Source: Datnioides undecimradiatus
Lineage: Eukaryota; Chordata; Actinopteri; Lobotiformes; Datnioididae
Assembly: GCA_008933995.1 (NCBI GenBank)
Contig: WARS01000025.1
Span: 5,067,477-5,131,476, forward strand
DNA length: 64,000 nt
Direction: 5' to 3'
Position 1 is the first letter of the stretch, and the number at the start of each line of letters is the position of its first letter. This document shows positions 1-64,000 of the stretch, in pieces. The notes beneath the pieces are model-generated. The model was not told the DNA's origin. It made no database searches and worked only from the letters and a program-made list of their open reading frames with translations. Made by a program: the position numbers and the translations under genes.

Positions 1-3000
1 TCATTCGTACTGGTGCCACACGTGATACATGATCTGGACAATTAATCAGTGCGGATTATAGTTCAGAATATATCTTGTCACAGGCGTCTTGTTCTCATCC
101 ATTTCCTTGGTCCACTCCTCCATTTGGTGTTCTGGATTCCAAACAAATGAGATCACACTGATGGATCAGATGCTGAGGTCAGATGGGTGTCAGCACAACA
201 ACAGTACAGTGAAACTGTTGCAGAGTGACAGTACTCGGGTTAAGAGCAGAGAAAGTCACCGACTTTCCACCCAAACCCACCAGGTCAATGGAGGGGTATA
301 TTACGTCCTCCAGAGAACACGACACCAATGTTGATACCTTAAATGCTCACAGATGTTGCGAGCCATGCTTCACTTCCTGTAACAATTACATTATTTGCTC
401 TGTCTGGGTAAACTGTTTTTTGAGATTAAAGGTTAGTCTAGGCATAAGAAAGTCCTGAAGAAATCCCTGTATTAACAAGCTCAAGTACAAAACTTGTTTC
501 AAAACGTGAAGCTTACTCACCGAGTTTGAAAGACCACAATTACTTAGTTGGCTTTTTAATCCGGCACAGTCACAACAATTTACTCCGTTGTCATCTTTCA
601 TGTTTGGAGCTTATCCACTCTGTTTGTCTAATCTGATGTATAGAGTACACAAGAGCTTGAGTCATTTTACAAACTTTGTCAGAGAAAAGTCCCCGACCTC
701 ATTTATTCTTGTATATTACATAAAAGTGCTTCGCTACGCATTTGGGTTTGATAGTTTTTTGGCTCTGCTGTTGTTTGAAAAGGAAGGGTCACAAGCCCCA
801 AAGACATAAAAGAGGGAGGGAGTACAGATGAAGAAACTGGGAGGATAAAATAAAAAGAGGCATGGACAGACTTCACCAGTTCATGATCACTTTGGTCCAG
901 TGAGCTTAAGAGGGGCAAGGCTGATGGAAGAGGGACCATCACAAAAGGTTTAAAATGTAAGCAGAGCATGGAGACATACCCCAGACAGGCAGGTGGCTCA
1001 GCAGTCCAATCCAAAGACAGGCAGTCTGAGCGACAGACAGTTGGAGAGAGTGATGTTCAGGAAAAGGCCGGTTCCATTACATCAGTCCTAGAGCCGGGGC
1101 CCCCGTCAGCAGCAGCACTTTCCCCTGGAGATGCAGCTCCGTGGCTGGCCCAGAGCCCCCATCTGTTCCCCAGACCTGCTGGCATTTGCTCACACTCACA
1201 CATTTAGACACACACATACACACACAGAGGATTAAAAATTATATGTATATATTTGGACACACACACAGGCCTGGGCAAGACAGATGAGTCTGCTCACCAT
1301 CCCAAAGCACCTTTTCGCTATTGTAAGATGTGGAGTTTGCGGCTGGCAGGATGACAGCTAAAACATTCAGGAGAGAGAATTTAGCCTAGGGTACAAATCA
1401 GTTGTGATTATGGATAAGCAAAACCTCTTTCTACACGAGCTGGCAAATACAGAGTGACACAAGCCTTTATTTATTTTATTTCAACATTAAAAAAGCACGA
1501 TCAGCAGCTTCTCTGATTAAATATTTATCTTTTATGAGCTGTGATTGTGTAAGGTGTGTAGGTGGTGGGTATGCACATCACGTCTATCCACACATCTGAA
1601 TGGCCGACCAGAAAAGTCCAAACTTAATCAATCCCATCAGCCAAGTCACCTCTTGATGCACTTTACTAGTGCAGCTGCAGTGCCAGACAAGGAGTGGACA
1701 TTACATAAACACTATCATTAATGCTTGGAAGTACTGAACATGGGTCCAGTTCAGTCCAAAGCAATCATACGCTTGATATCCCAATTACTTTGCTTTAAAA
1801 TGAAGTGATTAATAGTGACAATAGGGGTTGGACAAAGTCCCATTTTCTTCTTATCTATATCCTGCCAAGTGGCTATCAACCGAAAAGAGAGATGCTGACC
1901 AAAATGTGACACTCAAATCATGTTTTTGTCTTGTATCACACAGATTTTCATTACAGTGCTTAGTAAAGTATGGCCTACTATCATAAGTGTAAGTCTAAAG
2001 AGCTGTAGTGTTGCAATATATATGTCATTCAGCTCATCACAAGATCACTTTCTTTGTAGGAGACTTCCCCTCTGTGGTAACAACACAATGGATGGATTTA
2101 TTTATTATTATTTGAGCTGAGTTTGTCACAAGACATTTCATTTGGTCTTCTTACAGCATGCAATGCCACAAATTGGGTGCATGGGAACATAAAACATTGG
2201 TTTTAAATCTGTAAAAATTGAACCAATTTCATGATCATAAGTGGCACATCTTGACTTGACCCAAACCAATTTTAACCTTCTTGTAATGGCAAGAAAAACT
2301 TAAAATGGCATTCCAGCTATTTAGTGTTAGCTCAGAGTGCTGACAAGAGAAAGCTTAAACAAAAAATGTTCAAAACTGAGGCACCAAAGTCCGAGAATGA
2401 GTCTGACTTTTAGAGAACAATGAAAACAATGTGTGTGCAAGTATGGAGGTATACAGCGTGGTGCTGTAATGATGGCGGTTACCACAAACAGCTGTGATGG
2501 TTTGTGGGTCATCCACTGCCAAGTTGGAAAAGCTGACAGAAAAGCAAACCTAGCTGGAAGTGATGTTTGGGTGAGCTGAACAGAAGTCGTCACAAGCTTT
2601 TTGGGACAAAATGTGTCCAGACACACTGTACGTACGCGGACTGCAGATACAGAGCGTGAGCTTCTTTGTTAAACAGTTTATTCTACGCCTCTTCCGCTGA
2701 AATGTAAACTCCCCATCCTGGAGCTATTTTTTGTGTTACCACGGATGCAGAGGAGCATACACCGTGACTCCCAGCTGTCTTCGCTCAGTCCACTCAACCA
2801 AACAGGCTTTCACTGCAGTTGCCATTTTCTGTGTCACATCAGCCATGACGTGCCACGATAAAGTCCAAGCAAAACGATTCAGCGTGAGCTCAGTGTCCAG
2901 GTATGCAGTCGCTTACTTACTCCAAAGGAAATTTGTTTTAAGGTCCATTTCCACCATATGTGCCTCGGAGCACATCAAAAAGTTATTTGGTCCCTTTGGA

Positions 3001-3771
3001 ATGTCACCATGAAACCTGCCCTGCTCTGCGTCCCTATCATTGAGACTTTATGTACCATGCTAAGATGTAGACTTTGTTATTTCAGTGTGTTGCTACTGTA
3101 AACTAAGTCACTCTCTCCTGCTCATCCAGGTTTAATTCTCTTGCTCTGTGTGTAGCTGAAAACCCCTGATAACTTTACTGCAGCATTAAAAATTCATATT
3201 ATCATTCATATTATTAAATAAGCAACAATCAAACTTCAGGGAGAAACATCCTTGGTTGCCATAACACTCAAAAACACAGTTGGTCACATCTCATCTGTGT
3301 GGGTGTGGTTTGACAGCAGCATTAACAACCAATCAACCAGCATTAGATTTTGATTTAGATGCTGCTTAACTCTGATTGGTGCATGGAAATATGGGTCGTC
3401 ACCTTTTTCCAACCAAGGCCTGCTCACTTTAAGAACACGAATGAGTCAAACTCCCAAGTTGAAATCACCCAGACTGTTCTGATTCTTGCAGGAAATTGCA
3501 CAGTCAATGCTTACAGTAAGAAACTTAATGAGAAAATATATTTCAGGGTGTTTAACATACGATAAGAGCTTCTCTGGCCATGGTTGCTGAGCTGAGTAGG
3601 TATCCATTTCCTGCTGAGGCGACTGTGGTTAACCTCTCATCACCACCTAGTCTCAAACTCAGTTTTCCATCATCTATCATTCTGACTGATTCATTGCGTT
3701 TATATGCTTCCAGCCCTAGTATCCTTTGTCTAATTAAACAATGTCTCACTAAAAAATTCCCCACTTCCCAG
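1..3771 (+). other. Intron of decorin (3' part), no exon found
   Basis: This stretch precedes the first recognisable decorin exon and ends in the acceptor ttcccag. Decorin needs one more coding exon upstream, with the signal peptide, the GAG-attachment Ser-Gly and the N-terminal Cys cluster C-x3-C-x-C-x6-C. I read the stretch in all frames for that cluster and did not find it, so the exon should lie left of the window and this is intron of at least 3.77 kb. It contains CA-rich tracts near 1195-1270 and scattered AT-rich sequence. The ORFs here of up to about 100 codons show no recognisable domain. Confidence 0.75.
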
Positions 3772-6700
3772 GTCTGAAGGCGGTTCCTGGTGACATCCCA
3801 GATGACACCACCCTTCTGGACCTGCAGAACAACAAGATCACTGAGATCAAGGAGAATGACTTCAAGAACCTTAAAGGACTTCATGTAAGGGACTTTCATC
3901 TGAACAGCTTCATGCTTGTTGATTATTCCTAAAGTTTCGTAGTGTGTTTTTATGTTGCAGTAGCACTAACTCCAGCCATCTTGCTGATTAATCAATTATC
4001 AGGTGGTTCCTAAACTTCTTCACGCTTAAAAGTAATTGTAAAAACATGGAGCTTGTGTCGCCGCCCATCCCAAAACTGTCTTCATCCTCCCATGTAGCCA
4101 CCCATCAAGGTCTTTTCCTCCCACCTTAATCATTACACCACAACCACTCCCCCAGTCACCAGGTGCATGGAAACTATTCACCCGTAGGCTTTACCCCCTC
4201 ACACCTTCAAACTCCTCAAACTTTTGCAATAAATACCTCTGTCTGACTGCCGGAGCTGTTTCCACTGTAATGTAACTGGCCTCTTAAGGGAATGGACCAC
4301 ATACCTCACATTGCCTTGTGTCTGCCTACATGAGAGTGGAACAGGACTGAGATTCCTCTGAAAATGCATTAACTCCAGGGTGGACTTGAACTTCTGTCTT
4401 GACAGCATAGGCATCGGCTGAAAAAGTCTTGTTTTTTGCAGAATCTCATCTGGAAAGTACAGTTGTTGTTTTTTTTTACTATCCCATGGTGCATTTGTAA
4501 CAGCGAATGTTTCTGAGTGGAAGAGAAAACAGTGAAAGCCACTAAGGTGTAAAGTTTCAAATAAAGTTCAAGGTCCATAACAATAGAACTTTAAACACTG
4601 ATGTGAATGTTAACAAGAACAGACTGGATTTGTGTGTTCACTACCGCAAAGTCCTCTACACTACACCACACAAACTGATATTTACCACTGGTTACTGATC
4701 TCCTGGTGTTGTTCCTTATAGGCTCTGATCCTGGTGAACAACAAAATCACTATCATCCATGCCAAGGCTCTCAGCCCCCTGACCAAGCTGCAGCGTCTCT
4801 ACCTGTCCAAGAACTTGCTTAAGGACATTCCTGCCAACATGCCCAAGAGCCTGCAGGAGCTGCGCATCCACGAGAACGAGATCACCAAGATCAAAAAGGC
4901 CTCCTTCCAGGGCATGTCCCATGTCATCGTCATGGGTATGAACATAATAATAAACACTTTTTGACTTTTTGAGGCATGCCTGCAATCTTACAGGCAGCTA
5001 CGGTTCAACAGAAGTGACTATAGTGACTATTTTCAAAGTCTGTGCAATATTTATCTGGTATCATATTGATGTTCCTCTGTTTTTTAAAACATTTGTACAT
5101 TTTTAGATGCAAAATTCCAATTTATTTACACTCATGGAAATATGTAAAACAACCTTTAGATGTATTGCTGTGAGGTTGTTTTAGGTAATTATACAGTATG
5201 AGATGAATGAGATGAAGGTTGCTACATACAGTACTTGCTGTATTTCTACCATTGTGCTGTCATAGAAGAAGCCATCGGGGTGCTCATATAAACATGCAGA
5301 GAGCCTCACAGCCTTTGTTCGATGTTGATCAAAGAGCTACAGAAATGAGTTCAGCATTTATTGAGATATTCACCTCCCAGTATACTCGTACAGTACTCCA
5401 GAAGTTCTACGGCAAACAATGGACCCACTCAAATGGTGAAAGTGTTATAAACAGACAACCTGCCTCAGGTCACACTGGTGCACTTCAGCCAGAACACGCT
5501 ATGGTCTTAACTGAGGAGGTTATAAACACTCGTTTTATTTATTGGTGAAGTAGGCACTTGCGTGGGAATGGTCAATTTGGTAGATTTTCGTTTGGAAGGA
5601 CCAAAGGGAAAGTTTGCTTCATGGCATTTCACTGCTGAGAAAAGACTTGCACACAAGAGACTACAAACTCAGGGAGCTTGTGAATGCACGACCGTCTCAT
5701 TGTGTTTTTGTTGTTTTCACAGAGGAGTCACATATGATTTGTCCTCTGCCTTAATTCTCTGCTTTTGCCCCACTTGCTCACTCATCTCGTACTTTCAAAA
5801 CTTCCTGTTCCCTAAATTACAAAGTGTCGCTCTGGCATTGCTCAGCTAATGCTCAAACTCACTTAAAATGCAATGATATGAGAATCATGATCCGAGACAA
5901 ATCAAGCAATCTGGCGTGGAGAAAGTCTGAGCTAAAAAAAACAAAAAAAAACAAAACACAAACAATCTATTTTCTCGCCAAAGACTTTGTTTACTCATGA
6001 CTCAGCTCTGTTTCCGTAACACACCAGGAGAAAACTTAACTTCATAGACATGATCAGTTACTGCTGTTCTCTCGTTCTCTTCTTTCTTTCTGTGCCCTCA
6101 ATTGTTTATTCATTCATTTTTTTCAGAGCTTGGGTCCAACCCTCTGAAGAGTGCAGGAATCGACGCTGGTGCTTTCTCTGACCTGAAAAGGGTTTCGTAC
6201 ATTCGCATTGCAGACACTAACATTACAGATATCCCCAAAGGTAAAGCGCCAATGTCAATTTCAACAAATAATTCCTTAATAAGTGCATTTAGCTTGAGTT
6301 TTATCCAGTTGAGCTGAGCCAAAAAGCCAACCTTCTGGATTTAAGTCCACACAAAACAATGGGCTTGATGCGAAATAGCATACAATCAGTACTACATACT
6401 AATTCAAACCCATCTCAGGGTGGGAACATGTCTAGCACTATGCTACATGGTATACGAATACTTTGGATTTAATGGACTTGGAAAGGCCCACTCTTTGATA
6501 ACTGAACTGCACTTTGTGAGCAAAATTTGAATGTTTCTAAGTGAAAGTCCCTCCATTATGTCATATAAGCTGCTAAGGTAGATGTCACTCAAATCATGGC
6601 TTTGTTCATGGTGGTAATCGTTGTCTTGTGTGTTGTCAGGTCTGCCCGGCTCTCTCTCAGAGCTCCACCTAGATGGAAACAAGATCACGAAGGTGACGGC

Positions 6701-9136
6701 CAACAACCTCCAGGGCCTCAAGAACCTGGCAAAGTAATAAGACTTATGATTCTTGTTAACCTCATCGTGTCTTTGTGACTTAAAGAGTCAAAGCAAGACT
6801 GTGGGACAGTTATAAGCTCCAGATCAAAGATGGCTGTAGCAAAACAAAACGTTATAATGCCCAATGGAAGGTGCAAACGTTTGCACCTTCCATTGGGCAT
6901 TATAACTAAGTATGTAGCGTGAAAACCTCTGGGTTTATTAAGCAAGTTGAGTTTTATTACTAAAGAATTCAGCTTTTTATTTATGACAGGAAATTTGTTT
7001 CATAGTCTCACTATTAAACTCTCATGTCTTACTCTGTTTATGTTTTCTGGCAGTTTTCCTCACTGTTTTCATTCTCTGGTTTGACTCGTTATTAGCTTTA
7101 CCTGGAATGCTAGTTCTGGTATCACCATTTAAGTGATTTACTGTATAACCAAAGGCCCAAACAGTAGTTTTTGGATAATCAAAATAGCTAGTCTGCTCAT
7201 AAAATGTGGATACACTGTGTTTATAAGATCACTGCTCAGATTGTGCCAATGATGGCATACCAAACTAGAACAAAGAAGGCTTTGATGCAGCATGAGTAGA
7301 GTTTGTTGGAGAGGATACGAGGCAAAGGATGGTTCTTATTTTCCATTCGCTCATAATTGAGACACTGACTGGAAAAGTAATGGCCTCAATAACAGGTGTA
7401 GATTCTTTTCACTTTATCAGCTCCTCAGTCTCTCCTTTTTTAGCTCTAGATTTTAAGATAACAATGATTTTGGCAGCCTTAGACAAAGTTGACATCACTC
7501 TCTTGTTTTGCCCACTCATGCAGTTTTGTGCTCTTTGTTCTTTCACACGTTTGCACATTTCCACGTTTCACCTCAGTTGTTGATTTTTTTTCTCCTGCAG
7601 GCTGGGACTGAGCTACAATGAGATCAGCTCTGTGGAAAATGGCTCACTGGCCAACGCCCCCCACCTGAGAGAGCTGCACCTCGACAACAACGCTCTGACC
7701 AGCGTTCCTCCTGGCCTGTCTGACCACAAGTACATCCAGGTACATACTGGTTTGATTACCGTACCATTTGTACATCTCTGTATGGTGAATCCGGGTTTGA
7801 ATTGTTTTAGTTCCAGCAGATTACGGTTAACTTGAGCATTAAAGTTGCATTTCTCTTTATCTTACAGTGTTATCACACTCTCTCTCACACACACAGCTCA
7901 TTTTAAATAAGCTAAACCGTACTAGAAGAGTTTACTTCGTTGCATATTTGCATTTGGTTTGTTTAGGTTCACACTGTCCAATTACAAGTCAACCAAGGCT
8001 TCCATAACAAAAGTCACATGGATTCATTTACCTTGTTTATTGGGTAAATGTGTTGGTAGCCTGTCATACTATAATGTTACAGATTTCAGCAGTAGGGGGG
8101 AGAGTAAACAGACCTGTCTCCAGGCCCTTTAGCTTTAGTTTGGCTTCGGTTTACTTCATCATTTTATTAGACTTCCCAAGCCTGAGTAACTGCTGCAAAA
8201 ATCCCATACCCATAAAGCCCTTTTTGAGGTAATTTCCTGTTGGGATTATGAATTCGCTCCCAATTAACCGGAGCACTGCACACCTGTCAACCATCTTTTT
8301 GCAGTTATTTTGTGAGCACATGGCTCTACTGAAAGCAGGTGCTCAGTAGGCTTACTACATACCCAAAGAGACACAGGGAGGTGCTTACTTTTTAAAATTT
8401 AGCTCTGTTTGTTCATCTGTCTTTTGCATGTTTCTTTGTATAAGATGTCAATTGTAATTTATTGTGACTTTTTATAGCTTTGTGATTTTGGATCTTTCAG
8501 TTTTGGAATCTATAATTAGCTTTATATTGTCTGCCTCTGCGAGTTTGCGGCCCTTCCCTCCTTTTGTTCTTATTTCTTCTCATCCTCCAGTGGCTATTCT
8601 TCTCAAAACGCAGTGCTTAGCTGCATGATTGTTTTTAGCCACTCTGAGGTTCATATGTGTCTTTTATGTGTTTTTGTTCAATACGCATCTAAAGCCGTGC
8701 TTGTTCTCAAGCACTGAGGAAGCACCAGCTCTTTGTTATTTTGGCAGGAAGTCCTTTTACTACTGTTTTTAATTAAACAGGGAAAGGGGAAAATCAATTT
8801 GGCTCTCTTAAGCTGTTATTATTCATTTTGTGACTTATTATCATCTTTATCTGCTTTATTTTGGAAAACTAAATTGTTACCATACACATTTGGCTCAGTG
8901 ATTTAAGGTTGTCATTATTCAAATCCCTTCTGTAGGTGGTCTACCTCCATGCCAACAAGATTTCTGCTGTGGGAACTGGGGACTTCTGTCCTCCTGGCCT
9001 CAACAGCAAGAAGGCTATGTACTCTGGCATCAGCCTGTTCAGCAACCCTGTGCCTTACTGGGAAGTTCAGCCAATCACCTTCCGCTGCGTCTTCGACCGC
9101 TCCGCCATCCAGCTCGGCAACTACAGGAAGAAGTAG
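3772..9136 (+). CDS. dcn: Decorin, 3' six coding exons (5' partial)
   Basis: Class I SLRP of the extracellular matrix, which binds collagen fibrils and growth factors and normally carries one chondroitin/dermatan sulfate chain. Exons: 3772-3884 (113 bp), 4722-4935 (214), 6127-6240 (114), 6640-6733 (94), 7601-7739 (139) and 8936-9136 (201), all with GT-AG borders and matching phases. As I recall the mammalian gene, the internal exon sizes are the same. The 290 complete residues are LRRs ([45 protein letters not shown]). They include the [11 protein letters not shown] segment, which corresponds to the collagen-binding region of mammalian decorin. The C-terminal ear has the Cys pair in DFCPPG and FRC, and the protein ends LGNYRKK. 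N-glycosylation sequons are NIT and NGS. The missing about 70 N-terminal residues lie upstream of the window. Biglycan is the only close alternative, and cluster position and sequence favour decorin. Confidence 0.96.
6851..6906. repeat. Perfect 56-bp palindrome (no spacer)
   Basis: Two 28-nt arms are exact reverse complements with no intervening base. The left arm starts GTTATAATGCCCAATGG and the centre is CAAACGTTTG. The next flanking pair (C at 6850, T at 6907) does not pair, so the symmetry ends sharply. It lies in the dcn intron between the 94-bp and 139-bp exons and is not part of any exon. Confidence 0.95.
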
Positions 9137-9426
9137 AGCGTCCCGTGCGCCTCTGCGAGAAAGTGTGTGTTTGTAAATGAGTGTGTGAAAGTTTTGTAAG
9201 CGTGCGTGTTTGACCGCAGCCCTACAACACTGACCCCTACCAACACTGCCTCCCCACAAACGAAGATGTCATTAATCCACGCTCATTTCAAAACTTAAGT
9301 GAACATGGACCTCAAAAAAGAAAAAAAAATACAAAAACATATCATATCCATTATTTAGCTTCAAGGTTGGTGCAACAGCAGTACACACAGCTTATAGCTT
9401 ACCAGCATACTATGATGATGCTCTAT

Positions 9427-9465
<39 letters not shown>

Positions 9466-10450
9466 TTCATAGAAACAGTTAAGCAAGCACACAACATGCT
9501 GTAACATACTATGGTGCAGAATATGTTCAATTCATTCAGTGGAAAGATTGAAGTTCAGAAGCCATTCCCCAGCCAAAAAGACTTTGAATCTGACTCAGTG
9601 GAAAATGTTTTAAATCCCAGTTTGGTAAACTTCCTCGACCTTTAGCCATTGTATGAATTACAAAAGAGCTGGCCTGTAGAGCAGGCAGCAAGGGGTTAAC
9701 ATGTGTTTTACAATACCTTTTAACAACTGGTATACTAGAATGTACTAGATATTACCTGTGTACTAGGAATAGCATTCAGAGTGTAACATTACCACGCTGC
9801 ACTCCTCGAAAGAACTCTGAGTTTCTATTTGTATTGTACTCAATCCAAGTAGAGATAAAAGCAACCGTGACTTCTATCACATTGTGATTTCTTGTGCTTA
9901 CTTCAGTGCTGAATTAGTTCTGGGTGTTTTTACATTTTTTTTCCTTCATCACGTTTCTTCCCTCATTCCTCTCCTAGTGTATGTTGTTCCATTTAGAAAA
10001 AAAAAAGACAAGGTGAAAATAGCTCCTAAAAAATGTAGAATAAACCATATATGTTTAAAACAGAAGCCACTCCCAAAGATTTATATGCATGCTCTTATTT
10101 TTTTTTTCCTTTCAACTTGAACCTGGTGCTTCCTGGAATCTCTTGTTAATGCCTGTATGTATTTCTCTCCATGTTTCCCTGCCCCTTTTTTTCCTTTTTT
10201 CAAGAGTCAAGAAAAATTGGAGGGTGTATGTGGACTGGCATGCCCACTGCAACCATGTCGGTGTGAATGTTGTATGTATAGACGCTGTATATAAATGCTG
10301 TATAAAAACCTCTCATTGCTTAAAGGCACAAGCACTTACCATAGCTCAGACTTAATATATCAGCTACGAAAGGTGTTCCCCCTTTTTTCCCGGAGCAGGG
10401 GCTCCAGCTAAGGTGTCCTGAACAAAATAAAAATACTAATGGAAAAAGGA
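9137..10450 (+). other. Decorin 3' UTR with poly(A) signal
   Basis: Non-coding sequence after the dcn stop codon. It contains a (CA)n microsatellite at 9429-9461 and A/T-rich tracts. A canonical AATAAA at 10426-10431 is the best polyadenylation signal, giving a 3' UTR of about 1.3 kb. The exact cleavage site is inferred. Confidence 0.55.
9429..9461. repeat. (CA)n microsatellite
   Basis: Uninterrupted CA dinucleotide run of about 16 units in the decorin 3' UTR. Likely length-polymorphic. Confidence 0.95.
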
Positions 10451-10520
10451 GATGTTTTGATGGATGTAATGACCAGAACTTGCATTGTTATCAATAATGT
10501 GCATGGAGGTTTGTACTCCC

Positions 10521-10539
10521 GGCCACTGGATGGCGCTGC
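10521..10539 (+). promoter_or_regulatory. CTCF-like motif just past decorin
   Basis: GGCCACTGGATGGCGCTGC fits the vertebrate CTCF core (CCA-S-Y-A-G-R-K-G-G-C-R-S style) with few deviations. It lies about 90 bp after the dcn poly(A) signal. Motif match only; binding is inferred. Confidence 0.4.
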
Positions 10540-11924
10540 AATAAACGCAGCACAAACGCTGAGAGGGCAGCGGCTTCCTGGCGAACAAGGTCAAGAGGAG
10601 GCACAGGTAAAGTGTACTGAAAAACAGGTGAGACCCTTTCACCAATATGTACGTTTACACAGCTAACATACACTCAATAGGTGAAAATGCTCCAAGCACA
10701 TAATAATGATGGAAAACACATTGATAAAGGCTTGACATGTCTAATAGAGGTTAGCTTGGTTGACTCAGACGTTCAGAAAATGTGGAATTTCTATGTAATT
10801 TTTAATGTTTAGCTCAGAAAAACACTTCCACACAGTAGGTTTCCTGCCACATTTCAACAAATATGACATAAGGTGGTTTACAAATGTGCTTATAAAGAAA
10901 TGAGCATATTTTGGCCTTTTGGGCTCATTTAAAGTGCATCAATCATTTTCACCAGTTTCTTTTAACAAAGTGCTGGTTTCCTGTCATCTGGTAACATTAA
11001 GTCACATTACAGATGTTACAACACTCAAATTGAGACTATACTGCTGTCAGAGAGTAAATGTGGGTCAGATTCTCCTGCCACGTCCAAAAGTGGACTTCAG
11101 TTTCATGTGGTGTCACTTTTGTAGGGAGAAGGTGTGTCTTAGCCACTTTGGGGGCTTTAATGCAAACTGTATTGTAAGTTAAATGAGTAAGTGTCCTGTT
11201 TTAGACCTATGTTTTGCGAACTAAAAAAAAAGTAACTTTTTAAAAGTTTAACTTTACCTCATTGAAGCCTTGAGAGCTATTTTTCATTATAAGAAAATAA
11301 TATTAGCACTGATTGTCACACAGTGTAGTTTCATGTTTATTTTCTATATTCCTGGTGGGCTGTATTGCCTAAGAGTCAAGGTACCCTCCAACACAAAATG
11401 TACAGTATACATTTGCAACACACATATGCATCTATATATACACAAATAGACAGGCACCTCATTCACTTCAGAGTCTCCACTCCACCATGTCTATGGTTTG
11501 TGGGAGAAAACCAGAGTTCCCGGAGGTAATCACACTGACAGAGGTAGAACATGAAAACTTCACATGCACACAGCAGTTTCAATAACAGACTTTCTTGCTG
11601 TGCAGAGACAATGTGAATTACTGAGCCTTCGTAACAACACTTCCTGGTCCCAGGGTGAGCGCAACCAGCTGGGTGAAGGGGCTCAAACTAAAAAGAAAAA
11701 AAAAAAATCTAATTTATAGCTGATTATTTTCCATCCTGTGTAGCCTCTAACTTATATTGATGGGTTTTGTGGACTAAGGTATAAAACATATTTGCACAAG
11801 GACCATTCCTGGCCTCTGAGCTGCTAGTGATTTATAATCCCTCAGTCATTTAAGAGACTGTAATGAGAATATTTTAGGTTAAAAGGAAAAAAGAAGCTGA
11901 ATACCCTTGAGACATGTAGTGGTT

Positions 11925-12000
11925 AAGACTCCTGCCTCTGGAAGCAGGTTGCATCGTGCCTAATGATCAAGCCTCGTACGAATCTAGTTTTTCTCGCTAT
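11925..12000 (+). mobile_element. Degenerate tRNA-derived (SINE-like) fragment
   Basis: TGGTTAAGACT resembles a pol III A box. It is followed by an anticodon-arm-like stem CCTGC/GCAGG with an 8-nt loop, and about 50 bp on by GTACGAATC, one mismatch from the B-box core. Acceptor-stem pairing is not convincing, so this is not a functional tRNA gene. Confidence 0.35.
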
Positions 12001-15000
12001 GTGCATTTGTTCAGCATGTTTATCATTGCATTGTATTGTATGTGTCAAGAGTGGCAAATATCAATGATGTGCATATTTGATAGATCAAAACAAGTGAATA
12101 CATATGAGTAAATACATTAAGTGTTTATATTTAAGGTAAGGTAAGAGCCATCATCAGGACTACCTACCTGCTTTTCCTTTCTTTCACATCCAACCACATG
12201 CTCCATAACTGTTTTCTCTTTAATTGAGCTGGTGATGCAAAAATGTATTACTTCCACCAACTGTTTATCTTTAAAAAAGATCATTTAAAATACAGGTAAA
12301 AATACATAACTGATTGGATGCATGCTAGGACTAAAAAGTATAACTGAGTTTTTATTTGTTTCATAGACTAACTGGTAAAATAAACTGTTAAAAAAGATTT
12401 TTAGGACTCAATAGAAACTCCTTGAATTAAAATGCTGTGGATTTAAATTACAAATAATGCAAATGGCATACCCAAAAAAGAAGCTATGAAAAAAGAAACG
12501 TTTAAGACTTATGACTGGCTCAAAAACCTCCCCCTCTGATATGACTTGGGCCCTGGGTTTTATTTATTTATTTTCAGACAAGGACAGACTGAAAAGCATC
12601 AGTGTTTGAGAGCTGGCGCTCATCCCAGCAAATCAGGCTCAGTTCAATGCAGAAACATGAATGTACTTCAATCTGTTGCCCCCATGTGGTGGTTATTAGA
12701 ACAGCATGTTCCTTTATTTGTCTCCCCCTCCTGAAGCACACGCATGCACAAGCACGGTGCAACTTGATCTCCTGAACAGACGTCTATCTTGAAGACCATA
12801 AGCACTTAGACTTATTGCTTTAGGCCCATTGCCAGTATTTATGTGTGTTGGTGCATGTGCACTGAGTTGTTTAAGTGTCTGCAGCAGGATTTCAATTCAT
12901 GTGAAGAAAAAAAAAAAAACTTAAGAAGTAGTTTAGAGAAAATCAGTTGTGTGCAAAAATGTTTCCAATGACTTAATTCAGAGCATATTTGCACATATTG
13001 TACACTCATAGCATAGTGTTGTCACATGCACTCATTTGTGTGTGCGTGTGGGTGAAATGCCTGCCTTGTGGTGCTTACGCAACCAAAGTAACCTGAGCTG
13101 CTTCACCATGTTGAAAGACTGGTGAGATCCTGCTGAAAAGCAGATGTGTCACAGATTTATGCAGGTTAGCTCAATCTGCAAATCCAAACTTAATCAAATG
13201 CAGCCTACACACAAACACCTAGGCTTATACCTGTCTGATTACCTGTAATGTGACTCTAAATTCCCCAATCAAATCCTCCTATCAACACCACAGCAACGTG
13301 TTAATATAATTGTGTAATTACAGTGTATAAGACATTTTATATGAAAGCAACCCACTGTAGCCAGTGTAGTTATCACTATATCCCTTAATTCCTTAAAAGG
13401 ATTGTAAGAAAATGTGGTTTGTCTAATACAGGTAGGTGATTTAAACATAGAAGAACCAGGGTCTGTTGTCTTAAGCAGATCTTCTAGTCTGATTTTAGTG
13501 CCAGTGCACTCTTACTGCACATGGGAGTCCATGAGAGACAAGGTGAGAGAACCATTTCGTCTGCCTATGGGGATGAGTCTTGGTTTTAAGCACAGTGCTT
13601 ACCACATGGCCACATGGTAGGAACAGAAGGTGGTGTCTGGGTGCTGTCTGAGATTTTATTAGAAGCTTCTGTGTATCTGTGCCAAGAAGTCCAAGAATAT
13701 CCCTGTTTGCTAATATGCTTGCTTGGATCTCCATCTGTGTACCGCTGTCAGCACACGTGCATGTGTGTCTCAGTTGTAAATTTTTTTTTCTTTACTCATG
13801 TGCTCTTTATTTATATATCTGTGAATTTGTCTGTGTGTGGTGTTGACAAGGAAGAAAGCTGAAGGAACGATAGTTTGCGCTGCACCCTGACACGTGCCAG
13901 GTTTTATTTCAATACTGTTAAGTCTGATTTTAGCAACTGTATGATCCTCAAGTCAGTCAATGTCCATACTGCATTTCCAAGGAGGACACGCTCACCTGCG
14001 AGATAGCGGCAGTAGTGTGGAAAATAACAATATGGGGCACTTGATCAGATGAACTTACTGCTTCCAGATTGCAAAGAAGACAAGAACTAGCCAGCTAGTG
14101 TGATATTTCTTTAATGCGGTCAAATCAAAAGGCCTTTATGTTAACTTACTGGTATGATGGCAACCAAAGGAAAATTATTCTGTTTCAGTGCATGGGAACA
14201 CAGCCATCAAGGCTTCTGGAGGTATGGTTTCATCTAAAGTAGGTGGGAAAAACAACAAACATAAGAGTGACAGGACATGACGAAAGGCTTTTCATTTCTA
14301 CCCAGTGACTGTCGAATTGTCAGTGACTGTTTTTATCGGGCTAGCTAGTAAAGCTAATGTTAGTTCAGTGAGGTGGTTGAAAATAGTATCACAGGTGAAA
14401 CTAGCTAACAGCTAACTAGCTAACAGTGCTAGTTGGTCCCATAGTAGGAGGACAGCCAGCCAAGTATGATTTACAATTTTAGATCAGCTGTTGCTAGTAG
14501 ACTGAACAAAACCCTCTCTGGGACTTAATTTAAATATTCTCGAACTATAGCCTATATTTTCATTTTTAAACATACAACAGCTGTCAGAGTGAGGACTAAC
14601 ACATATCAGGTAATGTGGCAAGTGTACGAAGCAGGACAGTGATGCTCACACTAGATTTAACCCTGTCTAGCTTCCACACAATGGGGAAATGCCACACAGT
14701 GGATGTGCTTTTTGACATAAACTGTAATTGCAACAATTATTTCTAAGTAGTAGCTATTTAGCCTAGTTAACATGCTAGCGTCTTACATTAGAGCAGACAA
14801 ACACACAGTTTGATCCACCCATTACATTTTTACACTTCTATTTTTTGGTTTTAGAAAAAGGCAAAAACAGACACCACACCTTCCTAACTCTTTTAAATAC
14901 CAAGTATCACTGCAGAGTCCTTCACACTGCTTCATCAAATTTATACATAGGCAACATAAAAGTAAAAAGAAATCTACAATTAAAGATATAGTGAGGGAGA

Positions 15001-15138
15001 TAACAAATTTGCTTTGTTGTGCAGACAGAATAACAATAATCAGTCTTGAACCATGAGTGGGAGTATAAACCCAGTCATATTTCACAAACCCAGAACTTTG
15101 ACTTATTTGTTTTAGGATTCCATCCATCACTTGGCATT

Positions 15139-15440
15139 ATCACAAGGACCTCAACAAAATGGATGTAATAGCACAAATAAATTGTGAGAAAAACAGTGTT
15201 AAAGCCAAATCAGAACACATTTGAGGGAAGGAAGCAGGCTGAGTCAGCGAAATGTCAAAATGTGTGTGTTCCCAGCCTCCACAATAGGATAAGTTTCACT
15301 CTGGTTCACAAAAACACTGCCAGGAACACAGTTTAAGGCAACCAACCCTCAAAGATATAAACTTTCTGGGCAAGTTACAGATGAAGGGTAAAATGTGGAT
15401 CCTTTGTACACCAGTGGGAAGCAGTCTTTTCTCCTTTATC
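15139..15440 (+). repeat. Diverged dispersed repeat, copy 1
   Basis: Shares ordered blocks with 16378-16790: GGCATTA, AAACAGTGTT(G)AAAGCCA, AAAATGT-TGT-TTCCCAGCCTCCAC, CACTGCCAG-AACA, ACCAACC-TCA and TGAAGGG. Spacing is similar but there are many substitutions and indels. Family unknown. Confidence 0.5.
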
Positions 15441-16377
15441 TGAGGATTTTGTCTGCAGTTTTCCTCTTAAAGAAATCACAGTGCACAAAATAAAACATAA
15501 TTAAAAGTATACAAGTGTGAACAGCTTCCAGTCCAGCCTATACATTTCCCAACTGATGAACATGATGAATGCATTTCAAAACAAAAATCAGATTAGAAAC
15601 TATGCAACACCACCTTCCATGTTACTAAAAATCATAGGACATGGTTAAAATGAAATATCATCCTTTTAGAGAAGTCAGTGTTACCCATACTCAACTTTAT
15701 GAGATGCCCAGGGGCCATAAATGATTTTGCATTTTCAGTTTTTTTGATTGATTTAACTTTGGCCTTAGCGACCCTTTTTTTTTCCATGTCAGAAAAGTAA
15801 TAAAAAAAAACTTGTGTGTCTTGTACTAGCTCATTACCACAGAGAACCTGTCTACGGATTTTATAAACTGATACCATGCAATTGCATGGTCAGCATCTAA
15901 ACCTCTAGGCCTCCAGGACACCCTCCATTTCTGTATTGTTTTGTTGTTTTTTGGGTTTTTTTTAGACCAGAAAACCAAGGCTGGAGTCAGCCAAAAACGA
16001 CAGACTGAGATGCTGATTCTCAATCTCGGCAGCACCACCCATTTCACATCGCAATAAACTGTGATTGCCAATGATATTGCTGTCTTCTTCTAAATGCCAA
16101 TGCAGCAACTAGTTCAGACGAAAGAACGAACAAGGGAATGCGAACTGATTTTGTTGAATGGCACTTTTACTTATGAAAGAAAATGAAAATAAATTTAAAA
16201 AAAAGAAAAATGTTGTGTGAAATCTATCTGGGTCGACCACTCACATAAAATGTATGGGAAACAGTCGTATCAATGCTTAACATTCCATTGCACATGCACT
16301 TAAGAAAACATCAGTGGCAAGATCCAAAGACAATGTCTGTACTTTCCATGAATCTATGTCCTAGTGTAATTCATTAT

Positions 16378-16790
16378 TTGGCATTACTGCAGGGAAATTA
16401 AACAAGTTACAGTTGAGTACAAACAAAGTATTAGGAAAACAGTGTTGAAAGCCAATGTCTGCCATCTGGCCTAATGGAAAGGATATGAGACCATAAGGCA
16501 GACATCAACACATTCAAGGAGAAGAAGCACCGTGACTAAGCACAATGACAAAATGTCTGTTTTCCAGCCTCCACTCTACAAACAGTCTGGAACAGCTTAA
16601 GTCTGAGATCTCACTCACACACACAAAAAAATAAAAAAATAAATAAAAACCCACTGCCAGTAACAGAGGTAAAACCACACCAACCTCACAGAAATACATG
16701 TTTTGGGCAGTTTCCTGATGAAGGGCACAAATGAGAACCATGTCTGGACCAATGGAAATGGTCTGCCACTTTATTTAGTATCTGACGAGG
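16378..16790 (+). repeat. Diverged dispersed repeat, copy 2
   Basis: Second copy of the unit at 15139-15440. It is longer because of an extra stretch near 16460-16510 and an A-rich/CA tract at 16613-16650. The extra stretch, TGGCCTAATGGAAAGG and following, weakly resembles the D-arm region of a tRNA-Arg. Confidence 0.5.
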
Positions 16791-19700
16791 TTTATGAATT
16801 ATTTGCCCTTCATAATATACAAGGAAAGATGGTATCAAGGATTATTTGTTCACCTAAATTAAATTAGTGACTCCTCTAATCAATAGTTTGACATCAATAA
16901 ATGTGTAAAGTAAAAAGGTGTTGTTAGTGAAAAATTAAAACCAAACTCTACAGTTCCCGTCAGCTCTATGGCACAATTTAGGATTTTTCACATCACTGTT
17001 TTGGTTTTATGGCCCACTACTTTACTGTCTTGGTTGTTCTCGTCAATAGTTTCCAGCAGTAGTAAACAACTTAATTAGCCAAAAAAAAAAAAAAAAAAAA
17101 AGCAGAGAAAAAGAAACACTACCTTCGTAGCACAAAACAGCAAACAGACAAAGCTCAATAAGAAAGTTAATGTTTCCCAGGTGGCTTGAAAAGCAACTCC
17201 AAATGAATGCTAATCTTGGAGCGCATGTAGTGAATACACAAATTGGCAACCGTTCACCACAACTTTATAAGGTGATAATGTCAGAGAAGTGTTTACATCT
17301 TGTTGAGCTGTAACCAGGAGGCTGAATAACCTATTACTTCAGGTTTAAATGAACAATTTGAGGACACAATTTTGCAATTAGTTTCCTTAAAGTTGCCAAA
17401 GCCTCCACAGTATTAACTCACTCTGACTAACTGGGCCAAAATGCAGGGTGAATAGCAAGCCAGATAGAAAGTATTTCTCATATGTTAAGAAGCATTGGGC
17501 GATACTATGTGTCACAGAGCTGCCTACTTTCTCCTGAGATCGCTTGTGGCTGAAAGAAACTGCAGTGCATTTGGATTTAAGTCTTCCAACCTGAAAAGAG
17601 AGAACAAACTGCTTAAAAGAGAACCCTAACGAACCACCTGTGCAGTCTGACACCAGGTGCAGCTCATTAACTATAATGAAAGCCTAGTCCCACATTTAAC
17701 TTGGTCCTCTACTATTTTGCAGTGGGAAGGTTACATATTACTGTATAGGTGTATATCAAGGGTTGAATCTTTGAAAGTGCAACCCCTCTTTTTGCTGAAT
17801 TTAGAGACATAAATTCAACAAAAATGCATCATTTGCAGCCCACAGTAGCAAACAGTCCCGTGTGCATGAGTCAGTTGTAATGGAGGGTTAAGGCAAGCCT
17901 CATCAGAAAATCAGTAAAGTCTTACATGACTACTTCATCACCAGGTATTTGTGTCAAGACAGGAAATACAGAGTATCTGTCAAACTAGACTAAACCTACT
18001 GCAGGTTGTAAATAATAGATGACATGAAATCCACTGTTTTGTTCTTCCTCTTCAAACACACCATTAGTTTTGGGTCCAGACTGTTATCTTATGGTTTTAT
18101 TACTCAGCACTATTTTAGTTTTGTTGCCAAAGACCAGCAATTTAAAATGACTGAGCTGAAATCGGAGGAATGCGGTGTTGATTCTCGCTGGAATTAATAG
18201 TACTGCCAGTCCATCTACATGACAGTGAGACATTAATGCACATGTTCCAAAATGTACTCATGCATCACAGGAGTTTTCTCTCTCATGTTTGAAGTGTCTT
18301 CAATGTACTGACGATCAGCTATACACCGATTTTAACTAAGGGTTTGAATTGAATACTCTTGTGTTTACACGTTTCTCACAGATTGTGCCTGTGGCCAACT
18401 AGAACCAACAATCAGCAGCTCCATGGTACTCAAGGATCACCACTGTAAGATGCTTTAATGACTATGATTAATGCATGCAGGTTAAAATAAACCCAATATC
18501 ACTACACTTTAGGTTGTTTTGTTCAAATGGAACCAGAGAACATTTAAAGCATATGATAGTATTTGTGATTAAATACACATTTTATAAAATGAGTGAACTT
18601 GTATGTTTCAGAGTTTTCAGAGATTTTATACACTTTGGTACAATGATTTTATATAAGTTGACCAGGAGCATGTGTGAAATGTCCTTTAAAGGGCACAAAA
18701 CTGTTGACAATACTAATGACTTGTTCACATGGCCTCTGGGGCATGTACTGTGACACTAAAGTCATTTATCAGTGACTGTCAGACGTACCACCCATGAGGC
18801 AGTAAAAAAGGGAGTTGTCTCTTATCTATTACTCAGAAACAATGGTCCGATGACTGAGAGAAAGAGAAACAGACAAAGAAAACATGGAATACTGGGCTTT
18901 GTTGAATTCTGAAGAGAGAGGAAATTCTTGTATAGTTCTGCCTTCTCATAACAGAAATATGAGATGCTATAAGTTTGCTTAGATTATTGGCTGTTGGAAA
19001 TTACCATTTGCCTTCTCTTTGTGGAGGTTTTCAGATGGTTTGTGTACTTGTGCATCCAAATTGTTTCTCTCTTCATACTGTTTCCAGTCAGTTTTTCCAT
19101 GTTTGAAAAGTATGGCATCGACATGAAAGGGTCATTCCGTTTTTTTAGGGTCACAGTTTGTGCAATCAATACTATAATTTCTAACATTTCACTCTGCAGA
19201 TTAAACAGAGTTTTACAACAGCATCCTTTGGGCCAATCAACACAAGCCTTGCCCTTCATGCCTCATTCCTCCTCTATTTTGTTACACCCCATCTGTGTAC
19301 TCTGGCTGAAATAATATAAATATGGGAGGCCATAAAAAAAAAAATGACACTGCACCAGGTTTACTAAGATTTCAAATTTGCACAATAGTAAAACTTAAAC
19401 TGAAAAAGATAAACAAATCTAAAGTAATGTTATCAAAACATAATGGCCAACGCTCCACACTTAACACCAAAACTGAAAAGTAAATTTTTTTTTCTTCTAA
19501 ATCAAAACCACATTTCAAAATCATGTTTTTAGATCTATATGATTGGTGATGTTATTTCCCACAAATACAAGTAAATAAAATGATTAATTGATCAAATAAT
19601 TGTACAGATGCAAGTAATTACAAAACAAATCAATCAAATGGCTCAGATTTTGTTACATAATCTGCTGTTTTAGAAACGAACAATGTGCTAAATGAACAAA

Positions 19701-20619
19701 AGCATACTTTTCCATTTCTTGGGAAATCAGGTATCTTGAATTACAAGGTATGAAAGTTTTCCACACATGAGAAATGCATCCAAGATGGCCTCTCAGAAAG
19801 GTATGTAGAGTAGAGTAACAGACCGCACTGCGACCAATTAAATCCAGGCGTCACATCCCAGCATGCTGTGATGGTGTGATGGACGTTCACCAACAAATGG
19901 GAGAAACGTTTGGGCATTTATCTGCCCCAGCCCCCTTCCTCAACTGCACTTATCAGATAAATGGAACACCACCGCATTCAGTTTTGTTCATTTATCGCTC
20001 TGTTTGTACAAAAAGGTATATAACACAGAGGATGATTGAGGAGCTTGTGCAGGGATGGAAGAACGCAACATAGAATAATTCATAGCAAAGACATATGGGA
20101 TCAATTGGATCTGCTTTCACCTACAATTACAGTACCTCGCCTTTGGTCAAAAACAGAGGCGGAGAAATATTTGTGTGTTATGCAAGTCTTCTCTGGCCGT
20201 CTCCTAACCTTTTTGTCAAATTTTCCAAAGCCTTATTCACAGCTTGCGAGGTACAGCTGAATTTATTCTTCTTCATGACCAGTGTCTGGGTTAAATGGCT
20301 GCCAAAGACCGTTTTCAAATTTTTCCACACATAACTAATCTTGTTTTTTCCAAGAACAGCCTACCCACATTCAAACTGAGTTTTTGCTTGCTAACACTTG
20401 GGTAGGACAATTACAGAAGTGCTTGGTTTGTAAAGGTGACAAGCACTAAAAAAGGTTGGAGGTAATATATTATCATTCTTTTTTTTTTGGAGTATAATAT
20501 TCCTATTCCTTGTTGCACCTGCTCCTGGTTAGTTAGTAGCAGTTTTTGGATGATGCTCCTCCAGACATTCATGACATCTTCAATTTAAATGACGACCTGA
20601 CTCCAGTTTGCTGAAGAAG

Positions 20620-20718
20620 TCTCCTCTCCTCCCCCCTCCTTTTTTCCCTCTCTGTCTCTCCATCTACCCCTCTCTCTCTCCTCCCCCTCTCTCCTTCTTT
20701 CCCTCTGTATTTTTCTCC
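20620..20718 (+). repeat. Polypyrimidine (C/T) tract
   Basis: About 100 bases almost wholly C and T (CTCCTCCCCCCTCC, CTCTCTCTCTCC and similar), directly before the candidate lumican 5' exon. It may act as a splice polypyrimidine tract or a promoter-proximal element. Confidence 0.7.
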
Positions 20719-20720
20719 AG

Positions 20721-20799
20721 AGACTTCCAGTTTTTGAACACCACACTGTTCTTACCTACTGGCCCTCCACCCCAAGCACACGAAGAGAGAGAACCACAG
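20721..20799 (+). other. lum: Candidate 5' non-coding exon of lumican
   Basis: A long pyrimidine tract (about 20620-20718) ends in TTTTCTCCAG and is followed by about 79 bp closing at CACAG|GTAAGC, a strong donor. The next plausible acceptor is the one before the lumican start codon (CCCCAG at 21906-21911). The segment may be an internal untranslated exon or the 3' part of the first exon. No clear TATA element was identified. Confidence 0.4.
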
Positions 20800-21916
20800 G
20801 TAAGCTTGCATAAGGAGGCATGGATTTGTGATTTCCTGTTTGATTATTCCTCTTTATTTCAGTTTTCCGGATGGGATTATCAGCTGTCACTGCTAGGCTT
20901 TCGGGCAGTGTGCAGTCCTGCAAAAGAGACAACCAGAATACCAGTGCATGAAACAAAAAACATAAGTGGTAGAAGTTTGAAGATTTGTGCATTGTTTTAA
21001 GAAAACCAACAATGTATTAGTCCAGATCTTCTATGTTTATAGAGATTTGCATTGCTCTTTTAGAACTATTTCATAGTTTTCAGTGACTTTAGACTTTGGA
21101 AAACAATCTGTTGCACTTGGATCCAGTTTCTGTCCGCATTTTTCATGGGTCTGGAATGAATCATTCTGGTTTTGCATTGTCTGCAGGGCTGATTTTGTAA
21201 AGGCATGATCCTTAACTAGTTATATGTCTGCTTTCATTTCCTTGTTGTACGTGTTTGCTTACGAACATTTACTGTGGGACGAAAATCCTTTTTTCTACTG
21301 TCTCACAAGTAGGACATATGTTAAAGGTTGGTGTGCCATATGCACATGCAGTATATTGTGTACTCTTGGAACATCTGTGTTGCATTATTGCTCACATTGC
21401 TGGTTAATGAAGAAATGCATCGTAGTTGATAGATGAAGTGGTGCTGGAAGAAATACAGTTTGGGTCAAGCTGCAGTCGATGTGGCTCAACACATAATTGA
21501 ATCAAGGAATCTAGGACTCATTGGTCTCCAGTCGGTTTACATGAACTCTTGACCGATTATATAATACTGTAGAGAGTGGGTGTGGTGATGTGGTTGATGT
21601 ATGGGTCGGGGCAAGATTGAGAGACCCTTTAGCCGTTGAAGATTAAAAGTTGTAGTTTTGTTCTTTTGTCCATCAACTGTAACTATTTTATTTATAAACC
21701 CCTGATACATGGCTGATATGAACAAGGATTAAAATTGTCAAAACGCCCAATTTGACACCAGAATTGTAGATCTGCTTGAACCAACAAATACAATTATGTA
21801 ATCTAATTTCTATTAACGATGATTAGTTTGTTTCATTTTGTTGCTTTTGATCTCTCTAACTGTTCCATCTTGTTTCCCCGCCTCCTCTTCCCCCTCCTGT
21901 TGTATCCCCAGACACC

Positions 21917-23414
21917 ATGTTTCCTCTCCGTGTACCCCTGTTGGCCGTGTTGATCACCGTGGCCTTGTGCCAGTATTATGACTATGACTACCAGCCTGTT
22001 TCCATGCTAGGACCGTCAGGGCCCAACTGTAACCAAGAATGCGAGTGCCCAATCAACTTCCCCAGCGCCATGTATTGTGACAATCGCAAGCTCAAGTTTG
22101 TTCCCATAGTCCCATCAGGCATCAAGTACCTGTACCTCCAGAACAATCAGATTGAAGAGATCAAGGCAGGTGTGTTTGATAACGTTACTGATGTGCTTCG
22201 CTGGCTTGTACTTGACAACAACCAGATTACCAATGCTAAGATAGCCAAGGGCACAATCGACAAACTCACAGCCCTGGAGAAGCTATTCTTCAGCAACAAC
22301 AACCTGACAGAGCCAGTCATCCCTCCCTCAAAGTCCCTTGATGAGCTGAAGATGATGCACAACAAGCTGTCCAAGTTCCCTTCTGGTCTCTTGGTTGACA
22401 AGGAGAATTTGACCTCCATCAGCCTTCAGCACAATCAGCTGACCTCTGATGCCATCGCGGGGGTTTTCAAAGGACCAAAGAAGCTGCTGTCTCTGGATGT
22501 GAGCCACAACAAGCTGAAGAAGCTGCCAGCTGGAGTCCCTAGTTCACTGGAAATCCTTTATGCCGACTACAACAATATTGATAGTGTCGGAGCAGGGTAC
22601 CTGAACAAGCTGCCCGCACTGCAGTACCTTAGGATCTCACACAACAAGCTGGTGGACTCCGGCCTCCCTGCTGGAGTATTTAACACATCATCTCTGGTGG
22701 AGCTGGACCTGTCTTTCAACAAACTGCAGTCCATCCCTGAGATCAATGAGCAGCTGGAGCAACTCTACCTCCAGGCCAACGAGATCAGCAGTGAGTGAAA
22801 ATTATCAGTCTATACTTTTTGGTATTTTATGATACTCTCTTTAAAAAATCATTGTTCAATTCTAAATTAACAATTTCCTGAAGTTGTCCTGCAACATAAA
22901 ATCATATTTACACTGATTAGGTCTCAGTAGGCCCAATTTCTTTCCATCCTATGTCTCAACATTTGTAAAACTTATTTTTTGGATATTTTTTGGATATTTT
23001 TTGGATATTTCAAACCATTGTATATCCATGTTTGCTAACAGTTTTTCAACAGCCAACAGTTCATTGCCATTGCAGGCACATCACCATGCTTCTTTTTTTT
23101 GTTGGCCACCTACTGTCGATAAGTAGAACAGAGAGAAACAATGATGCACACTAGCCATGCTCCCCAGTATAAGGAGGTTGGAAGGTGTATAACAGCTTTT
23201 TAAGTATTTTGTTTTTCTACCAAATTACTTAACTTTATTTCCATTTTTATCCTCTGTAGAGTTTGACCTGGCAAGTTTCTGCAAGGTCACTGGACCCACC
23301 ACCTTTTCTCGCCTGAAGCATCTGCGTCTTGACGCCAACAACATCACTCACAGCAGCATGCCCCCTGACTATGTCAACTGCCTGCGCCAAGCTTCAGATA
23401 TCATGTTTGAATAA
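21917..23414 (+). CDS. lum: Lumican (complete, 342 aa, two coding exons)
   Basis: Class II keratan-sulfate-type SLRP that regulates collagen fibril diameter in cornea and other matrix. Exons: 21917-22790 (phase 1 donor GTGAGT) and 23260-23414, acceptor TGTAG. The total of 1029 bp gives 342 residues, against 338 in human. Residues 1-18 are a signal peptide. The mature N terminus QYYDYDYQ is rich in probable sulfotyrosines. The N-terminal Cys motif C38-x3-C-x-C-x9-C54 is that of class II. LRRs with LxxLxLxxNxI cores follow (YLYLQNNQIEEI, LDLSFNKLQSIP), then the C-terminal Cys pair (SFCKV and VNCLRQ). Sequons NVT, NLT (twice), NTS and NIT could carry keratan sulfate or N-glycans. The start is the first ATG, 5 bp into the exon, in context ACACCATGT. 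Fibromodulin and keratocan are relatives, but the N terminus and cluster position identify lumican. Confidence 0.97.
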
Positions 23415-24492
23415 GGACCTCCCTTAACTCTATGACCTTTCTATGACCCCCTTATCTACTACCATGGCACAAGTCAGCCCAAAGCCCTCTGGATTTAAAT
23501 GTTATAGTATTCCTCTTTTCATAGTGCTCACGTCCTTGCACATAAGTAGTATGCAAATCTAGGATACTAATGGCATCTTCAATTAAATACTATATATCTT
23601 GAGTAATCCAGAGCTGGGCAAATTTGAAATGTAAAGACAAGCTGTTATCAATTTTGCAAATATTTTTGCAACATATCTTGCAAAACATGCAATCAGACTG
23701 ATAAATTCATGAAGCATCAAAAAAGTGTTTCAAATATTTGGCTCTTGGTATTTTTTAAAAATTGTCATTGTTAAAATAGACAGAGATGAAAGACAAAAAA
23801 AAGAAAAAATGTATGTGTATACTAGAAGAAAAATAAATTTCTATGAATAAAAAATAGTTCATAGTAAAACACACGCTAAACATTCCAAACTTACATTTTA
23901 TCATATTGAATACAGACACAATGGAGCAAACAGTGGCTTCCATGTCTCTATTCAATCTTAGTGTCATTTTGTTGTCTGTCTTGTATGTTCCAATGTGTGT
24001 ACAATAATTAATCCATTGCTGTGCAAAGGACCAGCAATCGAGGACTGCATACTCAGATTTCAGTGTATAATGCCTAATGTGAGAAAAGATGCACACGTGT
24101 AAAATAGCAGTTACACAGCAGTCACATTTTCGACATCTTGAAGGAATCAAAGTGTTTTTAAGGAAAATACCGGTGTTGTTTACTCATTTCAGCCGTTGTC
24201 TGCTGTCTTCATGTTTGGAAATAACCTCTCAACTCAAACTCCAAATCAAGCAGGATGTTTCTGAAGTTCTTTGTGTTTAAAGCAGAATAAATGACACATG
24301 ATTAAAAGATATGTGGTATTATTCTCAAAATTACTTTGGTTAAGTCTTGAGCTAATAGTAGCCTATGATTTTTTTCTTGAAATCACAATTCACATTGTTT
24401 CTTTACTCTACCTAGCTGTCCACTGCCTTGTGCATTGCTGATTTGTATACATTTGCATTACTTGCATGCAACCAATGGTACCATTCTTTGAT

Positions 24493-24560
24493 AATAAACT
24501 ACAGCTTTTGCAGTTAAGGTGCTTTCATTGTTACGTTGTTGTTGTTATTGTTGTTTACCA
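24493..24560 (+). promoter_or_regulatory. Likely lumican poly(A) signal
   Basis: AATAAA at 24493-24498 is followed about 35 bp on by a GT-rich stretch (GTTACGTTGTTGTTGTTATT), the arrangement of a vertebrate polyadenylation site. An earlier AATAAA at 24286-24291 is an alternative. The 3' UTR would be about 0.9-1.1 kb. Confidence 0.45.
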
Positions 24561-27500
24561 TGTTTGATAAATGCTTCTTGCAAAAACAAAGTCAACTTGG
24601 CAGCAGTGTCATACTGATTCAAGTTGTGTTTTTAGAATATCACATTTTGTTTTTGGGTCATTTTTCATTTCATCGTGATTTCTTTTGTGGCCTTTTGACT
24701 CAGTAACTGGATTTGAACTTGGATTTACTGTGAGGAAACCAAACACAGTTGAATAAACAATATTTCCAACATATTTGTATGATATTGCTTTTTAAGCCTG
24801 CTTTAATTTCCAGTATGTACTGAAAAGCAAAACAAAGCCATCCTATTTAACTCAGCGTTAATGTAAGGTGAACATGGCCAAAATAACTTTAAGGACTGGC
24901 TTCTATATTAATGTACCAGGCATCCTTTATAAAGTTTCCAATTTGTAACTAATGCTTAATAATCCAAAACTCATACATTACTTCTAAATAAACCTGTAAT
25001 TGGCCCCTAATAAAGACAACTTTGGTTTGTCTCCTGTAATAAAACTGTGTCAATGTTACATTAGTTGGTACCATAGTATAATATTGTTTATAAAGTATTT
25101 TAAAGGGATGCCTTTTAAAGTCCTCCTCACTGTATTTATGTCACTAACACCACTAACACACTATTTACTGTGTCTGATACTAGTGAACATAAAAAGACAT
25201 TAAAAAAACATAAAAAACAAAGTGAAAGGAGCCAACAAACAAAACAGTATATATTCAGTCATTTCCATGGAGATAATTTAGTATATTAAGTTGTTAAAAT
25301 GTATTCTATCAGATTTAACCTGCACATTATGACAGTGTGTGATTAGTGTGACCAGATTGCTACTTACTCTGTGAAGTGTGTTCTGGCAGCAACCATCTTC
25401 TTCTCTGGCGTATATCTTCAGGATGAAGTCATAATATGTTCCTGTGATTTACAAAGGGGAAAAAAATGTTTTACAGATGCACGGAAGACAATCTTACGTA
25501 TTCTCCAAGGCCTGTTGATGTGTTTCAGACATAATGTTTACATCCATGCCCCAACTGTTTTCAAGGAGCCATACATTGTGGTCTTCATCTTTATCTTGTA
25601 CACCCCAGACTTCGTGTCTCTCAAGTCATTAATTTACAGTAATGACATGGAGAACCCATCATCTTTTTCTGTCCTATGTTTCAGTGAGGCTGCAGAGTTG
25701 AGCAAAAACACTGCTGGTCCTAGAGGGATGCAGGGGTTGCAGGGTTTTACTCGAAGCTGCAGCTCAAAGATATTTTCTGTGTAAATCTACCCTTCCAACT
25801 GTCTTAGACAGAAACCACAAATTTCCCATGACAGTTTCGAAGTATTTTATTTTTTCAGTAAAGCTCCCCTTTGGAGCTTCAATGGAAACAGTTTAAGTTT
25901 CCTTACGAGTTTCCTTAAATGGTTCCAGTAAGATACATTCTAGTCTGCATATTTGGCTTGTCAGTGATCCCTCTGTATGTGTTTTGCTACCACTTGCGGT
26001 AAAAGTGATAAAATTGTTGTAATTTTTCTTAAACCCACTGTCTAAAGTTCTTTTTTACATCCAATACTGAACCATTTTTTAAGAATGATTCACAGAGGTT
26101 CATCAAAAGGTTTTGTATAGGTCAGCATGACTATTTTCCTGCAGAGAAAACCAAAGTTAAATATTTTTGTTCTCTGGTTTTGCATCTCAACAGGTCAAAA
26201 ACAATTACAGAGTAATAAGAATCATGGGGATTACTGCTCAGGTTTCTGGCTCCACTTAAGGGGGTGAGGATGCTCTTAGTCTTGTGATTGGAGGAATCTG
26301 AGAAATGTGTGTTTCATGGTATCCGAGAGGGAAATCAAACAATAAAATCAGCACATTCCCTTTGGGTTCTGCACTGTTTTATTTTTGTTTTTTAAAAAGT
26401 ACCATCCAAATGTATCAGTGAGAGAGCTGAAGAATCCTTTATATGGAATTGATGTGCTGTATTTAATTATATTCTTTATTTTTGGGCAAAAACATTTTTT
26501 ATTCACAATAACAGACATGAATTAGATACAATAATGCTGTTCTATATGTGTAAGTTTACTCAGCAGTTACTGTAAAAGCTTTATTTTGAATAATTGTAAC
26601 CTTTTATGAACAGTTGTAACTAATCCATAATGCAGGCATAGAGATGGTGATGGAGATGGTGTGGTATTGTCTTAGAATCTTAGTTCAAAATTTAATAGCA
26701 GTTCAAAACAAGCTAGTGTGCATAAAGTGTTGTAGTTTTTAGTATGGCCACTAAACTGGACCATATTGTGCCTACATCATCAGAAAAAGTCTGAAAAACT
26801 CTGCTATTCATTACCAGTTTGTGTGTTCCAAAGAGTATCACTCTCTACAAAGCCTGAAAGTGCAATGCAATTTCTAGTTTTTGGACCTTTTCTCTCATCC
26901 CATCCCCCTACTGTATGAAGTAAAAGACAATAAAGACAGATCACTATCAACACAGCAGGAGATGACAGAAAAAATTATGTTCATTCGAAACTGCTTTCAG
27001 CAACAACCCTGTGTCACATCCTCTGAAATGTTCCTTGTGATATATGGATGCGCTGACACCACGGATAATAAATCAGGAGCAAGGTTTCATAGTCATTTTC
27101 TTTAGTTTGTACTTGACTTTCACTTGTCAAGTCTTTTTATAGTATCAATAGCACCACTGCAGAGCTATGCACTAACTGTAACAACACTAATACTGGTTGA
27201 TGTGCACCACATGTGCTGGAACCCCTACTTTCTCCTAAGAGTGTTCTGTCTCCTAAGAGGGTCCTTATTAAAGCAGACGCTATTTAAAGAGAGTAGGTTA
27301 GTTGATTAAATACGTGGCATTTGTAGTTATTATGTAAATGGATTCCAGATGTCCTATTTGATTCCTGCTAGGCGTTTATAATTAGATCCAGCTGTGAAGT
27401 TCAGCTATACTTAAAATGTGACCCATTTATTTGAATTAAAATCAGTGGTACTCTGTCTATCAGTGGGCACTGGGAGGTAATTTAAATACCCAACTCTTCC

Positions 27501-30500
27501 TATGCCATCTAATACAAGTTGGGAGGTAAAAATATTAGCTCTCGACTCACTTCCACTACCCTAACAACACGCTACATGTTTGTTTTAACAGCTTATCACA
27601 TTTCACATGTTTTTATACAGTCATTTGGACCGATTTTCAATCTAGGACAATTTCCTCTTCTTCCTCCTGAGTCGCCCTTATTTAAATCCTGTGCAGAGCT
27701 CCCGCTGCCCGTGTCTAGACAATAAAGTCCTTTATAAAGCCTAAAGCCTCACATCCTCCTCCTTGAGACGGTAAGTGAAAGTATAATCAGCTGTTGCAGC
27801 TTGGCAGCCCAACTCCAAAGATCATCCTGCAGTCCAGACCATCTCCAGCTGTTCTATCTCTTTATATCTGTTCTTAGTCATACACTTTGTCCACCCAACG
27901 TCACCCTGATCTTATCTCTAACTTTTCTCAACAGATTTTCACTCAGCTTAAACTTTTCTCTTCTCTCATAACTGTGGCCGAGTAATTTCCTTTCTGATTT
28001 AATTTCAAGCTCCCTAATTATCTTTTAGATGGTACACCCTTGTTCTTAAAAGTGTAGACATGGACTCCAGATGTCCCATCTGTGGCCATACTGGAAACAC
28101 AGAGATGAGATGAGAAACAGCACAAGAAGATGACAACAAGTGACAGAAATGAAAAGTAAAACAATGAAGCATCCATATTCAAAGTTTTTTTCAATGAAAG
28201 TAAACTTGTGTTCTGCTCAGCATCATGGCAACACAGGGTCAACCTACACATTGATGACGTAATGACACTGTCCAAACTGCAGAGTGAAGCCATATTTTTG
28301 AAATATCACAATCATACTAAAATTATCCCATTTATCATAAAACTTTGATCCATTCACTCCAATCCTAATTGAAACACTTGTGGAACCAACAGAAGGTAAG
28401 CCAGCCTGACCAGTGGCTAACCAGCCAACTTGATTCTTGCATGCATGTTCTTGTGGGCCAAAAAACTTGGTACCGTTAGGAAGCCCCATCTGTGAAGTAT
28501 TCTCCTTTTCCTACTTCCCAGGAGTAGTCTCCTAAATATATCCAGGGTGGGCCAGTCTCTCTGTGATACTGTATTAGGCACTGCAGGGTTTTAGCTAAAT
28601 GCTACCAGCAGGATGCTAGCATTGAACATCTTCCACTATTTTTTGTATCTGGACTTAAGTGGTGAGCCAAACACAATAAACATAATAACACTGCCATTCT
28701 TACAGTGTCGCAGCTAACATTGCTAAAAACAAAGAACAGATAAGAGCACCTTTTAGTATTTGTATCCTTCAAATATGGAAGAGATCCTGGAGAAACATGA
28801 CAAAGCACAGGTATGCTGAAATCATTTATGTGCACACTTACATTTATATGTGATTTGTGTGAATCTTTTTCAAGTCTACATGTCATTGGATAAATAATAG
28901 CAAGCATTAAACTTAAAATGCACACATATTTGTGCTAACATATGGTACAAAAAATGTTCTTCTATTAGTCAGTCGCTATAAACACAGTTAAACTTTTATT
29001 TTCAAATAAGTGGTGACTTTAATTGTGGTGTGGAGTTCCTGGACTGCCACAATCGACAGTGTTATAGACAGCGTATTGTGAAGCCGCTTCTGGCATGTAA
29101 AAACAAAAAAAATTCCACAGTGATGTCAGTAAGTAATATATTATCACTGATAAGCATGAAGGTAAAAAAAAAAAAACGACAAAAAAAGACTTGGGTTGTA
29201 AAATAGGGAATTTTCCCGTTTAAAAAAGTGCAGACCCCTCTAAGCTCCTCTCCACCTCACCTGTCAACCTAGTAAACACACCCCGAGGCCTGTGAGCTGA
29301 AATGAGCCATAAACTGGTCATGCACCCATCCCCCAGAGTAATGGGTGAAGAACAGATCCTACATTGAAAACCAAATGGTAAAGTTGGGTGGAGTGACAGC
29401 AGTTTAACCCTCAGCGCTGATGACTTCAGTTGCTACAGAGAAGAGGAGACAAAACAAAAGAGGCGGAAAAAACTGCTGGGCTGGCAGAAAAGTAGGCACC
29501 ACAAACTCTGAAAGGACATCCCAACTCACACACAGTCGTCCTCCCACCAACAACACATGCTCCATCCTCCCAGTTCAGCCGGTACATGTCCAAGGTGCAG
29601 CCTTGGGGGAGTCAAGCTAACAACAATAGAAGTCTAATCGGACTGGCTTGCAGCACTGACCACATCAGAGCCACTGACACTGCGGACAATCATCATAATT
29701 GGAGAAGCAGAGGAACCAAAGCCTCACCTGTCTACATGCAGACTACTCACACCAGTTGGAGAAGCAGGTAAAGATGAATTGTCTTTCTTCAGTAATAAAT
29801 CTGTTTAAGAGAGAGGGAGAAAAAGGCGTTGACAAGGGAGGGCACAGGGTATTTTTCATATGGTTTACATCTGATTGTACCTATCTTTACCTTTGATGTG
29901 GTGCACCTTGCCAGCCTTCATTTCAGAACTCACAGGTGAAAGTGGTGAAGTTACCCCCCAAATTCATGACAGCTTTCAAGGTGTTTTATGTGAATTTCGC
30001 AGTTGTTGCATGCAATTTTGATTGTTTCTTTCAATGACAATTCATTTTATGAATCAGGATGCTTAGTGTCAGGATCAACTGACAAGATAGATCAGCTGAC
30101 ACTTTTGTAATCCTCCAATTAACAACATTTTACAATCAAGCTCACGCCTGGAAATGAATGAACTAAGGAAAAACAAGTGTGGCTTTTCAAAGTTTGTAAT
30201 TGACGCACATCTTTGAAAAGTCACTTTACTGCAGGAGGTGCATTTTCCACATAATAATTATCCATATACACAGTTACTTTCTCAGCTCTAAATGCAGTAA
30301 GCCATGCAAACTCTTCCAAATGTTTCAAAGTCATGAAGTGGATTTCAGCAAAGCCGTCAACTGGAACCAATCCCGCAAAACCCATGCAGTGCAAATACAA
30401 CCCGTTGTGTAATTAACATAGCTGGCTCAAACACAAAGCTCCTGGCAGGAAATTAGCATTATCATATTCCTCTGCATGTGTTTCTGCTTAGTCTGTCGGG

Positions 30501-32640
30501 CAGATTGTTGACAACATTTGTTTTCAGTATATGTTTTGCAGAGGTCTGTGAAGCCCTGACACACCATTTTCATTAGATGGGATACTTAATTGTAAATCTT
30601 GACACATTATAAATGACAACGATGACAAAAAAAACAATTCTGTTGTGTGTTTCTATCTAAATTGGTCAATTTTGGTTTAATTAAATACATCTGTATTTGT
30701 ATTTGTGCTATTTTCACATTGTGACACCTACAGTAACTGTTTTTTTGGAGCTTGTAAAAGCCAGACAGGTCTAACCGTTGAGCAAAATCTTTATCAGATG
30801 GACAGTTTGCCTGAATCTTGATTTAATTTCTTTCAGCTTTTATAAAGCTGCTGGCTGGCCATAGTCATAGAAAGGCTGAGTGGAAGTACATTCTAAGTGT
30901 AGAGGTTACGGGTTGGCTGTCCTGTTGCTTAACAGACTGAGTTGCATGCCAAGCAATAGCAAGGTCACTAGTCTGTAGAGTCTCACAGCAAACTGCATCA
31001 TGCTCAAAGACAAGGCATTAATCTGTTGTAATTTATTATGGACTCTTGTGTTCAGAACAAGGTTCAGGCATATATCTGTGAATAGGTAGGCATGGAGCCA
31101 TTAAAAGATAAATGTATGGGCACAGCAAAGAAGAGAAGTCACTTTTGGCAACCAGCCAATAAGTCAAGCTTGTTAGGATAGTTCAGTGATTGATGCATGC
31201 AACATGTGTCCATTCATCTAGATAGCAATTAGTCATTAATGTGCTGTTCCTATAAATGTGCTCTGGACTGTCATCTGGATGTGTAATTGATCACACAAGA
31301 TTACAAACGTGTAGCGGAATGATCACTGTTAACAAACGCACACTGGCAAACACAGGAGGAGCTCTAATGGGATTCCATAGCTGATCACGGATAAGTGTAG
31401 CCCCTATCCTCACACAACTCAGCTGGGATTATCCCGTTGCATTCAAGCCTTTGCCGTCATCACTGGAAATTAGCGCAATCTCATGTGGGCATGTTGAAAG
31501 GTCACCTGGCACTAGCTAGCTGCTGCGAAAACAAATTGCCTGGCCAGCATGCAGTAAAATCCCTCCAGATTAAGCCTGACCTCCCTCCCATAACACCGTT
31601 ACATCTCATGTCTGAAGACAATGTTTTGTACTCAAGTGGACTACGTTGCCTTTGCACTGGATGCTTTGGCAGTGGAGATCGAACAACATGAGTTCCTTTC
31701 TAACAATGTATGTCTGTAGCTGGCATACTTCATTGTTCATACAAAAGAAATACATTTAATATGTAATAGTGAATGAAATTTACTGAATACTTACATTTTT
31801 GAGAAGAGTTTGCATTACCACCTTCATGCCCTTGACCACCTTGATAACACTGTATTTGCTCTATGCCATACTGATAGATTGTGGCAGTTTCAGTAGATTT
31901 TTATCAATTACAATCCCTCTCCATCCCAAAAAAGAGTGCTTAAAGCTATGGCCTCCTGGAACTGTTCAAAATATTTTAAACAGTGGCTGTGACAATACCC
32001 ATGTGCCATGCAAACACACGCTATGTCTCTCTCAATCTCTATATCTTTACAAATTTTGACCCAAAGTTCGTGGGACCAAGAAAACATTCTGCCCAACTGA
32101 CGTAGTCCAAGTTCAATGATCAAGTACTGACAGTCTTTGAAGACAGGCTTGATGGCCTCTTGGTGGACCCACTTAAACCTACAGCCAATTATGCATTCGG
32201 AAACAATCTGTAAATCACAATTATACTGAGCTGTAGTTGTGTACTTTTTGTTTAGCCCATGGTCTCTGTTGACTCCAAACACTTTAAGACTGTATAATTC
32301 ACATAAATCAGATTAATGAATCCTGATTGCGCTGTAGACGGCAGCAACACTAAATTAGCACAAAGGTCGGCAAAGGACTCTGAGGGATTTGTGAGTGGAG
32401 TTAAAAAGAGATCAAGCATGTAAAACCAGGTAGGAAGGGTTGTACATGTGGAAGTCAGCAAACAAAGAACAGGTAGGCTTGCATTAGCCTGCTTCTAAGT
32501 GGGCCATGTCTCAAGTACTGAAAAGGCTTAGCACACTATACACCAACTTTGACCTTTGATCTTGGAAAAATCTGATTGGCCAAGAGAAGCTTTCGTGTCA
32601 TAATGAGTGACAGCCTGGCACACGGTGAATGAAAGACACA
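24561..32640. other. Intergenic region between lumican and keratocan
   Basis: About 8 kb with no gene I can support. The longest ORF (25371-25784, + strand, 137 codons) has no recognisable domain, no conserved start context and is flanked by AT-rich sequence. A GCTA-rich patch lies near 28595-28720. Corneal or skin enhancers for lum and kera could lie here, but the sequence alone does not show them. Confidence 0.65.
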
Positions 32641-32644
32641 GGTA

Positions 32645-32744
32645 CAAATACTGGGAAGTGAGAGCCACAGCCGCATCATTTGGGACTACGCTTGTCAACT
32701 TGCTGAGAAAGGACATAGGCAAGAGACAGCTTACTGAGTTTAAG
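32645..32744 (+). other. kera: Candidate 5' non-coding exon of keratocan
   Basis: The segment ends at GAGTTTAAG|GTAAGC, a strong donor. The next good acceptor is TTTCATCACAG before the keratocan start codon, giving a 1.2-kb intron in the 5' UTR. A TATA-like TACAAATA lies at about 32643. The 5' limit is a guess. Confidence 0.3.
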
Positions 32745-33933
32745 GTAAGCTTGGTTTCTAGAAGGCAAAGACATTGATGCATCTAGATCACAATGTTGGT
32801 AATTTGGTAGATGTTTATTTTGCAAGTTTAGTGAATGGGTTTTATCTATATGGAAGCATGGATCATGCATATATCACTTGCACCCCACGTCGTGCCCCAA
32901 GGTGAGGTCAAGAAGCTTTGACCATTGCACAGTGAGAAGGCAGAAGCACTTCTCTCAAAACAGGTGTGTCGGCTCTGTCTTTGATGTGCAGCCATTTATG
33001 GAAAAAGCGTGGCCTACCCAAAATGAGTTCCAGACAAACGTGGATTGCATCAAGAATTTAAACAAGCCCCAGATGTCAGTATAGAGGATCATGTAGAGAT
33101 GGGTTGACAGAAGATGGCAGAGCTGACTTCAGATTTTGTTTTTTGTATCTTTTTTGCTTTTGGACTTCACTGTTCCATAGCATCTAATGCATTCCAACTT
33201 TTTTATCTGACTTTTTCTCCTTGACACCTGTCAAGGGCATAAGACATATGAGTTTGTTTGCATGCATCATTGTCTTTGCTGTAGAGCCTACTGAACAGTT
33301 TGCATTTTGCAACTGACATGCAAAGTCCAAACGCCCAAGCTTTAAGTTTGTCCTAATGCAATTAAGTTGACCTGGCTCTGGATCCTGTCTTTGGAGATTT
33401 ACCTGTCATTGGCAGGCAAAGCAGTGACCTGGAGAGAGCAGCTTACCTTGCTGTGTTGGCAGCTGCCAGTGGAATTTGACTGTAATGACATTAGTGGTAT
33501 AGTAGGCTACATACGCTGATGGTGGATAATTTGGGCTAGAGTTTTAACGAGTGTGCATTTATGTCTCTTAGTCAGCTGATTCATTTGTATTTAATGCCAG
33601 CCATGTGAGCTGCAGTATTTCAAGTGACTGAATTTGGGATTTCAAGAGTGTGAAAGGCCTAACTAAGACGTTTGTTGATATTGAATAATTAAATAGACAC
33701 AGGGGCTCAAATGCAAACAGTCGTATTGGTCATCAGTACTGTGTTCCTAATTCCTCAAAGTCCCCAGTCTGTTGCAAATTATAACATCTTATCCTTTTTA
33801 TCTTGGATGTCTAAGGCGTTGTAACGTTTCTTTTACTATTCCATTATAAGGCCTGTGTAACTCTGTTTAGTCCATTACACAGTTGTCTGTAAAACTATTT
33901 TGTCTTCATTTTCATCACAGGTTTGGCAGCAAA

Positions 33934-35051
33934 ATGGCACTTCTCCTAAGCCTCCTCTGCATCTTGTGTCTGGTCGGGCCAGTTCTCAGCCAGGACATCC
34001 CTTATGAGGAATTCATAGCCCAGATTCAAGCATGTCCTAAGGAGTGTCGCTGCCCCCCCAACTTCCCTCGTGCTGTCTACTGTGACAATAAAGGCCTCAC
34101 AAGCATTCCCAATATTCCTCCTTACACATGGTACCTCTACCTGCAGAACAATCTTATTGAAGTGCTGTCAGCAGATGCCCTGCGTAATGCCACCTCACTG
34201 CGCTGGATTAATCTGAACCACAATAAAATCACGAGTGAAGGAGTGGAAGCAGGCGTCTTAGGTGCAATGCCTCACCTGGCGCACCTCTACATGGATGACA
34301 ACCTCTTATCTTCTGTGCCATCTCCCCTGCCAGCCAGCCTAGAGCATCTACGTCTGTCTCGCAATCGCATATCCAAGATCCCTGCTGGTGTCTTCATTGG
34401 TTTGGATAAGCTTAACCTTTTGGACCTCCAGGGGAACAAGCTGATGGATGATGCTGTGACTGAGGTGAGCCTGAAGGGTCTAAACAACCTGGTGCAGATC
34501 AATCTAGCCAAAAACCAGCTGAGTAGCATGCCTATTGGCTTACCACCCACCACCACCCAACTTTTCCTCGATGGCAACAACATTGAGAAGATCCCAGCAG
34601 GCTACTTCAAAGGTTTGCCAAAAGTGGCCTTTCTGAGGCTCAACCACAACAAGCTTGGCAGCAGTGGAGTTCCCAAAAATGTGTTTAATGTCTCCAGCAT
34701 TTTGGACTTGCAGTTGTCCCACAACCAGCTGACTGAGGTTCCCCTCATTCCCTCAGGCCTTGAGCACCTTCACCTTGACCACAACAATATCAAAAGTGAG
34801 TTTGTAATTCATTAGAGCTGTGAAGTCATAAAAGTATTAATTTTAACATTAATAACTTTAACCTCCTTTGTATATTTACAGGTGTAAGTGGCTCCAACGT
34901 CTGTCCTGTCGCTGTCGATTCTGTGGACGAGTCGGTCAATGAAAGTGTTCCCCGACTGCGCTACCTTAGACTAGATGGCAATGAGATTAAGCCACCAATT
35001 CCCAGGGACATCATTCTGTGTTTCCGTCTCTTGAGGTCCATTGTCATCTAA
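33934..35051 (+). CDS. kera: Keratocan (complete, 343 aa, two coding exons)
   Basis: Class II keratan sulfate SLRP, mainly of corneal stroma, where it sets collagen spacing. Exons: 33934-34795 (phase 1 donor GTGAGT) and 34882-35051. The total of 1032 bp gives 343 residues, near the 352 of human. The upstream in-frame ATG at 33883 precedes a good acceptor (TTTCATCACAG, 33910-33920), so the ATG at 33934, inside the exon, is chosen. It yields the signal peptide MALLLSLLCILCLVGPVLS. Then come one probable sulfotyrosine (Y24) in an acidic stretch, the class II Cys motif C34-x3-C-x-C-x9-C50, LRRs (YLYLQNNLIEVL, LQLSHNQLTEVP) and the terminal Cys pair (NVCPV and ILCFRL). The ending YLRLDGNEIKPPIP is characteristic of keratocan. 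Sequons: NAT, NVS, NES. Confidence 0.97.
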
Positions 35052-35790
35052 AACAAAACAAAAGAAATCATTAGCCTGTTATAGGCTAATTCTAGGTTTG
35101 TAAAACTAAGACTTGAGTCTAAGACCTGAGTAATATTTGCATGTTTTTGAAACTCAAATATTTGTCACTAGTTGGCATCAACTTGTTTTATTATTACGAC
35201 TCGGGGTAAAGTTTTTTCCAGTTCCAGAAAAATTGCAATGATATCCAAAAAGAAGTAAAACTGACAAGGAACTGGCGGGATAGGAGCTTTATTGAGACTG
35301 CAATTTGTTGATCACTAGTTGTGCCTTATGTTGGTGTAAACATCTGCATGTGTAATTCAGAATGAATATCTGATTATAACTTAGCATAAAAGTGATTAAG
35401 ATGTATAGGAGGACAGTGGGTTTTTCTGGCATGTGGAGATCTTTCAGGGCTCATTGTCATTATGCTTCTTTGAGTAGGAGGCATAGCTTGTCAATGGGTT
35501 GTTAAAATATCACTTTTAATTTTTTCTGTTGTTTCAGGAAAAACTTTGCTTTATATTTGTAGACTTGAAGCCAAATACTGGTCTTACGTTTTAGGTTTAT
35601 GGTCTTATTTACCTTTTAAATTACTCTATTCTACAAATAGGCGTATTTACTGTAGGTAATTTATTTTTATTTAATATTAGAGAAAGAATAGTACAAACTT
35701 GACAGCCCTGTGAATTTACATGGCCAATATTGCTTTATGTTTTGTATACAAGAGAAATGTAATAAATGTTTTTAAAAACTGCCAACACAC
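35052..35790 (+). other. Keratocan 3' UTR with poly(A) signal
   Basis: AT-rich non-coding sequence ending near AATAAA at 35761-35766, about 710 bp after the stop. A second AATAAA lies near 35865. Confidence 0.55.
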
Positions 35791-35968
35791 TTTTAAATTC
35801 TGGTCATTATTTTTCTGAAAAAACACGAAAGCAACAGAGTTCATTTCAACTGTCTTTAATTTGAATAAAACTTCTGAATTTGAGCATGTGTCCTAGTCTA
35901 ATTTTGTCCGTTTTTTTACAACTCCAGCATTTTGCATGAATGTAAGTTAAATGTAATGTAAAGATATT

Positions 35969-35998
35969 TACAACAAATAATAATAATATTTGTTGTAG
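35969..35998. repeat. AT-rich hairpin
   Basis: Arms TACAACAAATA and TATTTGTTGTA (11 bp, exact) are separated by ATAATAA, downstream of keratocan. Confidence 0.7.
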
Positions 35999-37194
35999 CC
36001 TGCATAAAAACACACACTTGAAAAACTGTCAGTATTAGATGCTTAAAATAAATAGATCCACTTTAATAGACACCTGGAGTCGGTATACTTCAATGAACAG
36101 TTACATGAATAGATTCTCTATATAGAGTATATTCACCTGCTGCAGTTAACATGGTTGTTGTTACTTATGACAACTAATGTAACCAGCTAACGACTGTCTT
36201 GCTTTCTGACTAAAAGTAACATTTAGTGCAGCTCTCATAACTTAGTAGATTTCAACAATGTAGATGGTTGTCATTAAACAGTGCCCAAAGTGAAATTTAA
36301 ATTAACTGAACTGATGTGTTATGTGTCCACCATTCAATGCAAACCATAATCCATGTCTGCGCTAGCATAAAGTTTCCATCTTACTGGCAGTAATTATATG
36401 AATGTTCTTACAGAGTGGACCAACCCTGCAGGACTTCTTAGGCTCTTTTACAATGCACACAGTCATATATTGTGTGCATCAAGACATTCTGGACATTTCA
36501 TTCAGTTTCTTTTTGACAATGCTTGGCAGAGGAAAAGCCCTGAATATGAGTCCCAGCTTATGCAGCAGGTGCAGAAGGATGTCTGGCATTCCCACTACGT
36601 CCTTTTCCCCTCACTCATCAAAAGGTCTAGAGTTACCATGGGAGTGAGAGAAAGAGAGGTGGGCAGGTTGAGACTAAATTATGGCCAAATAAAGCTGACA
36701 AAGTAAATATCCGGCAACATCCTGTGTGTGTCCTATTTTTTGTTCATACAACAGACCCTGAGGACAGTCCATGAGTGTATGTGGTGTTTCTCTTTTACAC
36801 CCACATCAGTGCAAATCTGCAAAAGAACCACTTGTCTCTGACCCCCCTAAGACTAGCTCGGACTGTTATGGTATCCAATGTCTGAACTCATTTCTGATCT
36901 GTAGTTAAGGCAGAACGTTTAGCAACGAGAGAGCAGCTTCAACCAAAAGGGAGGGCAGAGGCCTTCTTCCAAGCGGGGACTTCCTCTCAGCACCATGCTA
37001 ACAGGGGCTCCTCACAGAGGTCCCATTGTGTACAAGGGCCCCGTGGATCCCCCCCATACATGAAAGCAACACATGCCAGAGTTTCACCTCAGGAAAAGGC
37101 GGACAAATATTTCAGTCTGATTGAGCCACACTCTTAGAAAAATAAAGGATACTCTTGTAAAGGATAAAAAGGTATTTTGCCATTGGGGGGCCTT

Positions 37195-37572
37195 TGCTCT
37201 CTCTTTCTCTCTGTGTCTCATGTCTGTGTGTGTGTGGTGTTTGAGAGGGCCGCGCATGTGTGTGTACAGTGTGGGGTGGGTGCAGTCCGAGTGACCAAAA
37301 GCAATCTGCTCTGGTCCAATCAGTCTCAGTGCCTACCTTCACACATAAGCGGCAGGGCACTCAGGTCTGCCAGAGCGCACAGACCTACACATACACACAC
37401 ACCTACACACTTGTCACATTCACACAGACACACACACAGCTCTCACACACTTAACACACCCACCCTCCCTCTTCAAGGCACCCTGCACGACCTCTCACCA
37501 TTGGCCAAGTCCCGGAGCCCTCAGCATCTCCATCACGGCTGAAGGGACCATTCGGGAAAGCAGGAGACAGAG
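37195..37572 (+). other. epyc: Candidate first (non-coding) exon region of epiphycan
   Basis: The stretch ends at GAGACAGAG|GTAAGC, a near-consensus donor. The only following coding acceptor is the one at 40184-40185 of epyc. A TATA-like GATAAAAAGG lies at about 37163. The stretch contains CA/TG-rich runs. Another donor-like site (TGTAAAGGGTGAGG, near 38895) is an alternative. No transcript evidence. Confidence 0.3.
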
Positions 37573-40185
37573 GTAAGCGTTCTTGGTGCTATCTATCACG
37601 CTGGCTCAGTGGCTCTCTGGTGCAAGGGATTAGGCAGGCAGAGGGGCTTGACTTGCCCCTCCAAAAACACTGCAACTCAGGGTTTGCACAGGAGCCACTT
37701 GGCTAATTGGTTGGTGGTGCAGCTGCTTTATTTTTCGCTCAGGGATTTGCTTTGGGAGATTTGCAGGTGCCTGAAATGTGAAAGTCGTTGTGGTCCTTTG
37801 GCATTCTTAGAGGTTGTGATAGGTTGGCCAACACTCCTTTTAAGCTTCTGTAGATGTAATTCAGGCGTGAGTGTTCAACAGGTGTTTTTTTGATTGGCAA
37901 CACCCTTGGTGATACTAACTGATTTTGCAGTTTTGACAGGTGCAGCATTGTTTTCTTTTGATAGAACATGAAATGAAGCAAGATGAATTTTGCCTCCAGA
38001 GATTTCACTTTTTTGTTCAGATCTGAAAAAAACCCTCCCTCCCATTTCAAAAACTGTGAAGAAAATCTTTTTTCTGTCAATACCATTTTAAGACATTTTC
38101 TGTCAGAATAGAATTAAATGCATATGTAATTGCTCTTAAATTTTCTGTCACCTACTTGATTGAGGATTTCATTTGTGGAACAAACGTACAAGTTTGTTCT
38201 GCAACTTGTTGCAAAGGGACTTCTGTCAAGTTTGTATGGCTTTTGAGGGAAAAAAGGTAGAATCACTAGATATCAGGAATGCCCAATCCGGAGCCAAGCA
38301 TAACACAGAGGTAGTCTAGAGGCTATACTCATACACACATACACAGTTTCCACACACTGTACACTGTGATGGCCTGTATAAAAGCACACCTCTGTCTTTA
38401 GTATAGCCCCTCTTTCAGTGTAACTATGCTGGATTTCATAGCCTCATGACAGAAAGTCTGTTTCAGCAGGGATGCTAACCAGTCACCTTTTCTCAAAGGT
38501 GCACTCTATCTTGGACATTGTCAAGAGAAACTGATTTGCATAATTAGTGTAATCCCTCTGATATCAACAAAGAATAGATTCATGACTTAAACAGCTTGTT
38601 AAATTGTCTTTTTTTATTTTATATCTGTCCTCGTCCCAAAAATAGCAGCAGAGGTTTCTCAATTTTCGCTCTCTGAATGATACATGTGTTAAGACAGTGT
38701 GCATCTGTGAGAGGATATGCCTTTCCAAGAGTGTGAGTGTGCGTGCGTGAATGTGTATGTGTGTGTGTGTGTTTGACTGCTGAATGAAGCTTTTCCTTGC
38801 AGCCGTAACTCACTGCCATCCTGTCCACAAACCTCGGAGGAATTTGGAGTTTGAGTGCTGAGACAGGCAGCGACCGGGTCTCATAAAGACCCTCTGTAAA
38901 GGGTGAGGGGTCGAGTTAGCTTAGGAACCTGTCTGTCTCTTTCTCTCTCTCTTTCTCTCACTTGCTCTGCTCTCTTCCCCACTCAGTATTTCTCTCACTC
39001 TCTCCATCTAACCCTGAGGGCCAACATCTTGTCCACATCTCTCTCCATCTCACTCTTTTCTTCTCTCTTCTCATTCCCTTGCTCTCCATTTCTCTGCCCC
39101 GGCCTAGAGGACTCCCTTTAAACTCTTCTGCCTTTTCTTGGACATGACATCTTTTATCTTAGACCAGCTGAGACATGGCTACACCTGCTATTAGTGTGCT
39201 TTGAAATTCCCAACTGACAAATGATTGATTGATATACCTAAGCAGTAATTAACATATGCTAATCTTATTAGCGCTTCAGGGATTCACACTTATGAATCAA
39301 CCTCACTAAGCTTAGCAGATCTGTGCTGCTGAGCAAATGAACAAGATTATGAACAGCAGTGATCTAGGTCAGGGCAGTGCATAGTGAATCTGCACTCAGT
39401 GAAAATCATACATGCTAATTTTAGATTCATGTAGAAAAGGGACCCTCTTGTCTGAACCCTCATTTCAAGACTGTTGCCAAGATTTTTTCTGCCAAAGCGT
39501 TTTTGGTGTGATTTGGGAAAATAACAGGAGCCCCAGCCAAAAACACAGGAATTCAAATGTAGCTTTAACAGTGTTTTATTGGAAAAGAAGCAAACCAAAG
39601 CCCGTCTCATTTAAATACATTTAAAGCCGTCCAGCCCAAAAACCCTAAAAGCTGAAAGAAGATTATTATAGGTGCTAAGCCCTTCAGTCTGGAGGAAAAG
39701 TTCTCATGGCTCCTTATCAGATCAACTCTGACTTCTGACCTTTGACATGCCACAGGTGAGCACTGATTTGAGCCAAGATGGCTGCTCCCCGGAACAGTGA
39801 ACCCCTGGCTACACTGAGGCAAGAGGCCCTCATATTTCACCCATTCTAGCTGTCTGCACCTCCGTAATGAATTCACTGACCTTAGTGATGTGGCCCGAAG
39901 TCAGGCCTTGGTCTGGTAGAAATGTACACTGGTCAAGTCCAATATCATGAAGATGTGACTTGTTGAAGGTCACCTATGTGAAACTATATTTTAATACTTT
40001 GCTCTTAATACACAGCATATTTAAGACAGTTTCCAGTTTAACATTTGGCAAGTAACATGATATAAATGACAACAAATCACAAATAGAACAAGAGAAAACT
40101 CACCTTATGAGAGTTGCGATGGTATGTTATTCGTCTACAAATGGACATTCCCATTTTGATTTTACATCTTTCTGTCCATGTTAAG
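37573..40185 (+). other. Probable 5' intron of epiphycan
   Basis: No coding exon. Contains a (TG)n run at 38756-38772 and a CT-rich tract at 38935-39100. This is intronic if the candidate 5' exon is right, otherwise promoter-proximal intergenic DNA. Confidence 0.4.
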
Positions 40186-40192
40186 GTGGACG

Positions 40193-43100
40193 ATGAGGAT
40201 GCTTGTGCGGTTCGTGTTGGGACTCTTCGTCCTCAAATCAGTGGTTGCCAGCCCCAGATTTTCCCGACAAGTGGACTTGGACACATACAACAGTGCCAAC
40301 TATGACGTGGATCTAGACAATTTAAATTCGGAGAACCAGGACATCTATGACTACGAAGATGGGCTAGTAATTGATGACCCTCAGGTAAGAAACTGTGTCG
40401 GTCAGTCAGTAAGCACATGACAACATGTTTTGCCAAAACAGTCAAAATACCATCCAAATACATGGTATGAATTGCATAATGCAATTATTCTCAGGGATCA
40501 TGATAAAATATATTTACCTCCTCTTCTTCACCCCCTGCAGTTACTGTAATTCATAGTTTGTATTTGATCACCTTTAATTTGCAGTTCAAGTAAACTAGCT
40601 CATGGCAGATTGCTATTTGTGCTTCTTACTGGAAAGTCAGAATCAGTTGAGTGATTTAACGTGGTCTGTTTGGTGTTGTTCAGTGCATCATGTACAGCTA
40701 AACAACACTTTAACGTTTAGATGTAACGCTCATGTTACTGATGGGACATTGAGTGATCGCTAGAAAACTTGCGGAGATAGACAATAAATACGAATGATGT
40801 CACATCAACGTGATATACAACTCCCATTTTAAAGCATGCAGGCTGTTCCCAGAAGTCCTGGTTTTCTTCACATTACACAAATCACAGTGGTGACAGTGTA
40901 TTTTTTGTCAAGTGGCTGGTTTTGAACTGAGGTCACCAGGTTCATGGAGCAGACAGACATCCTGCTGATACCAACTGCGACCATTTTGAAAATGGAAGAA
41001 CAGCGCTCCAGCTTCATGCACTATTGTGGCCAAAATATTTCACTTTTATAACTTGGCCAGTCACCATTTAAGTTACATGCCCTTGCATCTCTACAGGCTA
41101 AACTCTTCTGCATCTGGAGTAATTTTCGACATGGAAAATCAAAAAATATTTATGCTCAAGTCATGTATTGAGAAAGGAACAGCTTTTCATTATACAGTCA
41201 CTGAACATTTTGGATATTTTTTATTTTAGTGTGCAATTGCAGAATTTGTAGCAACAGCAAAAATCCAGGAAACACAGACAAAATATTCTGTGTCCTCTTG
41301 CACTAATGGGATGATTTCAAGTGTTAACCTGCTGTTATTTTTTTTTTTATCAAAATTTGCTAAGCAGATTAAAAAAGCTGATGTAAAATCAGCCAAATTA
41401 ACTTCTGTTTTCATTCTACACAAACTCATCCAAGCACGACAGCTTTTAAAAGATAAGTGGAGAACAGAGGCAGAAAGGGTTACAAACTGAATGATGGATT
41501 CCAGAAGATCCTTTAAATCAGCTCAAGTTGAGTGTGATGTGGCAAGTCTGCAGGGCATGCTAGCATGGCACTCTTTTGTGAAATTTCATGTTCCCAGTTA
41601 GACCTCTTTGTTACAAGGAAATTAAGCCAAGGCAGTGTCAAGACGGCACGAGGAAAATCATCCACGTCGGATTTTCAACAGGCTTCTCTGGAGCCAGCGA
41701 TTTAAGCTGAACCCGATGTGGACTGCACTCACACCACTGCTGTTATCTAAGACCAAACCCACAATCAAATGCAGATTTAGCAGATCGGACAAGATGTAGT
41801 AGAAGAAACAATATAAAGCAATGATTTATTTTGTCATACGCTGTTGCAAAAAGGTACAGCCTTTTGCTTAAATTCAAAGTGACCGAGTTCTGGTGTGCAA
41901 ACCTTTACAGTTGAGTGTTACACATGACAGTGCTCAGTGTGGGAAAGTTATAATGTGTTGCAGGCGAATGGCTTTGATACTGTCTCTCTGTTTAACAAGC
42001 CTGGATATGACACAGCACATTGCATAAGATTTTGTGGGAGTCTGTGGCAGCAGGAAGAAGAGAGACAGAACAATTAGAGTTACAAGAATTTTTCTGGTCC
42101 TGAATAAACATGAACTTTTGGTTTGCAGCATTGGACGTTAAATAAATAGCCTACTGTAAGGTTGTGTGTTTTTGTTTTGTTGACAGTTAAAGGTGAGAGG
42201 CAGGTCCTCGGATAGACTGGTTTCTTAAAAGGGGTATGGATTTTATGCATACACACACTCGTCAGATGTCAGCAGAGAAGAGGAGCGATGATGAGCTCCA
42301 TGCCTCTGGAATGCTGACTCTTTGCTTTCCACATCCATCTGTTGGTATTTCTCTTCTTTTTCCTCAGGGCTTGTCTCTTTTCAGAGAAGTAAAGGCTCAT
42401 CTTCACTGTCATCCAAGCAAATCATCTGCTGCTCTTAGAAGTCTTTGCAAATGCTTTAACCACTGATTTTTTTAGGTTCATTTAAGCATTTCTTTAGCCT
42501 CACTTTCGATTCGTCTTTCATCATGTTGTCTTGAGTCAAATTTTGGGAACAAGTTGCTTGAGTGAATTGCAGCTGGAGATCAAAATGTTTAGCTTTATTT
42601 GTGCAAGGGCTGCGAGAAATAACATTTACACATGTATGATATACATTGCAATTCCGTTGTTTAGACTGTGTCAAAGAAATTACTTCAAGTATTAAACTCA
42701 GTCATTTCTGAAAGTGTTGTTTGTGCTGCTGTTGCAAGTATTTTGTCAGCCTCCTCTAGCACTTCATTTGTTCCACTTGGAAAACGTAATGTATATGTCT
42801 CACTCTAATTCAGTTATTTGTATCTTAAACCTCTAAATCTCTAATCTCTATCTGTCTCAAACATACACGAAATTCTTTCTGTTTATTTCAGTGTTAGATG
42901 AAGATCAACACCACTTTCATGAGTGTGTGTTAAACGTGAAGCTACAGTCAGCAGCCAGTTAACTTAGCTTAGCATAAACAGTGAAAAACTGCCATCCACG
43001 CCCTTCCTAAAGGTAACAAAATCTGCCTACCAGAGACTCCAAAGACCACTAATCAATGCAAAATATCTAATTTGATAAATACCAAGAGTGTAAAAACTAA

Positions 43101-46100
43101 TGCCCTGTGGTTTAACTGGTGGTTATGTGTTGAACTGTTTCTTGGTACGGTGCAGCAACTTCCTGGAGTTTTGCTGCCTCTGCAGGGTTGCCAAGCAACC
43201 AGCAAAGATTCTTACTGTGAGTAAGCTTATTTCTCAAAATGTTGAACTTTTCCTTTAAGCTCCACAGTGCAGATATTCTGTTGGCATTCACTCTGAGCCG
43301 GAGAGCCTCATAAATGTGACTCACAGTTTACCACACGGCATTTCATTGCACTCATGAATGATTATGAATTAACTGTGGTATTCTAGAGCTGCACATTTAT
43401 TTCTGTTGATCGATGCTTCAGCAAATCATTCTGTTATTTTGTTTGTCGTGAAGAACGCAGCTGGTGAATCAGTGCGAAGTTGTTTAGCAAAGATTATTTA
43501 AGCATATCTAGCTAAAACTTGTTGAATGCATCTACTGATTGACGTACTATGTACTACAGCCGCAACATAGCATTTGGTGCAGTCTTGGTGCTCACACTCA
43601 ACGTGTCTACCGTGCATTCTGTATTCCCATGCTGTTTTCAGAGCATTTTTTTCAGTATTTTTGGTTGCCAGCCTTTCGCCTCTTCTTTTCCCTCGGGTGT
43701 ATATGTTTGCTTTGGGGAAAGGGGGAAATGAAGGGGAGAGCTGCAGTGAGCTAACTCTGTGCAAGACTTTTCAATGGCCCACCTTGTTGTATCCCAAACT
43801 GTGTCTCTGCCAAGCTATAAAATGTGACTTTTAGTGCTGGACATCTCTCCATTGCTGCATTTAATGTCCCTGCATGTTTTTTAGTCAGTTATCTTTCTTG
43901 TAACCTACAACTTAAAGGCTGTGCTTAGTTTGACTTGGATGACTGTACTGATATGCATTCATTTTTAATACCTCTGGCTTGTTGACATACGATTACTGTG
44001 GTTGAAAGTAGCTGAAAAGACTAAAATATGGATTCTTGCAGCTACCATGTGAGTCTTGGTTCCACAAGGACCATTCCCTTTTTGGAGGGTTGAGTCAGCC
44101 TTGATGGGCGTGAGAGAGTGTCAGGTATTACCTGTGGCAGTGAGTGGGGGTTCATTGCCCTCATCTGGAGAATGATAGAACTGCAGGTTTGATCAAAAAC
44201 CAAAACATCAAAGAGTATCAGCAATCACTGCAAATGCAATTATAATACCAGATGGATATACCGGAAGCGTTAAATGAGGGAACCAAAAAGCACTGTAATT
44301 CGTGAAGCATGTTCGGTTCAGCAGAGTTATCTTTTAATTTATTTCCAAATGTAAAACGTAAATTCTGGTTGACTTGATAAACACTGGCGCTAAGGCTATG
44401 TTTATAGTCATTTGATATTTTGAAATGTGTAGAAGAGACTTTGTGCACTATAGACCTCTCTGCAGTTTGTCTAGTTTATCAAAGGCCTTCATAAACTACA
44501 ACCAGCATTTAGCACAGTGCCCAAGATGTTTAAGTAGATATTTCAAATATACAATGTTTCTTCACATATTGGAATGATTTGAAAACGTTCACAAAAAAAT
44601 TCAAAGTAAAGGATGGAAGTTGGATTGATCAAAAACTTTTCCCTGTCCTCACACAAAAGTGATTTGTAAGCATCCCACCATCACTAATCAGTTCATAACC
44701 ACAAGCACAATGTTAGAACTGAACCCATGTAATCTTCTTCTGCAAATCTGTGATCACTGAAAGCATTTTATATACATATGAATATTCAGAAAACTATTGC
44801 TATTGGTTAGTGGCAAGTAAAAAAAGTACATCACTGCATTAACCAGCTGGATTTTCTGCTACAAAAATGTCACTGTTCTTTAACAGACGTTGCATTTGAG
44901 TGGTCATTGCCATGTGCATGCCTAAATCAGGACCCTTTGCTGCCATCTAGTGGTAAAGATGATGGAAATAGCGTTACAGAGAGTAAAAGGAAAGTGAGTG
45001 GTCATGAAAAACAACTCAGACATTCACTACTTGAATCTAACACTTTTCTGTGAAAGGAATTTAATAAAATGAAAGAAACTTTAACCTACCTTGGGTCCAT
45101 CAATGCATTCCTCTTTTTACATATCCTCTTTTGGTCTATAAGATCACCAGCAAGCAGGCTGACGTCTGCCCAAAGCTGTCAGATTATTTCTTTTAGTCCA
45201 CTAGATCACTGCCTCAATTACATCTACACGGATGGAAGTTGTGTGATGAAATCAATACCTTTGCAACAGACGGACAAAACAGCAAATTTGGTTTGTGTTT
45301 AAGTATGTTAAAAATGTTGTTAACATTACAATTACTGTTGAAGCCATGGTTGGTAATAGATTTAACAAGTTGTAAAACATTTCAGTTTTCCTATTTTATG
45401 TCATGTCATGTCATGTTGTGTCATGTTATGGTGCTTGGTACTTCCTGCTACACAGCAAAGTACCAAGCACCTTTTCATTGAGTGATCATACATTTTGCAT
45501 AACTTAGTATACTATGCTATGACTATATACTGTACCGACATAAAGTCAGTGGAATAAGGGAGTGATAGTCATCAGACCATTTGTTGAAGCGGCATCTTAG
45601 AATTTCGAAAAAACCTTTAAAAAGCAAAAGCCTTGCCACGTATTTCCCTTGTGTATAAATATACTAGAGTAAAGTTTGTCTAGTTAAAATCAGCAAAAAT
45701 GGATTCAACAAACAGCCTTTGAGTCTAGTGTTTACTGTCACTAAAACATTACGTCATACTAAATATTCCCTTTCTGATGCTTGAGTTCAGGTCAAATTCT
45801 CATTCATTTTTGACTCACTGCTGCTGTCTTTTCCTCAGATAGAGATTGGAACGGTGGCCCCACCTGATTATATCTACCCTGTCCCCGAGGTCTCATTGGA
45901 AGAACAAGAACAAGAAGAGGAGGAGGAGATGCCCCTAAAACCCCAGCCCATCCCTCAGGGATCAGGGGGATCTGGGGTTCTCATGGGTCCAGACACACAG
46001 AAAGGTCTGAAAAGGCACATAGCTTAAGGTCTGCACACCTTAGGCTTAACACAGGGCAACTTTAATTAGGTTCACTTGGTTTATGGGAGGGCCATGCTAT

Positions 46101-49100
46101 TCTTTGGGCCTGTGGAATAAAAGCAGTGTCACCAATGATGACGAAAACATCCAACCAAAAGATGCACTAATCTATTCCCTATAATCATCAATGGTATCTT
46201 CAATAATCACCTTTTCTTTGTGCATGTCTTCCATTTAACTAGCTGTTATTGGTTAAATGTGTCATTTTCAGTCACTGTGTCCATTTGTCATCTAATTCAA
46301 CTTAACCTAATCATGATTGTAAGCTCCAAACCTGATTGATCTGTTTCAGTTTCATCTGTCTGTCTATTAATACCTCATCTTGTCTCTAACAAGAGGTGGA
46401 GCTGCGTCTGATGCCCATTGACATCCTTCATGTCTCCGGGGATTTTGGGGGCTCCGTAGGGTCTGGGGCCTCAGGAGCTTCTGGGGGTTCTGGGTCTGGA
46501 GGCTCGGGAGACCTGCTGGTCTCTGGCGGCTCTGGGGGTTCTGGAGACATTATTTTGATCTCTGGAGCCTCTGAGGAGCTCCTGAGCTCCGGGGGATCTG
46601 GGGAATACTTGGTATCAGGGGATCTTTTGATATCTGGGGATCCCTCGATATCTGGGGATTTCTTGATATCAGGGGATCTCTCAGGATCTGGGGATATAAT
46701 GGGATCTGCAACTTCTGGAGCCTCTGGGGACCTTGGCTCTGGAGGAATTTCCATTGAATTCCCCCTGGGCTCTGGAGGGTCTGGAGACCAGTCTGGTTCT
46801 GGGTTCTCTGGAGATCTCTTGATCTCAGGGGCCTCTGGAAGCTCTGGGGTTTCTGGGGACTCTGGTGAGTCCGGGGACTCAGGGATAACATTGATATCTG
46901 GAGGTTAGTACTTTTCAAGAGCTGGTGCCTTTTGGTAAGGCTAGTGGCAACTCTATTTCTTGACCTGTGCAGCAAGAACCTGTCTTACTCTATGTGATTT
47001 ATGTTGATTTATTGTCCTAAATTCCATTTAACAGTGTTAAATGTTGATTTGTTTTTGGTTATAATTTTACTTATTTGTTCTACTACGTGTTATTGTATTT
47101 GTGTTACTCATAATCATACCTTTCCTAACCTCCTGTGTCATCTAAAATGTGAGTGTGATTGATTGGTTGATGGGCTGATTGATTGTTCATCTCACCCCTT
47201 ACCCTTCTATAATCTCATGTCTCCTAACCCCCAACCCTTGGCTCTAACAAGAGGAGGAGCTGCCCCTCATTACCGAGACCATCCCCAGTGAGGCATCAGG
47301 TGCTTCTGGGGAGTTCTCAGGAGTTTCAGGAACCTCAGGGGCCTCTGGGGATCTTGGTGTCTCTGGAGACTTAGGGTTGTCTGGAGCCTCTGGGGCTTCT
47401 GGTGTCTCTGGCTCTGGAGACGCAGAGGTCCCTGTAACTCTGATCCCTGACACTGATGAAGGTCAGTATCTAGTCTAGACTATGAGATTAAAGGCAGGTT
47501 AAAAACCTGAGTCCATATCTCAAACACCAGAAAGTATACCAAAAGTCAATACTTTGAACAAGGTGCCAGTACCAATGCCAGACCAAGGAGTCCATAAATC
47601 TTTTATGATGTGGAACTTGTTAGTTTTGTCAGCTACCTATTGCAAATCAGCTTTGATAACTTTGGTTTCCTCTTCCCCATCTTCAATATCACTGCTTACT
47701 TGGTTTGAAACCAGCAACTTTAATGGTTTGCTGTGGACTTTGAACACCAGTAGTGCTATGAACTGTGTTATTATTAGTGGGTTCCTGTTTGTGATGGTTG
47801 ATTGGTGACAGCATGGCACAAAGCACAGCAATGCATCAGGAAAGACACTGATACCCGTGAAGATATGGGGATATAATGGGATCTGCTTCTGGGCCCTCGT
47901 GTTAAAAAGAAGTTGTGTATCTCCTTCTGGTCAGTGTGGGCTTTTCTTTTACCCATGCATCTATAACCCCTGCCAGGCATTTGTTGCAAATAGCTGTACA
48001 AAACTCACACCGTAGTGCAAATTTTGGATGCGCTGTAATACATCTCTAGAGAAAGTTCAAAAAACTTGAATAATATTAGCATATCCCACATGTTTTAAAT
48101 GTAAAATGTTAAATTTGAAAAAAGTCCTTATTTTTTAACAGTGCAAGATTTATTGTAAGGACTGACCCCAGCACTGGCACCTTGTCTTCAGAAAGTGGAG
48201 GATAACTTCAGATAATAATTTCAGATATTCGCTATTCTCATATAACTGCCTACGGTGGTTATTTAGTCTTATAGCCCACCACTGAGGCACGTAAAACTCT
48301 AAAGCCAAGCAAAATTGCTTTTTTATTTTTGGTCATATTAAATGTCATTAACACCAAAAATATTTTCATTCAACTTCAAATCATCAGTTAAATGCTTTAA
48401 GCATTTCGTTAACACTTCTAATATACTGTATGTAACTTATCACTGCGGCAAATAGTGACCTACTGTTTGCCAGACTTCCTGTTTCAGGTCCATGTTGATC
48501 TAACCTGTTTCTTTAACACCTAATCTTGTCTCTAACAAGAGGAGGGGCTGCTTCCAACCACACCAGAAACCCCTCAGGAGGGTACTGGCACTGTAGAAGG
48601 GTCGGTAAGCTCTGGATTGCCAGAGTCTGGTGAACCTGATGAGCCTGATGAGCCTAAGGTTGACTGGGGAGGTCAGTATTGAACAACAAAGGCAGTGAAT
48701 TCAGAGAATAATTAAAAAAATAAAAAATAAAAATTCAGTTGTCATTGGTACTTGTGATATCCTAAATCCCCACTTGATTGACCAGAATTAGGAATTGAGA
48801 TTCTTAGAGACTCCATCAATCCTCCAAAATGTGGTCTACCTCTCATTTTCATTTTTTTCCCACCTTCCCTCCCCTTGTCTCCTGTTCTTCACCATGTGCT
48901 CCAGGTATGCCCACTTGCTTGCTGTGCACGTGCCTTGGTGGTTCGGTCTACTGTGACGACTTGAAGCTGGATAGTGTACCACCTCTTCCCAAAGACACCA
49001 CTCACTTCTACGCCCGCTACAACAGAATCACCAAGATCAACAAGTCCGACTTCGCCTTCATGAGTATGTTTTCCATTTTCAAGAAAATGAATAAATGTTA

Positions 49101-51061
49101 AATCCGGAAACTAAATGTAAAAAGCTGATTGTCAATGATTTTTCAATACTTTCAATTTTGATATGGGTGACATCAACGGCATCTGCTTGGATATTCAGGA
49201 TTATGCCTTATACCAATTATAGCATTTCCAATTAAGACAATGAAATATAATGAAAGACTTGGATATCAACAAGGTTTTTATACATGCATAAATATTGCAA
49301 CACTAACCTTTTCAAGAAGATGGTTGAAAAAATGAAAGATGGAAACATTTAGTGTAAATCAGACTATGCGCATTTTCATTTCCCCAGTAATCAACTTTAT
49401 AAAGTCTCAAATGAAGTAAAGACACTGATATCAGCAGTTCAGATTTGGTTTTGTGCCTCCTTTCAGACAAGCTGAAGAGGATCGACTTGACCGCCAACGA
49501 GATAGCATCCATCGACGAAAAAGCATTTTTGGGTCTGCCTGAGCTGGAGGAGCTGGTGGTTCGAGAAAATCACATCTCACAGCTGCCCGCTCTCCCAGAG
49601 ACCATGATACTCATCGATGCCAGCCATAACAACATTGGCTCCAAGGGTATCCACAAAGAGGCTTTCAAAGTATGTACACGTCCCATGTTTACAATAACAT
49701 GCTCAACACCAACGATAAATAAAAGTGTATACATATTGGTCGATATTAGCTTGTTTCTGAACTTACTGTCATCAGATCATTGTCAAGTTTATTGACATAT
49801 CTTCACAAATCTTAGAAAAAACAATTTATAAAATGTTTGTTCTATTTATGCAAAAAAAAAAGTCCATAATCAGAGTTTATAAATGCTTGTACATCAATCC
49901 AGTATCAGTCCAGCTCACTCAAACGCAATATAGTGCTCCTTCAGTGTTTATATGCTTATAATACTGGACTGCACATGTCTGTTTTCTTTTTATAGAACTT
50001 CACAAAGTTAGTACCTTAAGAATGTGTTGGGATTCGCTCAATGTTTCTGTCACAATAATGATATCACAAGCTCTGAGCTAATAAAGATTTCCCTGATTTC
50101 AGGATATGACTAGCCTGCTGTACCTGTACCTAACAGACAACCACGTTGATTACATCCCTGTGCCTCTACCAGACAGCCTGCGATCTCTACACCTACAGGT
50201 AAATCTGCTCTGGCCTCATGTTTTCACTCCCCAGGACCAAAAAAGTGGTACAGTTCAGACACAATGCATTCTTGGGGACTGAAACTCTTTAAACTTCTGC
50301 GTTGATATAAAATTAATGGAACAATAAACGAACAATAAACTTTGCTCTGATTAGACCTTCACTCCTTGCAAAGTGGGTTGTGGTAGGCTGACATTGCATG
50401 ATTACTAACCAATAAGAATGAGAAAGGTCTAACTTCTCCAACCCAACAGGTGCAACAAATAGAACCTAAAAAAATGCCAACAACATCCTGACAAGTAGTC
50501 TACTTAAGCATAGTAATTCAAAACACCTGTGTGTGAGGACTAGGCGAGTCAAGAGCAAACCCTTAAGAGACAACTAGGAAATAAATAGTTTTTTTTATGG
50601 CATATAAATCAAATGATCTTACCAAATCTACTTTTTAAGGTTTTGTTTTCAACAAATTGAATAAATAATGTTACAAATAATTTTATATTTCAGAATTAAG
50701 TCAAAGACTAACATTCAAAAAAATGTTCAGTGTTGTTTGATACCTTCATGGATGACTTACAGATCTTTTCACTGATATGATTACTGCACTGCCTGCAATA
50801 ATCCAATTTCTCCACCATTAAGATTAGTTTAATCAAAGACTAATATGCATGGAGCACTCATTGTTTATCCTCCTCTCATTTCGGTCACAGCGTAACAATA
50901 TTCAGATGATGCATGAGGACACGTTCTGCAACCTGAAAGACTTCAACTACATCAGGAACGCACTGGAGGACATCCGTCTGGACGGCAACCCCATCAACCT
51001 CAGCAGGACCCCGCAGGCCTACATCTGCCTGCCCCGTATACCCATCGGGGATCTCATTTAA
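40193..51061 (+). CDS. epyc: Epiphycan with expanded Ser-Gly region (complete, ~612 aa, nine coding exons)
   Basis: Class III SLRP (dermatan sulfate proteoglycan 3, PG-Lb) of cartilage matrix. Exons: 40193-40384, 45839-46004, 46394-46903, 47252-47461, 48540-48671, 48905-49063, 49467-49669, 50103-50198 and 50891-51061. All junctions are GT-AG and in phase, and the 1839 bp are open throughout. Residues 1-20 are a signal peptide. Residues 21-64 are acidic with several Tyr (DIYDYEDG), and residues 65-119 include a Glu run. Residues 120-403 form the Ser-Gly region from three extra phase 1-1 exons. The Cys motif C408-x2-C-x-C-x6-C420 is that of class III. LRRs and the C-terminal ALEDIRLDGNPINLS ear follow, with Cys in TFCN and YICLP. 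The last five exons match mammalian epiphycan closely. Mammalian epiphycan is about 322 aa, so this protein is nearly double. MRM gives two adjacent start choices; the first is used. Opticin is a relative, but synteny with kera identifies epyc. Confidence 0.93.
40915..40985 (-). mobile_element. tRNA-derived SINE fragment
   Basis: Read on the minus strand it has an A-box-like TGGTATCAGCAGG and a B-box-like AGTTCAAAACC at tRNA-like spacing. On the plus strand it ends CCAACTGCGACCATTTT, like the reversed head of common tRNA-derived SINEs of fish. Family not determined. Confidence 0.45.
42893..43256. mobile_element. Teleost interspersed repeat (MITE-like)
   Basis: From memory of teleost genomes, the stretch matches a very common non-autonomous repeat. 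Recognisable words are GTGAAGCTACAGTCAGCAGC, TTAGCTTAGCATAAA, AAAGGTAACAAAATCTGCC, GGTTATGTGTTGAACT and the end CTCAAAATGTTGAACTTTTC. The copy is degenerate and codes for nothing. Confidence 0.6.
44940..44953 (-). promoter_or_regulatory. CTCF-like motif in epiphycan intron
   Basis: On the minus strand CCACTAGATGGCAG fits the CTCF core consensus closely. Motif match only. Confidence 0.4.
45430..45471. repeat. Hairpin with 14-bp arms
   Basis: GGTGCTTGGTACTT and its exact reverse complement are separated by 14 nt. A degenerate ATGTC pentamer repeat (about 45398-45428) precedes it. Confidence 0.85.
46394..46903 (+). CDS. epyc: Epiphycan exon 3: long Ser-Gly repeat exon (170 codons)
   Basis: Phase 1-1 exon, 510 bp, acceptor TCTAACAAG, donor G|GTTAGT. 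It begins EVELRLMPIDIL and then runs as about 35 Ser-Gly dipeptides with Asp, Glu and hydrophobic spacers (GSGSGGSGDLLVSGGSG and similar). SG next to acidic residues is the acceptor signal for xylosyltransferase, so many serines could carry chondroitin or dermatan sulfate. An 18-bp unit coding (I/V)SGD-x-x repeats five times at 46612-46701. A consensus donor TCTG|GTGAGT inside the exon (GT at 46865) is in the same phase and would remove 39 bp in frame. The antisense ORFs here are by-products of the repeat. Confidence 0.88.
47252..47461 (+). CDS. epyc: Epiphycan exon 4: Ser-Gly exon (70 codons)
   Basis: Phase 1-1 exon of 210 bp, acceptor GCTCTAACAAG, donor G|GTCAGT. It begins EEELPLITETIP and contains about 12 SG dipeptides (ASGASGEFSGVSGTSGASG). 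The first 15 bp and the acceptor match exons 3 and 5, indicating exon duplication. Confidence 0.88.
47862..47900 (+). pseudogene. Decayed fragment of an epiphycan Ser-Gly exon
   Basis: GATATGGGGATATAATGGGA, followed by TCTGCTTCTGG, matches exon 3 at about 46688-46720 with only small changes. It lies in the intron between exons 4 and 5. It has no usable frame or splice sites and looks like a relic of an extra exon copy. Confidence 0.6.
48540..48671 (+). CDS. epyc: Epiphycan exon 5: acidic/Pro-rich exon (44 codons)
   Basis: Phase 1-1 exon of 132 bp, acceptor CTTGTCTCTAACAAG, donor G|GTCAGT. It begins EEGLLPTTPETPQ and has two SG dipeptides and an EPDEPDEP run. It shares its acceptor and 5' end with exons 3 and 4 but lacks the long SG repeat. 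Confidence 0.85.
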
Positions 51062-52010
51062 CCACACAGACACATACCTTCACTCTTGCACAATGAGTCC
51101 CACAAATGCAACCACATGCACACATCTTTGTACATATTCTCACACACACACACACAGACACACATCACACATGCAGACATGCATACCAATTATCAGCTCT
51201 TCAAACAATTAATTAATTACAATAATGTTATTCAAAACTGTCAGAAATGCTGCTGATGTATACAACAGATCAGTAAAACTTTGTGTGAATGTTTGTTTCT
51301 TAAACATCCACAATCACATAAATTATGAGTCAGATTCTGGTGATCAAGCACATAGACACTGCTCTACTTCAAACTCTTCCGTGTTTCTGTTTGCCGGGTA
51401 AACAACACACAAACAAACTACACACTGAGAAACTGTAACTGTCTCTTTCCCTCAGCAGCCAAAATGCATGCACACACATAAAAATACACACACATTCACA
51501 CAAGAACTTTCTCAAAAGCCAAACTCTTCCACAACTTGATTAAGAGTAAACAACAGGTGGCATTTGGAGAAATCAATTTATTAAAAAACCCTCAAATGGC
51601 ATGTATGTTTCTGTTCAGTGTCTGTTCATGTCTGGCAAGAAGAAAAAAACAACCAGTGATATTGTTTAAATATGTTTGTTTTGTAAAAATAAAAAATAAT
51701 ATTAATATTAATGACAAATCTAACACTTTTGGAAATGTATACTAGCATAAACCTATTGAAGCTGGAGCTTAATGAAAGGTAAATTGAGTATCTAATGCAA
51801 TAAAAGTCGCATTTAAACACAATCATTTGTTGTAAAGTCTGTACTGTAATATAAAAATATATATTCTTTAAAAAAAAGATTTTTTACATGAACTGCAATA
51901 TTTGGTATATTACATTTCACAAAGTGATGTTTTAACCATGCACAATAGCATATACCAAAGACTCTAATGTCTAGAGTCGATCAAATAAAGACTATTGTTT
52001 GATTTGGGAG
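51062..52010 (+). other. Epiphycan 3' UTR with candidate poly(A) signals
   Basis: Starts with CA-rich sequence (51130-51180). AATAAA occurs at 51799-51804 and at 51984-51989. The latter is followed by a strong G/T-rich stretch (GGGAGGGGGGTTGTTGATTT), so it is the better end. Another AATAAA is at 52098. Confidence 0.45.
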
Positions 52011-52103
52011 GGGGGTTGTTGATTTTGATTGTGGATGGGGTAAAGAATAATGCTTACAGGTTGCTATTGTGTGCTCTGTATGGAATAACCACAAGTGAAT
52101 AAA

Positions 52104-54600
52104 GTTGTTTTGAAGACCTCTCCGAACTAGGAGTGGCTCAACGTTTTCATTGACAACTTACAGGTCAGTATATGATGTGCATGTTGATTTATGTGCCAAT
52201 GCAGCCAAAATTGCTTTATAAATATTTTTAAAAATGTGTTTCTCCTGGGGAAGTTTTGTGCTGAAAAAAATTCCACAAACCAAAAATTTTCAATGAGTTT
52301 TTCAAACAATTTAACTGAAGCCCAAGACTGTCACATTGTTGCCACCTACCTCCTCGGTCCTTTCTTTGCCAGCCTCTTCCAGCTCACAGCATCTCTGTCC
52401 CTCTCCATCATCTCTCTCCCTGTCTCCATTAATGTCTCAGTCCAGCAGTGCTGCCTATCCAGCAATGATCTGTCCCTTTGCAGTACCAGCCGCTCCCTTT
52501 CAATCACCTGTCCTTCGCCAGCCATCATATTCCTCTTTCTATCAATCTCCTGGCGTCCCTCCTGCACCAACTCCACCTCTCTCCTCTTCTCTGTTCAGGG
52601 ATACCTCAATCTCTGGCCTGTCTGACAACAAAGCCACACCGGGGTCTATTACCATGGACATCTTCCTCTTCTTTGCCTTGGAGATGGGTAAGAAATTGCC
52701 ATTGTCTTTGTCGTTGGGGAAGGCCTTAATGACAGAGGCACTGTAACACAGTGTCGTCTGTCAGACTGAAATAAGGCCACACTTCTGCAAACACTTGCAC
52801 CCCATCTGGAGGGTCATATCACCTTCAACCTTGTCTTTGTGGTTTCCCATTTTGTGGAAGCTTGACTATGGTTCACCTTGTGCTGCAAGCCCATATGCTT
52901 CAGGATGGACCTGAAAAGGTAAGTATCTTAAGCACTCAAAACATAACGGCTGAAATAATGCATAAGTCAAAATATGAAGCAAGTCATTAGTTTCAGCTTC
53001 TCAAATGTGACTAATTACAAACTATAGTCGACATATCCATATCCGGCATTTTTCATTCCAATCTAGCAGGAGCTGTCAGGATTTAAACGGCTGATCAGTC
53101 AGATCGGTGGTCCTTGATTGAACACAATAAAAATCTTTAGCCATTCAAATACTTGCGCATGGTGAGCAAAATTGTAAACCATTAAAATAAGAGAAAATAA
53201 ATGCAAAATCTAAATGGTGAATATCAGTCATGGCACTTATCCTTTTTTCTATTAATGGACTGCAATGCACTGAATAATTGGTCCCTTTTAAATTCAGAAG
53301 AGAAACAAAAAACATCTTCTTATTCAGCCAGCTCAGCTTTTAACATGAACTTTCTAACAGGTGTCAGGTCACAACTATTAGTTATCTTGGTGCCTGTAGC
53401 TTCTTAGAGCGTATAAGTTAACATGGAGACAAAAATGACACATAACCATACAACCGACATTTCCAGTAGAGGCCGGTCGAAATGTGGGTCAACTGTGTTT
53501 ACCTGTTATTGTTAAATGAAAGCGTGCTTGTTGTACTTTCACCCTGGAGCCCACTTGCTAGGCATCCTAGCTAACTCCAGTTAGCTAGGCTGACTTAGAT
53601 TTAACATTTTGTGTTGCCTAAATTTACATTAATTCGTGAACTCAACAGTTCAACTTTTGTCCTAGGTTTTAGCCTTTATATTTAGTGCTTTTCGTAGAAA
53701 ATGACTACTCAGTCGTTGCTCAATCACACAGACCCTAACTGCCAATGCTCCTTCACATTCTTCGTCGTCATCGTCTTCTTCCCCTGCTTTAAGTGCCACT
53801 TATCAAAGTGGAGGCGCCCGTCAATGGCGCAATTAGCGCACTTTCGCCACTCAGCGTTTGGGAGGCTTAGTACACTAAACGATAACGCCTCTAAGGCGAA
53901 TACAAAACAGATTTCAAAATATTGCAATCGTGATCATAAAATGTGTGTATTACTTCCTGATGTTATATATTTTTGGCCATATAATTTATTATTTTACCTA
54001 TATTTTATTTCATTTTATTTTACTAATTATTGATTTGTATGAAGCAATGTAGCCTTCACATGTACGTTCCTCCTGGTCCAATGATAAATCAAGCCTTCCT
54101 TTACATCAAATGGGCTGGATGTAAACCTTTCTTGGTATTTATGTGGATGTTACTTTGATATGTACCACATATTATTGCAAACAAAGCACGTCTCTCAACG
54201 GGTTTTTTTTTTTCCTTTCAGCAGGATAATCTAGCCTAGCAAACCCACAATAGATCTCTTGCAGGGCATATGGGATCTGTAAAAGTGCTCCTTATTGAAA
54301 TAAATTCTTATGCATGATTGATTTTTATTATTTTTTGCCATTTATATGCTATGTCACTTTGCTGTGTGCTCGTTTTTAAAATATTTTAATGTTAACACCT
54401 TAACTGGGAAAAGTTGCATGATTTATTACATGGATATCTTTAGGGGTTGCCCTATTTATTGCAGCTATGGCACATTTAAGCCTATTGTTGCACGTGAAAG
54501 TATGTCTTAGTAAATATGCTCTTGCATTAATAGTGAATTTGTGTTCGCACAAAGAGCAAGAGGCAGCCTCCTGGCAAGCAACCTGTGGGCGTGTCTGGAT
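52104..54600. other. Region between epiphycan and the CCCH-WWE gene
   Basis: No gene I can support. Two stretches look exon-like but code for nothing known. The first is 52599-52687, between a CT-rich tract ending TGTTCAG and GAGATGG|GTAAGAA. The second ends at CCTGAAAAG|GTAAGT (52919). They could belong to an untranslated spliced RNA. A minus-strand ORF at 53724-53927 has no recognised domain. Confidence 0.45.
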
Positions 54601-54632
54601 TATTAATAAAAATAAAAGTAAGGGATGAAGAT

Positions 54633-54644
54633 GAAAACGAAAGT
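54633..54644 (+). promoter_or_regulatory. ISRE-like motif at the start of the CCCH-WWE gene
   Basis: GAAAACGAAAGT fits the GAAANNGAAA core bound by IRF/ISGF3 factors. It lies 18 bp before the start codon and about 25 bp after an AT-rich TATA-like stretch (ATTAATAAAAATAAAA). Role inferred from motif and position. Confidence 0.5.
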
Positions 54645-54662
54645 AGAACCGCAAACTACAGA

Positions 54663-57600
54663 ATGGCGTCTGGCAGAAGTGAGTATCCTCTTAACGTCAA
54701 TCTTCAATCTCGTCAATTTATATTTATGTTTGTCTTTATAGTATTTATCTGGAGTGTCAATTATGTTGTAACTACAGATGTATGAGACATGTATGTGACC
54801 TGTGTATATGTCTGTATACGTTTACATTAGGCATTTAGCGTTATACACGTCGATGTCAGTCAAAAACTCCATACGATTATTGGGAAAAGTTTAAATAAAT
54901 TAAAATGTAAACTAGTGTTAGTGGGAACAACGTTGGAAATGTTGGAAAAGTCTGAACTTTTAGGTGCACGGATTTATCATTTATCACGTTAAGAACTTGA
55001 AAGCATAAAGTTTCAGTTTCCTTTTCCGCGGAGATCCCTCCTTCACCGGATGTACTGCAACATGCAAACCTGTATTTTATAAATGCCTTACTTTTTACGT
55101 GCCTCACATCAGTGTCTCACTTATACAGCGTCGATCGAGGGCTTATTATCTACTTTTTATTCATCTATTTAACTATTTTGATAGATCATTGCCTTTTAGT
55201 TCACGACTTGTAACTTTATTCGCCAGCAGAGGACAGCAGATGAACATATATTTAGATATAGGTTACCATCACTAACGCACACTGACACTTTTTCCTTTGT
55301 GCCAGAATTTTTTACATCACATGGTATTTTATTTAAACATTTAATATTAAACTTAATTGTGTTTTTAGTCTTTGGTTTTTAGTAAATAAAATGTATTTAC
55401 AGGCATGAAATCCCTACAGGATTATGATACATGAAACATTGTGCCTCTATATACAGTATGTCACTATATTACTCTTCTTTAGTCATTCATAGATTGTTTT
55501 TGTTATTATATTTTGACTTATTTTCCTCCCAGAGTCTGATGAAGAAAACCACTCTGAAAGTGAATCTGACGTCAGTGATGAGTCGGACAGCGATGTATAC
55601 TCCGATGTAGATTGTCAGGTTTGTTTATCTTTTGAAAAACCTAATTCAACGCAGTTAGTCTCATCATTTTTTCAGAGCTAATGAGAGTTTTTCTGCATTT
55701 TGTCTTTCAACTGTCATTGGTCATAACTAAATCAAACTAAATCTTTATTTTCATTTCAAGGATAATGAGACAGAACCCTGTAAGTTTTACAACAGTGGTC
55801 GCTGTCGGGACGGTAACAGATGCTCTTACTTGCACGTCTGCAAGTATGCACTGAAAGGAAACTGTCGCTATGGGTCTAAATGTAAGCTGAACCACACCAT
55901 CAGAGGACAGGCAGCATCTGGTGCAAGCAACACGGCTTCGACATCCAGAGATGAGGAAGAGGAACAGACACAAGGTTGAATGGCCAGATTTTCTTTCTGA
56001 CGCACATTTTCATTTCAGAAACATTAACACTTTCAAAAACTCCTCAACCTATTACACTCAATATGCATACACCTAATTTTAAGTATAAGCATATTATTTA
56101 AGTACTTAATTTATTTTTTGCACTGCTTCTTCTGTTTGCTCAGTATATACGGATCCAGCTGCATGTCTGTCTTTCAAGTTATTCCATCAGAGAACAATGT
56201 GTCCCTTGACCCATATGAACCTGACTTTGACTAACTAGTCAAACTAGTTAGTTAAAGTCATAGAGGCAAAAATGTAGGTACGAGTTTTGAGGCTATTATT
56301 GTAGCAAAACTATGTACGAAAATGAAGATACATCTGTATGTACATGCACAGATCTGTAAATGTGCATGAAGATCTGAAAATGCATGTGGAGTTTGCAACT
56401 TCTGCTACACTAATAGTCCCAGAAAGAACATTCTCTTCTATAGTAAAAAAAGGGGTTAACTCCGAGGTTTGTGCATAAGACAAACGTTAATTAAATAATT
56501 TTGAAAGTCTTTAACTTATTTATAAAACCAAATGACTTCAAATTTATATTCTGTATGTGCTGGTAACCTGCTGGTCAGGTACAAATATCATAGTTGCCTG
56601 TTTAAGCATCCAATATGGAGCAATGTTAGCATTTAGCATAACATATTTTAAATTTGATGTTAGCTCATGTCAGTTTTTCAGACCTTGTCAGCTGAGAGTC
56701 TGTGGAACTGAAAAAAGAAAACAATGGGCTAAAAGAGGCTAAAAGGCTCAGTAAACTTGAAGGAATGTAGTTTTTTTTAGGTTTTTCACTCAACCCCATT
56801 TCATGTACATGATGATCCATTATTGATATACAGATGTTGATTTGTAAACTTTTAAAGCCCCTTAACAATAAAATAAAAACCTTGTTTAGTGTTGTTTAGT
56901 GCCTGAGTTGGTCGATGTAAATTTAAAACTCTGTATTTTGTCTTTTTTTATCCAGACCCAAAGCTTACTGATGGCAGATACTACCAGTGGCAGTTGAATG
57001 ATGGAGATACCTGGCTGGATGTTGATAATGATCACATTATCGAGGCCCAGTACTCACTGCCCCACACCAAGGGGATTACAATCTACAACACACCATATGG
57101 GTAAGAGCTAAAGACACATAGTGCATCAGTGCATTTTCTAAGTGGAGATGGACAGAAACGGGTCAATGATTTACTTATGATTCACTTACTAGCTCTCTCT
57201 CTCCTTCTAGGGCAGTGCGTATACATTTTAACAGGATGAAGGTGTGTGGAAAGAGTCTGAAAGTGAGACGTTTGGATGATGGAAACAGTGTGTGGACCTG
57301 GTACTGCACCCTGCGTCGTAAGTGGAACAAGTATGGAGACAAGGTACATGGAGCCAAACAATTGAACCTTTCCTTTGTGAGCAAATATGTTCCCAACTTG
57401 AATGTAATTTAGATGTGACAAAAGCAAAAGTCTGTTTAGGTTTCCTCATCTTTATAGTCAGCATATATATATATATATACTTACACACATATATATGTTT
57501 GGACAGGATTCAAAGGGAAACTCCAGTCCTGTGACGAGCTCTGACATAGAGAACAAGTTCCAGAGTAACCCAACAAGCAGTTATACTTTCAGCATCGGTG

Positions 57601-59218
57601 CTGAGACCTTTGAGATTCGATTTAAAGGTAAAGTATGCTCACAATAACCATAATAAATTTCATATGCTACTTTGCTCTCAGATACCAGTTTATATTTGTT
57701 TTTGTTGTTTGCTAGAAATGCGACAGGTGGGTAAAAACAGAAGAAGGAGAGTGGTTCGTCGCCCACTTTACCGACAACAGCAAGCAAGAGCCAGGTGAGT
57801 TTTAGGGTTTTTTTGTGGATTCAGTCAGAAACAAAGATATGAAAATGATTTAAAGAAAAAAAAAAAAAGACCAATAAGTTGTATCAAGTGACGGGTAGGG
57901 TCAGTACATTTTGTATGTTGTTTGATGGAATAATTTGACATGCAACAACTCTGCATGAAGGATGACAACTGATACTACAACGTGAAGTTAGATCCACCAG
58001 CACGTTAGCTTGCCTAGCATTAAAACTAGAAAAGGGGAAACTGTCACTGTCACTAGAGTCTTTACTGCAAACCACAAGGGTCCATGTCCATCCACCCCAC
58101 AAGTTTATCAATCAATAACAAAGACAGGGGAAACCATGAGAAAGTTAAAAAAAAAAAAAAACATAAAAAAAATTAAAAAGTCTCAACCTGAATTCAAATT
58201 GTTCTTTTTTGGTGTAGTTTAGCTTAACCATCTTCCTCAACACCGAGCCAAATAAAAAGGTAAATTAGCCCTAAATTTAACTGAAGAGGGGAAACAGCTT
58301 GCTGTTGTTGTTGAGTTAGCTTTTAGATGCAAGTAGGCAGGTTTTTACCATGTTTGCACAGAGACAGAGAATCCTATTTTGTCAGTTGTCTGTAGTCTAT
58401 GATAAGCTAAGATGCAGCTGCATATGGAGCAAGCAGATGTGAAAGTGGTATCAGTCGTATCAATCTTCTTATCCAACGCTTTGCAAGTGAGTGAATAATT
58501 CACAGTAATGTTGAATTGTTCCGTTTTAAATGTTGTAAAAGAGTTTGATGATTTGATGTTTGCTGTTGCAGTGTTGCTCAAGCAGCCTCAGCTCTGCAGA
58601 ACCTCTCTGTGGACACCAAACCACAGTGGCAGTTTGAGGGAGACGGTGGAGCGTGGCACAACTTCAGACACAGTGTAAGTTATTAGCAGCGTGCAGGTTA
58701 GCTGAGAAGGTTCATTTTTCTTTTAATAATAGTGCTAAGATAAAACCATGGTTATCTGAATGGCTTCTTTTCAGCAAAGTGACTGCTCGGTAACCAACGA
58801 AGACATCGAGAGGAAGTACCAGAAGAACCGTAACGACACCATGTCGTTTAAAGTGAAGGGACAACCCTACAAGTTAGATTTTGGAGGTAGAGTTATGTTT
58901 TTAATACTGTGCATGAGAGAAAATGTTGACCTGTATTAACCTGTAAACCCTAGAATGTATATTAAGATGTCTGACTTTACATATAAATAATGACTTTCTG
59001 AAACTCCCCAACCTATTACACTCAATATGTATGTATGTACTTCAACATGAAGTATTACAGAGAATCTAACATGATTCTCAGCCATAATAAACTGCAGCCT
59101 CCTTTAATAGTTACGCTGATACATGACATTTACTCATTTGTTCTCTTTTCCCACAGCGATGAAACAAACCAACCTCAAAACCAAGCATTCACGCCGGATC
59201 AGGCGTGTGCTGGTATGA
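54663..59218 (+). CDS. CCCH zinc-finger / triple-WWE protein, PARP12/ZAP-like without PARP domain (356 aa)
   Basis: Exons: 54663-54678, 55533-55618, 55761-55974, 56956-57100, 57211-57343, 57507-57627, 57716-57794, 58572-58674, 58775-58886 and 59157-59218. All are GT-AG, in phase and sum to 1071 bp. Residues 7-33 are an acidic Ser/Asp stretch. Two C-x7-C-x5-C-x3-H zinc fingers lie at 41-59 and 61-79. Three WWE domains follow at about 112-178 (YYQWQL, TWLDV), 178-246 (WTWYCTLRRKW) and 280-345 (PQWQFEGDGGAWHNF, DIERKYQ). Basic linkers (RRRRVVRR, RRIRR) come after the second and third. CCCH plus WWE pairs are the central poly(ADP-ribose)-binding module of ZAP (ZC3HAV1) and PARP12. Here the ORF stops right after the third linker, with no catalytic domain, recalling the short ZAP isoform. 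An RNA- or PAR-binding antiviral role is inferred. No more exact orthologue is claimed. Confidence 0.82.
55009..55021 (-). promoter_or_regulatory. Consensus ISRE in intron 1 of the CCCH-WWE gene
   Basis: AGTTTCAGTTTCC on the plus strand is an exact match to the ISRE consensus AGTTTCNNTTTCC, followed by a further TTTTCC. It sits 330 bp inside the first intron. Function inferred. Confidence 0.5.
55221..55238 (+). promoter_or_regulatory. CTCF-like motif in intron 1
   Basis: CGCCAGCAGAGGACAGCA matches the CTCF core except for an A where G is preferred. Motif match only. Confidence 0.3.
56222..56260. repeat. Hairpin with 17-bp arms
   Basis: TGACTTTGACTAACTAG and CTAGTTAGTTAAAGTCA pair with one G-T wobble around a 5-nt loop, in the intron before the first WWE exon. 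Confidence 0.85.
57464..57498. repeat. (AT)n-rich microsatellite
   Basis: Alternating AT run with a short CA interruption, 9 bp before the exon at 57507. It lies in the polypyrimidine-tract position, which is unusual for an acceptor (GTTTGGACAG). Confidence 0.8.
57960..58330. mobile_element. Possible degenerate GCTA-rich teleost repeat
   Basis: Words such as GTTAGCTTGCCTAGCAT and GGGGAAAC-GCT resemble the repeat at 42893-43256 in part, but order and spacing are poorly kept. Located in a 777-bp intron of the CCCH-WWE gene. Confidence 0.3.
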
Positions 59219-59960
59219 TCCTGAAAGGGGACCTCAAGAGGAAAGTCTGCAAACAACTATGCAATGTTGCCGTTTAGACGTTCTCTATAATCTAGGATTC
59301 ATTTATTTTGGGTGTTCAGAGCAAACTTTGTATTGTTGGCTTTAGTAGATTTGGCTCTACATGTGGGAAGTGTAATATGTTTACATTAGAGAGGAACTGA
59401 AGACAAGATAAAATTGTATTGGATTTTTTAAAAATCTTTGTTGTGGTAAGGGATTGTGTCTGCGAACTACCACCTAAACCCTGCCTGACGAACTCGCAGT
59501 CAGATCTTGTACTGTACCAGCCTGCCTTTCACAAAAACATGATTTACGGCACACTGCCAAACATTGAGATTTAGCGGTTACTTATTTGATGGTAGATCTA
59601 AAGAAGAAAATAAGCTACAGGACAAACACTCCTAAAACCACCACAGCAGACCATATACTTGTGTATTACAGCAACACATCTTCACACTGCCTCTTCTGAT
59701 ATTATAGAAGTGATTAATTCAGGACCTAATCTAATGCAAATCCAAAGCCATTTGTAAACAGCATTATGCTATATGCACAATTCCTGTGAGGTGTTTACTG
59801 TGTCCAGTCTTAGATCAGGTTTGTTGCCCTGTCATTTGTACAAATGTACCACTGTGGTCTGCACTGAGCTGTGGGTGCAGACAATGACAGTTGTTCTGTA
59901 ATGCAAATTAAAAATGATTGCAAAAAAGCATAGAGATGTTGTTTGTTTGTTTTTTAAGCC
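59219..59960 (+). other. 3' UTR of the CCCH-WWE gene with poly(A) signal
   Basis: ATTAAA at 59907-59912 is followed by GTTGTTTGTTTGTTTTTT at 59939-59956, the arrangement of a polyadenylation site. This supports a real gene end between the two WWE genes. Confidence 0.45.
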
Positions 59961-60299
59961 AATAAGACATCATGTCAGTACTTTGCTGTGTCTCTGTTTA
60001 ATAACCTGAATAATTAATTAATTAATGTAGAGTTCACTGTTGACTGTTACAATTATAAAAAGGGTATAACCTCCTGAAATCATCTGCCTGTGTCTTTTTA
60101 GGGTTATATACATCAATCAATCAGTTAATCAATCAATTATTATGTAAATCATTTGTTTACTGGCTGCACTTAGGGTTAATATAATACATACTCGTACTAA
60201 AATAGTCCAACCGATAACATGCAAATCTTATTTTTACAGCTCAATGTATTGACTGTGTCGCGTGAGTTATTAATGATCACGCGTGAACACTCCCGCAGA

Positions 60300-60347
60300 G
60301 AAACGAAAGTGAAACGCAGAGCTGCTGGTGAAATGTAAAGTGAAACC
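60300..60347 (+). promoter_or_regulatory. ISRE/IRF-element cluster upstream of second WWE gene
   Basis: GAAACGAAAGTGAAACG (60300-60316) contains GAAAGTGAAAC, a perfect ISRE core, overlapped by a second GAAA half. TAAAGTGAAACC follows at 60336-60347. It is about 220 bp before the start codon, consistent with an interferon-driven promoter. Confidence 0.6.
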
Positions 60348-60536
60348 CTCGCATCGCTTTCTCGTTAACAGTAAAGACTTGAACCTTTATTTAAGCAGAC
60401 ATTCATGATAGGTTTTTCGCCGTCTTTGCGTTCGTCTCATCTGCTTTTTGTTTTATAATCGCGGTGGGTTTTTTTTGGAGTGTTATTCACGGAAACACTT
60501 TGTGCTGACGGAAAAAGGCGTTTCACACGTTGAGTT

Positions 60537-63500
60537 ATGAATGTTTTTAAGTATTTCTATCCACACGGGAAAATGAAGGGGAGTGAAATAACATCAGGTT
60601 TGTATGAGATGGCATTTTAAGCTCGTATAGTTCTGGTATTAATGGATTTCCTGTAATGTTACAGTCGTTAAACTGATTCTCTGATCAGGATTGACAACTA
60701 ATGAATCTAAAGCTGATCAATTACTTTTCATTAAAAAGTATGAAAGAGTGTCTTCGGAAAAGAGCTGTGTGACATACATCGTTTACATGAGGTTACACGA
60801 ACTCTGGGACATACAGTCTTTGTTATAGTGGCAAAATTAAAGGGGTAAGACACGTATTTTTAAAAAAAAGGTCTGTCTAATGAAAGACGCTCTTGAGGTG
60901 CATGCTGGGAAACGTAGTTTAGCCTTTACAGCTTTAATTTTGACCATTCCTTTTAAATCCTTTTAAACTCTCCAGGTTTTTGTAGTTGTTAGTATGTATG
61001 CATTATCAAGGGTCTAAGCACTCAAAACAAAATAAAAATCAATGCAGGAAAATTGGCCCTGTGACTGTCACATCATTTATAAAGTGTGATAGTACCGTTT
61101 AATTGGTTTAGGTGGCGTTAAGTTTTAATTATTTTGTACAATGAAACTAATGATGGATCATTCTGCTCATTGTGTTTCAATTGCTGGATAAGTTCTCAAG
61201 TGGCAGCTTCATAACGCAGGTACAAAAATCAAAACTATTTCACACAAATTAAAATTTAAAAAGCAGGAAATTTATCACATTAGAAAGCCCGGAACCATTA
61301 AACGAAACGATTGTCAATGACTCAAATAATAAATTAAATAATAGTTGCTAGTTTCGCCCTGAAATGTGTGAGAGCAGAAACAGAAAGTGATATTAAAAGA
61401 CATGCCTGAAGTACAAGTACCTCAAATATGTGTAAAAATACAGTATTTGAGTAAATGTAGTAAGATTCAATGCACCACTGGCCTGAACTGTCTTCATCAG
61501 CTCTACATTGTCCCAGACAGTAAAGAATTAAACAGCCAGTGTGAAACATTAACCTGTTCTGTCAGGTTTCAGGTCATTAAAAGAATCCATGAACCCATAA
61601 CAAGATCCCATATTCTCCTGTTTTACAGCCAATGAGAAACACTATCAGTGGCAGCTGTCGGATGGAAATCAGTGGCTGTGCATTGACAACGACCACGTGA
61701 TCGAGACTCACTACTGCCAACCTGGAGCTAAAGGAATCACCATCAACACAAAACATGGGTCAGCTTTAAGTTGTTTTTTGGGTTTTTTTTTGGTCTAATG
61801 CTGCAGGTATTTTATTTAGGCAGTACTTATAATCTGGTGGTAAAAGTGCAGTATTATGTTGAACCATGCAGTGGTTTTATGACTTAAGCAGTAAGTTTGA
61901 CCATGTGTTGCAAGTTGGATCACCTGTTGAAATAGTATTTTAATTATTTAAGGGTTAAAAAGTGTCACTTGTCACCCAAAGATGAAAATATTAAGATAAT
62001 AATAATAACATGTTCTGTAGGTACACTTATTGGATGGAAACAAAGCAAACTGTGAGATTTCAAGCAGAACATTGTTCATCAAAGTGATTCTCGTGTCATC
62101 CACAGGCAGGTGTTCATCGACTTTGATACGTTGCAGACTCTGAATGCAGCTCTGAGCGTGCAGAGGCTGAGCTTCCTGCCTCAGGGCCAGACCGAGGACA
62201 TAGGCTGGTACTTCAGAGATGACCTGCTGTGGCGGGAATATGGATCCCAGGTGGGGCAAAATCACGACCTAGAGATTCATTTGATTCTCAGGGTTTCCTG
62301 GCTCTGAATGTCTCCTGTTCTTTATCAGAGCTCCAACCTGTCGACCTCCTCAATCAGCAGCAGAGATGTTGAGCATCAGTTCACTCTTAATCCTCAGGGA
62401 TCCTTCAGTTTCACCGTGGGCTCGACCAGATACACGCTTGACTTCTCCAGTGTGTAACGTTTGTATGAAGTGTGAGCTTAATATCCAGAAATGTGATTTT
62501 AACAGCCAAATCTCACAAATAATGTTTTCTCTCTGCAGCCATGACCCAAAAAAACTGCACCACAGGCATGTGCAGGAACATACGCAGGCGACCAAAATTC
62601 ACGTCCAATGCGGTGGGGTATGACCTTTTTATCTGTAGGATTCATATTTATGTCTAAAACGTGTCTTTGCTGCATTCAAACAGGCACATTCTTATTATTT
62701 AATGCTGTGAAATAGAGCAGCCTCAGTCTGTCGGTCCATCAGCAGGCCTTGCCAGGGAGGATTTTAGTCACCGAGTATGATTTGAAACCATACCGTATCA
62801 AAGGGAGAACCCATGATGTCTCTGATGGTGTCTTCATGTCTTCGTAGCCTTCACCCCGCCTCAGTTTTTCCCACGGCTTCCTCCTCCCAGCTCACCCGTG
62901 GAGGCTACAAGTGGGAGTTCATGGGAGATGAGGGGGAGTGGACAGAATACCAAGCGCAGGTAAGTACGGCATCAGATGATTTCAGGTAGTTGTGGCAGAC
63001 ATTTATATCCATAGTATACCAAAAATGCATACTAATACTTCTGATGTTTGAGGCATGGTGGTGATTTGCTTATGGACAATGTGTATTTCTCTATAAAGTG
63101 GACTTGTTTGTATTCGTGTGCAGGTATGTTCATTTGACAGCGCTGCCATCGAGAGGCAATACCAGCTGAATCCACAGGGACAGCTACACTTCAAGATCAG
63201 GAGATTCTCATACACCCTGGATTTTTCAAGTAATGCACAGCAGCGGTGGCGCTAAACCAGACTATCATTTGTTTGGTTTTGTTGCGGAAAGCTTTTTAAA
63301 TCACTGTGTACGCTGGTTTATCGTAGGTATGCAACAAGTCAATGACATCATCGGGACTGTAAGAGCAGTGAGGAGGATTGCTGATGATGGGAGTCAACAG
63401 AGCAACAGGTCAGAAGAGACATTTCAACAAACAAGGATCCATCAAAATGAATCAGATGAGCAGAAAAGCTAAAGCCAGTCCTGACTTCAAAAAGCCACTA

Positions 63501-63809
63501 TCTGCAATATAATGCCTATATAACTCTCACATCTAAACCCTTAAAAAGACCTTAATATAAAAATCCCTGAAAAAAAAAATCCCATTCCCTTTCAGTTTGT
63601 AAATCAATTTTGCTGCTAATGTTGTATCTTTTTGTCAGTCTCTCATACACTGAACATGCACAGCAACGCCGGATCGATTCATCTGACAGGAATATGTGAA
63701 TGGTGTCTGTAAACAACTGTCAACTTAAGTTCTTCTACTCCTCAGCTGGGGCACAACACCACAATGGCAGTTTCAGGATGTCGGTGGAATATGGAAAGAT
63801 TATTCCAAA
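60537..63809 (+). CDS. Multi-WWE protein, PARP12/ZAP-like (3' partial, continues past window)
   Basis: Exons: 60537-60597, 61629-61758, 62106-62250, 62329-62449, 62539-62617, 62848-62959, 63124-63229, 63327-63408 and 63746-63809. All are in phase, 900 bp or 300 codons, ending in a GTAAGA donor. Frame 60537 (MNVFKYFYPHGKMKGSEITS) is preceded by an in-frame TGA; the downstream in-frame ATG at 60573 has a better context. There is no zinc finger; WWE units begin at once: HYQWQLSDGNQWLCIDNDHV, then IGWYFRDDLLWREYG with DVEHQF, then YKWEFMGDEGEWTEYQ with IERQYQ, then PQWQFQDVGGIWKDYS, cut by its donor. Basic linkers (RNIRRRP, RAVRRI) separate units. The exon sizes 121 and 79 recur in the upstream gene, showing tandem duplication. 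More WWE units or a PARP domain may follow outside. WWE domains bind ADP-ribose polymers; an antiviral role is inferred. Confidence 0.75.
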
Positions 63810-64000
63810 GTAAGACATGATACGCTTTTGTTGTTGTGTAAATAAACATTCAACTCTCTGAATCTGTGAATCCCTGCCTCACACATGTGTTTAACATCTT
63901 GGTTTAGCCTCTTGGCATGTTTGCATTTGCGAATACTGCTGAGTCCCAAGATCCCTAGGGTGAGGCTTATATGTTGGTATGAGTCAAAGCTGGACATGAT

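Follow-up and report, generated by a model that had tools for sequence, protein, structure and literature searches.

We find that the window, i.e., the whole analysed stretch of 64,000 nt from Datnioides undecimradiatus (contig WARS01000025.1), carries an intact epiphycan gene (epyc) in which three extra exons encode a dense array of Ser-Gly (SG) dipeptides. As judged from the sequence, the likeliest reading, and one that we consider probable, is a cassette-spliced SG array that adds glycosaminoglycan (GAG) chains to an otherwise nearly bare leucine-rich repeat (LRR) protein. Mammalian epiphycan has few GAG sites. If chains are attached, an SLRP with few mammalian sites would become a multi-chain proteoglycan in this fish with a site number open to splicing control, and the gene would allow one to test directly how the mechanics of notochord sheath and cartilage change with the number of chains on a collagen-associated core. 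It would also illustrate how a proteoglycan can acquire attachment sites by simple means, namely by duplicating an exon and lengthening it through in-frame repeats.

For ray-finned fish, Zhou et al. 2006 described long splice variants of epiphycan (as related in PMC7310474). That is, longer spliced forms are already on record and the finding is less new than the preliminary description of this DNA had held. Within the accessible parts of the open-licence literature searched, we found no report that the added segment forms a Ser-Gly array or that it arose through exon duplication. The detail added here to the known long fish epiphycan is the likely exon-duplication origin and a putative exon relic.

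Gene structure, identity and locus

The epyc gene spans nine coding exons (40178-51061, plus strand) and encodes 617 aa; without the three extra exons, 333 aa are left. All introns are GT-AG and the phases are consistent. We reject a pseudogene, since the frame is intact across the nine exons. Exon 1, for which the preliminary description gave no position, is placed here at 40178-40384. The coding exons are listed in the following (a slash marks the exon border).

40178-40384, plus strand: epyc coding exon 1; start codon, signal peptide and tyrosine/acid-rich N-terminus; 69 codons, donor CAG/gtaaga, phase 0
45839-46004, plus strand: epyc coding exon 2; acidic, rich in E, with QGSGGSGVLMGPDTQK at its end; 2 SG; the duplicated exons apparently stem from it
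46394-46903, plus strand: extra exon 3; 510 bp, 170 codons, 35 SG, phase 1-1; 9- and 18-bp tandem units
47252-47461, plus strand: extra exon 4; 210 bp, 70 codons, 12 SG, phase 1-1
48540-48671, plus strand: extra exon 5; 132 bp, 44 codons, 2 SG, acidic DEPDEP tail, phase 1-1
48905-49063, plus strand: epyc exon 6; holds the Cx2CxCx6C cluster, and the LRR domain starts here; the PDB opticin match begins at residue 409
49467-49669, plus strand: epyc exon 7; LRRs
50103-50198, plus strand: epyc exon 8; LRRs
50891-51061, plus strand: epyc exon 9; C-terminal LRRs and stop codon

The assignment to epiphycan made earlier is borne out by the cysteine cluster, the opticin-like LRR match and the position within the gene cluster. 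The N-terminal cysteine cluster of class III SLRPs is present in exon 6 (CLLCTCLGGSVYC) and follows the pattern Cx2CxCx6C that is named for the OGN/OPTC/EPYC clade (PMC6293640). A class III LRR domain is present as well; its best match among PDB chains is opticin (9wxp, E 5.9e-72, residues 409-615). With regard to Pfam models, LRR_8 scores above its cut-off while LRRNT reaches 22.2 bits, i.e., stays under its cut-off of 25.8. PMC7310474 gives N-terminal tyrosines that are followed by an acidic residue (+1) as an epiphycan feature. By local sequence context, an acidic +1 residue is found here at Y42 (NYDV) as well as at Y57 and Y59 (IYDYED), and Y37 (TYNS) is without one.

Upstream of epyc, LRR open reading frames (ORFs) are located at 21860-22798 and 33871-34815, which we take to be lumican and keratocan. 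The window hence carries a lum-kera-epyc cluster, the order of which fits cluster C of PMC11917481, where epyc is placed in a dcn-lum-kera-epyc cluster and optc in another one.

A second contig of the assembly (C471) holds a copy of window positions 38720-58523 that is 99.9% identical; over 19.8 kb, the two differ by five substitutions and by two small gaps. The copy is identical across the extra exons 3-5, and the sole difference within the epyc coding exons (at 40354) is silent. It appears that the assembly contains the epyc region as two near-identical haplotigs. An error of one contig is unlikely given that the copy agrees over the three exons, though both contigs may share the same reads.

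Ser-Gly content and probable coding constraint

Exons 3-5 add 284 residues with 49 SG (35+12+2) and exon 2 contributes two more, which gives 51 in total. When the residues of the insert are shuffled (10,000 shuffles), on average 14.3 and at most 27 SG are obtained vs. 49 observed. Neighboring SG are most often 3 residues apart (23/48 gaps) and 2 residues apart in 4/48. With 46 D+E, only 2 K+R, no Cys and one Trp, the insert is acidic; 21/49 SG are SGD or SGE, and for 41/49 a D/E is found at most four residues away. The preliminary description had reported three extra exons with 284 residues and about 50 SG, many of them beside Asp or Glu, in the range 46394 to 48671. Both outer limits are exact, the count resolves to 49 plus the 2 of exon 2, and the acidic neighborhood is reflected in the fractions above. 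Likewise, the open frame, the splice sites and the phases it had described are intact through exons 3-5, the splice sites being GT-AG.

On the minus strand, positions 46428-46904 form a Pro/Glu-rich open frame of 158 codons antisense to exon 3. We do not take it as a gene, since it follows from the TCTGGG repeat.

With regard to selection on the peptide, we rely on a single test, which is based on the in-frame hexamers one step away from TCTGGG. For 28/30 of these, the change is a silent one in third position, whereas an even model predicts 1/3 (p 9e-12); the individual copies are not independent due to tandem copying. If only distinct hexamer variants are considered, 5/6 silent types vs. 2/12 non-silent types are present (p 0.013). 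The mostly silent variation at SG codon pairs suggests that the array is translated under constraint.

The remaining statistics are mixed. A protein-guided codon comparison, which by its method leans toward silent change, shows 16/9/33 mismatches at codon positions 1/2/3 for exons 3/4 and 9/9/20 for exons 4/5. On ungapped diagonals (13/16/19 mismatches within exon 3, 7/5/8 for exons 2/4), a third-position excess is not clear. The GC content by codon position is 0.62/0.59/0.48 in the SG exons vs. 0.51/0.33/0.70 in the LRR exons, i.e., the high third-position GC is absent in the former. All of the 51 SG serines use TCN codons; mixed TCN/AGY usage, which would be a stronger proof of selection, is not seen. 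Finally, an open frame throughout exon 3 occurs in 21 of 5000 first-order Markov sequences, such that the frame of this exon alone is only modestly unlikely by chance.

These data bear on a neutral reading, namely that the extra exons are repeat-derived, rarely spliced in and functionless, i.e., an exonised minisatellite. The TRF arrays of 9/18-bp units, the differing codon-position GC, the AAG acceptors and a decayed exon relic in an intron (see below for both) are compatible with it. We nevertheless consider it very improbable in view of the silent-site pattern, the three splice-site pairs with matching phases around 852 bp that contain no stop, and the long fish variants that have been published (PMC7310474).

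Origin of the extra exons

We compared the region 45700-49100 with itself. Positions 46340-46408 match 48484-48554 with 76% identity, where 54 bp of the match are intronic. Further matches relate 46361-46576 to 47218-47428 (65%) and 47218-47384 to 48506-48667 (61%). Exons 3-5 share the acceptor ctctaacaag/AGGNGGNGCTGC as well as the donor G/gtYagta. In addition, 45915-45988 of exon 2 matches 47246-47324 of exon 4 with 73% identity, although this match sits in GAG- and TCTGGG-rich DNA, the low complexity of which could mimic descent. The case for duplication is thus firmer for exons 3-5 with their flanks than for the step from exon 2 to exon 4.

Given these matches, the extra exons are likeliest to be duplicates made inside epiphycan, with part of exon 2 as the source. 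The preliminary description had suggested an inserted serglycin-like domain. This view is not supported, since the exons match one another, the intronic acceptor included, and also epiphycan's own exon 2; that is, they look like internal duplicates and we set a captured serglycin domain aside. Judged from the comparison of the epiphycan exons among themselves, the likeness to serglycin is probably convergent.

The duplication may have proceeded as follows. Part of exon 2, in which acidic residues precede SG, would have been duplicated in tandem, where an AG inside the GAA/GAG run of exon 2 would have become the new acceptor (a step that builds on the low-complexity match). Later copies would have taken the acceptor sequence along. 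Subsequently, the exon copies would have expanded internally by 9-/18-bp (3-/6-residue) repeats with the frame kept; the tandem units found by TRF in the array are 9 and 18 bp long. The new acceptor may derive from the AG-rich DNA at 45900-45928. Within exon 2, this same segment (AAGAAC plus GAG runs) encodes the acidic EQEQEEEEE tract.

The intron that separates exon 4 from exon 5 holds a further trace of exon-3-like DNA.

47862-47898, plus strand: relic of exon-3-like DNA; shares GATATAATGGGATCTGC

The relic is 85% identical over 40 columns to 46685-46724 of exon 3. Its ungapped score is 23, whereas 100 dinucleotide shuffles reach 16 at most and the other epyc introns (6/7 scored) give 9-12. 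We read it as a putative lost or unfinished Ser-Gly exon that has decayed. Since such a relic remains, exon copies seem to be both gained and lost.

Predicted splicing and chain attachment, and known systems

Each of the extra exons has phase 1-1; therefore, the frame is kept in all 8 possible combinations, which contain 2 to 51 SG. Their acceptors are AAG while those of the other five epyc exons are CAG, and AAG acceptors may be what is expected of optional exons. If spliced in, the exons would give the secreted protein an SG-dense arm, acidic and disordered, that separates the LRR domain from the tyrosine-rich N-terminus. On a fraction of the arm's serines, xylosyltransferase would start GAG chains, which would give a multi-chain matrix proteoglycan held by the LRR domain. 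If skipped, a roughly mammal-sized and almost chain-free form would result. A more specific version is possible but put forward tentatively, i.e., a splice-tuned, 'part-time' proteoglycan, in which three frame-neutral cassettes, derived from one exon and still turning over, would set the number of GAG sites anywhere from 2 (a bare binder) to 51 (a bottlebrush).

Next to the chain-bearing array, we considered that the SG array is made with few or no chains and serves as a flexible acidic spacer, or as a Fam20C-phosphorylated segment, that leads from the N-terminus to the LRR domain. The insert contains 7 S-x-E motifs, S-x-E being the Fam20C motif. Chain occupancy may be low because D/E at -1 to -4 is present for just 20/49 SG and SGxG for 4/49. 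For SULF1, no chondroitin sulfate (CS; PMC13405426, preprint) was obtained when Ser-Gly lacked an acidic cluster, and for this reason many of the 49 positions may be unoccupied. On the other hand, 14/49 SG do have a D/E at -3/-4, and the mostly silent SG variation points to a constraint on the dipeptide itself, beyond flexibility alone. Overall, we regard a spacer with few chains as unlikely.

The chains that are expected from a glycanated array may be CS/dermatan sulfate (DS) or heparan sulfate (HS); acidic residues lie mostly C-terminal of Ser-Gly. Xylosyltransferases act on Ser-Gly within unstructured regions, where acidic residues C-terminal of Ser-Gly favor EXTL3/HS (PMC10570366). Highly sulfated CS is associated with acidic residues on the N-terminal side of the site (PMC10424144). 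An array with HS instead of, or beside, CS/DS might store growth factors in the notochord sheath. It would agree with the D/E at +2 to +5 in 34/49 SG and with the report that repetitive Ser-Gly favors HS (PMC4598785, citing Zhang 1995). Yet CS sites carry acidic residues too and multiple Ser-Gly are no bar to CS initiation (PMC10570366), the insert has a single Trp, and epiphycan is classed as a DS/CS proteoglycan in a review (PMC12730261). Overall, we regard HS on the array in such a role as rather improbable.

The cartilage or notochord setting that had been proposed earlier agrees with zebrafish data, where epyc is expressed in both, i.e., at 36 hpf weakly in notochord and strongly in parachordal cartilage (PMC10665197). 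Among the tissues listed for catshark, epyc peaks in vertebrae (PMC11917481), and chondroitin sulfate is present around the zebrafish notochord from 3 dpf (PMC3698701). Against the chain-bearing reading, the main text of a zebrafish glycopeptide study mentions neither 'epyc' nor 'epiphycan' (PMC7758351). The same holds for 'epyc' and 'dspg3' in the main text of a zebrafish skeletal proteome, which reports nearly the whole small leucine-rich family (PMC3946537). Fish studies that keep short epiphycan isoforms only may omit the putative glycan-bearing part.

Mammalian epiphycan (EPYC, PG-Lb) has a signal peptide, a tyrosine/acid-rich N-terminus, a GVL-GP segment and a class III LRR domain, all of which are shared by the fish gene. 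It differs in size and SG content, i.e., about 322 aa with about two SG in mammals compared to 617 aa, 51 SG and three extra exons in the fish, while the 333-aa fish form without these exons is near the mammalian length. Serglycin resembles the array by its dense Ser-Gly tract, which is expected to bear many chains. In contrast to serglycin, the fish array looks exon 2-derived, is joined to an LRR domain and has no long SGSGSG run. The CS domains of aggrecan are likewise repeats with Ser-Gly in a core protein of the cartilage matrix; the fish insert is far shorter (284 aa) and its gene model is without a hyaluronan-binding or lectin domain.

Among the PDB chain sequences, opticin is the one that the LRR domain matches best, but the fish gene adjoins lumican- and keratocan-like ORFs, which corresponds to the epyc cluster and not to the optc cluster (PMC11917481). 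Finally, the long epiphycan variants of fish (zebrafish dspg3l; Zhou, Shirabe and Kuwada 2006, via PMC7310474) concern the same gene in the same animal group and are lengthened by splicing; the genomic sequence studied here has symmetric extra N-terminal coding exons that may be alternatively spliced.
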